The translations under genes and the position numbers were made by a program. The notes under the pieces are model-generated. The model searched no databases, had not been told where the DNA came from, and was given only the letters and a program-made list of their open reading frames with translations. From Antedon mediterranea (taxonomy: Eukaryota; Echinodermata; Crinoidea; Comatulida; Antedonidae): a stretch of 64,000 bases of DNA. Positions 1 to 64,000 of this stretch are shown in pieces. The DNA is taken from positions 18,404,932-18,468,931 of the forward strand of contig NC_092679.1 in assembly GCF_964355755.1 (NCBI RefSeq), read 5' to 3'. Position 1 is the first letter of the stretch. Each line of letters starts with the position of its first letter.

Positions 1-5
1 ACTTG

Positions 6-45
6 CACTGATGAAGGGCTAGTGTTGCCCGAAAGCTCTGCTAAC
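6..45 (+). ncRNA. Hammerhead-ribozyme-like core (Penelope-type retroelement relic)
   Basis: Seen: CTGATGA at 8-14, a 4-bp stem GGGC/GCCC around the loop TAGTGTT, then GAAA, then a very short third stem (A-GC, loop TCT, GC-U) followed by A. This is the order of a type I hammerhead: CUGAUGA, stem II, GAAA, stem III, UH cleavage position. Known: Penelope-like retroelements carry minimal hammerheads with very short stem III. Odd: one extra A sits between CTGATGA and stem II, and stem I cannot be confirmed because the window starts at base 1. It lies in the last intron of TRMT6. It may be a dead relic; the core is convincing, activity is not. Confidence 0.45.
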
Positions 46-242
46 ATTTCTGGCTGTTTACTTTATCGTTTTGATTTAGCTTTTCGCTTTTTATTTTTGT
101 ATCTCCATTGAGATCCAGCCACTGATACCCACAGCATTGTCATTTTTTCAGTAATTTGCCTTTGGATGGATATATATATACATATTGTCCCTTGTTTATT
201 TCTCAATAGGTGTCCCTGTATTAAAAAGGTTTTGTACTATAC

Positions 243-3200
243 CTGATATTCCCTCAGCCAAGTTTCTGTTATTCTAATATTGAGTATTCCTCCTCGCTCA
301 CGAAGTTTAGTGTAGCACTCTACTAAAGCCTTAACAAAAAAATACAAAATAATGTTAATATTTATTTCCACAAAAAATAGAGCAAAATACAGAGTGTATT
401 TTTTATTTTTTTTTTCGGTATATAAAAATATATTACAAAACGACAGTCAAGGACTGAAATAAATTGTATTACAAATAAATAAAAATTAGTTAAAATTGCT
501 ATAAAAATAGTAACATCTTATTAAAATTAGATATCGTACCATAAAATTAAAAAAAAACTTTTTTAAATTCCCACAAATTATATATTAGTGTAATACATGT
601 TTTAATGAATATATCGACTTATTTCTTAGACTTTAGATCCCAGACACATTATATTGGTTTAAAAGTAAATATTTACCTCACGAAATGGACTGAAGACTAC
701 AAATTGTCTTGATGGTAAAAGCAGATCAATGAGTGTCATTAGTAAAGGTTCAGGTTGGAATTTTGAAGCTATGAGAAGGCTTAGGGAAAGAAAAAAGTAC
801 ATGTATTGTAAAACAATATTTGTTGTCGTTGCATACTAGTTATGCAACCTACACTATCAAACTAGTTTGACAAAAAAAGTGTGATGTGTCCAAATATGGT
901 AGTGTTATGACACCATCATATCCATATATGGGCACCTCACATAAGGTTTGATAGTGTAGACAGGGCTTAATTCTACACACACAATAGCAAACAGTATAAT
1001 AGCTTGATACTTACACATCCATGTTCTTAGCTTTTAGTAAATTTCTTGTGTTGTTGAGGAGCAGTTTTTTCTGAAGTCTTCTTTCTTGTTCAGTATTCTA
1101 AAAGGTAGAATAAGTAATATACTTTGAGTTTTTAAATTAAGAGAAACTGTAAGAGAATGTACCACATTAGAAAGCTCCTGCACGTCACAATGACCCCCGC
1201 ATGTGTACCATGTCATGTGACCCTAGACACATCACTTCCTGTAAAATTATGTATCTCATCACATTTAATCATTTTTGTTATACCATTTCAGTTTTTGGAT
1301 CATCTCCACCAGGTTTTTCTTCACTTTCATCCATCTTTTCATCGTCAGGTTCTCCCTCAAGTCTTTGCCTTTTGGGTATCCTTTCCACTTCCTCCTCCTC
1401 CTCCTCCTCTTCCCGGAAAACTGTAGAAACCTTGTTCATTGGGAATGTGTGTATTATCTTCTTGTATTCATCCGGAAAGTTGCAAGAGTCCATGACCTGC
1501 CATACTGGAAAATCTTCCGAATGTATTTGAAAGAGGTTTCCATGTCCTGTATATAAAATAATAAAATCATAATTCTTCGTCACATGCTAGCAAAAATTTA
1601 AGTTGATTTTTACTTTAATTTCTATTGAATTTTAATCGTAGGGCAAGGGATACATTATAGTATACTAACAACAAATGAGGATATTATAATAATATGGAGC
1701 TTTCGTTTTGCGTCGACCAAACTACGTCATGTTAGTTCATTGTGCGCATGCATATACAGTGTATGTGTGACCTTATTCCTCACCTAGACACAGTTTTGAT
1801 GGCTTTTAGGTCCAGATGAAGACCGACAACACATCGGTCGTGCATATGACATAAACTTGCAGGCCACATGTGGAAAACCACAGTTCTATTATATATAGGG
1901 GATTATAAATGGATGCTTTATATGTATGTAATTTGTACAACTAGTACATACTATGGGATTATAATTATGCTTCATATGTATATGTAATTTGTAAAACTAA
2001 TAATGGGATTATAAAGGCTTCATATGTATATGTAATTTGTACAACTAGTACATACCAGCCATTCTTTCTAGCACTGCACTCAGTAACAGACCTTGACAGG
2101 TTTCAACAAGCACTACATTTAAACCGCTTTGAACGTTCCCTTGTGTTAAGATCTGGGACATGGTGTCCATTCTTATGTGTCTGCAGAAAGAAACACATCA
2201 CATAATCAAGAGGCAAATTTGGCAGATGAAGGAAGCGACCTCATTCTCCTGAAATGTCCTGAAGGATATCAGTCACTGTACTAGGCAATAGCATTTTAAA
2301 TTGAGAAATTTTAGAAGTACTGTATTTTAGTGCTTCTTTAGATAGAAGAATGTATTTAATCTACTCCATGAATTATTTGATAAGCGGTTAGCAAAGAGAT
2401 TTCTAATATGTCAGTTTCAATGATGCGCTATGGCTTATTATACTGAAAACTGCTGTCTATGGCACGCCTTCTCAATCCGTCATACTTACAAGCACTTAGA
2501 CGGCCCCTTCATCATATACATATCGCATAGTAACCTTATACTTGGTCTTAGAATTCGGAATCGTAGCATGTGTCTGAAAAATAATCAACCTTTTTATCTG
2601 CATTTAAAGCATTAAACTTGATTTTAAAATCATGTAACCTTCTATAAAATTATAACACAAAACAAAATTGGAAATAACATCAAATATAATTCCTCTAGAT
2701 AGATAAGAGCTTACTTTTTTTTCTTCTTTTTGAGATATTTTTCTTGAGAAAATACTGTTTTACTCTTAAATGTTGCGCTATTTTCCACAATTTGCTCAAC
2801 CAGATCCTAATGTTAAAAAACAAAATGAAAAAGATGACAATATACATTTTACAACATATCTGTTCTGTAATTGCAAATTTACAAGAATTACAACTATGTT
2901 CTCCAGAAATCAATCAATCGCCTTCTCACATTCCCTTTACCTGTCCCTGTACACCTTGTGATTTCATAGCAGCTATGTCATCTCTTGTTAATCGTTGAGA
3001 TGTACCATCGTCAACAAGAGACCTGTTGTCATGGCCACCAGTGGTTCCTTCAGCTGTAAAAAGACAATGAAATAGTTGAATTGGGATGAAATAGATGATG
3101 TTGCCTGGGCAATGACATCAACACCCTCAAAAAGCTTTATTTCTCATCCCTCTTTCCCAACTCATCTCACTAAAAAAAATTGTTTTCACTTGTTTGAATG

Positions 3201-3989
3201 CTTGGGTTCAAACAACTTTATGGGGAATTGTAATATATTGCAGTTGAATAGTAATGATATATTTCATGGTGAATATAACGAGAAAGGTGAATGACCTGAT
3301 GCCAATCACCATTATCATCTTCACTTGATTGTTACCTTGTTCCTCTTCATCAGGTTGAACTTGTTTTATAGTTCTGTCAACAACATCCCATAAGGTACCA
3401 TAAGGTTTGCCAATGGCAGGATCAATGCTGAAATTCCTTTTTAAAAGGAAGATATTTCTGTGAAATAGGAAAATATTGGATCAACAAAATTGTGTTGTGT
3501 ATTTTTGGTTTTTTTTTCATTCTGTCATAATGTTGGCAATCCATGGAAAGTATTGTCCTTTAAACTACATTTTTTACGATGACGTTTCTCTATGAATTGG
3601 CATGGTAAAGTTGGCAAAAGGTTGTCAATGTCAGCTACAAACAGTTTTTAAAATTAGATTTCCTGTTGTCTTGGCATAATGACACAAATATAATGGTAGT
3701 ATTATTAGCTCCATATCAGTTCGCCTACAGAATTAAATTAGCACGGAATTGTGAAATTAATGGGATCACTTCCTGTATATTTTGAAAGAGGATGTTTACG
3801 CCTGACTCGTGCATGTCACACCATCTACAAGCCATAAGCGACTCACTACTACTTCTTGTCTCAACCTCTCATACGGTAGGGACTATAATTATTCACCAAC
3901 CTGTTTCTAAAAATCTTCACTAATTTAAGATCATTCCCTCGTTTTAGTATAAGAGAATCACCGGCATTTATAACACTACTGTGATCCAT
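243..3989 (-). CDS. TRMT6: TRMT6, tRNA (adenine58-N1)-methyltransferase non-catalytic subunit (10 exons, 3' end off window)
   Basis: Partner of catalytic TRMT61A in the nuclear enzyme that makes m1A58 in the tRNA T-loop; this subunit helps hold the tRNA. Exons on the minus strand in gene order: 3989-3901, 3457-3336, 3053-2941, 2806-2715, 2573-2490, 2180-2056, 1546-1284, 1097-1015, 779-677, 329-243. All join in phase (387 codons; the human protein has about 500). Family landmarks as remembered: N-terminal GDSLILKRGNDLKLVKIFR, GKPYGTLWDV, DNRSLVDDGTSQRLTRDDI, ENSATFKSKT followed by a lysine run, a degenerate methyltransferase fold with GNVQSGLNVVLVETCQGLLL, an acidic low-complexity insert in exon 7, SKFQPEPLLMTLIDLLLPSR, and CYTKLRERGGILNIRITETW. 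The start is the only ATG giving the conserved N-terminus. The final exon (the glycine-rich end in human) is beyond base 1. Introns carry a MITE, a tandem repeat and ribozyme-like relics. Confidence 0.93.
849..967. mobile_element. MITE, family A (CTACACTATCAAAC inverted ends)
   Basis: Terminal inverted repeats: CTACACTATCAAACTAG on the left and GTTTGATAGTGTAGACAG on the right, with a characteristic middle (AAATATGGTAGTG, CCATATATGGGCAC). Related copies lie at 10691-10831, 14181-14284 and 32178-32328. About 120 bp, non-coding, inside the TRMT6 intron between exons 8 and 9. Superfamily not assigned. Confidence 0.75.
1812..1842 (+). other. Possible decayed hammerhead-like motif
   Basis: CCAGATGA is followed by GACCG, the loop ACAACACAT and CGGTC, mirroring the CTGATGA plus stem II layout at the window start. 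The GAAA after stem II is missing (G then TGC), so it is at best a dead relic. It lies in the TRMT6 intron between exons 6 and 7. Confidence 0.25.
1899..2055. repeat. Three-copy tandem repeat ending at a TRMT6 splice donor
   Basis: Three copies of a unit of about 50-55 bp beginning GGGATTATAA and running through CATATGTATATGTAATTTGT to ACAACTAGTACATAC. The last copy ends at 2055, directly against TRMT6 exon 6 (2056-2180). Its terminal GTACATAC, read on the minus strand, is the splice donor GTATGTAC. The first copy carries the same string around 1940-1952, a decoy donor. Confidence 0.7.
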
Positions 3990-5883
3990 TTTCCACAAAA
4001 GCTAGGCCTAAGCCTAACGATAATTAAAAGACCGGAGGAAATTGAAGCGGAAAAACATGTGTTTTGTTGTATGTACAGGAAATCAGTGAAGCGATTTATT
4101 TGGCTATAGCCCCCTCAGCGTTCGGGTTCACGCACTTTATTTTGTGTGCGTACTCTTAGCACGTTCGGAAAAAGACGCTCTGCGTCTTTTTTTCATGAGT
4201 AAACTTTCCAATTCAGCGCATTTAACAAAAACGGAACTGACACACACCGTCATTACAGTTCAAAACAAGGACAATTAGATAATACGTCCCGACTGCATTC
4301 ACGAAGGTTGTTCAATAATTTGTACAGTACTTCAAAACAAATAATGGTAAGAAGGTTTAGTTTATTATTGTGTTGACTTTATATTCTCACCTTTTGTGTT
4401 TCCAGAGCAGAGTGTATAACTTGGCACCCCTTATAATAATAGTCATGTGTGGTTCAATGGCTTATAAGTGTATAGGTATGTTAGCTAGACATGTCTCTAG
4501 GGATAGGCAGGCCCTAGACGTCCTATGGCGATAACTTATTAGGTCAAGTGATCACATTTTAAAGGAAATTGTATTAACCTAATGTTATTCTTAATTTGGT
4601 GATATTTGAACTCTGCCTACAGGCTTGTCAATTATGTTTTATTATGTCAATGTTATGTTACTTAATGTACTGGAACGGTATAGGCCTATAGGGCATAGGC
4701 CTATCTATATTTTGAAAGATTCATTTAGGCCTAGAATAGACAAGAAAGTCAAAGTTTATAAAATCATATTAATTAATGCACATCCATAAGCCAGTCTTTA
4801 TTAACCTTATAGGATATTGTAATTAGTCAGCTAAAATATTCGTACCCTTGTACAAAATGAGTTACGTAACCTGGATTAAACTCAATGCCTTTGCGTAATC
4901 CCGTTACAAAACACAACTCAGCGTTTCCGAAGTTCGCGGCGTGTCTTCAATAGACTCGTATTCAATTGCGTCTGTTTTGTACTTTTTGTCAATCTCTTTG
5001 TCTCTTTTATTAGTGTGTACTTGTATCTATAAATACCGCTATTATTCGTTGCCAGATTGTGTTGTATTAAAACGGGGTGAAGTTGTGTTTTACCGTCTCT
5101 GCTGGTTTATTTTTATTTGTGCATATTATAATCATGACGGTATATTGTAGAATAAATTATATGTTGAGTTGCTATAATTGCTTTGTTAAACATATCGTGA
5201 GTATTGTTGGGTTTGTGTAGGCCTAATTACTTTAGATATAATTATATAGGCCTACATATTGTGAGTAGCATAGCGAGTAGGACTATGGGTTAGAGAATAT
5301 GTCCATATATTTGCAATGTTTTAAAGTCTGTTAGGATTATGTAAACCCTCGCTAAAAAAACTATAGATTTAATTAAAAGTGTTAAGGCCAATTTACACAG
5401 ACGAGCGGTATCAATGGTAAGCGGAAAACCGCGTAGCTTGTCCCACGTAGAATCTATATCTATCATGAGCGGAAACAGTCCGTCCACTCCGCGATGGTCA
5501 TAAGAAATACAATAGTTTCCACGACTTGTTACTGGTTTTTATGTGTACCCACGTTTCGTGAGTAATGTAACACCACCTCTTTGCAATATTATAGATTAGT
5601 AGTGTTAATTGGTCACCACAAAGAGCTTAATGTATGCATATGGCCACAACATATGTCTTACTGTACGTAACTGCTTTTTTTCCCTCAGTTAATGTTATCT
5701 AGCGTTGTATGAGGTAAATCATTGACAATAGAAAGGAATAATAAACAGCAAAAGCATTTAGACAGTGACAGAGAAAAAACAAAATAATCAGTTTTTATTT
5801 GTAACAGAGCGCCGCATCTGCTGATGCATTGTTGAAATGTTATTAAAATACAATAATGGTAATGCGATGTGTTTCCTTGACAG
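3990..5883. other. Intergenic region between TRMT6 and the orphan ORF
   Basis: No supported coding exon. It holds the TRMT6 upstream region, a short perfect hairpin (AAAAAGACGC, TCT, GCGTCTTTTT) near 4168-4191, and several scattered TAGGCCTA-like words at 4680-4730 and 5220-5255. A good splice acceptor (TTCCTTGACAG) ends at 5883, so an untranslated first exon of the downstream gene could lie here. The 69-codon hydrophobic ORF at 4941-5150 has no support. Confidence 0.5.
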
Positions 5884-5931
5884 ATGGTGACAACAACTGA
5901 TGGTGATGAGCGAGTCAGAAAAAGTTTGTAA
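5884..5931 (+). promoter_or_regulatory. Possible upstream ORF overlapping the orphan gene start
   Basis: ATG at 5884, just after a splice acceptor, opens a 15-codon frame ending TAA at 5931. It overlaps the main start at 5900 in another frame. If the mRNA includes it, ribosomes meet this ATG first, which would lower translation of the 500-residue ORF. An inference from position only. Confidence 0.3.
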
Positions 5932-7402
5932 ATCAACGCTGAAGAATTTAGACAATTTGGTTCACGGTTTTGTCGAATCCGTCGCTCACGAACACGAGCA
6001 TCAGATTGACCATCTGAAGGAGACGCCGAGCTTTGCCGCCGGTAATAATGTAATAACTGAATTTACAAATCAGCCTGAATCTACACCTCTCAATCAACTA
6101 CAGACACAAACGCAACAACTCCCGACGTTAAAAGAGAACCAACTACTCGAAGAGACTATTACTACTACCTCTAGATTTAGCGACTTTAGCTTTCTGCCAG
6201 AAAGATCCGTTCTTACAGAATCTGCAAAGTCTTTAATGATTGACTCTTACGAATTGGCTAATGACACTCTAGCCGTAGTTCGAGTGCCGCCGAAGAGTAA
6301 GCGTCTTTTTTCAGCGGCTCTGCTGGTTGCGAATGCAACACATAGATCTGTAAATTCATTGGTGTCGTCTGGTTTTGGATCAGACGATATAATTCCTGAA
6401 AAAGACACTAAAACTTTACCGCTTCCTATCGGTTTCAACGAATCTGCGATTGCAAACGCGCTGCCGACTGCTGTGAATAAACTTAAGAAACAGAAGAAAT
6501 CTCGAGGTACTTCGAGATTGAATGCTGTGTTGAAAGAGACATCAGCAGAAGAAGAAGAAGAAACAATTGACCATCGTTTGAAGATGTTACAACGACGTCT
6601 TGATAGAATTCCAAAAAAAAGACATCAATGCAGAGAGAGCAATAGCGGATGCTCTGTTGATGATCCGTTGATGTTTAACAACTGCACTAAAATGAGCGAA
6701 TCGGTCGTCAGAGATAATCTTAACAATATTATTACTTTAGAGAATCTCAACATTACGCCCAATAAGAGTTACACCGCTGTCGAAATAAACGACAGCGAAA
6801 GTGAAGAAGATGACGAAGAAGTAGTTATACGAAACGAAGATTTTCAAAATGAAGACTATGGCGTTCTGGGTGTTATAATAGAAACAGAAATTACTGATAA
6901 ACAAATTATGAAAAATAAGAAGAAAAAGAAGAATAACGTGCTTCCACTTTCGTTATTCCGTGCAACTGTTAACTCAAATTTGGAAGTCGACATAGAAAAA
7001 AGGGAACGCTTTTTAAAGGAATATATACGGGTCGCCACACTTGCCGAACCTAATGTTGTCGTTTCTTTGTACTGTAGATGGAACCCTCGTCTGTCCGTAG
7101 CATGTGGTCAGACGACAGAATTGATTATGTATACTATGAAAGCCTTCTTTACCACAAATAGCGGTCTACACGTGAATTGGATTCATAGTCCTGAGGAACA
7201 ATTTGAACGATTTCTCGAACGAGGCGCGCGGATGAAATTTCGTAAGAGTAAAGACTATCCGGTAAACGTCACGGCAGTACTGGCTTTATCACGTGACGCA
7301 TCCATATTGCTCAAGAATCCAAACTCAAAACTTTTACGCTCTCTGAGCGAACTTTTGGGAATCAGTAAAAACGAATTAGCAGTTGTTGAGATAAACGTTT
7401 AA
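5900..7402 (+). CDS. Intronless orphan protein, 500 residues, function unknown
   Basis: Not recognised. One long uninterrupted frame starts ATGGTGATGAGC; the second ATG at 5906 is an equally likely start. The first 210 residues are polar and probably disordered. Visible features: a basic cluster KLKKQKKSR (194-202), a glutamate run (217-221), a cysteine pair in RHQCRESNSGC (241-251), an acidic patch DSESEEDDEE (298-307) and a lysine run (340-344). From about 360 to 500 the sequence looks folded, with LYCRWNPRLSVACGQTTE and HSPEEQFERFLERGARMKF. No signal peptide or membrane segment. The basic and acidic patches suggest a nuclear protein, by inference. The coding DNA looks richer in GC and CpG than its flanks, arguing for a real and perhaps captured or retroposed gene. 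AATAAA lies near 7583. Confidence 0.7.
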   Translation: MVMSESEKVCKSTLKNLDNLVHGFVESVAHEHEHQIDHLKETPSFAAGNNVITEFTNQPESTPLNQLQTQTQQLPTLKENQLLEETITTTSRFSDFSFLPERSVLTESAKSLMIDSYELANDTLAVVRVPPKSKRLFSAALLVANATHRSVNSLVSSGFGSDDIIPEKDTKTLPLPIGFNESAIANALPTAVNKLKKQKKSRGTSRLNAVLKETSAEEEEETIDHRLKMLQRRLDRIPKKRHQCRESNSGCSVDDPLMFNNCTKMSESVVRDNLNNIITLENLNITPNKSYTAVEINDSESEEDDEEVVIRNEDFQNEDYGVLGVIIETEITDKQIMKNKKKKKNNVLPLSLFRATVNSNLEVDIEKRERFLKEYIRVATLAEPNVVVSLYCRWNPRLSVACGQTTELIMYTMKAFFTTNSGLHVNWIHSPEEQFERFLERGARMKFRKSKDYPVNVTAVLALSRDASILLKNPNSKLLRSLSELLGISKNELAVVEINV

Positions 7403-8167
7403 ATGTTAAACACTAACAAATTTACCGTCAAAGTTTAATTATCGTATGCAAATTATGACTTCAATATTAGAATTAGATTTGTACTTCTTTTAAAGAAATG
7501 TTTTTTAAAGATTTTATTGAGAAAATCAGAAAAGTATATTTTTACAAAATAATATTTTATCAGTTTAGAAAAACATCGTAAAAAATAAATTTAATTTTTA
7601 AGAAAGTATCGCATTAGTTGAATTGTTTTCCTGTTATTAATCGAGTTTAGATTAACCGACTTACATTGACTGAGCTTGTGACGTGCGCGCGAGTAACCCA
7701 AATGAATTCAATGACTAAAATAATTGCGAATTGATTCGATCTGTGTGAAATCGGGAAATGTTGTGATTCTATCACAAATTTATTCACATTTACAAAAGTA
7801 CAGTACATAAAATCGTTATACAGTAGTTCTTACTATCATCGTAAATCGACAACAAATAAATGGAAAAAATAATGTTACACAAAATTATTAAAAATACTAG
7901 ATCTATTTTAAAAACAAGAAAGGTTTATTTCGGTGGATAAAATTATTTAAATACATTCAGATATAGGCCTAAGATATAAACTTGTGTTGTTGCCAAAACT
8001 TATGATATAGAAAGGCTGTTTACAATTATATTTGTTGTTTTCTAATTTTATTGAGAAAAAATGAAAAATAACTTCAGATTTATTGAAATATTGAAAAAAT
8101 AATTTACAGTATCTTAATTATAGTTTTCCAAAACAAAACTGAACAGATCACCAATGTTAAATCGCTT
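7403..8167. other. Intergenic AT-rich stretch
   Basis: 3' flank of the orphan gene with AATAAA-like signals (7583-7589 and later). I see no ORF, RNA gene or clear repeat. Confidence 0.5.
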
Positions 8168-8317
8168 AGGCCGGTATTCATGAAAGGGGACTATCTTTAG
8201 TCCTGGACTATCCTTAGTCCTGGACTATGTAGTCCAGGACTAAGGATAATCCTGGACTATCCTTGATATGGTATTCATGAAACCTGGACTAAATAGTCCT
8301 GGATTAAGCCACGGAAA
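8168..8317. repeat. Palindromic repeat of TAGTCCTGGACTA words
   Basis: Tandem and inverted copies of AGTCCTGGACTA between two copies of GGTATTCATGAAA (8172 and 8271). The AGTCCAGGACT core is self-complementary, so the piece can fold on itself. Probably a non-autonomous transposon or part of one; ends and target duplication are unclear. Confidence 0.6.
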
Positions 8318-8533
8318 ATTACAGCAGCTAGGTGGTCCATGATGTTTCCTTAGTGCATTTTAAAAATTGTGCTTTAAATTTGGGTTAAAGTAATTCCACA
8401 TCAATTAAAAAATATTTAAAAAATAAAATTAACGTAAATGTTAGCTTAAATAAGAAGACTCTCGTTCTGCTGAATTTGTCGTGGTTGGGTCATAGGTCAT
8501 GACCTCAATTAAACGTCCATACTTTCTTTATTA

Positions 8534-9021
8534 CCGTAAATCTTCTAATTGTAGCCCAGGGTTATTATTCTTTCCGAGGGTTATTATTCTTTGATTGTTT
8601 TTTAGGGTGGGTTACTATTAGAAGGGGGTTACTATTAGAGTAGTGGGTTACTATTACTAATCTCAAATTAGGCACCTGAAAATAGTAACCCACCCCAACT
8701 TTTCCTGTCAGCAAATCATAGCAAAATAATAAAACAGTACCAATAAATAATTTGTTTGAACTCTAAATTTATTTTATAAACTCAAAAACACTCAATCCTC
8801 CCCACTACCGAGATCAATATGCATTATCTCCTTGTTTTCAAAATAAGGCTGGATCATAAACGACCAGTCTTCATAAATGTCATTTTGTGACTCTAATATT
8901 AACCCCCATGGGTTACTATTAGAGTAGTGGGTTATTATTATAGATTGACTTATCTCCAAGGTGGGTTACTATTAGAAGGGGGTTACTATTAGAGTGTGGG
9001 TTACTAATAGAAGATTTATGG
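8534..9021. mobile_element. MITE with TA target duplication and CCGTAAATCTTC ends
   Basis: Left end CCGTAAATCTTCTAATTGTA, right end (reverse complement) CCATAAATCTTCTATTAGTA, each flanked by TA (8532-8533 and 9022-9023), the signature of Tc1/mariner-type insertion. The 488-bp interior has many copies of GGGTTACTATTAGA and its relatives in both orientations. No coding capacity. A similar-ended element lies at 55444. Confidence 0.75.
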
Positions 9022-9723
9022 TAAATATCAACTTAAGCAAGTAAGATACTTTCCTTTAGTCATTAATATCAAGCATTGAATTCTAATATATTTAAAGTTT
9101 TGATTTATTGAATACTATGTCACGTTATCTTGATTCCGCCCGCAACCGAAAATGTTGAACTGAGTGACCGAAGACTGATGACCCTTCTACGGTTGAATGG
9201 TCGTAAAACCATTGGAAGTTTGTGTTGGAATGTTACCAATAAAAAGAGTATAAAAACACAAATTAGTAATATATAACCCATGGAAACGGCAAACTCTGGT
9301 TCCTAAAATAAACGAGAAAATATTTCAAAAATGATAATTTTATTATTTAACCACACATTCTATGGAAAACTTTGTCCCATTGGCAGAAGGGGCACTATAA
9401 TTTAGATTCTAGACCGAAATTAGTAAAAAGATTAATATTTCGGCACATATGGCGTTTCATACGAAACGCCGACGGACATAAAAAAAGACTGCCAGGGAAG
9501 TATTATTTATTATTTTCATACCTCAGTTTGATTTAGCTGCCATAGTTCTTATTTTTTTTCTTTTATAAGGCCTTAAGGTCAAGCACAGCATCAATTGAAA
9601 GGTAGGGTCAATCGGTCAGTATTGCTAAAACATTACTCTTGGGTCAAAACCAAGCAATAAAAATATTTAAAGGAATAGGGGGGGACCTATAGAAAATTTA
9701 CTCTACTAAAAAAACTAAAATGC
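9022..9723. other. 3' flank of the carboxypeptidase gene
   Basis: No gene seen. Minus-strand AATAAA words lie near 9335 and 9505 and could be polyadenylation signals for the carboxypeptidase. Confidence 0.4.
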
Positions 9724-11746
9724 TCAGGCAACATTTTGTTCGTCAAGATTTATCTTCATACTTACTTGTGACATATGAAAGTATTGGTGAATTTGTTCCT
9801 CTTTCCATTTAATAGCATAATTAAAAATGGTCTCATATAATGACATTAGGTTCGATACCGTTTCCTACAAAAATGCAGAAATTAAAAATTTTAATTCAAG
9901 CATTTGAAATGAAAATTTGTTTTGCTTATTAATCAGCGTTTGAGCAAAACATTGACCTACCTGTAATTGGTCATTAGGTGGGTTGAACAGATCAAAGCAT
10001 TGCGCTCCTTTGTGGTCCCCATTTCCCCATATTTCCATTGCATATGAAAATGGTATCTAAAACAAACATAATATATAATAATTCAATTCAATTTATTTCC
10101 ACAATATTATAACATACATACTGGATAATAAATGCAATGAAGTAATCATGTGGGAGGGGGAGAGGGAGAGAGTCATATAAGTCAGACCACCCAAGATATA
10201 ACATTATTAAATACGAATAAGAAAAATAAATAGCGAGTTCCAGTTGAAAGGAAAAGGCACGTTGACTATATGTTTTGTGCTCTCAATAGATGTAAACATA
10301 TATTTAAACATATATATATATATATATAGAAACATATATGGCATTTAACTTTCTTTTGTTCAGAATCCCCTTTGTCTTCCTCCTCTTCCCCAACCCCCAC
10401 ACCTCTTTCCACTAGGCCTTTGTACCTTCTTTATTCCAGACATATAGTCAAATATCGTGCCATCAGCTGGGTAATTATTCAACTTGTAACCTATTCCAAA
10501 ATTGAAATCATCTACAGACGCCCTCGCTATCTTGGAGGCTAGGTGTAGTTGTGCGTCCATGTTGTTGGGAACACGCTTCTCCTCCTTAGAGATGGAATCT
10601 GAAGTTTAATAAAATTAAAAAGTTATTCCAAAAAGGATTATGAGGTGCACATTCAAGTACATGCTTATTTTACTTTGTTTTGCCTGTTTTCTGTCTACAC
10701 TGTCAAACTAGTTTGACAAAAAAAAGTGTGATGTGCTCAAATATGGTAGTGATATGCCAAAATATGGTAGTGATATGACATGATCATGCCCATATATGGG
10801 CACATCACATATTTTGTCAAATTAAGTTTGGGAGCTTAATATATGATATGGGAAATAACTATCTTATATTACCTGCAAATGGAAGATATATTTGTCTAAC
10901 CCCAGAATGCAATGACACAAACATATCAAAGTGAAAACGTCTAGTGAGATCACGAAAAACAAAGCTTTCAGGCTCTATAAACGAAAAAAATGTAAATGCA
11001 TTTTATTGATTGAAAACAAACAAAAAGTACTAAAAAGTAGTATTATGAGATAAAAACCAACATGAACCTGAAAATGGGTGTGGCCCTCGGTACTCTTCAT
11101 CATTTGGATCACCTGAGCTTCCTTTACCGCCAAATTCCCAATCAAAGTTACGATCAAGATCAACGCCAACACTCGTGCCACGCCAACAATAATTATTCGT
11201 TCGCTCTATATGATTTCTCCCATCAGGATTAGCTATTACTATAATAAACAAATCGATGTGCGAAAGGACTTTTCTAGAAAATCCTTCCGTACTGGAGCCT
11301 CGAGCTGTGGCTAATCCGCTGGTGAGATTCGTCAATAAATGAAACATACTCTCGATGGGGAGAAACTCCCTTGCATGCTCTCCAAAAGATAATAAAATTC
11401 TAGGCTTATGGTCAGCAATGGTGTACATGTGCGATGCCATCCTGCTGTCCGAGAAATTGGAAATACGTAGTACGTATTGTGAAGCACCATTTCTAGATTG
11501 GTATTCTTCGTAATGCCTAATGTACCCCTGATTTTTAGTTAATAAGTCTTCAATATGATGTTTTATAGTTGATAGATTGTGATAAAATTTGTAGTCTGGT
11601 GTGTATATCTCGCGTCTTGGCTTAACATCACCAGATATTACAAAAGTTGTTAAAAAAATCCAGATATAGAAAGTTGAGGTCAAGGTGTAGATTGAAAAAT
11701 GAACTGTTTTCATATTTTTACGATACAGTGTCCTGAAAGTCACCAT
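9724..11746 (-). CDS. Zinc metallocarboxypeptidase, peptidase family M14 (5 exons)
   Basis: Removes C-terminal residues from peptides; secreted or anchored. Exons on the minus strand: 11746-11068, 10974-10873, 10598-10426, 10056-9961, 9864-9724, joining in phase to 396 residues. Catalytic set visible: zinc ligands in GEHAREF (HxxE) and in SLHSG; the arginine of NPDGR; CWRGTSVGVDLDRNFDW; a tyrosine in NNYPADG matching Tyr248; and the glutamate in SYAMEIWG matching Glu270. A hydrophobic stretch about 15 residues after the inner Met at 11713 looks like a signal peptide or anchor. The overall style (HAREF, CWRGT, DEEYRGP) recalls the plant and protist M14 group more than pancreatic enzymes, with no long propeptide. 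Odd: the usual NRNF is DRNF. The final exon could instead splice at 9763 (GTAAGTATG) to an unseen exon. A possible upstream coding exon is listed separately. Confidence 0.88.
10310..10330. repeat. (TA)n microsatellite
   Basis: A run of TA dinucleotides within a carboxypeptidase intron. Confidence 0.8.
10691..10831. mobile_element. MITE, family A, in a carboxypeptidase intron
   Basis: Left end CTGTCTACACTGTCAAACTA. The middle has the family words AAATATGGTAGTGATATG and CCATATATGGGCACATCAC. The right end is decayed (TTGTCAAATTAAGTTTGG). It lies between the exons ending at 10598 and 10873. Confidence 0.7.
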
Positions 11747-12169
11747 CGTTTTAACCGGTTTAAGGTGGTACTTCAAGTCAAATAAAGTGTGTTGATTGTC
11801 TTCACAAACTGAAAAGAAACATATTTTAGTATTAAATTTATTAAGAATGTTCATGGGTTATCTAATCCATTTTATACTCCAGATTTAATGAAAATTATGA
11901 TAAATTATTGAATGTTATTAATTATTAATACATGTTTTGCTATGTATATTTCAGCCAGGTCTAAAACGACTTAAAAATTTAAACGATAAGATAATTGATA
12001 TTAACTATAGTCTAGGCTAGGACTAGGAGGTTTGAATACTGAATTAATGTGTGAATGTAATGCCTCCCATGCATAGAAGAAATTGGAATACGATATGTTA
12101 CACGACAGTTATAATATATATACGTATCATCATTTAGTGTGATTATTATTATTTCCATAATGTACTCAC

Positions 12170-12216
12170 CGTCATACACAAACCCAATGTACTCCTCTGT
12201 ATGTTCACATCTTTTT
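12170..12216 (-). CDS. Possible upstream exon of the carboxypeptidase gene
   Basis: A 47-bp stretch flanked by TTTTTAG and GTGAGTAC whose frame (RCEHTEEYIGFVYD) joins in phase to an acceptor at 11809 and then into the main exon frame (VCEDNQHTLFDLKYHL, then MVTF). If real, it adds residues before the hydrophobic segment, giving a type II membrane form rather than a secreted one. It may equally be untranslated. Confidence 0.3.
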
Positions 12217-12901
12217 CTAAAAACAAGATTATCGATTTTCGTTTAAATTAGAGAGTTTTACAGAGAGTATAATTGTTTATACTGCTGGTAGAGTACACGG
12301 ACTTATTTAAAGGTTGAAGGTTAAATTTCACGCACCACTAGTAAACAATAACATCCAGGTGTACTCTCACTAAAATTACACACACTTGGCCGAATTGATT
12401 TATTTGATGGGTATGTGTTAAATTTCAATACCTATTTTCTTCAAAATATTAACAATTGCATTTTTTTCAAATAGAGTACTTTATATTTGCTACATAAGCT
12501 CAAATTGTATATTAGTGCTTCATTTAGGCCTTGTGGTTCCTCACCTTATTTGAACTTTAAACCCAATGTTATGCTGTAGTCTTTCTTATCCACTCGTTTA
12601 TACTTAAACTGATAAAAACAATAATGTAATACTGTTTTATAACAAAACAAGAATATTTTACCTGACGCATATGAGTTTTAGGGACATTGTTATTAATACA
12701 TGTAAGTATTTTCTTTGATAATTTAAAACCAATGAGTTAAATAGATCAAATATAAATCAATAGACGACTGGGAATCAGTCTAGCTAATAATTAACATGTT
12801 GACGTGTTCGTTAGTCGTGAATGCAGAAAATAGTGTTCGTGGGAAGAAGATAGCGGACGCTTCTTCTGATTTTAATGTTTACATTCCACTAAATATCGAA
12901 C
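12217..12901. promoter_or_regulatory. Divergent intergenic region, carboxypeptidase and TANGO1
   Basis: About 0.7 kb between the 5' ends of two head-to-head genes, so it should hold both promoters. I see no clear TATA box or conserved element. The bases before the TANGO1 ATG (AAATATCGAACATGA) are an acceptable start context. Confidence 0.4.
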
Positions 12902-14911
12902 ATGAAATTAATCACATATCTAAGTTTATCATTATTTTTAATTACCTATGTGTCAACAGCTAAATTATCAGATTTCAGACTGTGTACGGATCCGAAATGT
13001 CAGGGTAAGTTAGGCTCTTCGAAGGACACATCTTGTCCTCCCCCACACCGGCAAACACGGTACATCATCGTGTACACGGTTGAATGATTCCGGAAGTCAA
13101 CTTAGCCTAGGTATGGCCTACAGTATTAGATAGACCCCGGTCAATGACTGGCGGAGTTGTTATTATTTATATTATAAAATGTTATCAAGTAAATTACATG
13201 CTGCTGTTGTTATTATTATTAATCAATAACATAATAGAACATCATGCTTTAAAGATGTATTGTCCCCCTGAAAAAATAATTCTTAAAATTGTTTTTGAAT
13301 ATTCTATTTTAATGTAACATAATAGATGGTTATCCACTTTGACAAAAAATTGGATGAAAAAAAAATGTATTTACCTGAAAAAAATGTAATTTAAAGCAAA
13401 AAATGGTCAAATTGGCTGCCAGCTAATGGATTTTTGATTGAATTTTACCATTTATTTTGTCATTTTATAAGTGAAAACATGATTTTTTCTTTTTTTTCTA
13501 TTGAAGTGATTAACTTGATTAAAGCTATAAAATAACATATTCAAAGTCTGATTTAACTAATCTTCATTTTTCATGTTTTTTGGGGACAATACACCTTTAA
13601 CTATTATTAACTATTATAAATGAATGTTAAATTTGATTTATTTACCCTATTTATATCGTTTATTATTTAAGCCATACATATGTGAAGTGTACTTTTGTTG
13701 TAACAAAAATATTGTAAAAAATAAATGTTTGTTTACAAGTGATATATATCTATCTTTACAACTGCTGCAGTTTTTTTTTTCGATTGGATAGGTGGTCAGA
13801 GCAATTTTTCATTGTTCATCTATGATCTATTAGTATTTTGCCGTGTTTGTGTATTTGGTGATTTCATCTCTCCATCTCCTCTTACTTATTGTCTCACTCT
13901 GCTCCTTTTACCATTTCTTGGTTACTATTCTTTGAGCTTCTTGGTCCATTTATTATCTTGAGAACTCTTGTTACAGTATGTTTCCTGCCCATCTCCATTT
14001 CATTTCTTTGATCTTTTCTATAATATCCTTGATGTTTGTTTTTTGTCTCATTTTGGTGTATTTTGTAGTAAAACACATGACTGCCAGTAAAATTTCTATA
14101 CCATGGCCCTGTAGTCATTGTTTATAATATCATTTCTCCTAATTTAATAGAGCTGTCCCTGAATAGAGCTTGGCCATAGTAAAAGCTCTATCTACACTAT
14201 CTAAACTTTATGTGACAAAAAATGTCATGTCCATATATGCATGTTTTTTTCAAATAAAGTTTGATAGTTTAGACAGAGCTTTAGTTCATGTCATGGGAAA
14301 GTGTCTTTTTGAAGCTTGGATCCCACTAGTTTGCAACACTAGGAGATAAGTGCAATGCAAGGGATTTGACCAATTATCAACATGTGCTTACATCATTGCT
14401 AACGTCATTGCGTTGTGTCCTATAGAGAACCAAGCATGATAGAGGTGTTCCCTGAATATTGTCCCAAATGAGGGGTCCCACGTAGGCTAGAGTATGCTGG
14501 TTATGTTATCAAGCTTGTTTTACTTTCCTCAACAGCACCAATATCAAAAGGCAAAGCCCTGGTGACACACATGTCCGCTGATACTGATTTACTAAGTTTT
14601 GAGAAGGGTGACGATATACTAATTTTTTCAAGAGGTGCTGGAATGAAACCTGATCTATGGGGTGGTCAGGTAAATAGTTTTCATAAATATTTATTAAAAG
14701 TATTATGCCACATTTGTACTGTATACGAAAATAAGTTGTTAAGTAGTGAATAATTCCATCAGAGGAAATCTCAGTTGACAAATTATATATATTTATTTTA
14801 TCTTATATCTAATAGGTTGTGGGAAAAGGAGTATTAGGCTATTTTCCTAAGAATTTTTTCCAAGAAACACAAGTATTTAATAGCAATCCAAAGCATGTAG
14901 TTGCTATAACT
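12902..14911 (+). CDS. MIA3: TANGO1 exons 1-3: signal peptide and MIA-type SH3 domain
   Basis: Exon 1 encodes a 20-residue signal peptide (MKLITYLSLSLFLITYVSTA) and the start of the domain (DFRLCTDPKCQ). Exon 2 gives LVTHMSADTDLLSFEKGDDI and DLWGGQ; exon 3 gives VVGKGVLGYFPKNFFQET. The order (cysteine pair at the N-terminus, FEKGD, W, GYFPK) is that of the MIA/otoraplin/TANGO1 SH3-like fold. In vertebrate TANGO1 this domain binds HSP47 with procollagen in the ER lumen. The start is the only ATG that yields a signal peptide. Exon 1 ends in phase 1, exon 2 in phase 0. Confidence 0.92.
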
Positions 14912-17900
14912 GTAAGTGTATTTTTTTGTCCTCATAGGCACAGGTATGATTTTTTGGGTGGGGTTTTGATATAATTATGATACAATAATATTGTTAGCGA
15001 AATAGCTAACAAGCATCAAATATGTTTTACTTTAGCACTCAGTACCTGTGCCTCTGTTATATAATAAGAATGAGAATGAGAAAAAGTCGCCCCAACCGAG
15101 ACTCAGACTCGGACCGCCTGCTTGATATGCAGATGTCCTAACCACTGGGGCTTTCATGGTATTGTTCAAACTCGATTGGATAGCGACTCTTTAACATTCT
15201 CGGCGTGGTACGGCGGAACAGCACTAGTCCTCAGTTGTACGCACGCGCAACAGAGATCAAATTGATACGCCCTCATCTTTCAGTATTTTTATTCACGAGG
15301 CGGGATCTCCGAAGAGATACTTTTATATATATAAACACAGCAGGCAAAGAACATTAATTCTAAACCACCCGGTGATATACTGAAATTTAATTAATTAATT
15401 TGAAACGATAAAGATGAGGAAATCTGTGAGAATGATAAAAAGTCGCCCCAACCAAGATACAGGCAAAGAAAAGTAATTCTACACTGCCCGGTGATACTGA
15501 AATTTAATTAATTAATTTTAAACGATAAAGATGAGGAAATCTGTGAGAATAAGAAAAAGTCTATACATATATTACTGTATTAATATTATTTTCAACACAT
15601 CAAATTACATTTTGCAGTATATGTTTAAGAAATTCTGCATACATTAAAAACATCTGGACTTTTATGACAGCATTGAACTACTGTATTGTAATAAAATTAA
15701 TCACAATTGTAATCAGTATGGCTCTGTTTGTAGTATTCAAATAGATAAAGGATAGCTTTGCAAATGATATAAAATCTGACCAAAAAGAAAACCAATGCAT
15801 CATGTTTAAGAGCCTCTGCTGATAAAATTTAATAAACACTATGTTAAAAAAAGCTTAATGTGCTTTTAAAATCCCATGATATTTCTGGAGCTTTGCCCCA
15901 TAAACCATGGAGGTATGGGCCTCTCCCCACCCTCGACACTACACTCTATAGCTGGCCTGCAAGATATAACAGTCAGACCCATACAATAGTGGAAACCCCT
16001 GCTTTAGAAGTATGTTATTATAATTATATTTAGGTGGTGTAGTAGTTGGTGTAAGAAGAACAATGAACAATAAAAATGTTTGTTATTTACAGCTTCAAAA
16101 GCCTGACATCCCAGTTGTTAATCAACCACCTAAAGAGATACCGCCCACATCAACTGCTGGTGAGCAACAACCAGAGTTACCAACTGGACAGCCTGTCGTT
16201 ATGGCTGAAGGTCAGCAAAGTGAAAAGACAGCTACACAACAAATACATGCACCACATGTGCAAGGAACTCCCCAACAACATCAGGAAACAGAAACAACAC
16301 AACATACTCAAGAAACACATACACAACAACACACCCAAGAAACACTGAAACCACAACATACTGAAGAAGCAAAAATATTACAACATAACCAAGAACCACA
16401 AGAACCACAACTATCACAGCAGGACAATACCAAACATTCCCAAGATGAAAACGCACAGCAACATATCCAACAAGAACAAATACAAGTGCCACAAAACACC
16501 CAAGAAGTAGAGACACAACAACACATACAAGAGGAACAAACACAACAAAATAGACATGAAGAACCACAACTTACCCCAGAAGCAACACTGGAACAAAATC
16601 AAGATGTGCAAACATTGGAACATAAACAAGATGAACCAGCAGTGCAACAAAATCAGGAAACACCAGAACAAACCCTAGAAACACATAAAACACAACAAAG
16701 TAAAGAAGAAGAAACACAACAGCTTAAACAAGAAGAACAAACGGGGCAGGAAGAAAAAGAAGCACTACAGCCCATCGAAGAAGTTCAAACACCAGAAGAA
16801 CACATGGGGCAGAAAGAAGAACCACTACAGCCTAAAGAAGTAGTTCACACACCTGAAGAACAAACAGGGCAGGAAGAAGAACCACTACAGCCCATCGAAG
16901 CAGTTCACACACCAGAAGAACCAACCGAAGAAATCAAAGAATTAGAAAAGATATCCGAGGTAGAGTCAGAAACTGAAACACAACAATCGGGTGAGGACAG
17001 TCCGCAGACTGTCATTGACCTTGATCAAAAGGATCAAACATCTGACGGTGACAAAGATGTAGAAAGCAAACAAACAAATGAGAAGACTGAAGGTTTACCA
17101 GAAATAGAAGATGAAGTAGAATCATTATCACATAAAATACCAGAATCTCCTTCTGAATTGGCTCTTGAGGTCTTGGAACCAGATGAAATTCCAGTAGCTT
17201 CAGGTATGTCTTTTTTATATTAATATAAAACTAACATTTTCTATTAAGTGTAAAAAAAAACCCATTAAAGCATTTTACTCTATTAAGAGTTTTGAAAAGA
17301 AGCCTTGGAACATGTAGGTTTACAATTAACTGCGTTTGCTACACCGTATTATCATCTAAAACTAAGTGTACATCTTGTTTTTGCTTTACTAACTATTCAT
17401 GCTTAAATATATAGTAATGATTTAGTTGCAGCCAATCCAGCAGCAGATGGTAAAACACAGAGCCAGGAGCCTGATAAGGTAGACACTACAAAACCTGGTA
17501 AAATAAATAAACATTCAGATAATAGTGATGTGTTTGTTTCTGATAATCAGATTGTTAGTAAAGACCATCATCATTCATTGGATGATGGCCAAAGAAATGG
17601 TGACCAAAGAATGGTAGATGATTTCTCAAAGTTTGTTGAACAGAAAACTGCACCTAATAATGTCGTTAATTCTGTTTTACAAAACACTGATGCTCAAAAA
17701 ATTAAGCTGGATACACACACATTTGAAAATGAACAGAACTCGAAAGAACACAGTCCATCTGCTGATGTCACAACTAACCCTTCTGAAATTCATGATCAAA
17801 AAAGTATAATTAATAATAAAGGAGTTTGTTCTAATAGTGTGCTGGAGTTCATTATGAAAATATTCCAATGTAAAGTTGAAGAAGTCTTCACTGAGAAATC

Positions 17901-20900
17901 ACTGGTTCGTGAGCCTAACATTAAAAGTGAAATTGACACAGTAACCTCAACAATAGAATTAACAGATGAAAAAGCTCCTGATAAAAATGCTGTTGATGTT
18001 AGTGGACTTCTGGAAATATCGCCTTGTCAGTATGTAAGTTTTGAGTCATTTGTCTTTAAGAAGACAATGCTTCGTAAGCCACTTGCACCTTTATTGAAAA
18101 TCACCACAGACAATACTGATGAATTAAACATTGATTCAGATACTACAGTGTCTTCATATTGCAGTAGTGTTTTAGATGAATGGCTGATGTTAAGAAAGAG
18201 ACCATCTTCAATATGTTTATTGCCTGATACTTTATTAGATAAAAACAAGGAATCACAATCTGATGATAAACCAAAAGTAGAACCAGCTAAAGAGGAACAG
18301 GAACATGTGTCAGTTAAAGAAACAGAATCAGAAGTAGAACCAGCTAAAGAACAGAAACATGTGCCAGTTAAAGAAACAGAAGTAGATTCTGCTAAAGAAC
18401 AGGAACATGTGGCAGTTAAAGAAACAGAATCAGAAGTAGAACCAGCTAAAGAACAGGAACATGTGCCAGTTAAAGAAACAGAATCAGAAGTAGATTCCGC
18501 TAAAGAACAGGAACATGTGGCAGTTAAAGAAACAGAATCAGAAGTAGAACCAGCTAAAGAACAGGAACATGTGGCAGTTAAAGAAACAGAATCAGAAGTA
18601 GAACCAGCTAAAGAACAGGAACATGTGCCAGTTAAAGAAACAGAATCAGAAGTAGATTCCGCTAAAGAACAGGAACATGTGGCAGTTAAAGAAACAGAAT
18701 CAGAAGTAGAACCAGCTAAAGAACAGGAACATGTGTCAGTTAAAGAAACAGAATCAGAAGTAGAACCAGCTAAAGAACAGGAACATGTGCCAGTTAAAGA
18801 AACAGAATCAGAAGTAGAACTAGCTAAAGAACAGAAACATGTGCCAGTTAAAGAAACAGTATCAGAAGTAGATCCAGCTAAAGAATTGGAACATGTTTCA
18901 GTTAAAGAATCAGAAGTAGATTCAGCTAAAGAACATGAAAATGTGTCATTTAAAGAATCAGAAGTAGATCCAACTAAAGAATTGGAACATTTGTCGAAAT
19001 TAGAAGTAAAAGAATATCCAGAATCAGAAGTAAATAAAACAGAAACCAAACAAGAAGAAGCATTACATAAAGTAAAACAAGAAGTCAAAGAACCAAAAGT
19101 AAAGATAGAACCAAAACCTGATGTGCCTACACAAATTCATAATGGTATATGCCCTAATGATTTTCTTTCTTGGTTAATATCAGCATTTCACTGTGATGTC
19201 TTGGAACATGTTCAGTCTTTTAAGCAGTTAATGAATGGTACCAATTCAAATTCTTCTTTACATTTTTTAGATATTGTTCTTTCAACATGTCCTAGCCATC
19301 ATGACTTTCCACAAGCTGATTTAAATAGTCATTCTTCTGTGATTAGTATTCCTGCACATTTAAGAAAAGAGTTGTCAAAGTATGATCTTTCAAGAAAAGA
19401 TGTTTGTCATTTCTCTTGCTTCCATTATTTTTTACAGTTTATAGGTCGTCAAGATTTGTGCTTCTCTTATGATATTCCACTTCAGATTGATAATAGTCCT
19501 TCCTCTTTCACAAAAACCATCAGTCCAAAACCAATTAGCATGCTAATGACATGTCCCTCTGTCTTGAACCTATTTTATTCAGAAACAAGAATGTGTCCTT
19601 TTGTCAAAAATTATTCAAAATCAGCCAAACAGGAAGTTGTCTATACTACTGTTGGTGATTGTGTCGATTACATGATTGATTTAATCCTTCCGCAAGTTTG
19701 TCTCACTAGAATGTCTGACAAATTTGAATTTTCAACTGATAAGGAAACAGTCGCAGAAACAACAGCAATTTCAGCAGCTAAGTTGAAAGATCCAAATGTT
19801 TGCAAAACTATTGAATTTCAACAGGTTGTAAAAGAGTTGTATCAGCCAGTTTGCTCTGCAGAAATTAAAGTTCAAACTAAATATTTACCCACACTGTTTA
19901 AAGACAACTTAATAAAACCTGATACAATTGGCTCACAAAGTACATGTCCTAATACCGTACTAACAATATTTCAACCAATTGTCCATAAAATGTGTTCTCC
20001 AAAAACTGCAAACATTAGAGAAACTGTTAAAGCAGAGGATACCACACCAACATTGTTAAACAAAATCTTAATCAAATCTGATATTAAATCTATTGCAATT
20101 GGCCCACAAAGGACATGTCCCAACACTGTACTAAAAGTCTTTCAACCAATTGTCCATAAAATGTGTTCTCTGAGAGATCATAACCGTTCAGAAATGGTTA
20201 AACCAAAAGATACTACACACAAATTACAAGACATCTCAATCAAACCTGATACTAAATCTATTGATACCATTGGGTCACAAAATGTGTGTCCCAACACTGT
20301 ACTAAAAGTCTTTCAACCAATTGTCCATAAAATGTGTTCTCTGAGAGATCATAACCGTTCAGAAATGGTTAAACCAAAAGATACTACACACAAATTACAA
20401 GACATCTCAATGAAACCTGATACTAAATCTATTGATACCATTGGGTCACAAAATGTGTGTCCCAACACGGTACTAAAAGTCTTTCAGCCAATTATTGTCC
20501 ATAAAATGTGTTCTCCGAAAGATCTTAACCAATCAGAAACTGTTAAACCAAACAATACTAAACAAATATTGTTAAACAAAACCTTAATCAAATCTGATAC
20601 TAAATCTATTGATACCATTGGGTCACAAAATGTGTGTCTCAACACTGTACTAACAGTCTTTAAATCATTTGTTTATAAAATGTGTTTTCTGAAAGAAAGA
20701 TCTTATCCTAAACAAATTGTTGAACTGAAGGATTACTCTAAACAAGAAATTAAAGCTAATCAAAAAAAATCAGTTTGCCCAAGTGTTATGCTAACCTTTC
20801 TACAGCCATCTAAAAGTTTACAATGTAAAATTCCATTACCAGAAGCACATTTATCACATTGTTGTGTCAAAACATTTTCAAGCAGTATATTAAACATGTT

Positions 20901-23900
20901 TCTTCCTCAAAACAAAACAAAATGTAAAGCTAAAGATAGAAAACCAAGTACAAATTTCTATCCCTCTAGTAACTTTGGCTCCTCAATTTCTGTTATTAAC
21001 TTATTTGTACCTAAAAATAAGTTGGTATGTCCAGTTCGTCAACAGAACATGAAAACTAGTGTGGGCATTCCAACTTGCCCTAATATGGTATTAGACATTT
21101 TTATACCAATGCATAAATTAAAGTGCCCAATAAGGACTAACAAGACAGACGACACATTTGATGCTTCCAAAACTCATTCATGTCCAAACACTATGTTAGA
21201 ATTGTTCATGTCCGCAAATAAATTGATATGCAAAAATCTATTTTTTAAGGAACAAAGTCAAACCTATGGATCCACATCTTGTCCAAATTTTGTTTTTGAT
21301 TTGCTACTTCCACTATATAAAATGAAATGTGAAGCAAAGAAAAATATGAAACCTACAGAAGAATCACCATTTTGTACAAATGACGTATTAGAAATTTTAT
21401 TGCCTATGCAAAAATTGAAATGTAAAGTAGTTTCTCCTTTTTCTGGCAATCTTTCAACCAGTTGCCCAAATGAAGTTTTAGAAATCTTGCTTCCATCTCA
21501 CAAACAAAAATGTCTGATTGCATTTATTGACGTGATAAAAGAGAATAGTTGCCCGAATTTTGTTTTAATCATGTTCCTTCCTAATCATAAACTGAAATGC
21601 TTAATACCAAAAGCATCAGAACCAATTGAAGATGTAGACTGCCTCAATTACTTTCTTGAAATGTTTCTTCCATCCCATAAATTAAAATGTTCAATGAGAA
21701 ATTATTTGCCAGAGGTCTCTTGTCAAAATACTGTTCTAGATATGTTTCTTCCAATACACAAATTAAAATGCCTTAAAAAGGTATCTTTGTTAGGAAACTC
21801 TTGTCCAGACACTGTTCTCCAAATGTTTCTTCCATCATCTAAATTAGTTTCCATACCAACAGTAATGTCAAAGGTGGACTTGAACTATTGTCAAAACACT
21901 GTTCTCCAAATGTTTCTGCCTTCTCATAAATTAGTGTGTAAAACTCCACCCATCCAAGTTTCTCTTTGCAATGATGCAATTTTAGAGATATTCCTTCCAT
22001 TACACAAACAAAAATGTTTAGTTAAACAATCTAATAAGCCTGTATACCAAAATGATAAATGTGTGAACTATATTTTGGCGTTACTTGTGCCTGAAAATAA
22101 ACAAGTCTGCAAGAACAAAGTAATGGCAGAAAATGAGAATCACTCAGATACAGATGAAATTTGTATGAACATCGTTTGGCTTTGGCAACAAATTGCAAAT
22201 TCTAAGCCGATGTGCAATGTAGTACATTCAGACATAGAAATGACAATGCCTGTAAAAAAGAAGACTGAAAATGCAACATCTGTTGCCTCCGCCGTAAAAA
22301 TAGACTTGGCTGATAAAGAGTTTATCAGCAAAGATCCCTCCGCAATGAAAATGGACTTATTAGATGCCTCCGCAGTACAAACAGAGCCTAAAGAAACTTC
22401 ACCTATTGACCAAAATATCTTACCAGTACATCCAAAGACATCAGCGACTAATGGCAAAGATCCCCCGACAATAAAAATAGACTTTGATGCTGGTAAAGAT
22501 TCCTCGGCAGTGCAGACAGAGGCTAAAGAAATATCAACTCCTGGTCAAGATAATCTAACAATACATCAAAAGAAACCAGAGTCTAAAGATCCAAAATCGG
22601 TAGGAAAAGTGAACTTGGATGTGTCAGCAGTAAAGGCAGAGCCTCAAGCAACATCTCTTGTTCAAGATATTGTACCAGTACATTCAAAGACTCCAGAATC
22701 AACCATGTCTAATAATGATGTCTCAGCAGTACCTTCAAAGACTATAGAAGTAGTGTCTGTTGATCAGGATGTCTCAAAACACCATCTAGTAACTGTGGAA
22801 GAAACATCTAACAATCAGGATGGCAAATTAGTTAGTCCAAAGAAAGATAAAAGAACATCCTCTGCTCCATCAGTAAATTCAGAAAGGCGGAAAAAATCTG
22901 TTTGGAAAACCCACGATATCTGTTTAAATACATTTTTAAATATGCTGGATCTAAACCCATATTGTATAGAAACCTTGGAAACTAAACCTTCCAGAAATCA
23001 GATTATGCCACCAACATTTGATGATCTAGATCTTGACAACATGAAGGTATATATTTCTGATCAGTTCAATGATACTGATGTCAATCATCATGAGTTGGTA
23101 GTGACATCACACTATTCCATGCCACCTACATCAAATGCCCTTATTTGGCAATTTGAAAATCCCCAATGTTTACCAAAGAAAAAAATGCTGTACACAAATC
23201 ATAATGTAGTTGTCACTCCTTATATGGAAGACAGACTAAAGCCAAGACATCTCAAGGAACAAACTGCTGTTAAAAATGGTGAAGGAAAGAATGCTGATCG
23301 TGGTAGGAAAATAAACAAATTACAGCTTATTCTACATCACTTTTACATCCCTCTCCATTCCACCATCCAATTTCTTATTTGTTACCCAGCCTCCCTTATC
23401 TGCCTTCCATCTCTCTACCTACAGTACTCACTTGAAAGCATGGTTGTCTATTTTGAACAACTTTTTTTACTTAACTGAAGAATTGCTTTTGTGGCATCAA
23501 TCTTATTTCTGCACTTATAAAATTAAATTTTTAATCTCCCTTGTTTTAGATTGTTTGTAGGACTTTGCAGTGCCTTCTCTCTCATTAAATGCTTTTTTTT
23601 TATTCCAGACAGTTTTACAGCTTTTGCACATATTTTGTGTTTCTAACTTTTTGCCATTTGAAGTTCTAGATCTGTGGTGGTGGTGGATTTAGTATGAAAG
23701 CAAAGCTTGGTTTAAACTATTACTTTACTTGGCCATAGTACTCTCAAACAGGTTCAAAGAGTACCTGGACAATGCATGCTTTTAAACTTGTTCATAATTT
23801 CAATACTGTTGTAATGCTTTCTTTATTACAGGTGTTGTATACATTTCATTTTTCATTTGAAAATTGTTAATGAAATATTTAAATAAACATTTCATTGGAA

Positions 23901-26900
23901 CATTTTGTAATGTTGTCTATTGAATTAATCAAACAATAGAGACTTTAGGAATGGTGACACATTTTACCCTTACCTCATATAACAAATAATTTCCAATGAG
24001 GTGTGTATTTAATGTAAATTTATCATTGTTTTGGGTTTGCCTTTGTTAATTGTGCATGTTTTTACAATAACTTCTTTATTATGCTCATAAAAATAGTATA
24101 ATAATTTTAGTTGAGTTATGTTGGTTTATTATTTCATGTTTACTATTTGAATTGATTCATAATTTAATTTTACATCTTTGTATTTGTGGGGTTTGATTGA
24201 TTTTTGTTGAATTGATTTTTTTTTGTTATCAAGAGATAAAATGTTTGATTGATGTAGAAATACGAATACATTTCTTAAAAAATGTAACTATAAATTTAAA
24301 ATGATTTTTTATACAAACAGTTGCATTAATACAGTAACCTAAAATGAGTCTTATTGTTTAAAAACAAAATAATAGAACTCATGTTATTGTGCTATTTTTG
24401 CATCAATTTTAACATTTTATATCTTTTCATAATTTGTTTTAAAGACATTTATTCGATTGCGGTTTGCATATTGTGCAGTCAATTACTTTTTTCATGGTGA
24501 TGGTGTTTTTTATTTATCTATTGTTTCGTGAACTATAGTATGCATTTGTTTCTCTGTAGACTCAGAAGGCCTAGCCAGTGAATCACACCCACTAGAGTCT
24601 GAAGCTGGAATGAAAGGACCACAAGATAAGGTAAGAGATGAGCAATTTGAAAACAATATTCACAAGGAACAGCATGAGGTACAAGGTGGAGCGCATGTTA
24701 CTTTGGGCCATTCAGAAGGTGGTAGTGATATTGGAAATTTACAACCAGGAATTGTTCAAGTAGAGTCTGGTGTACCACCAGCTCTTGATGAAAGTGTTGA
24801 TGATGTTGCAGGAAAGAAAGAAAATGTTGAACAAAATCCAGTTTATGTAAAAGAACAAGATAATGAATTTGTTGACAATAAAGATCAAGAGAGTGAAGAT
24901 AATGTTGAAATGAAAGATGTTATTAGTGATTTTAGAGAAGAAGAAGTTCTTGATGAACACAAAGAGGCAGAGAATATAGAAGATCCAGCAACTCATCTTC
25001 AAAATGAGGTTTATAGTGAAATTAATGAGAAAGATGGAATAGAACCTGTATCAATAACCTTAAATGATTCTGAGAATCTTTTACACAAAAATGATGATAA
25101 GGATGAAGAAGAAAATAAAAGTTGTGAAGAAGAAAGACGCATCAAAGAAAGAAGGGTTGAAGAAGAAAGGTTAGAAGAAGAAAAAAGAGGTGAAGAAGAA
25201 AGACGAGGAGAAGGAGAAGAAAAACAGGACAAAGACAGACTAGAAATAGAAAAACAGGAGCAAGATAGACTAGAAAGAGAAAGACAAGAGAAATTAAAAC
25301 GTGAAGAAGAAAGACAGAAGCAAGATAAACTAGAAAAAGAAAGACAAGAGCAATTAAGACTGGAAGAAGAAAAACAGAAGCAAGATAAACTAGAAAGTGA
25401 AAGACAAGAGCAATTAAAACGTGAAGAAAAAGAAAGACAGGAGCAATTAATACGTGAAGAAGAAGAAGAAAAACTGGAACAATTAAGACGTGAAGAAGAA
25501 GAAGAAGAAGAAAAACGGGAACAATTACGACGTGAAGAAGAAGAAAGACAGGAGCAATTAAGACGTGAAGAAGAAGAAGAAGAAAGACAAGAGCAATTAA
25601 GACATGAAGCAGAAGAAAGACAGAAGAAATTAAGACGTGAAGAAGAAAGGCTTCTAGAAGAACAAAGATTAGAAGAAGAAAAGAGAATCGAGGAAGCAAG
25701 AATTCTTGAAGAAGAAAGAAGACTTGAGGAGGAAGAGGAATGGTTAAAATCAATGATTGAATCAGTAGATGCAGAGGATGAAAAAAGACTAAATGAGGAA
25801 ATAGCTGAAGAAAATTGGCTAAATTCTATTGTAAGTGAAGGGAACCATGACGAAGATTACGAAGATGAGGAAGAACGGATAAATAAGGAAATGCTTGAAT
25901 ATGCTAAAGAAGAAGCTAGACAAAATGCTGAAGAGATTTTGAGAGAAATGAAAAATATGGAATTTATCAGTGAGTCTGACACAGATGAAGATGACTACAA
26001 CAAAAATGTTGGGGTTACTTCAAATGATCCTGAAGAAAATGAAAAATCAAAAGAAGACATTAGCAAAGAAAGCAGCCAGCCTGACAACAAGATGGAACAA
26101 GCTGCTAAACGTAGACTTGTCAAAAACCTGTTAAAACCAAAGAGACATAAACAAAGACGTAAAGATGATGTTCACAATGCTGGGGATGATGTCAACAATT
26201 CTTTGGAAAGTCAAGTGCACAGCACTGAACAAACAATACAGACTGAAGAGAGTGGTGAACAAAATAGTATGAAAAAAAATGATTTTCAGTTTGGTGTTGG
26301 CTTAAAACAAATACCAGAAGAACAAGAAAAAGAAAACCCAGAGATTGATTTAAGTACCCAACAACAAAAGCAGCAAAAACAAGAAACTGAAGAGAAAATA
26401 GATTTAGTTCCAGAATCCCTACCAGATAAAATTGGAGATATAAATACAAATCAGAAAAATCCTTCTGATTCTTCAAGTAACCAAAATCTTAATTTCGACA
26501 AAATTGAAAAAGAATTTATTGAGTTTAATGAAAGGAAAGACAATATAAAGGAAAAAAATTACATTCTTGAAGATAATGAAGATAAACCTTTGGAGTCTGA
26601 TAGTACAGATGATTTTTACTTTGACTCTGAACAAAAAGAAAATACAGCTGACCAACAAGGAAACTCTAAAAAAGATGTTGATTTGGAATCACATAATTTA
26701 GAAGAAAATCATGCTGAAGAAATTGTTGAAACAGAAGTCAATTTAGATAAAGGAGTAAAAACTAAAACAACTGAGATTTTGGAATCAGATGTTGAAGTTG
26801 AATCAGATGTTGATTTAGAATCAAATGTCGATTTGGAATCAAATGATGATTGGAAATCAGAGGGTGATGACATTGATATTGATAAAGAACCACAAAGTAA

Positions 26901-29900
26901 TTCCAAAGAAAATCATGTAAAAGAAATTGTTGAACCAGAAGATGATTTAGCTAAAGGAGTAAAAACTGAAACTGAAATTGTTGAGGAACCAGAAAGACAT
27001 TTCCAACAAGAGGATGTAAAGGAAGTTGAATCAGATTTGGTAAGTGAGGGTTTTGTAGAGGGCCTAAGCGATTCACAAGCTGTTGAAGATCAGGTAGAGC
27101 AAACTAAAAGAGATGAAGACATATATGTGGAACAAGAAGAAAATGAAGTAGATAATGACATGGAAAATGGCAACAGACAGAAAGAGCCAATTCAACCCAA
27201 TATATCAGCAATCCATAGTGTTCCCTTGGAAATCGAAAGAAACACAGCCTCTCCAAAAATACCCGAAGTTCATACTAATAGTGACCCGCTAGTAGTTGCT
27301 CGAGTTGGAGATGTGCTAAAACCAAATCAGAAGAATGTATTGCCAGATGCGACTCCACAGAGGTCATCTCATCAGGGTGATTCTCATGGTCACAGTGGTC
27401 AAGATCTGGAATCTGATACATATGTGGTTCACCGAAAAAGAACTCTTAAGGTGTAGTCTTGATCTCCTGTTCTTTTGGATGTTGCTCTGCCTGATTGCCA
27501 ACGTAATAGTCCTAATTGCTTTTAATCAAACTAACATCAAATATATAAAACAAAAGTCTGATCTGCAAAGAGTTTTAAGTCTGTCAAATGAAATAATTTG
27601 TAAATGATTCTCAGCGAACATTTTCATTTGGAATCTTAAATATTTGAAACATCGTTTCATGCTACTATTTTAGCTACCATTTATGATTTTGTAGCATCAT
27701 TTCACTATGCTACACTTTGTGAAAATGTTCCCTGATTATGTTAATTCTGCATGCATCTGACCATAAATTTAGTTTATGCAACTAAATTAAGGAATTTACC
27801 AAGCAACTAAATTGAATTGCAATAATTAATAATAAATTTGTATTATATGTATACAGTACCAAGCAAACTGTAAAAGCACCTGGCATGCATTACTAATCTA
27901 TTGTGGCATAATAATGGAAAATGGATGTTTTGTTTTTTATTTTGTGCATTTAGGTTACCACCATACTGGCTATGTTAAAATATAATATTGTACAATATAT
28001 AATGGTCAGTTAATATTGTTCTAATATTTTTTAATTTTCTCATTGGATTTATATATTAACTATCACTGTTATGTAATTTTAATCTTAACGACACTATTAT
28101 CTAAAGGCTCCTACCAATTCTGCGGTCAAGAAAATTCCAAACAAAAATGTTTTCAAAATTTTACATAGGCCTTTTTATTATTATTATAATGTCTATAATT
28201 GTATTTTAAATTAATTTAAATTTGTGCTTAATAATATTCTAAAAGAAATTGATAACATTAGTAATTTATGATATGCTGCAGTGACTGGTAGATATGATTT
28301 TAGATTAAATCTTTTGCATGTACCAATCCATTCAAATTATAATGTATTGTTGTAAAACAGCTGCACACTCCACATGCAATTAACCTGTTTGTACAGTATG
28401 CATGATTAATTAGTATTATGAATATGCATGAACTAAAGTACTTGAATTTAAGTTCTGCTCTGTCGATTTAGAGACTTTAGATTTCTTTAGTAGCATGTTC
28501 TTTAGTTTATTTTTATTTTACATTTTTAGCTGAGAAAAAAGTAACAAAATCAGATAACTAAAATTAGATAGATTTTTGACAACAAAATTAATTTTGCATC
28601 ATAAATGGAAAAGTACTCTAATAATTGCTAAGTATTATTAAGATTTTTTAGTTTTGTTAAACTTTTTTAATTGTCATCCGAAACTAATTATTCTATATTG
28701 CAGTTACTGCAGTAACTACATAATGATTTGCAAAAGAAGGTTAAAGAGTAAATAAACGTTGGACCTGGTTCCTTATTCTTTCCTTCATCATTGCATTCAT
28801 TTCTGCTTTATTTCTAGAAGTCAGTTGAGGAGAACCTAGAAGAAGAGGATGACAACAAACCTGTTGTAAATGATACAACGCTGTATGATGTTTGGTTAGA
28901 GTTGAAAGCTGGTATTCGTCCAGGTGTCCAGAGCTTAGTAGGTCAATTAAACCCTTTACTTGAGCAGGTAAAGTTCCACAATTTGTTCCTATAAGTATCA
29001 CATTGCACTATTGTTTGAAGTTTTAAGTAAAACCTTTTATAAAGGTTTTTTTTCAATTATGTAGTATTTTTTTAGCAGTGGCGTAACAGCTACTTCATGG
29101 ATGGATAAAAAATGTATATAATCTTTGTTATTTAGATGTTATTATTTTCTACATTTTATGATAATCCATTTTTGTTAATTTTTTGTCTTTCAGCTTCCAG
29201 ATGATATGCACAAACAGTTGATTTCACCTGACTTGTGGGGTTATCCATGGATTGCAATACTTTTTGCACAGTCATTTGTTGTATTTATGTTCATAATGTT
29301 GTATGGCTGTGTAAGTACAACTTTTATATGTTTATATTTACACAAACATTCTTGATGCAAAATAATTAACTGTAATCTAAGTTATACAATTTATTAACTT
29401 TGTTTCTTTTATAACACTATAGTGTCTTACTATAATTCACCAAATTTCTGAGTGTCTGTTCCAGCTTTATTCAAAGACTAGAGGTAGCAAACTTGGTGGG
29501 TGGGTGCAGCTCAGTATAAGAATAATCTGTAGATAGTTTGTTTGTCTGACCTTTATCCTTGCTCTTTATCTTTAATATTTATACTACTATGCATCCTAAT
29601 AGTTAATTCTTTTTTACTTCTCAGATGTGTAGATCAAGAGCATCTAGAAGTAAGTATCTTTGCTTAGAAGATTTGCTTTGTTTTAAAAAACTTTACCTAC
29701 AGTATGCCAATATTTTAGCCAGTATGTGGAATAATCAATGCAAATGTTATACTGGTTTAATTAAGACATTGATGGTTTCCATTGTTAATCAATTATTTTA
29801 TGTTTTATTTGTAGAGTTAAAGGTGTTACATGAGGCCGAGTTGTTAAACCAAGAAAATGCCAAAGAAAATTTATATGACGCTTATGAAAACATGGCTTCT

Positions 29901-32900
29901 GTGGTAAGTTTTGGTCTTGACATGACTGGGTAGCTATTTAGCATACACTCTTGCAGTGTAGATAGGCCTATACTGTCATTTTCCTCTATACCACATATAT
30001 ATTTTATTTATATTTATTTTTTTTGTAGGCTAAAGAGTACCATCAGAAGTTCAATGACTTAGAAGAAAAAAGTTTGGATTTTGATAATAAAATTAAAGAA
30101 GTTGAGGTTTGTACAAGTTCAATGTAACTGGTTTTTCATCTAATATTTCAAAGAATGAGCATTATAATATTGTAATGAATTCAAGTTGAAAAATAAATTT
30201 ATATATATTTGTTCATCATTTTATTTGCAGAATGAGAAATTGGAAGTGGAGTTAGAACTGAAAACTGTTCGTGAAGAACATTCAGATTTGTACAAGCAAC
30301 ATGAAGATACAGTAGAAGATTTACAACAGCACCAGCAACATATAGCAAAACTACAGAGCGATATTGATTCAGCTTCTAACTTAATTCAAGATCTTAAATC
30401 ATCAATTCAACAGGTAATTTACAACTACCTAGAAACAAGAGAATATAAATTAGCGGACTTTCAATTTGCAATAACCTAGGAACTTGTTACGTCATGTTAA
30501 TTCATTTTGCGCGTGCAGGGATATGGTGACATGCTCCTAGATTCTGTGATACATGTTTTGGCGAATTCTAGTTCCAGACAGTGTCAAAAAACAATAATTA
30601 CGTGCAAATCCTAATTGCCGTGGGTCCGTGGAGGACCTAATCTGAATTTCCTCAGTTTCCAGTTAAGCTTGAGGACAAATATAAATACCTTTACCTTAAT
30701 TGAAACACCCTAACATGCAGGTCCAACGTCCTAGGTCTTCTCAATTCTCAATTACTTCCACCTAACTAAAACCGTTAAATCTATTAAACCGTTAATACTA
30801 TTAAACCGTTATAACTATTAAACCGTTATAACTATTTAGCCGTTAAATCTATTAAACCGTTAAATCTATTAAACTGTTAAACACTATTAAACTATTAAAA
30901 GCTGTAAAAAATTATTAAACCGTTAAAAACTATTAAACCGTTAAAAACTATTAAACCTTAAAACTATTAAACCGTTAAAAATGATTAAACTGTTAAAAAC
31001 TACTAAACCGTTAAAAGCTATTAAACCGTTAAAAACTATTAAACCGTTTAAAACTATTAAACCATTTAAAACTATTAAACCGTTACACTATTAAACTATT
31101 AAAAGCCGTAAAAAATGATTAAACCGTTAAAAACTATTAAACCGTTAAAAACTATTAAACCGTTAAAAACTATTAAACCGTTAAAAACTATTAAACCGTT
31201 TAAAACTATTAAACCGTTAAATCTACTGGACCGTATAAGTCTATTAAACCGTTAAAAACTATTAAACCGTTTAAAACTATTAAACCATTTAAAACTATTA
31301 AACCGTTAAACACTATTAAACTATTAAAAGCCGTAAAAAATGATTAAACCGTTAAAAACTATTAAACCGTTAAAAACTATTAAACCGTTTAAAACTATTA
31401 AACCATTAAATCTACTGAACCGTATAAGTCTATTAAACCGTTAAAAACTATTAAACTATTATTTTTCTTGTGTATAGCTTGAAGATCAGCTAAAAAATAG
31501 TATAGAAAAAGGGGCTCAACTTGAGCTTGATTTGGGAACTGCTCAAGAACAAAATGAATTATTGGAAGAAACCAAACAGCAGGTATTTTGAAAGAAAATA
31601 TTTCTTTTTTTTTAATGTATCTTATTAAAATATTCTTTTATTTACTTACTTAATTTGATTTTATTATTTCGTAGTATGCACAGGACACGGATGGCTGGAA
31701 ACAAAGGTATGTATTTAAAATATATATATATATATCCAATCTGCAGACAGTACTGTTTCGATCTTATTAGATTTCGTCAGTGTAGCTCCGGTTTCAAAAT
31801 GAAATGTACCGCAGAACTGGCACAATATATAAGCTGAGCCAGGTGTGCGGGACATGGTACACAGATTTATAAACAGTGCACAAGCTCAACGAGCGATATA
31901 TATATATATTTTCCTAAATATTATAACTAAGTTGTATAAATTATTAGAGTATTAATAAAATTGAGAAATTTGAATACACTTTTTGTTTTCTTCTAAAAGA
32001 CATTCTGAAGTTCAAAATGAGATGGATAGGTTGATTGAGCAACAGACAGAATTTAAGGAAACTATCAAAGAAAAAGAAGATGAAAATGAGGTATTGTATA
32101 ATCGGAAATAGAATTGTATATGCCTACTTGAACAAAGCTCGAACCCCGACCTCCAGATAACTAACCTGCCATTCATACTGTCTACACTATCAAACTTGTT
32201 TGACAAAAAAAGTGTGATGTACCCAAATATTATAGTGATATTCCCAAGTATGGTAGTGATGACATCATCATGTCCATATTTGGGCACATCAACTTTTTTT
32301 GTCACATCAAGATTGATAGTGTAGACAGAACGTTAGTTTCAACGGTAAAATAGATTCCTGTATGCAAATACATAAACAAACAGATGTCTATTCTACTCTT
32401 TTTATTTATGCAAATAAATAAACAAACATAATAGAATAGACATCTGTATGCAAATTAATTGTGCATATAATTATGCATAAACAAAACAAGGTATAATCAG
32501 GAATAGAATAAAATCTAAATAGACTATTTAATATTGATTTGAAGACTTTTGAATAATTTAAAACACATTTTTGTTTGTATTTGTAGGTTTTGAAGGACTG
32601 TCTTGTTCAATTAAAAGGCCTTGAAGCTGATGAGGAAGATGGAACAGGTAGGAGAACCAGAGACAAATATATTAAATTATGTCTTGATTTCTGTCATGAT
32701 TTTGTGATTTGCGATAAGAGTTGATTCACAGCTTGTTCCCGCTGGTAAATGCTTTCTCTTGCATTTCAAATAACTAGTTATCTAGTAATAATCGCATATA
32801 TTCTAAAAATTAATTTCCAGAAGGCGATTTAGAAATGAAGATTCAACAGTTAATGGATGTTTCTAAGATCAATACTCGGTTGGCAGCGACAGAAGAAGAG

Positions 32901-35900
32901 AGACAGCGGCTGGAGAACAGCCTACAAGAACAAACGTCTCAAAGACAACTTCTAGATAGTAAGATTTTTAAGTTTATTTAGTGTATCAAGTAAAATAGAT
33001 AGATCAATGATATAAGTCAATGAATCAATCATGGCCTAGGTTGTACCATAGAGGTATAAAATCTAATTTTATACCTCCATGGTTGTAATACTATTCACCT
33101 AAGACTGTAATTTCCTAAAAAAAGGCAAGTTTGTTTTATGACACACGAAGAGCTACTCATAAAAAAAAAGTATGAAGTAAGGTAAAGGAGAGTTAAAGTC
33201 GTTAAATATCATGAGCTTCATAAAGTGATACTTAACTCTATCTGGTCTGCAAGCAAGATGATATATAATTATAATCTAGAAAACTGTTTAGAACCCCTGT
33301 CTTATATTACTTTTATGCACCTTTGCCTGCCTCTGTTATCCCACAGACCAAGTAGAAGATTTAAAGCTACAACTGAAAGGATTAACTAGTGAATTTAGCA
33401 AAGTTCAAGGAGCACACAATCAAGCCGAATCAAAACATGAGGTATTACAGCAGTACTGGAAGGAACGAGAGACAGAACTGCAAAGGTATGCTGATAATAT
33501 GTTTATATACTCGTCTTTATTCTACTTCTCATAGAATCATCAAGTTCTTCTGTACTTATTATTTCTTCATTGTTTTCAACAGGAAACTAGGAGTAACCGA
33601 CGCCAAAAATATTGAATTAAATCAACAGTTAGATGATTATAGGAAAAACTCTACAGATGCTCAAGAAGATTCTGCAAACTATAGGTAATTGCATTGGTTT
33701 GTGTACTAGCCTAATGGGCTCCCAAATTTCAATATGTTCTTGCTCAGATAATTATCTTTTTCAAATATTATCTTCATTTTTCTTTTTGATGTCTTGTGTA
33801 AACAATTTTAAATACATGTTGGTCACGTAAAATCCGATATGACATATGTTGATAAACCAAATAGGAAAAACTCTACAGATGCACAAGAAGATTCTGCAAA
33901 CTATAGATAATTGCCTTGATTTGTTTACTAGCCTAATGGGCTAGTAGAATATAGTGTGTTCTAGCCCACTATTTCTGTAGCCCATAATAACCTGATATTA
34001 AACATCAATGTCTTGTGTTGTTAAATGAGCCTGATTAAGATAATTGTTCCTCCCAAATTTCAGTATGTTCTTGCTCAGACAATTATTTTTTTTCAAATGT
34101 TATCTTCATTTTTCTTTTTGATAATGTCATGTGTAAACAATTTGAAATATGTGGTAATATCTTAATCATACATGTTAATAGATCATAGCATACATCCAAT
34201 TTTCACTAACATATTTTAATATGTCTGCATGACGAGTATTAAATCTTGTTTGAATTTGATTTTCTAGTGATTTTTGATTACATTTTTGTATTTTAGAAAG
34301 CAAGTTAAAAACCTGATGGATGAAATGGAGAAACAAAAGCAGAGTCTCAGTAAAGAGGTAGAGTGTGTTTTAAAATCCACTAATATTTTTAATTTAAACA
34401 TCATATTGCATATTCCATTACAAACTCTGTATTCTCATATGTGTTAATAATTTATTTAATTTATAAACATTTTGATTACCTTAGGTTGCTGCCCAGGAAC
34501 AAAAGGCTCACAACAATTGGGTAAATTATTATTCAATTTATAAATAGTTACGATTTGGCGTTAGCAGATTTATTTATTAAAACATTTTAAAAATATTGCT
34601 TTAAAAAAAACACTTTAAATGATCCATAGACATCTGAGAGTCTCAATGACAAGATATTTATTATTAGAAGAAAAACAGATTTTAATGAAACAATATTCGA
34701 TTTACAGATTGCTGCAAAGAAGTCTGAACGAGAATTACAGGAAGCTAAAAACGATGCAGCTCTTTTACGGCAAAGGTCAGTTGATTCTTTATTAATAAGA
34801 AAGTATTAATTTGATTAAAAAACACATTTTTTTAATTTAAATAATTATACTACACCATTTAAGCATTCTTTTATGATAATTTTTCTTTTCATTTTTAAAA
34901 CTTTTTTTTCAGGTTGACAGAACTTGAAGGACGTAAAGCTCCAAATGAGAACGTTCTAGTAGTTAAACCTTCCCCCTCTGCTCCTTCTCCACATCGTAAG
35001 AATTTTTTCATTTATTCATGTTTCTACATATCAAACCGGTCATTTAAATAAATCGGACACCTGAAGTTTTGAAGTTAACTCTAATAACAACCAGATTTCA
35101 GTAGGGAATCTTTTATTGCATATGCCTTCAAATAATTATTTTATAAGATATATGTTTAAAAACAATAAATAAACAGAATTTTGTTTTAAGTCCAAAACAA
35201 AATTAAAGAATAGATATTTGGGACAAAATGTCTATAACAGAACATTGAACGTTTTTTGTTTATTTTATAGCAACATCAACCGGAAGAGGGGGCCAATCAA
35301 GGTAATGTTATTGTGTCTTTCGTTTGTGTCACTTTTATTTTTGTTCTGGTCTAGTGATTGGATTTTTTATCATGACAAGAAATGCAGTAAAGCAATAACT
35401 ATGAGTAAAAAGAGACTTGTTACATCCTGTCGTATAATTGTTATTGAAAATATTTATATTTACAGTGAACGTGGAAGTACTAGACGTGGGCCAAGCAGGA
35501 ACAGCATCGCAGACATCCCTTCACCTCCATTCTTAGACAACCATCGGCCAGGTTCACCACCAAGACGGCGTACACCTCCAGGAATGTACGGTCCTCCTCC
35601 ACCACTCCATCCGGATGAGTTCCGTGGATTTCCTCCACCATCAGATTACCGCCCTCCACCTCTTGGGCATTTTGATGATTTCGATCCTCATCTAGGCCCA
35701 CGACCAGGATTCCCGGGGGATATGGACATGATGAGGCCTCCATTCCCGGATATGGAATTTGACGGAATGCGTCCACCACTTGGTCCGGATCATCCTGGAA
35801 TGTTTTCACCACTCATGTTTCCTTCTCCAGGGGATCATCGTTTCCCACCTCCTGGTGCAATGCCACCTCCAGGTGGAATACCTCCCCCGGGTGGAATGCC

Positions 35901-36331
35901 TCCTCTGGGTGGAATGCCACCTCCAGGTGGAATGCCACACACAGGTGAATATATAGTTAAACTATAAATTTAATTAATACAAATAAAGTAGAACCATCTT
36001 CGGGAACCAAGAAAGTTTCCCCTTAATAGTGGTGTCCCGTTAATAGTAGTTAAAATAACCATGTTAAATCGTCCAATATTAATTCTTTATTTTCAAAAGG
36101 AATGCGTCCACCCTCCGGATTACGACACGGTAATGAAAGATTTGGTAATCAGAGAACGTCATCACCATCGGAGGCAGAACTGATGAAAGTTATACCGCCA
36201 CCAACTGTAAGTATTAATGCACTTGTAATTCATTTATTTTATACATGTGATTGTGATTTTGTTTTGTTCCATAGATTGGCTTTAATTCATAACACAATAT
36301 TCTCTTTTAGGGTTTACCAAAAGGTGTGTGA
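12902..36331 (+). CDS. MIA3: TANGO1 (MIA3) homologue, giant ER cargo receptor, 27 exons, 4133 residues
   Basis: ER-exit-site receptor that loads bulky cargo such as procollagen into COPII carriers. Exons: 12902-13004, 14536-14669, 14816-14911, 16093-17203, 17432-23302, 24560-27450, 28818-28967, 29194-29310, 29625-29649, 29815-29903, 30029-30106, 30231-30413, 31478-31582, 31675-31706, 32000-32090, 32587-32647, 32821-32958, 33347-33485, 33583-33684, 34297-34357, 34485-34520, 34708-34775, 34913-34995, 35271-35301, 35466-35944, 36100-36206, 36311-36331. Every junction is in phase (12402 nt). Domain order: signal peptide, SH3-like domain (35-112), very long lumenal region (112-3450), one membrane helix (about 3468-3490), coiled coils (3492-3900), proline-rich tail (3920-4133). 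Human TANGO1 has about 1900 residues; the excess is lumenal. The TANGO1 identity is firm from the SH3 domain, the LPDD-membrane exon, the QLMDVS coiled coil and the PRD; a MIA2/cTAGE5 relative is less likely. AATAAA at 37140 is a candidate poly(A) signal. Confidence 0.92.
13253..13596. mobile_element. piggyBac-type MITE, family B (TTAA duplication)
   Basis: Ends AGATGTATTGTCCCCC and GGGACAATACACCT, each flanked by TTAA (13249-13252, 13597-13600). TTAA duplication is the piggyBac signature. 344 bp, non-coding, in TANGO1 intron 1. Related copies at 53438-53882 and 61936-62184. Confidence 0.8.
13860..14070 (-). pseudogene. Decayed LINE reverse-transcriptase C-terminal fragment
   Basis: Read on the minus strand across stops and frameshifts, pieces match the end of LINE ORF2-type proteins: EKIKEMKWRWAGN, then KWTKKLKE, then PRNGKRSRVRQ, then RWRDE. 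Known families end with KWRWAGH, DRWTKK, GRP or GRQ, and RWRDDI in this order. Dead relic in TANGO1 intron 1. Confidence 0.6.
14181..14284. mobile_element. MITE, family A, short copy
   Basis: Ends AAAGCTCTATCTACACTATC and GATAGTTTAGACAGAGCTTT are near-perfect inverted repeats; the middle keeps CCATATATGCATG. About 100 bp, in TANGO1 intron 1. Confidence 0.75.
15066..15150 (-). mobile_element. tRNA-derived SINE head
   Basis: On the minus strand, CCAGTGGTTAGGACATCTGC resembles a tRNA A box region and GGTCCGAGTCTGAGTCTCGG a B box, spaced as in a tRNA. They are followed by GGTTGGGGCGACTTTTTCTC and a TCATTC tail. Sits in TANGO1 intron 3. The tail word AAAAAGTCGCCCCAACC recurs at 15438, a second fragment. 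Confidence 0.65.
15340..15552. repeat. Two-copy tandem duplication, unit about 120 bp
   Basis: ACAGGCAAAGAA at 15340 and again at 15461, both leading to CCCGGTGATA, AATTTAATTAATTAATTT and GATAAAGATGAGGAAATCTG. The copies differ at several bases. In TANGO1 intron 3, downstream of the SINE. Confidence 0.7.
16093..17203 (+). CDS. MIA3: TANGO1 exon 4: glutamine/glutamate-rich lumenal repeats
   Basis: 370 codons, about residues 112-481. Low-complexity, rich in Q, E, T and P, with short imperfect repeats such as QHTQETHTQQHTQE and three longer units around EEPLQPIEAVHTPEEQTGQ. No cysteine or hydrophobic segment, so probably an extended spacer behind the SH3 domain. Acceptor TATTTACAG at 16092, donor GTATGTC at 17204. 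Confidence 0.85.
17432..23302 (+). CDS. MIA3: TANGO1 exon 5: 5.9 kb exon with two-cysteine repeats
   Basis: 1957 codons, about residues 482-2438, open throughout. Contents in order: a polar N-part; about 14 copies of an 18-residue charged repeat (18276-18990); a cysteine-bearing stretch with degenerate units; then a dense array of the motif C-P-N-x-V-L-x-x-F-L-P-x-H-K-L-K-C (first clear unit at 19945, last at 22060, outliers at 17827, 19150 and 22921); then acidic linker with repeated SAV, KTEPK and TSP-like words. In most core units the two cysteines are exactly 16 residues apart. I know no domain of this form, and vertebrate TANGO1 lumenal regions, as I remember them, lack it. The phase-1 donor at 23303 (GTAGGA) matches the acceptor at 24559; without splicing the frame runs to a stop at 23478. 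Confidence 0.88.
18276..18990 (+). repeat. 54-bp coding minisatellite (18-residue KEQEHVxVKETESEVEPA unit)
   Basis: About 14 copies of a 54-bp unit encoding KEQEHVPVKETESEVEPA with small variants (A, P or S after HV; DSA for EPA). Central copies are near identical at the DNA level; the last three drift. Charge alternates regularly, suggesting an extended or helical spacer. Its antisense strand is open for 353 codons, a shadow of the repeat. Confidence 0.9.
19945..22113 (+). repeat. Protein repeat array: C-x15-C motif, about 20 copies
   Basis: Consecutive units, each about 17 residues, with consensus CPNxVLxxFLPxHKLKC. The first five units sit about 60 residues apart in larger duplicated blocks (about 177 bp, near identical at 20115-20290 and 20290-20470). 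The later ones repeat every 26-40 residues. One late unit has lost its second cysteine (LPSSKLVS, near 21840). The conserved N after CP, hydrophobic positions at i, i+3 and i+4, then P and basic residues, fit a short amphipathic helix closed by a cysteine pair. The region is lumenal, where disulfides form. Confidence 0.85.
24560..27450 (+). CDS. MIA3: TANGO1 exon 6: acidic region and single alpha-helix
   Basis: 964 codons, about residues 2439-3402. Acidic throughout. Around 25130-25750 lies an EEERQEQLRREEEE-type stretch of about 200 residues with alternating E and R/K runs, typical of a stable single alpha-helix or rod. Near 26790-26850 there are short VESDVDLESN repeats. The donor after CTTAAG at 27450 is GTGTAG, a weak match to consensus; read-through gives one more codon and a TAG stop. 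A hydrophobic segment in the +1 frame follows (see separate entry). Confidence 0.85.
27455..27606 (+). other. Hidden +1-frame membrane segment after exon 6
   Basis: Directly after the TAG that ends the unspliced exon 6 frame, the +1 frame reads SLDLLFFWMLLCLIANVIVL then IAF, a basic tail of about 26 residues (IKYIKQKSDLQRVL...) and TGA at 27604. By hydropathy it is a plausible membrane helix. It would be used only by alternative splicing or frameshifting. It could be chance in AT-rich DNA. Confidence 0.3.
28818..29310 (+). CDS. MIA3: TANGO1 exons 7-8: membrane-proximal region and transmembrane helix
   Basis: Exon 7 (28818-28967) encodes an amphipathic stretch ending GVQSLVGQLNPLLEQ. Exon 8 (29194-29310) encodes LPDDM, then LWGYPW, then a hydrophobic helix IAILFAQSFVVFMFIMLYG. 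The LPDD...GxPW start just before the helix matches vertebrate TANGO1. Vertebrates have an additional intramembrane hairpin just before LPDD; exon 7 is not hydrophobic enough for one. Confidence 0.9.
29625..34995 (+). CDS. MIA3: TANGO1 exons 9-23: cytosolic coiled coils
   Basis: Fifteen small exons of mixed phase encode about 430 residues of heptad-rich coiled coil, starting with a basic stop-transfer MCRSRASRK. Landmarks shared with vertebrate TANGO1/cTAGE5: KIQQLMDVSKINTRLAATEE, the HNNW box of exon 21, and the closing LLRQRLTELEG leading to VLVVKPSPS. Known roles of this region: recruiting tethers that bring ERGIC membrane and pairing with cTAGE5/MIA2. Confidence 0.9.
30775..31465. repeat. 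Intronic minisatellite, unit TATTAAACCGTTAAAAAC
   Basis: About 40 imperfect copies of a 17-18 bp unit in TANGO1 intron 12, with two larger internal duplications (the words AGCCGTAAAAAATGATTAAACC and CTACTG recur). The array ends only about 13 bases before the exon 13 acceptor (ATTTTTCTTGTGTATAG). Confidence 0.9.
32178..32328. mobile_element. MITE, family A, in TANGO1 intron 15
   Basis: Ends CTGTCTACACTATCAAACTT and GATTGATAGTGTAGACAG. The interior has CCAAATATTATAGTGATATT, CATCATCATGTCCATATTTG and runs of T and A. The longest copy of the family here, about 150 bp. Confidence 0.8.
33862..33945 (+). pseudogene. Duplicated 3' part of TANGO1 exon 19 with broken donor
   Basis: Near-identical copy of 33641-33720: the last 44 bases of exon 19 and the first intronic bases to TAGCCTAATGGGCT. 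The GTAATT donor after TATAG has become ATAATT, and there is no acceptor in front. A non-functional exon fragment in intron 19. Confidence 0.75.
35271..36331 (+). CDS. MIA3: TANGO1 exons 24-27: proline-rich COPII-binding tail
   Basis: Exon 25 (35466-35944) is rich in P, G, M and R with PPP motifs such as RTPPGMYGPPPPLHPD and a run of MPPPGGIPPPGGMPPLGG units. Triple-proline motifs of TANGO1 bind Sec23 of the inner COPII coat. Exon 26 adds MRPPSGLRHGNERFG and ends VIPPPT. Exon 27 is only GLPKGV and TGA at 36331. The small terminal exon is supported by phase and a TCTCTTTTAG acceptor, but is the least certain part. Confidence 0.85.
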
Positions 36332-37344
36332 ACAAATCCATGCCAGTTATGGAAAATGCTTTAGTTTAACTCAACAAGTGCAATGACAACAGTTTAGAAG
36401 AAAACTGTAATACTTATGTATGCAACACTTTCAGATTAAGGGCTGGCATTCCGTAAAATTAATTAAAATTGCAAGATACTTTAAGTCAGTCAGACTCATC
36501 AGAAACACTGTAACAAATATGTCAAAATTAAACATAATTTTTAATATAATTTATTTTATATGCTTAGATTTTTAAGAATGTTTGTGTTTAGAAAAGGTGC
36601 TTGTAAAATTAACTGCTGCCAATCCAACCCCATCCCCTCAACAACACAATAAGTTTTAGCTGCTTATCTAGGTAAATAATTTTAATGTTAACACAGCAAG
36701 AACTACAGTATATCTGTGAATTTCCAGTATTTACAGTAATTTATAAATGCTGTAAATGTGAATTGTATTCCACACCCTTTGATCATTTGAGGAAGACATA
36801 ATTATAAAGAAATAATTGATTTATTATCACAATTAATTTAAATGTGCAAATGAGATTGAAATTATAAATTCTGTGGTTACTTGGTGTGTTGATCCCTTTG
36901 GAGCTAAAATGTTTGGGTACGGGTAAAGCATCAGAGCCAAAAATTTGACGGCCGGCAAAAGATAGGACATCAAATTAAGCTCATCCCTTCATTCCGCCAC
37001 TTTTATGCCCCCCCCCCCTCCCACACCACTCTACTTCAACATCCTGGATCCGCCACTGGATACATTAAAAACTGGGTTTGGGTAAGTAGTAGGAAACCAA
37101 AGCTTCCGGTTCATATTTTTGAATTAATTAAAATAATTTAATAAATTGTTGGTTGTTATCAAGAGAAGTGTTTGACATTTTTATTTTATTGTTGTACTAT
37201 GTACATTGAGGTTAAAATGTTATTAAGTATATAAAATAATTTGTGTTTAATTTCTTGGTTCGTGATTTGTTTACATCACTTTATATAGGCTATATAAAGT
37301 GATGCTATTTGCACACATTTCTACAATGATACTATTATAGTACA
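36332..37344. other. TANGO1 3' flank
   Basis: Probable 3' UTR, with AATAAA at 37140-37145. Near 37040 the word GGATCCGCCACTGG, familiar from ends of dispersed transposons, suggests an old insertion. A C-run lies at 37010. No other gene seen. Confidence 0.4.
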
Positions 37345-40300
37345 GGATTTTTTTCGTAAAATAGGCAAATTTCGACCTTTTTATTTTTTGCCATAAATGG
37401 TTACTATACGTGTATAAGATAATTATAACGCAATATATGCACATATATAGCAATGTTATTGCATAATAATATTTTTTTTAGTAACCACTTTTTACATAAA
37501 TGGTTACTATAGCATAATAAACATGCGCACAGTCGAATAATGGGTTCTGCGCATGTCCATTGTGCTATAGTAACCAGTTTTATCGAAAAATAAAAAGGTC
37601 GAAAATTGCCAATTTTCGACCCTTTTATTTTTTGACATAAATGGTTACTATAGCATAATAAACATGCGCAGAGTCGAATAATGGGTTCTGCGCATGTCAT
37701 TTGTGCAATAGTAACCACGTTTGACATAAATGGTTACTATAGCATAATAAACATGCACAGAGTCGAATAATGGGTTCTGCGCATGTCCATTGTGCTATAG
37801 TAACCAGTTTTATCGAAAAATAAAAAGGTCGAAAATTGACATTTTTTGAAAAAATTCCTGTACTATAGTACAGGAAAATTTTCGAAAAATGGCCAATTTT
37901 CGACCCTTTTATTTTTTGACATAAATGGTTACTATAGCATAATAAACATGCACAGAGTCGAATAATGGGTTCTGCGCATGTCCATTGTGCTATAGTAACC
38001 AGTTTTATCGAAAATAAAAAGGTCGAAAATTGACATTTTTTGAAAAAATTCCTGTTCTATAATACAGGGAAATTTTCGAAAAATGGCCAATTTTCGACCC
38101 TTTTATTTTTTTGACATAAATGGTTACTATATCATAATAAATATGCGCAGAATCAAATAATGCGTTCTGCGCATGTCAATTGTGCTATAGTAACCACTTT
38201 TGACACAAATGGTTACTATAGCATAATAAACATGCGCACCGTCGAATAATGGGTTCTGCGCATGTCCATTGTGCTATAGTAACCAGTTTTATCGAAAAAT
38301 AAAAAGGTCGAAAATTGACCATTTTTTGAAAAAATTCCTGTACTATAGTACAGTGAAATTTTCGAAAAATGACCAATTCTCGACCCTTTTATTTTTTGAC
38401 ATAAATGGTTACTATAGCATAATAAACATGCGCAGAGTAGAATAATGAGTTCTGCGCATGTCATATTTTGTGCCATAGTAACCACTTTTGACATAAATGG
38501 TTACTATAGCATAATAAACATGCACAGAGTCGAATAATGGGTTCTGCGCATGTCCATTGTGCTATAGTAACCAGTTTTATCGAAAAATAAAAAGGTCGAA
38601 AATTGACCATTTTAAAATTTTTTTTTCAAAAAATGACCAATTTTCGACCCTTTTATTTTTTTATATAAATGGTTACTATAGCATAATAAACATGCGCAGA
38701 GTCGAATAATGGGTTCTGCGCATGTCATTTGTGCAATAGTAACCACTTTTGACATAAATGGTTACTATAGCATAATAAACATGCGCAGAGTCTAATAATG
38801 GGTTCTGCGCATGTCATTTGTGCAATAGTAACCACTTTTGACATAAATGGTTACTATAGCATAATAAACATGCACAGAGTCGAATAATGGGTTCTGCGCA
38901 TGTCCATTGTGCTATAGTAACCAGTTTTATCGAAAATAAAAAGGTCGAAAATTGACATTTTTTGAAAAAATTCCTGTACTTATAGTACAGGGAAATTTTC
39001 GAAAAATTGCCAATTTTCGACCCTTTTATTTTTTGACATAAATGGTTACTATAGCATAATAAATATGCGCAGAATCGAATAATGCGTTCTGCGCATGTCA
39101 ATTGTGCTATAGTAACCACTTTTGACACAAATGGTTACTATAGCATAATAAACATGCGCAGAGTCGAATAATGGGTTCTGCGCATGTCCATTGTGCTATA
39201 GTAACCAGTTTTATCGAAAAATAAAAACGTCGAAAATTGACCATTTTTTGAAAAAATTCTTGTACTATAGTACAGGGAAATTTTCAAAAAATGACCAATT
39301 TTCGACCCTTTTATTTTTTGACATAAATGGTTACTATAGCATAATAAACATGCACAGAGTCGAATAATGGGTTCTGCGCATGTCCATTGTGCTATAGTAA
39401 CCAGTTTTATCGAAAATAAAAAGGTCGAAAATTGACATTTTTTGAAAAAATTCCTGTTCTATAATACAGGGAAATTTTCGAAAAATGGCCAATTTTCGAC
39501 CCTTTATTTTTTTGACATAAATGGTTACAATATCATAATAAATATGCGCAGAATCAAATAATGCGTTCTGCGCATGTCAATTGTGCTATAGTAACCACTT
39601 TTGACACAAATGGTTACTATAGCATAATAAACATGCGCACCGTCGAATAATGGGTTCTGCGCATGTCCATTGTGCTATAGTAACCAGTTTTATCGAAAAA
39701 TAAAAAGGTCGAAAATTGACCATTTTTTGAAAAAATTCCTGTACTATAGTACAGGGAAATTTTCGAAAAATGACCAATTCTCGACCCTTTTATTTTTTGA
39801 CATAAATGGTTACTATAGCATAATAAACATGCGCAGAGTAGAATAATGGGTTCTGCGCATGTCATATTTTGTGCCATAGTAACCACTTTTGACATAAATG
39901 GTTACTATAGCATAATAAACATGCACAGAGTCGGATAATGGGTTCTGCGCATGTCCATTGTGCTATAGTAACCAGTTTTATCGAAAAATAAAAAGGTCGA
40001 AAATTGACCATTTTAAAAAATTTTTTTCGAAAAATGACCAATTTTCGACCCTTTTATTTTTTGATATAAATGGTTACTATAGCATAATAAACATGCGCAG
40101 AGTCGAATAATGGGTTCTGCGCATGTCATTTGTGCAATAGTAACCACTTTTGACATAAATGGTTACTATAGCATAATAAACATGCACAGAGTCGAATAAT
40201 GGGTTCTGCCCATGTCCATTGTGCTATAGTAACCAGTTTTATCGAAAAATAAAAGGGTCGAAAATTGGTCATTTTTCGAAAATTTTCCTGTACTATAATA

Positions 40301-43300
40301 CAGGGAAATTTTCGAAAAATTGCCAATTTTCGACCCTTTTATTTTTTGACATAAATGGTTACTATAGCATAATAAACATGCGCAGAGTCGAATAATGGGT
40401 TCTGCGCATGTCCATTGTGCTATAGTAACCAGTTTTATCGAAAATAAAAAGGTCGAAAATTGACATTTTTTGAAAAAATTCCTGTACTTATAGTACAGGG
40501 AAATTTTCGAAAAATGGCCAATTTTCGACCCTTTTATTTTTTGACATAAATGGTTACTATAGCATAATAAATATGCGCAGAATCGAATAATGCGTTCTGC
40601 GCATGTCAATTGTGCTATAGTAACCACTTTTGACACAAATGGTTACTATAGCATAATAAACATGCGCAGAGTCGAATAATGGGTTCTGCGCATGTCCATT
40701 GTGCTATAGTAACCAGTTTTATCGAAAAATAAAAACGTCGAAAATTGACAGTTTTTGAAAAAATTCTTGTACTATAGTACAGGGAAATTTTCAAAAAATG
40801 ACCAATTTTCGACCCTTTTATTTTTTGACATAAATGGTTACTATAGCATAATAAACATGCGCAGAGTAGAATAATGGGTTCTGCGCATGTCATTTGTACT
40901 ATAGTAACCACTTTTGACATAAATCGTTACTATAGCATAATAAACATGCGCAGAGTCGAATAATGGGTTCTGCGCATTTCCATTGTGCTATAGTAACCAG
41001 TTTTATCGAAAAATAAAAAGGTCGAAAATTGACCATTTAAAAAAAAAATCCCAAAAAAAACGACCAATTTTCGACCCTTTTATTTTTTGATATAAATGGT
41101 TACTATAGCATAATAAACATGCGCAGAGTCGAATAATGGGTTCTGCGCATGTCATTTGTGCAATAGTAACCACTTTTGACATAAATCGTTACTATAGCAT
41201 AATAAACATGCGCAGAGTCGAATAATGGGTTCTGCGCATTTCCATTGTGCTATAGTAACCAGTTTTATCGAAAAATAGAAAGGTTGAAAATCAAAATTTT
41301 TTGAAAAAATCCCTGTACTATAGTACAGGGAAATTTTCGAAAAATGACCAATTTTCGACCCTTTTATTTTTTGATATAAATGGTTACTATAGCATAATAA
41401 CATATCGCAGAGTCGAATAATGGGTTCTGCGCATGTCATTTGTACAATAGTAACCACTTTTGACATAAATGGTTACTATAGCATAATAAACATGCACAGA
41501 GCCGAATAATGGGTTCTGCGCATGTCCATTGTGCTATAGTAACCAGTTTTATCGAAAAATAAAAAGGTCGAAAATTGACATTTTTTGAAAAAATTCCTGT
41601 ACTTATAGTACAGGGAAATTTTCGAAAAATGGCCAATTTTCGACCCTTTTATTTTTTGACATAAATGGTAACTATAGCATAATAAATATGCGCAGAATCG
41701 AATAATGCGTTCTGCGCATGTCAATTGTGCTATAGTAACCACTTTTGACACAAATGGTTACTATAGCATAATAAACATGCGCAGAGTCGAATAATGGGTT
41801 CTGCGCATGTCATTTGTGCAATAGTAACCACTTTTGACATAAATCGTTACTATAGCATAATAAAATTGGTCAATTTTCGACCCTTTTTATTTTTTGACAT
41901 AAATGGTTACTATAGCATAATAAACATGCGCAGAGTCGAATAATGGGTTCTGCGCATGTCATTTGTGCAATAGTAACCACTTTTAACATAAATTGTTACT
42001 ATAGCATAATAAACATGCACAGAGTCGAATAATGGGTTCTGCGCATGTCCATTGTGCTATAGTAACCAGTTTTATCGAAAAATAAAAAGGTCGAAAATTG
42101 ACATTTTTTGAAAAAATTCCTGTACTTATAGTACAGGGAAATTTTCGATTCTTTTATTTTTTGACATAAATGGTTACTATAGCATAATAAACATGCGCAA
42201 AGTCGAATAATGGGTTCTGCGCATGTCCATTGTGCTATAGTAACCAGTTTTATCGAAAAATAAAAAGGTCGAAAATTGACCATTTAAAAAAAAAATCCCT
42301 GTACTATAGTACAGGGAAATTTTCGAAAAATTACCAATTTTCGACCCTTTTATTTTTTGACATAAATGGTTACTATAGCATAATAAACATGCGCAGAGTC
42401 GAATAATGGGTTCTGCGCATGTCCATTGTGCTATAGTAACCAGTTTTATCGAAAAATAAAAAGGTCGAAAATTGACAATTTTTTGAAAAAATTCCTGTAC
42501 TATAGTACAGGAAAATTTTTCGAAAAAATACCAATTTTCGACCCTTTTATTTTTTGACATAAATGGTTACTATAGCATAATAAACATGCGCAGAGTCGAA
42601 TAATGGGTTCTGCGCATGTCATATTTTGTGCCATAGTAACCACTTTTGACATAAATGGTTACTATAGCATAATAAACATGCACAGAGTCGGATAATGGGT
42701 TCTGCGCATGTCCATTGTGCTATAGTAACCAGTTTTATCGAAAAATAAAAAGGTCGAAAATTGACCATTTTAAAATTTTTTTTTCGAAAAATGAACAATT
42801 TTCGACCCTTTTATTTTTTGATATAAATGGTTACTATAGCATAATAAACATGCGCAGATTCAAATAATGGGTTCTGCGCATGTCATTTGTGCAATAGTAA
42901 CCACTTTTGACATAAATGGTTACTATAGCATAATAAACATGCACAGAGTCGAATAATGGGTTCTGCCCATGTCCATTGTGCTATAGTAACCAGTTTTATC
43001 GAAAAATAAAAGGGTCGAAAATTGGTCATTTTTCGAAAATTTCCCTGTACTATAATACAGGGAAATTTTCGAAAAATTGCCAATTTTCGACCCTTTTATT
43101 TTTTGACATAAATGGTTACTATAGCATAATAAACATGCGAAGAGTCGAATAATGGGTTCTGCGCATGTCCATTGTGCTATAGTAACCAGTTTTATCGAAA
43201 AATAAAAACGTCGAAAATTGACAGTTTTTGAAAAAATTCTTGTACTATAGTACAGGGAAATTTTCAAAAAATGACCAATTTTCGACCCTTTTATTTTTTG

Positions 43301-46300
43301 ACATAAATGGTTACTATAGCATAATAAACATGCGCAGAGTAGAATAATGGGTTCTGCGCATGTCATTTGTACTATAGTAACCACTTTTGACATAAATCGT
43401 TACTATAGCATAATAAACATGCGCAGAGTCGAATAATGGGTTCTGCGCATTTCCATTGTGCTATAGTAACCAGTTTTATCGAAAAATAAAAAGGTCGAAA
43501 ATTGACCATTTAAAAAAAAAATCCCCAAAAAAACGACCAATTTTCGACCCTTTTATTTTTTGATATAAATGGTTACTATAGCATAATAAACATGCGCAGA
43601 GTCGAATAATGGGTTCTGCGCATGTCATTTGTGCAATAGTAACCACTTTTGACATAAATCGTTACTATAGCATAATAAACATGCGCAGAGTCGAATAATG
43701 GGTTCTGCGCATGTCCATTGTGCTATAGTAACCAGTTTTATCGAAAAATAAAAACGTCGAAAATTGACAGTTTTTGAAAAAATTCTTGTACTATAGTACA
43801 GGGAAATTTTCAAAAAATGACCAATTTTCGACCCTTTTATTTTTTGACATAAATGGTTACTATAGCATAATAAACATGCGCAGAGTAGAATAATGGGTTC
43901 TGCGCATGTCATTTGTACTATAGTAACCACTTTTGACATAAATCGTTACTATAGCATAATAAACATGCGCAGAGTCGAATAATGGGTTCTGCGCATTTCC
44001 ATTGTGCTATAGTAACCAGTTTTATCGAAAAATAAAAAGGTCGAAAATTGACCATTTAAAAAAAAAATCCCAAAAAAAACGACCAATTTTCGACCCTTTT
44101 ATTTTTTGATATAAATGGTTACTATAGCATAATAAACATGCGCAGAGTCGAATAATGGGTTCTGCGCATGTCATTTGTGCAATAGTAACCACTTTTGACA
44201 TAAATCGTTACTATAGCATAATAAACATGCGCAGAGTCGAATAATGGGTTCTGCGCATTTCCATTGTGCTATAGTAACCAGTTTTATCGAAAAATAGAAA
44301 GGTTGAAAATCAAAATTTTTCGAAAAATGACCAATTTTCGACCCTTTTATTTTTTGATATAAATGGTTACTATAGCATAATAACATATCGCAGAGTCGAA
44401 TAATGGGTTCTGCGCATGTCATTTGTGCAATAGTAACCACTTTTGACATAAATGGTTACTATAGCATAATAAACATGCACAGAGCCGAATAATGGGTTCT
44501 GCGCATGTCCACTGTGCTATAGTAACCAGTTTTATCGAAAAATAAAAAGGTCGAAAATTGACATTTTTTGAAAAAATTCCTGTACTTATAGTACAGGGAA
44601 ATTTTCGAAAAATGGCCAATTTTCGACCCTTTTATTTTTTGACATAAATGGTTACTATAGCATAATAAATATGCGCAGAATCGAATAATGCGTTCTGCGC
44701 ATGTCAATTGTGCTATAGTAACCACTTTTGACACAAATGGTTACTATAGCATAATAAACATGCGCAGAGTCGAATAATGGGTTCTGCGCATGTCATTTGT
44801 GCAATAGTAACCACTTTTGACATAAATCGTTACTATAGCATAATAAAATTGGTCAATTTTCGACCCTTTTTATTTTTTGACATAAATGGTTACTATAGCA
44901 TAATAAACATGCGCAGAGTCGAATAATGGGTTCTGCGCATGTCATTTGTGCAATAGTAACCACTTTTAACATAAATTGTTACTATAGCATAATAAACATG
45001 CACAGAGTCGAATAATGGGTTCTGCGCATGTCCATTGTGCTATAGTAACCAGTTTTATCGAAAAATAAAAAGGTCGAAAATTGACATTTTTTGAAAAAAT
45101 TCCTGTACTTATAGTACAGGGAAATTTTCGATTCTTTTATTTTTTGACATAAATGGTTACTATAGCATAATAAACATGCGCAAAGTCGAATAATGGGTTC
45201 TGCGCATGTCCATTGTGCTATAGTAACCAGTTTTATCGAAAAATAAAAAGGTCGAAAATTGACCATTTAAAAAAAAAATCCCTGTACTATAGTACAGGGA
45301 AATTTTCGAAAAATTACCAATTTTCGACCCTTTTATTTTTTGACATAAATGGTTACTATAGCATAATAAACATGCGCAGAGTCGAATAATGGGTTCTGCG
45401 CATGTCCATTGTGCTATAGTAACCAGTTTTATCGAAAAATAAAAAGGTCGAAAATTGACAATTTTTTGAAAAAATTCCTGTACTATAGTACAGGAAAATT
45501 TTTCGAAAAAATACCAATTTTCGACCCTTTTATTTTTTGACATAAATGGTTACTATAGCATAATAAACATGCGCAGAGTCGAATAATGGGTTCTGCGCAT
45601 GTCATATTTTGTGCCATAGTAACCACTTTTGACATAAATGGTTACTATAGCATAATAAACATGCACAGAGTCGGATAATGGGTTCTGCGCATGTCCATTG
45701 TGCTATAGTAACCAGTTTTATCGAAAAATAAAAAGGTCGAAAATTGACCATTTTAAAATTTTTTTTTCGAAAAATGACCAATTTTCGACCCTTTTATTTT
45801 TTGATATAAATGGTTACTATAGCATAATAAACATGCGCAGAGTCGAATAATGGGTTCTGCGCATGTCATTTGTGCAATAGTAACCACTTTTGACATAAAT
45901 GGTTACTATAGCATAATAAACATGCACAGAGTCGAATAATGGGTTCTGCCCATGTCCATTGTGCTATAGTAACCAGTTTTATCGAAAAATAAAAGGGTCG
46001 AAAATTGGTCATTTTTCGAAAATTTTCCTGTACTATAATACAGGGAAATTTTCGAAAAATTGCCAATTTTCGACCCTTTTATTTTTTGACATAAATGGTT
46101 ACTATAGCATAATAAACATGCGCAGAGTCGAATAATGGGTTCTGCGCATGTCCATTGTGCTATAGTAACCAGTTTTATCGAAAATAAAAAGGTCGAAAAT
46201 TGACATTTTTTGAAAAAATTCCTGTACTTATAGTACAGGGAAATTTTCGAAAAATGGCCAATTTTCGACCCTTTTATTTTTTGACATAAATGGTTACTAT

Positions 46301-49300
46301 AGCATAATAAATATGCGCAGAATCGAATAATGCGTTCTGCGCATGTCAATTGTGCTATAGTAACCACTTTTGACACAAATGGTTACTATAGCATAATAAA
46401 CATGCGCAGAGTCGAATAATGGGTTCTGCGCATGTCCATTGTGCTATAGTAACCAGTTTTATCGAAAAATAAAAACGTCGAAAATTGACAGTTTTTGAAA
46501 AAATTCTTGTACTATAGTACAGGGAAATTTTCAAAAAATGACCAATTTTCGACCCTTTTATTTTTTGACATAAATGGTTACTATAGCATAATAAACATGC
46601 GCAGAGTAGAATAATGGGTTCTGCGCATGTCATTTGTACTATAGTAACCACTTTTGACATAAATCGTTACTATAGCATAATAAACATGCGCAGAGTCGAA
46701 TAATGGGTTCTGCGCATTTCCATTGTGCTATAGTAACCAGTTTTATCGAAAAATAAAAAGGTCGAAAATTGACCATTTAAAAAAAAAATCCCAAAAAAAA
46801 CGACCAATTTTCGACCCTTTTATTTTTTGATATAAATGGTTACTATAGCATAATAAACATGCGCAGAGTCGAATAATGGGTTCTGCGCATGTCATTTGTG
46901 CAATAGTAACCACTTTTGACATAAATCGTTACTATAGCATAATAAACATGCGCAGAGTCGAATAATGGGTTCTGCGCATTTCCATTGTGCTATAGTAACC
47001 AGTTTTATCGAAAAATAGAAAGGTTGAAAATCAAAATTTTTTGAAAAAATCCCTGTACTATAGTACAGGGAAATTTTCGAAAAATGGCCAATTTTCGACC
47101 CTTTTATTTTTTGACATAAATGGTTACTATAGCATAATAAATATGCGCAGAATCGAATAATGCGTTCTGCGCATGTCAATTGTGCTATAGTAACCACTTT
47201 TGACACAAATGGTTACTATAGCATAATAAACATGCGCAGAGTCGAATAATGGGTTCTGCGCATGTCATTTGTGCAATAGTAACCACTTTTGACATAAATC
47301 GTTACTATAGCATAATAAAATTGGTCAATTTTCGACCCTTTTTATTTTTTGACATAAATGGTTACTATAGCATAATAAACATGCGCAGAGTCGAATAATG
47401 GGTTCTGCGCATGTCATTTGTGCAATAGTAACCACTTTTAACATAAATTGTTACTATAGCATAATAAACATGCACAGAGTCGAATAATGGGTTCTGCGCA
47501 TGTCCATTGTGCTATAGTAACCAGTTTTATCGAAAAATAAAAAGGTCGAAAATTGACATTTTTTGAAAAAATTCCTGTACTTATAGTACAGGGAAATTTT
47601 CGATTCTTTTATTTTTTGACATAAATGGTTACTATAGCATAATAAACATGCGCAAAGTCGAATAATGGGTTCTGCGCATGTCCATTGTGCTATAGTAACC
47701 AGTTTTATCGAAAAATAAAAAGGTCGAAAATTGACCATTTAAAAAAAAAATCCCTGTACTATAGTACAGGGAAATTTTCGAAAAATTACCAATTTTCGAC
47801 CCTTTTATTTTTTGACATAAATGGTTACTATAGCATAATAAACATGCGCAGAGTCGAATAATGGGTTCTGCGCATGTCCATTGTGCTATAGTAACCAGTT
47901 TTATCGAAAAATAAAAAGGTCGAAAATTGACAATTTTTTGAAAAAATTCCTGTACTATAGTACAGGAAAATTTTTCGAAAAAATACCAATTTTCGACCCT
48001 TTTATTTTTTGACATAAATGGTTACTATAGCATAATAAACATGCGCAGAGTCGAATAATGGGTTCTGCGCATGTCATATTTTGTGCCATAGTAACCACTT
48101 TTGACATAAATGGTTACTATAGCATAATAAACATGCACAGAGTCGGATAATGGGTTCTGCGCATGTCCATTGTGCTATAGTAACCAGTTTTATCGAAAAA
48201 TAAAAAGGTCGAAAATTGACCATTTTAAAAATTTTTTTTCGAAAAATGACCAATTTTCGACCCTTTTATTTTTTGACATAAATGGTTACTATAGCATAAT
48301 AAACATGCGCAGAGTCGAATAATGGGTTCTGCGCATGTCCATTGTGCTATAGTAACCAGTTTTATCGAAAAATAAAAAGGTCGAAAATTGACAATTTTTT
48401 GAAAAAATTCCTGTACTATAGTACAGGAAAATTTTTCGAAAAAATACCAATTTTCGACCCTTTTATTTTTTGACATAAATGGTTACTATAGCATAATAAA
48501 CATGCGCAGAGTCGAATAATGGGTTCTGCGCATGTCATTTGTGCCATAGTAACCACTTTTGACATAAATCGTTACTATAGCATAATAAACATGCGCAGAG
48601 TCGAATAATGGGTTCTGCGCATTTCCATTGTGCTATAGTAACCAGTTTTATCGAAAAATAAAAAGGTCGAAAATCAACATTTTTTGAAAAAATCCCTGTA
48701 CTATAGTACAGGGAATTTTTCGAAAAATTGCCAATTTTCAACCCTTTTATTTTTTGACATAAATGATTACTATAGCATAATAAACATGCGCAGAATCAAA
48801 TAATGCGTTCTGCGCATATCAATTGTGCAATAGTAACCACTTTTGACATAAATGGTTACTATAGCATAATAAACATGCACAGAGTCGAATAATGGGTTCT
48901 GCGCATGTCCATTGTGCTATAGTAACCAGTTTTATCAAAAAATCAAAAGGTCGAAAATTGACCATTTAAAAAAAAAATCCCTGTACTATAGTACAGGGAA
49001 ATTTTCGAAAAATGACCAATTTTCGACCCTTTTATTTTTTGACATAAATGGTTACTATAGCATAATAAACATGCGCAGAGTCGAATAATGGGTTCTGCGC
49101 ATGTCCATTGTGCTATAGTAACCAGTTTTATCGAAAAATAAAAAGGTCGAAAATTGACAATTTTTTGAAAAAAATCCTGTACTATAGTACAGGAAAATTT
49201 TTCGAAAAAATACCAATTTTCGACCCTTTTATTTTTTGACATAAATGGTTACTATAGCATAATAAACATGCGCAGAGTCGAATAATGGGTTCTGCGCATG

Positions 49301-50550
49301 TCATTTGTGCCATAGTAACCACTTTTGACATAAATCGTTACTATAGCATAATAAACATGCGCAGAGTCGAATAATGGGTTCTTCGCATTTCCATTGTGCT
49401 ATAGTAACCAGTTTTATCGAAAAATAAAAAGGTCGAAAATCAACATTTTTTGAAAAAATCCCTGTTCTATAGTACAGGGAATTTTTCGAAAAATTGCCAA
49501 TTTTCAACCCTTTTATTTTTTGACATAAATGATTACTATAGCATAATAAACATGCGCAGAATCAAATAATGCGTTCTGCGCATGTCAATTGTGCAATAGT
49601 AACCACTTTTGACATAAATGGTTACTATAGCATAATAAACATGCACAGAGTCGAATAATGGGTTCTGCGCATGTCCATTGTGCTATAGTAACCAGTTTTA
49701 TCAAAAAATAAAAAGGTCGAAAATTGACCATTTAAAAAAAAAATCCCTGTACTATAGTACAGGGAAATTTTCGAAAAATGACCAATTTTCGACCCTTTTA
49801 TTTTTTGATATAAATGGTTACTATAGCATAATAAACATGCGCAGAGTCGAATAATGGGTTCTGCGCATGTCATTTGTGCAATAGTAACCACTTTTGACAT
49901 AAATGGTTACTATAGCATAATAAACATGCACAGAGTCGAATAATGGGTTCTGCGCATGTCCATTGTGCTATAGTAACCAGTTTTATCGAAAAATAAAAAG
50001 GTCGAAAATTGACAAATTTTCGACCCTTTTATTTTTTGATATAAATGGTTACTATAGCATAATAAACATGCGCAGAGTCGAATAATGGGTTCTGCGCATG
50101 TCATTTGTGCAATAGTAACCACTTTTGACATAAATGGTTACTATAGCATAATAAACATGCACAGAGTCGAATAATGGGTTCTGCGCATGTCCATTGTGCT
50201 ATAGTAACCAGTTTTATCGAAAAATAAAAAGGTCGAAAAGTGCGTATTTTGGCAATTTGTTGAAAAAATCCTTGTACTATAATAATAGTACAGGCATTTT
50301 TCGAAAAAAAGGAAAATTTCGACCTTTTTATTTTTTGACATAAATGGTTACTATACAGAATAATTATAACGCAATATATGCACATATATAGCAGTAGTAT
50401 TTCATAATAATATTTTTTTTAAAGTGCGTATTTTGGTAATTTTTTCCAAAAATATGCAAATTTCGACCTTTTTATTTTTGACATAAATCGTTTCTATACG
50501 TCTATAAGATGATGATAAAGCAATATATGGGCATATATAGCAATATTATT
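37345..50550. repeat. 13-kb satellite array of two alternating hairpin modules
   Basis: Tandem units of two lengths, about 197 bp (module 1 plus module 2) and about 92 bp (module 1 only). Module 1 is an inverted repeat: GGTTACTATAGCA, CATGCGCAGA, a 14-base loop, TCTGCGCATG, TGCTATAGTAACC. Module 2 is a longer inverted repeat with arms AATAAAAAGGTCGAAAATTG and CAATTTTCGACCCTTTTATT, centred on the perfect 18-bp palindrome CCTGTACTATAGTACAGG. I counted 22 module 1 copies in a 3-kb stretch, so about 90-95 in all (estimate). Units are very similar along the array. Short minus-strand frames of 60-156 codons recur because the repeat does; they are not genes. No transposase is present. Confidence 0.95.
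41476..48015. repeat. Higher-order duplications within the satellite
   Basis: Long stretches recur at fixed distances: 41476-43083 at +2983, 44982-45543 at +2472, and 40126-41466 at +5740 (45866-47206). A smaller one, 38185-38494, recurs at +1401. Variant units (for example the truncated one with ATTGGTCAATTTTCGACC at 41865, 44848 and 47320) keep their order in each copy, so multi-kilobase blocks were copied as wholes. Confidence 0.85.
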
Positions 50551-50559
50551 GTCCAGGAG

Positions 50560-50867
50560 GCTTTTTTTTTCTATGCAGTTAAGGCAGAAATCATGAATAA
50601 TTCATTGCCTTAATTATTTTCTATTAAAAAGAATTGCAAGATAGTTGATGTACTTCCTAAATATACTAAACCTAACACTCTAAATAATCTCTTTCTTTTA
50701 CGAACATGTTAACAGTGCAATAGGTTAAAGCCTTTACCAAACATTTCTGTTGGCAAACGCTGTATTCTTATATAGCGCCCTCTATAATGTCCCATTCATT
50801 ATGTCATAACTATTCTAATGAATTATTTATGATTTCTGCCTTAATTGCATAGGAAAAAAAATAATGC
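50560..50867. mobile_element. MITE with 9-bp target duplication
   Basis: Flanked by GTCCAGGAG at 50551-50559 and 50868-50876. Inverted ends of about 45 bp with imperfect T/A runs and the shared core CTATGCARTTAAGGCAGAAA. A 9-bp duplication fits Mutator-like elements. 308 bp, no ORF. It abuts the right edge of the satellite. Confidence 0.8.
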
Positions 50868-50876
50868 GTCCAGGAG

Positions 50877-51394
50877 TCGTCGATTGTGGTATTTCGTGCC
50901 TTTCATATTTAAATTAACAATTGAATGCAATCAATTTTACATAAACCAATCGCGCCTTCTTCTCTAAATAGTCCAGCGGTTTTTATTTGATTTATTTATA
51001 ACGCATGGTATACATGTTATGTTGCTATACAGTAGATATTCAGGGGACATGCTTTTTGAGAGACACTTGCTATGTACAGTACATCAAAGGTGTGACTGTC
51101 CTCTTAGGATTCTATACTGTATTTTGTTCTTACAGATCAACAATAGAAAGATGTAATACACTAACCATGGAGCTATAACGAACAATGAACAAAACAAATA
51201 ATAACCTATAAAATTAAACGCTATAATCTTACTTTGAACAGAAAAGTAGGTCATAACTTTAACACCAAAAAGGGGATATTTTTTTTCTAAAATTTTCATA
51301 CGATATACCACCTTTCATAATCTATTTTGTAATATTACAGAGCCTATGTAAATACGCGAACGTGATTGGTTGAAACTGCATCACATGACTACCA
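50877..51394. other. Non-coding stretch
   Basis: No gene or clear repeat. The short frame on the minus strand (51084-51311) has no support. Confidence 0.4.
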
Positions 51395-51528
51395 CTGCGA
51401 GGATCGTAAATCGTATATATCCTCGAGAACGATGATATTGACTGAGTATTTTTCGCGTAATTATCGTGTCCCCTGTCATTAATCATATAAATTCTCGAGT
51501 ACGATGATATTGACTGTGTAAAGTAATC
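51395..51528. repeat. Two diverged direct repeats next to a SINE
   Basis: CCTCGAGAACGATGATATTGA near 51421 and TTCTCGAGTACGATGATATTGA near 51493, each with similar flanks. Perhaps SINE body repeats. Confidence 0.45.
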
Positions 51529-51529
51529 T

Positions 51530-51602
51530 ACTGGGTCTTGAACTCGCGATGAAATTGTCACCCCATCACAAGACAACGCTTCATGCGCTGCGCCACGGAA
51601 CT
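51530..51602 (-). mobile_element. tRNA-derived SINE head
   Basis: On the minus strand: TTCCGTGGCGCAGCGCATGA (A-box-like TGGCGCAGCGCATG), then about 35 bases later CGAGTTCAAGACCC (B-box-like). The spacing is that of a tRNA. It does not fold as a clean tRNA by eye, so a SINE is preferred over a functional gene. Confidence 0.55.
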
Positions 51603-52029
51603 TGCTTGAAGAAATTAATCATCTAAACTATTTAAACTATGCATACATAGCGCCCTCATTTATTTTTAGTCCTCCCTAGATGTGATGAAACACCGTTTGT
51701 AATTGGTTAATACTCACAGTAGTAACTGGTACGCGCGCGACGCACTGAACATCCGGTGATTCGGCTCGAAGTAGTATAATGAAGACGAATTATTATTTAT
51801 TCGGCCTAGGCCTACCTGATAATATTATTATTAATGTAGGCTTATTGATGGAAATTCTTCTGTTATTATTTAAACGACCTAGGCTAGTGAATATTTCATT
51901 GCCAAAGGAATCATTACTTACCGTAGTAATTATCTGTAATTATCGAAAGGTAAGGTGTCTGGGCATCTTGAGTTTACATATTACTAGCTACCCGACCCAG
52001 CAGATATTCTACTTGTTGTTGGCTATGTA

Positions 52030-52192
52030 ATATAACAGATATTGCCTTTTATATCGGTAAAATATAAGATTAGACATCCCCTCGGGAATGATATTAAGTT
52101 CTTGGGAATTATATATTCCGTCGAACATATATCATTCCCTCGGGGATGTCTAATCTTATATTTAACCTCTAAGCAGTCAATATCTGTATAAT
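52030..52192. repeat. Long palindrome / hairpin element
   Basis: Arms of about 35 bases (TATAAGATTAGACATCCCCT and its near-perfect complement AGGGGATGTCTAATCTTATA form with only small differences) around a loop with GTTCTTGGGAATTATATATT. Outer words ACAGATATTG and CAATATCTGT extend the symmetry. Probably a foldback MITE. Confidence 0.75.
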
Positions 52193-52503
52193 AACGCATA
52201 GTAAGCACGAATGGTTATAGATATACATTACTGGGATGACTACGGCGTAGTTCATTGTACTGCAGGGATAGTGTCTTTAATTAGGCGTTCCATATTTGAC
52301 CTGAATACGATGTTCGGGTCATACATGGGACGCTGTTGGCGTCATAATTATACTACTTAGGTGCCTTGTCATACCAAACAGAATTAATTCAAACACGTAT
52401 TGATTTTTCAAAACTGTAATAATTAATTTAATTTTCATCTATCAAACAATAAATACAATAAATTAAACAATGAGCATAAGATAAATAGCACTGGGGCTCA
52501 GGC

Positions 52504-52693
52504 CAAAATTATTCTACTGCAGTTACTGCAGTAAGTGCATTTTTTACAGCAGTATAAACGTATGATTATAGTTCGTTTCACTGCAAAAACGGTGTACGAT
52601 TACTCCAAAAAAATCTTGCTAAATAATTGCATAAACAGGTTTAAAGAGTAAAAAAAACGTAGTTACTGCATTAACTGCAGTAGAATAATTTTG
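52504..52693. mobile_element. MITE, family C (CAAAATTATTCTACTGCAGT ends)
   Basis: Left end CAAAATTATTCTACTGCAGT and right end ACTGCAGTAGAATAATTTTG are exact inverted repeats, 190 bp apart overall. Sub-repeats GTTACTGCAGTAA lie inside. Degenerate relatives occur near 28690 and 53260-53430. Confidence 0.75.
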
Positions 52694-53437
52694 CCATGGT
52701 CCCTTGTTAAATCGAACAAGTTTCCAGAGCACTCATACTCTTAACACGTATCTTGTTACTATTTATACCCCTACATTAACACAATCTCAATTGTGTACGA
52801 GGTGTATGTATGCCGGATGGACTGGGGACAGAAATATATTTTGGGACAAATAGTCTTGTGAAAAACACCATAATACATTTATATAATTATTATTTTTTTT
52901 TGTTTATTTTTAATTTTTTTTAAATTTTATATGCTATTGCACTACTTGTTATTGTGTCTACATTGTTATCAAGCAAGCAAAACTATTACAATAATAAATG
53001 AATTTTCCATATTTTTTTTAACTTTCGATAAAGCTAAAAAATACCTCTTTGAGGTTAGTTCATTATAAGCAAATATACTGTTTGTTGAAGGCTTAATACT
53101 TGAGAATTTGGCTAAGATTCTACATAGCCATGTACATGGACCTCAAGCATAGGAGTTGAAATTATCAGTTATTGTTAAAATATAGGCTCACATATTTACC
53201 TAATTGTTAAGTTATAGTTTGTTTGTTCAACGGTGTAACATAGGGATCACGTAAAAATGATTTTTCTGCAGTTATTCCTGCAAACAATGTATAATTTTAG
53301 TTTTTTCAATGTAGAAGTCTATGAATAGGCTGTCACTGTAACAAACAGTGTACATTACCAAAAAACGTTTGATAAACAATTTTAATAGCAGGTAACGGGT
53401 GAACAAAATGTAGTAAAATAATTTTGACAGTCTTTAA

Positions 53438-53882
53438 AGATGTATTGTCCCCCAAAAACATGAAAAATAAAGATTAATAAAATCAGACTTTGAATATATA
53501 TTATTTTGTAGTTAGTTAATCACCTCCATTTTGGAAAAAAAAACCGGAAACAATTAATGTTTTCACTTTTAAAATGACAAAATAAATGGTTAAATTCAAT
53601 CAAAAACCCATTGTTTGGCAGCCAATTTTTTGCTATATTACAGTTTTTTCCAATCCAATTTTTGGTCAAAGTGTATAACTATTAGGTGACATTAAAATGG
53701 AATATTCAACCAAAAAAATTTTAATAATTGTTTTTTTCAGGGGGACGATACATCTTTTGCTATATTACAGTTTTTTCCAATCCAATTTTTGGTCAAAGTG
53801 GATAACTATTAGGTGACATTAAAATGGAACATTCAACCAAAACAATTTTAATAATTGTTTTTTTCAGGGGGACGATACATCT
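53438..53882. mobile_element. piggyBac-type MITE, family B, with duplicated right end
   Basis: Flanked by TTAA (53434-53437 and 53883-53886), with ends AGATGTATTGTCCCCC and GGGGGACGATACATCT. The right 126 bp, from TTTTGCTATATTACAG to GGGGGACGATACATC, is present twice in tandem (ending near 53755 and 53881). Confidence 0.8.
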
Positions 53883-53886
53883 TTAA

Positions 53887-54493
53887 GTCTTATAATTTTA
53901 GCTTAGCCACTCTCTGGCAGGAAAATCAATTTTTTTTTTTTTATTGGTTTTAAATTAATTTTTCAATTATTAATGGTTTCTCAAATTCTGTATTATTATA
54001 TTTGTGTACACAATACAAAAATGTCAAATATAATAAAAACGACACTATATTTCAACATACATGGCTAGATAAAAGTTGTTTACACATGTTTCCATGGCAA
54101 CATTCTCTAGTATAATGACTAGCTTTAGCAATCTCTGGCATGGTATTGATATATTATATCAAGTCTATATTAACAAATACATATTATTATATTAAACTAT
54201 CTTATTCTATGCTAGTGGGCTAGTAAGCAAAATGACTGTGCCAATAAGAATCCCCAGTCATTATTTTCATTACCAGTCTTTTATTTATTTTATTAAATTA
54301 TAAAATAAATTATTACTTTATTAGAACTTTAGTTATTGTTGGCTGTGTAGGATTAAAAAAAAAATATTGGTAATAATGATTTCCTACTAAATTTCCTAAA
54401 AGATTTATAAACATATTTAGATACTTTTGTGCAATTATTAGTTCTGTGGAATTTTGGAATTATTTAAAGATACTATTAGAAATGTTTTTATGT
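53887..54493. other. Non-coding AT-rich stretch
   Basis: No gene, RNA or clear repeat recognised. Confidence 0.4.
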
Positions 54494-54726
54494 TTTATAA
54501 GGAGATTGTGAAAAGAAAGTTAGCCTACTTTGGCCACATCATAAGAGGAAAGCGGCATTGCACTAACACTGCAGACATTAGAAGGAAAGGTAGACAGGAA
54601 GAGAAAGAAAAGAACGTCAAAGAATGGACAGGATTGAATTTAGTGCAAACCAAGCTTCTTACTCACAGACCTGCTTGGAAGAAAGAGATAAGATGTGGAC
54701 AGATGGTAGCCAATTGTCAGTATTGA
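54494..54726 (+). pseudogene. LINE reverse-transcriptase C-terminal fragment
   Basis: KRKLAYFGHIIRGKRH, then RRKGRQ, then VKEWTGLNLVQTKLL and AWKKEI match the end of LINE endonuclease/reverse transcriptase proteins (KRLSYFGHIMR, RGRQ, IKEWTGLSLxxAxRL, WRxxV). The frame is open to TGA at 54724 but has no polymerase domain, so it is a 5'-truncated copy. Confidence 0.7.
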
Positions 54727-54788
54727 CGGCGGCCGAACTTGATGTTTAATTACATGTGGTTGCTATCAATTGACATAGGCTTCTTGGC

Positions 54789-54900
54789 AGTGGCGTAGCG
54801 GCTACGAGTGCTCACTGGTTAAATTCAGGGGTCTCAGAGCTTAAGAGGCCCCATGCAATTACCCATCATTGGAGGGCCCCTTGTGTTACGGCACTGCTTC
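54789..54900 (+). repeat. Transposon-end-like GCAGTGGCGTAGCGGCTA fragment
   Basis: GCAGTGGCGTAGCGGCTACG followed by AGGGGTCTCAGAGC and GGAGGGCCCCTTG. The first word recurs at 29075 (GCAGTGGCGTAACAGCTAC). Such words are common at ends of dispersed elements; family not assigned. Confidence 0.4.
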
Positions 54901-55443
54901 TCTGGAGAATGGCTATAGCAACACAAATATTAAGCAGTGACTCTCCAATAGACTTTCCAGACTACACTTCCAAACATGAATCCACTTGAATCCACTTGGC
55001 CAAGATGTGTTTTAAACAAAAATTCAGAGTATTTTTAATATGATTTTATCTTCTGAATTTACTTGTATTGTTTAGGCATATACCTTGTGTATTGTTTTAT
55101 CTTGTTTTTGATTTAAATGTTTTTATATTGTTGTAAATGTACTTTGATTTATTGGTGACTTATTAAGTAACGGTTCTTTTGAAATGAAAAACTAACATGG
55201 TTAATAACAAAAATAAACTAAAGGCCTTATTATCAGTATAGTATGGTGGGTGGATTGACCGGTAGGAGCTAAAAAAAATTAGTTTATCATACTGTACCAC
55301 ATTCTAAAATTTTACACATATTTAAGAGCATTGTTTGCAATGAAATGCTTAAGATATTTAGCCATTTTAGCGACGTCATTTACACATAGTAACACCAAAA
55401 AGAAATATTTACTAAGGTCAAACTGGAGGTAAAAAATGGAGTA

Positions 55444-55768
55444 CCGTAAATGATAGAACAAGCGCCACCAAGCTTACGATATTTATTCAACTGCCATGTT
55501 TAATTTAATAATGTATTTCCATAACAGACACATGAGCGGTATCATGTCTAGCGACAATAAACATAATGCAGTATCGTGTCTTCTGACAGCAAACTTCATC
55601 CCATACTGTAGTTTTCTGACAGATTATATAGGTTAAGTTCATATTTATGAGTTAGGTGGTATGGTCTTGTCGCAGCTAACACACACAATACATGAGAATC
55701 GGCTAAATTTTTTAATGGTTTTATCATAGTTAATTGTAGGACTTCAGTGTTTGTTCGATCATTTACGA
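55444..55768. mobile_element. MITE with TA duplication and CCGTAAATGATAGAACA ends
   Basis: Left CCGTAAATGATAGAACAAGC and right end complement TCGTAAATGATCGAACAAAC, flanked by TA (55442-55443, 55769-55770). 325 bp, non-coding. Its first bases match the element at 8534. Confidence 0.65.
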
Positions 55769-57059
55769 TATTAGCCCAATGGTGGGTTCAGATTTGTACC
55801 TATTTCTAATATTTTTTTCAAGTATTCTCAATCTTTGTTTTAATTACCATTAATTGTTTTTATGGTATCACTATATATACTACACTGATTTGCTAAAAAG
55901 TGCCAATTAATTCAAAATGTTATTTAAAAAAAATTCTATTTTCAATGGAAATTAAAGACAAAGAATTAATTATTATCACAACATATTGTCAGCTAAGACA
56001 CTTCTTAAAATAAGTAGGACTATATTACATTAAATTATTAATTTAAAAACATGTATAATTAATAATAATAATACTAATAATAGAATAGATTAATAATTTA
56101 AAAATTCCTATCCAAGAACAGGGTACAGGTCTATAAACAGGTTGGGAAAAAATATACAAACATATCAAGATTCAGTTATATTATATTCAATTGAATAATT
56201 CCTATACTATTTTTGTCTTCTATATATATCAAATTAAACAATATCCTAGAATTTCTACGTTATTGAGACAATTATGTGCATTTTCTATAATTTGTCTATT
56301 TCGATCGTCGTCGTATATATATTCAGATACAGTCAGAGGTCACAACCCAATCTGAACTTGTTTAAAATACAGTACTGGGCCTTCAGTAAGATTCATATTC
56401 CGAAAGATGTCAATCATATGACTGTAAACAAATGTCTTTCGTTAACTTCGTATTTTTTTTTTCCTCATAAGGCTAAATATCGGGAAGTCTTTAGTAAACC
56501 TCGCAAACATTTATCCATTTACAAATTGATTATCGCACTGTTTGAGCAAGAATCCCGCATATGACTTTACATGATACGCCGATTTTTCAAACAACGTGTA
56601 GCTCTTGCAAAAAAACAGACTGATTCTCACAATAATGTTATCGGATTTATGGTGATGATGCAAACAAGATAGATGATCTAAAGTCTCGCAACAAGCTGAT
56701 CATATTCCAAAATCTCATTGTCTCGCATCAACTGAACATGTTGAATGTTCAGAGATTTCCAACAAATTACAATATCATCTGTGCATCTGTGATCTCATAA
56801 CTCGCAAACGAAATATGCTGATCCTCATTGCAAAAAAAACTGTGATCATAAATAAAGTGATATCACTTATAGATGATCTTTTGAAAGATACTACAGTAGA
56901 TTCAAATGTTCACGTATTTCCAGTGGCGAGACTACCAAGTTGCTACACATTATGATATGTTTGCTGCCATCCGGTTCTTGCGAAATATATCTATCTAGCG
57001 TAGTACATCAATAATTCTATGCTTCCAAGTATTCAGTGGGAATTTTCATTTTATCTACA
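55769..57059. other. Non-coding stretch with a weak transposase-like relic
   Basis: No gene supported. Around 56470-56640 a frame reads KYREVFSKPRKHLSIYKLII and, shifted by one, RRFFKQRVALAKK; this faintly recalls the end of MULE transposases but is too short and broken to call. Confidence 0.25.
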
Positions 57060-57178
57060 CACAGGTTGGCTATTCCAATAATAATCTTGCTCCCTCTGTT
57101 ATAACCAGAATGTTTATCTACATTTATATGCAGGGTGGCTATTCCAATAATAATCTTGCTCCCCTCTGTTGTAACCAC
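57060..57178. repeat. Two-copy tandem repeat, unit about 60 bp
   Basis: GGCTATTCCAATAATAATCTTGCTC at 57066 and 57135, both followed by CTCTGTTRTAACCA. The copies differ by a few bases. Confidence 0.75.
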
Positions 57179-58084
57179 TTGTTAGTGGGTTTTGGTTTGT
57201 AACAATGTTGGAAGCTGTTGTTTTGTGTTATTCAGTATTCTACAAATAAAAAGTACTTTATTTATGGTTGGTTTCCATTGAGATAGAAATGGATACTCAC
57301 AAAAACATTGGTTTCGGTAAAACATTTTGCGCATGCGGCCTCAATTTAATCATGCATCAAGACATTCATTTAAAAGGGCCATAAATGGTTTCATTTTGGT
57401 AAAAAATATGCTGTGTTTTGCTTTACCTTGTTATAAACATATTACAGTACCAACTACTTTTGATTGGAGTGGAGTTTAACTCCATAAAACACGGCCTTAT
57501 TCTCTCCGAAGAGAGTTCTCAAAATACCTGCCCATTTTGTATAGTTTTTTCAACGATTGCCTTTAATAAGTGGGAGTTTTTCAAACAGACTACCATATTC
57601 ATTGATATTGAGGCGTACAACAAACAAATGTGTATTTTTATATTGCTAAATAAGTCCGATGAAATTCAATTGAGGAAATTGGGGTTATATCCTCCACAGA
57701 CCCATGGTGCTGAGACGGACCAGTATATGTGGGTGTAACATATTCTTCAAGTGCACAAGAACAAGATTTAAGGAGAGCTTCAAACCTGTGACGATATCAT
57801 GGCTACAGTACGTGGTACCCTTGCCTTAACCGCTCAGTCACTCAACTTAATAAAAAATAAGTTTAAACAAACCTAGGTCATTTGTCTACATCACTTCGAC
57901 TGGCTAGTGTAGATAGTTTAGGAATAAGTGACTTAGTCTGAAAATAAAAATAGTATTGCATTAAGAAAAAATACTGTTAATGTAGATACAGTATTAATTT
58001 ACCAATAGCTAACTGTCTTGTTGGCGTATGCGATTGAACAATGGGAAGACGACTTGCACCCATGTGAAAGACTCCTTAGTAAAT

Positions 58085-58145
58085 ATGCTTGCTGTTGCTG
58101 TCAGTGCCTTGTCCTTCGGATGGGACATTACGCTGCATTGATCAT
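58085..58145 (+). mobile_element. Possible SINE tail fragment
   Basis: GTGCCTTGTCCTTCGGATGG followed by GACATTACGCTGC resembles the conserved CCTTCGGATGGGACGTTAAA segment seen in several deuterostome SINE 3' parts, as I remember them. No tRNA head found beside it. Confidence 0.35.
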
Positions 58146-58638
58146 ATTTGTACACTATTTGAGAAGTTAACGGGATTATCTGCACTACAACTAATCAGAA
58201 TTTCCCAGAGTAAAAATAATTACATACATACATATATACTTTTTGGACATTTGGAAAATCCTTGATAAACCACGGTTCTAGAGACCTCAAAGATCGGTTT
58301 ATATGTGCGAACAAGGTTTTGTACATATACAGAAATTACAGACACACTAAAATGTATTAACAATTTGTGGTGAATACAAAAGCGTGTGTATATAATGTGA
58401 CACACATCTGGTACTGATACATTGCACGCACGCACATAGAAACTTCAGCGTGAAATATGTTTCCATTAACATTGAGTAACAAATGGTACCAATCTTTTAC
58501 TTCCATCCGATGGAAAAAGCCAATGAGTTTTAAGCAGATTTGTGATCTGGCATTTGGCCGTACCAACATGCTAAGCACAGTTACTTATTGCTTATTTTCA
58601 GTGCTATAGCATAGGATATAAATCCATCCACGATTCTT

Positions 58639-58783
58639 CAGTAGAACCCCTCCTTTGTGATACTCCTATTCTGGGGACCTCTTGGAAAGTTTTTGTGAAA
58701 AAAAAAACGAGGGGCAACACTGCGGCCAACCTAATCAGGGAACACTTTGTCCCGAAGGTGTCCCCTTAATAGGAGTTCTACTG
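58639..58783. mobile_element. MITE, family D (CAGTAGAACYCC ends)
   Basis: Left end CAGTAGAACCCCTCC, right end GGAGTTCTACTG, with GGGGACC and GTCCCCTTAATAGG inside. 145 bp. A related right end is at 63851-63867, and a partial relative at 35990-36050. Confidence 0.7.
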
Positions 58784-60156
58784 TATACATAATTGACAAC
58801 AATCTATTAATATGATACAATTTATATTTAATGTAATATAAAATTCACCAGCTTTGCAATTCATGCTAAATCATTTAGCCCATGCAAAACAATTTCTTTA
58901 ATTTAACTGTATTTGTTTATACTTGTCATTTCAAAAGTATTGATAAAGCAAGACAAAAGCTAGGCAAAATAAGTAGAGCTTGAATTGCAAAAATGGCTGA
59001 ATTTTGCCAAGAAATTAAAAAATTAAAATCAAGTAATTAGTAAATTGAAAATTATAAATTGTATTGAACTAATAATTTCAACTGAAAAAGAAGTAGAAAA
59101 TCTACATTTATAAAGTAAATGTTACAATTTTTAAATTTTTTTAAAGAATTAATAATTAAAAAGATGATACTACAGTCCAACATAAAATTATTTTGAAATA
59201 AAATTTTGCGATTTAAAGCCAGTTGGATAAGGAAACAAAATTGCAGCTCATATTTCTTTATTTCTTTACGCTGTATAAATTTAACCGTTAGCAACTTGTT
59301 AGCATGATTCTGGATCTGTTGATTGGTTTAAGAACCATCCAATCAGATGAACCAAGTCATGAGCATTAACATTTTAACTGATGTCATTGGAAAGATGAAT
59401 TGAGGTCGCTGAATTAGTTTCATTTAGCATTAAGCCATAGCCTACAGTACATGCAACCAGGGATTTATATAATTTTTCGTCTAAAACCATTTAAAATCAG
59501 TACCAAATTGGATAAATTTTCACGCACTGATTACTTACACAAAACATGCCAGAACATCCTTTTCACTTTTGTTATTTATCCTGAGTTTCAGAGGGACATT
59601 TTTGTCACTGAGCCCATCTTCAAAATTTCATAATTTACCTCTACAAACACCTTTACATCTGTCCTATTTGAGCTTTAATGTTAGCCTATAGGGCATGGCC
59701 CCCTTTTTTCGTTTCTATTTGTAGATGCAAAGCTTGTTCTAAGCGGTTTAAATACACAATTTAAGTAATACATTTAAAACAACTTGCCTTGATATTCATC
59801 ATTATCGGATACGACAGATTTTCCTAAAAATTCAATTAAACAATTCACATACAGAAAAAGACGCAGAGTGAAGGATATAACTATATTAGAGTGTGAGTAC
59901 TTCAATAGATTTAATTTAATTGTTACTTTATGTATACAGTACCAATATCTATTGAGAAACTGGTGTGTTATAACATTATAACAGGTAATTGCCATATTGG
60001 TGTGCTTAGCTCATCCCTGAATTTATACCCAGGTAATAGACATGCAAATGCTCCCTGTAATTTACCAAATGATATGAAAAGATTGATTGTAACCTGAAAA
60101 GGTTTTAATAGAATCATAAAAAATTGATAAAATAATTGACTTAATTTTTTTTAAAT
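58784..60156. other. Non-coding AT-rich stretch
   Basis: No gene, RNA gene or clear repeat recognised. Confidence 0.4.
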
Positions 60157-60228
60157 GTTTACGGTGGCCCATAAGTGTCATGAAAACTTTCAAAGGTTTC
60201 ACCAAGACACCTATGGGCCACTGTAAAA
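60157..60228. other. 72-bp near-perfect hairpin
   Basis: TTTACGGTGGCCCATAAGTG and onward to TGAAAAC pairs with GTTTCACCAAGACACCTATG and onward to CACTGTAAA, about 30 pairs with one short internal loop and an 8-base loop (TTTCAAAG). The size fits a microRNA precursor, but equally a tiny foldback transposon. Confidence 0.5.
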
Positions 60229-61371
60229 AATTCAGACATTTTCAGGATACAAAATGGTTGAAAATGGATGGCAACTATATGATGATAAAATAACAATGCG
60301 ACGAAGATGCAAACAAATTGCAGAATGAGTAGTGTGGTGGAAAAGAGAGAAAATTGAGTGAAATGAACGTGTACACCTTTCCTCCTCACCTTATCCCAGT
60401 GGCTTGAAACCTGAACAAATCACGGGTATTTAAAGTAAAAAATATACACATAGAAAAAGAAAAGACAAACTTTGGTCAACATATATTTACAAGGAACATG
60501 CAAAATGCATTATCCAATCACCAGAAATGTAGGAAATACAGTATAAACATTTTACTTCGTAAATGCAAAATAAGAGTTAATTTTCAATCAAAATGCATAA
60601 CAAGGAATAATAATATTACATTTTATAATAATTAATTATGACCCAAGTGATGGGGGAGGGTGCAAAGGAATCGATTTTGCAATACTGGCATGCTTCATTG
60701 TTTGTAAAGTAATAGGCCTACTGTAAATAACTTCCTACATCATATATAATTTCCTTAAGTTTTGTATAACAACCTTCCATTGGACTCAGTACATACAGTA
60801 CATCCAATAACATTACATCATAAAGATATGAATATTTACATTTAAGTACAAAGTGTGTTTAAATTCCATGCCCAACTTATCCTGAAAACATTAATATTTA
60901 ACTCATAAATTCTTTTCATTTTTTTCTCTTCTTAACTGGTATACTAAATTGTTTTCTTTCTGGCTTTAAAATTCATTATTTAAATTATAATATCTCTATG
61001 TTTTAATGAATGATTAACAGAATGTATGGTATTACTATAACTTGTAAATTCATCCTTGAATAAATAGTTATGAACAGTATTATTTATTTTTTTTTAAATG
61101 ACAGTTGAATATTCATGCATGAAAACTCATTCATTCCACAGTGGGCAGTAAAATGATAAATTGTGCACAATAAATGAAAAATTCCTTGAAAATTGTGATT
61201 TTACTTCAAGAACCTGGGAATTGTAAAGCTAGTGTTTGTTAACAACAAGAATACATTAGGAAGACTTATTCATATAAAAAAGCACTAATGTTGTTATTGC
61301 ATTTTTTATAGTTCATGCCGTGAGGTAATTTCCCGATTGATCGTAATCAAAACGGTACTGGGTTTGGTCTA
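60229..61371. other. 3' flank of the RGS gene, no gene seen
   Basis: AT-rich with no supported ORF or recognised repeat. Part may be the RGS 3' UTR. Confidence 0.4.
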
Positions 61372-61474
61372 CTAGCGTTCCTGCTCCCAACCAGTACATC
61401 CATTCATAGAAGCCTTAATGAAGTAAGCCTACCTGGTGGTGGCCATAGAACGGTCCCGAGATAACGACTATTTT
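61372..61474 (-). CDS. Possible C-terminal exons of the RGS gene
   Basis: Two candidate exons in phase with the RGS exon: 61474-61433 (KIVVISGPFYGHHQ) and 61413-61372 (ASMNGCTGWEQER, stop TAG). Acceptors TAAAAG and CATTAAG are weak, so the end of the protein is tentative. In the terminal exon another frame, GFYEWMYWLGAGTLVDQTQY, is also open to a TGA near 61317. Confidence 0.35.
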
Positions 61475-61678
61475 CTTTTACGTCGCGAAAGAAAATGAAA
61501 ACACAGCTGTAAGTTTAATCAACAATTTGGTTACCTACTTTACCATTAGATTAAATTAAGTTTGTATTATATAGTATTTTAATATTTTCATAGATGTACA
61601 GTTATTATTACTCTATGGATTCAGAATTAAATAATTAATTGAATTTAATTAGACACAAAGAAATATTGCGGAACTTAC

Positions 61679-62296
61679 CTTTTTCTTTGGACTTAAAAGT
61701 TCCTTGTACTGTTCAGATTTGAGAAACCTAGGATAGCTGTCTGTCTTCATTAATTCGTGAATATGGTCCTCAGCCGCGTCAAATGCGTACCTTCCTGCCG
61801 TCTCCATGTGTTTCCGAGTCTCGTCCATAACGCGAGAGTCAATGTTGATGGGGCAGGGAGCATCCGCAGATAAAAAGTCCCTATGAAAAGTTAGTCAGAA
61901 ACATTTTTTTAAATCAGTAAAAGCTAAAATGTTAAAGATGTACAGTATTGTCCACCAAAAACTTAAAAAATGAAGTAGTAATGTAGTTTTAATAAAGTTA
62001 ATTCATTTCCGTATAAAAAGACATTTTTTTTTAATACCAAAAATAAATCCATTGCAGTTTTTTCAGGTAAACAAATTTGTTTAGGTCCAATCTTTAGTGT
62101 AGTGGATAACTATTATGTGACATTAAAATGGCATTTTCAACAACAACAAAAATAAAAATTATTTTTCAGGGGGACAATACATCTTTAATAGTTACATCAT
62201 ATAATTAATACAAAAACTCACTCCCATATCTGTCGTGTTTTTTGTTGCATCATTTTCATCGGAGATGCCTTCAGTTCTTGACTGGCAATCCAAAAC
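61679..62296 (-). CDS. R7-family RGS protein, RGS domain exons (RGS7-like, 5' part off window)
   Basis: Accelerates GTP hydrolysis by G-alpha subunits; R7 members (RGS6, 7, 9, 11) work with Gbeta5 in neurons. Two exons: 62296-62222 encodes FWIASQELKASP through RQIW; 61880-61679 encodes DFLSADAPCPINIDSR, GRYAFDAAEDHIHELMK, DSYPRFLKSEQYKELL and SPKKK. They join in phase (GA plus G). The words APCPINIDS, GRYxFxxAxxHI and DSYPRF with a KKK end are those of R7 RGS domains. The upstream DEP and GGL exons must lie right of the window. A piggyBac-type MITE sits in the intron between the two exons. Confidence 0.87.
61936..62184. mobile_element. piggyBac-type MITE, family B, in the RGS intron
   Basis: Flanked by TTAA (61932-61935, 62185-62188), with ends AGATGTACAGTATTGTCC and GGGGGACAATACATCT. 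About 250 bp, no ORF. Confidence 0.8.
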
Positions 62297-63482
62297 CTGA
62301 GAGATTACAATATTTTAAATTAAGAAAATCGCAAAACAAATTTAGAATGTCCGAGTTTTAAACATCAGTCAGATTCTATTTTGAGAATCCGGATGCAGAA
62401 TGCTAAAAAAGAGAACAAATTTCACAACAACAAATGTAATTATTTATAAATATAGTTTTCTATGAGAAGCAGTGGCAATTACCACAAGCATGTTAACCTT
62501 TAAAGGTCTTCGCTAGGTTTAGAATCGTGGATTAAATGACAGCTATAGACTATAATCTTGTTATATGCAAAGCATTACCGTACTCCACGACAACACACGC
62601 TGTATCGAGAGTTATAAATACCCATGAAAATAGTCCCAGACAATTCGATCAGACTATATCTTCCATTCAAACAACGCACAGCACAAGCAATCGTGGAGCA
62701 ATTAGGAAGAAGCGAGTATTTAAAATATCCGTTTCTGAATGGATATTAAAAATACAGTTATTTGCATAACAAACAAGCAAATGGTGAACCTATTTTAGCC
62801 ATGGAGATTTTATTACAACTGGAACTACAGTGTATTTTCACACCTGGAAGTTCAATGTCCATCTTGCAGATACTGATTTTCATTCTTTTGTAAAAGCATT
62901 GGTGAATAATATTATTATTAAAAGAAATAATGACATAATACATCCTAAATGTTATCTATTAATGTGAACATAAACAACCAGACATTTTATAAGTAGCAAT
63001 GGTTCAAGTAAAGACTACTAACTTTATTTTTATTTTATTTATTTTTTGTTTATTCAATTTTCTGCCATATACAATACAAAGAAGACAAAACAAATATAAA
63101 AGGCAAGGAAAGACCAAACAGGTGCTAAACACCTATGCTAGTCGGTCAACCCAGAAAAGAGCACAGAATTGAAAAAAAAATTACATTCTACAATTAAAGC
63201 ATATACAAGAAAGTGACCAACTACACACATTTTCACAATAAAAATAAGTACTGAGATAATTGAAAAATTTGGTTTTAAGTTGCGAATTTCATATAGTAAA
63301 ATTTAAGATAAATTAAGCACTCGGAAACAGAGCTAGAAACTTGTACACAATAATATTTCACAATCAAAATTATTTCATAATAAAATGTTTGCACAATATG
63401 GACATACAATGCTCAAAGACCAGTACAAGGTCGTATCCATTGTTTAATTTTCTTGACAAAGCACACCCCTACTCAAAAGACA
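62297..63482. other. Intronic or upstream sequence of the RGS gene
   Basis: I looked for GGL- or DEP-encoding exons on the minus strand and found none. Around 63040-63180 (TTCTGCCATATACAATACAA and following) the sequence resembles a LINE 3' tail, unassigned. Confidence 0.35.
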
Positions 63483-63735
63483 CTCTATTCAGGGGACACC
63501 TTATTCAGGGAACACCCTATTCAGGGTCCCCTTTATTCAGGGGGAACCTTTATTCAGGGGACAACCTATTCAGGGGACACCCTATTCCGGGTCCCCTTTA
63601 TTCAGAGGGAACCTTTATTCAGGGGACACACTATTCAGGGGACACCCTATTCAGGAACACCTTTATTCAGGGGGAACCTTTATTCAGGGGACACACTATT
63701 CAGGGGACATCCCTATTCAGGGACACCTTTATTTA
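63483..63735 (+). repeat. Minisatellite of TATTCAGGGGACACC units
   Basis: About 13 copies of TATTCAGGGG followed by ACACC, AACCT or similar, period about 20 bp, with higher-order groups of three. It lies inside a family D MITE whose right end, GGGATTCTACTG, is at 63856-63867. Both + strand frames across it are open but are repeat artefacts. Confidence 0.8.
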
Positions 63736-64000
63736 GGGGGAAAACCAAACTTTCCTATGCAACACAAAAAAAAAAATACATATTTCCACACTAAGGTCAA
63801 CCTTCAGGGAACATTATTTATTAAGGGAACACTTTTTTTATCCTGACCCTTAAAAGGGATTCTACTGTAGTGTTTCCAAAAACTTGGCTTTTTGCTCCGG
63901 GGTTTTACTTTATGATTAAATAGCTTTTAGTTTTTTTATAAAATTGTTTTGTAATCTAAAAACGGGAACAATAAGGAAGCCACTCCCATGCAGTAGATAG

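Follow-up and report, generated by a model that had tools for sequence, protein, structure and literature searches.

TANGO1 (MIA3), a member of the MIA/cTAGE family that loads collagen and other bulky cargo for export from the endoplasmic reticulum, has a signal peptide, a MOTH domain with one cysteine pair, a long acidic lumenal region and a transmembrane helix, with coiled-coil and proline-rich parts further downstream. The lumenal region of vertebrate TANGO1 is cysteine-poor. Multivalent arrays of short linear motifs, another known system close to what we describe here, conserve a short motif, let their linkers drift and expand in copy number. TANGO1 has been described as linking procollagen condensates, which are rich in Hsp47, PDIA1 and PDIA6, to exit sites (excerpts of PMC13255678), and the role of the ER-lumenal part of Tango1 has been called ‘still elusive’ (excerpts of PMC7829582).

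We analyzed a 64,000-nucleotide window of the crinoid Antedon mediterranea (contig NC_092679.1), in which a motif of 17 residues, about CPNxVLxxFLPxHKLKC, is recognisable in 20 copies within one 5.9-kb exon of a gene that is TANGO1 as judged by its predicted product (all features given here are on the + strand). The spliced N-terminal domain matches MIA (1i1j, E 6.2e-11) and human TANGO1 (7r3m, E 2.2e-10) among PDB sequences, while Pfam finds only SH3_2 in exon 2 alone, below the cut-off (11.9 of 21.8 bits). The gene model, with GT-AG splice sites and signal peptide judged by eye and consistent frame joins, keeps a continuous frame across eight exons. Exon 1 (12902-13004) carries the start codon, a signal-peptide-like N-terminus and two MOTH cysteines, exon 2 (14536-14669) the MOTH/SH3-like domain and exon 3 (14816-14911) the end of that domain, all three placed by the splice model and the PDB match. 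They are followed by exon 4 (16093-17203), which is acidic and cysteine-free with a net charge of -65 over 370 residues, and by exon 5 (17432-23302, residues 482-2438, with the donor after 23299 or 23302), which has 61 cysteines in total and holds the whole array. Exon 6 (24560-27450) is lumenal and strongly acidic (net -156) and includes 208 residues of helix-like, E/K/R-rich sequence, exon 7 (28818-28967) encodes the membrane-proximal region, and exon 8 (29194-29310, its end read from the sequence) the transmembrane helix at about residues 3469-3490. This segment has the highest hydropathy of the model, with a mean of 2.2 over its best 19 residues. Because the frame stays open all the way from the N-terminal signal peptide, through the MOTH domain, to the transmembrane helix, the array is predicted to be lumenal, as the preliminary description had claimed. 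A transmembrane-looking frame at 27320-27607 was considered as a frameshift and ruled out by its position past the splice donor at 27450; the modelled helix is that of exon 8.

Downstream of the helix lie coiled-coil-like (30168-30479) and proline-rich (35173-35967) open frames, picked by sequence character and outside the splice model, which may correspond to the cytoplasmic coiled coils and C-terminal proline-rich region of TANGO1. The spliced MOTH domain has two cysteines only and lacks the second MOTH disulfide, which is the invertebrate type described in excerpts of PMC10119292. A genome search with the MOTH query returned a single TANGO1 locus and, in addition, a weak match at C10 (E 0.076, 25% identity). 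In contrast to the known proteins, the modelled lumenal region is about 3,450 residues long and contains the two-cysteine array, which goes unmentioned in the excerpts of PMC10119292 and PMC7829582. The MOTH domain at the N-terminus of the same protein is also a cysteine-bearing lumenal module, yet it is present in a single copy and, by eye, the 17-residue repeat does not resemble it in sequence.

The + strand frame at 17407-23478 is uninterrupted for 2023 codons, and this open frame together with the splice phases confirms that the array sits in one exon. A profile of the motif, built from the 16 units with exact spacing, matches 20 units within 19945-22110, 18 of them over at least 16 of the 17 positions and two through their C-terminal part alone (the last 13 residues, from 20887, and the last 11, from 20998). 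Exactly 15 residues separate the cysteines in 16 of the 17 two-cysteine units and 16 residues in the remaining one at 20458, in agreement with the earlier count of about 20 units mostly at 15-residue spacing. Unit 21802 has no second cysteine, and the partial units from 20887 and 20998 have no first. Since the profile was built from them, the cysteines are invariant in the 16 exact units by construction; of the 40 cysteine positions in the full set of 20 units, 37 still hold a cysteine. The 722-residue array contains 39 cysteines, an odd count, and 17 C-x15-C pairs (the 16 units and one coincidental pair, 21028-21076), whereas 5000 shuffles gave 2.0 such pairs on average and never more than 8. 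From one two-cysteine unit to the adjacent one, the linker measures between 9 and 41 residues. Subfamily A (19945-20685) consists of five units at 19945, 20116, 20287, 20458 and 20635, with long linkers and a period of about 171 bp. A transitional stretch (20776-21030) holds the full unit 20776 and the two units matched from 20887 and 20998, and leads to subfamily B (21076-22110), in which twelve units (21076, 21181, 21280, 21373, 21463, 21550, 21640, 21721, 21802, 21889, 21967 and 22060) lie 78-105 bp apart. The core of the unit, VLxxFLP, is strongly hydrophobic with a cysteine on either side. The array is basic (net +39 in the 990 residues of 19150-22119) and lies between acidic blocks, with -62 in the 572 residues before it and -12 in the 393 after it, compared with -65 for exon 4 and -156 for exon 6. 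Exon 5 also includes a separate 54-bp (18-residue) tandem repeat at 18275-18963, different from the cysteine motif.

Diverged relatives of the unit occur outside the array. We tested 22 cysteines there against random 10-mers and against real non-cysteine 10-mers of the exon, and give the two uncorrected p values in that order. The best-scoring diverged unit, at 19660-19701 (C-x12-C; p 0.00004 and 0.0005), was absent from the preliminary description. The three weaker relatives listed there hold up with a spacing of 13 residues, not 15: 19150-19194 (p 0.00016 and 0.0011), 22921-22965 (p 0.00026 and 0.0011) and 17827-17871 (p 0.00078 and 0.0021). Multiplied by 22, the exon 10-mer values become about 0.012 (19660), 0.024 (19150), 0.024 (22921) and 0.046 (17827), and the last unit is therefore borderline. 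Candidates at 19417 and 18025 are nominal only (p 0.028 and 0.038 against random 10-mers), and those at 19552, 18160 and 22162 fail the 10-mer test.

Database searches are in line with the earlier view that no named domain of this kind is known, as neither Pfam nor PDB sequences gave a match above chance. Pfam-A has no family for exon 5 at E up to 1, a sole match below the cut-off for the array (Nitr_red_bet_C, E 0.17, 11.9 of 27 bits) and, with the 16 units searched separately at E up to 10, a single family, hit by one unit (E 0.1). Among PDB sequences at E up to 10, the only match is a 28-residue peptide (2ajj, E 1.3). A literature search on TANGO1 and such repeats found no description among the matches listed. 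Three protein queries (19150-20832, 21064-21450 and 21460-22119) identified no convincing copy outside the exon in this genome, in a search that can miss weak matches; the weak matches at C5 (E 4.4), C11 (E 6.2, interrupted by one stop) and C6 (E 0.13, with two stops) are chance-like.

The proposal that the repeat expanded by local duplication is supported by permutation. Similarity between the 16 exact units declines with distance, none of 5000 permutations being as extreme in a test dominated by the subfamily split, and among the 11 exact units from 21076 on, 76 of 5000 permutations are as extreme. Copies 2 and 3 of subfamily A differ by one base in 171, so turnover is recent. Comparing synonymous and non-synonymous divergence between units, a check that the preliminary description had proposed for its claim of selection, showed the motif to have diverged less than the linker at non-synonymous sites, based on small counts and on copy pairs that overlap in members, with copies 2 and 3 too recent to inform. 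Between copies 1 and 2, pS is 0.37 in the motif and 0.35 in the linker, while pN is 0.05 and 0.31 (Fisher p 0.0007 on non-synonymous counts), a six-fold lower value in the motif at like synonymous divergence. The pN values are 0.05 and 0.26 for copies 1 and 4 (Fisher p 0.004; pS 0.46 and 0.23) and 0.00 and 0.17 for copies 2 and 4 (Fisher p 0.003). None of the synonymous differences between motif and linker is significant (p 1.0, 0.24 and 0.62 for copies 1/2, 1/4 and 2/4). Twelve older units, with pooled pS of 0.79 and pN of 0.31, retain the motif at near-saturated synonymous sites. These divergence values indicate that the motif is under stronger constraint than the linkers, except in unit 20635. 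That unit, which is outside the motif-linker comparison, has a pS of 0.09 and a pN of 0.15 in its motif against copies 2 and 3, and its constraint looks relaxed although its cysteines are still present. The claim of selection is supported for three informative copy pairs and the 12 older units, and not for unit 20635.

That the motif is kept while its linkers drift points to numerous small sites for binding, strung along a flexible chain. We propose, with a probability of roughly 0.45, that the roughly 20 units act in the ER lumen as a series of short interaction motifs, which together capture bulky cargo, or else chaperones and disulfide isomerases attached to that cargo, in a multivalent way. 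In each unit a helix of two turns, at about positions 3-10, would probably lead into a proline and then a basic segment that runs back, with the unit's own two cysteines probably closing the loop; flexible linkers would join the units. Many copies on one receptor could then provide weak, multivalent capture at ER exit sites. This docking proposal builds on the lumenal placement in the gene model, the repetition, the constraint on the motif relative to the linkers and the basic array amid acidic blocks. Like arrays of short linear motifs, the array conserves a short motif with drifting linkers and has expanded in copies, here within one exon; unlike them, it is cysteine-bracketed and located in the ER lumen.

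Structure prediction used shallow alignments of this protein's own units, with two gappy rows in the four-unit alignment. The two-unit AlphaFold model has a helix at unit positions 4-9 in both units at a mean pLDDT of 58, which is weakly in favor of the short helix per unit suggested earlier, while all 113 residues of the four-unit model are below 50 (mean 34) with no confident packing. Given this absence of any residue above 50, and linkers of variable length and drifting sequence, we have dropped the beaded rod of the preliminary description; the pattern of constraint favors beads on a flexible string instead.

Alternatively, the units may bind each other or form inter-chain disulfides, producing a lattice in the lumen that would keep the TANGO1 ring together from within. 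One chain bears about 20 similar hydrophobic motifs, and the basic array adjoins acidic blocks of the same chain. Strict cysteine pairing within units also fails for at least three units, because three have lost one cysteine, and these orphans and the odd cysteine count provide candidates for inter-chain bonds. However, the tight spacing within units and the drifting linkers better fit closure inside the unit, and assembly of the TANGO1 ring is ascribed to cytoplasmic parts; we regard a lattice as unlikely, if worth serious consideration.

We find it more doubtful that the exposed VLxxFLP mimics unfolded clients and draws BiP or disulfide isomerases to the exit site without itself touching the cargo, as the strong hydrophobic core bracketed by cysteines might suggest. 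Client-like recognition should tolerate loose sequence, yet among the 12 older units N3 is retained in 10, and L6, P11 and K14 in 11 each. Enrichment of PDIA1 and PDIA6 in procollagen condensates agrees with such bait, but the same condensates are reported without BiP (excerpts of PMC13255678).

Neutral expansion in a disordered tail, of a motif with no function of its own, would be consistent with the 54-bp repeat in the same exon, the recent turnover of copies 2 and 3 and the unconstrained unit 20635. It is disfavored, and appears quite improbable, in view of the lower motif pN in all three informative pairs and the persistence of the motif in the older units. Release of the units as loop peptides from a propeptide-like array has only the spacing in its favor, natriuretic peptides having a 15-residue cysteine ring too, and is hardly credible for a modelled transmembrane receptor in which 727 residues contain no R-x-K/R-R site of the furin type and just four dibasic ones.

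Multivalent capture by the array would bear on how invertebrate TANGO1 handles bulky cargo. HSP47 is absent from invertebrates, where the way in which procollagens localise to exit sites has been called unclear; in Drosophila, the SH3-like domain is reported to bind collagen IV on its own, and invertebrates may need no HSP47-like protein (excerpts of PMC10119292). An array is therefore not required for cargo binding in general. As a speculative and, in our estimation, unlikely extension, the units may belong to a family, so far unrecognised, of micro-loops of 17 residues closed by cysteines. In invertebrate TANGO1 these would form a lumenal array for multivalent capture of cargo (or docking of condensates), whose copy number would replace a vertebrate chaperone bridge such as HSP47 and tune export capacity for bulky matrix cargo. 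Lying outside the MOTH domain, a lumenal motif that is repeated and under selection would give TANGO1 a concrete candidate, open to testing, for a second element that binds cargo or chaperones, and the small size of the unit should make it easy to express and assay.

Eight TANGO1 (MIA3) exons on the forward strand, with splice sites read from sequence (12902-13004, 14536-14669, 14816-14911, 16093-17203, 17432-23302, 24560-27450, 28818-28967 and 29194-29310; a donor after 23299 instead of 23302 is possible in exon 5), join in phase into 3490 residues with no stop. Exons 1-3 encode the N-terminal SH3-like MOTH domain, which matches solved MIA and human TANGO1 and, when used as a query, finds one TANGO1 locus in the genome. 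It has two cysteines only, in agreement with the invertebrate state as given in PMC10119292. Because the strongest hydrophobic segment (about aa 3469-3490) follows the repeat array (aa 1320-2042), the array and all sequence before that segment are lumenal in this gene model, where the preliminary description had placed the array. Downstream, coiled-coil-like and proline-rich sequence is seen in open frames beyond this gene model, and one coiled-coil-like exon piece (about 33640-33690) recurs at 33864-33910, near-identical by eye, a possible partial exon duplication. A hydrophobic open frame at the start of the intron after exon 6 (27450-27607) is probably chance in T-rich sequence, possibly an alternative exon. 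A minus-strand open frame at 11030-11857, metallocarboxypeptidase-like by eye, is divergent to TANGO1. Tandem arrays also occur in an intron (30769-31456, about 39 copies of 18 bp), downstream of the gene (37631-50239, a large higher-order array in which periods of about 89, 195 and 285 bases are nested) and at 63479-63742 (16-base unit, higher period 65 bases).

The array lies in a forward open frame of 2023 codons (17407-23478), and all units fall inside exon 5. A profile of the 17-residue two-cysteine motif finds 20 units within 19945-22110, as many as first proposed, 18 of them spanning 16 or more of its 17 positions, the other two matching through their last 13 and 11 residues. The cysteines are exactly 15 residues apart in 16 units and 16 apart in one, while three units have lost one cysteine. 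The 722-residue array contains 17 C-x15-C pairs (one coincidental), whereas 5000 shuffles averaged 2.0 and never exceeded 8. Cysteine invariance among the 16 exact units holds by construction, as they were selected via their cysteines; taking the 20 units together, 37 of the 40 cysteine positions still hold a cysteine. The array's cysteine count is odd (39), so at least one is unpaired or paired elsewhere. Self-association of the units is a conceivable but rather unlikely account of the array, and a role as chaperone or PDI bait is more doubtful again.

Subfamily A comprises five units with a period of about 171 bp and subfamily B twelve units spaced 78-105 bp, with a transitional stretch between them. 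Units become less alike the farther apart they lie in the array: no permutation out of 5000 is as extreme for the 16 exact units, where the A/B split dominates, and 76 out of 5000 are for the 11 exact units starting with 21076. This is the pattern expected from the local duplication originally suggested. In comparisons of the four full 171-bp copies, where counts are small and pairs share copies, non-synonymous divergence between copies 1 and 2 is 0.05 in the motif (2/40.2 sites) and 0.31 in the linker (27.7/90.2 sites; Fisher p 0.0007), with synonymous values of 0.37 and 0.35. The corresponding motif and linker values are 0.05 and 0.26 (p 0.004; synonymous 0.46 and 0.23) for copies 1 and 4, and 0.00 and 0.17 (p 0.003; synonymous 0.19 and 0.11) for copies 2 and 4. 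Copies 2 and 3 show hardly any changes between them, and copy 3 behaves as copy 2 does. Unit 20635, the fifth of subfamily A, goes in the opposite direction in its motif against copies 2 and 3 (pS 0.09, pN 0.15) and looks relaxed, with both cysteines retained. Synonymous divergence among 12 older units is close to saturation (0.79), and their non-synonymous divergence is 0.31. On balance the motif is kept and the linker not, which also argues that exon 5 is translated; the selection first proposed for the repeat is supported, with unit 20635 as an exception. Neutral expansion of the array is improbable. The same exon also carries another repeat (18275-18963), of 54 bp (18 residues) in about 13 copies, which has no relation to the cysteine motif.

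Motif-like decamers start at four of the 22 non-array cysteines (17827, 19150, 19660 and 22921), with cysteines spaced 12-13 residues apart; of the weaker relatives previously listed, 19150 and 22921 are motif-like and 17827 is borderline after correction for 22 tests. AlphaFold, given alignments of low depth (10 rows and 4 rows, built from this protein alone), predicts a helix at positions 4-9 of both units in a two-unit model, ending before the conserved proline (mean pLDDT 58; 13 of 52 residues at 70-90), and a four-unit model has pLDDT below 50 for all 113 residues. The models would fit short helices joined by flexible linkers, with weak support for the proposed short helix, and neither supports the beaded rod. 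By simple geometry, a helix of eight residues with a return segment of six would let both cysteines meet, and those of the 12-13-residue forms could meet likewise. No Pfam model or PDB sequence matches the array above chance, and no description of such a repeat is found among the open-licence literature matches listed; to this extent it stands as undescribed, and we file it as unclassified within a known protein, possibly a lineage-specific expansion.

The lumenal chain is a block polymer whose middle is basic and rich in cysteines, since a net charge of +39 over 990 aa (19150-22119) is flanked by negative blocks: -62 in the 572 aa of exon 5 before it, -12 in the 393 aa after it, -65 in exon 4 and -156 in exon 6. 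At about 25218-25841 in exon 6 (aa 2658-2865), a run of 208 residues lacks both proline and glycine and is 38% E and 25% K+R. It contains 54 opposite-charge i,i+4 pairs (shuffled 39, SD 4.8) and 22 like-charge pairs (shuffled 41, SD 4.7), which makes it a candidate for a single alpha-helix (ER/K) strut in lumenal TANGO1. At 1.5 angstrom per residue, it could keep the array about 30 nm away from the membrane.

That the array is a peptide precursor is very improbable. The preferred reading, with a probability of roughly 0.45, is that its many weak lumenal sites would dock bulky cargo or cargo chaperones through the multivalency of the units; the array's placement, repetition and constraint are observed, and its binding is inferred. 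According to PMC10119292, the Drosophila SH3-like domain alone binds collagen IV directly; the array would therefore supplement that domain, not replace it.
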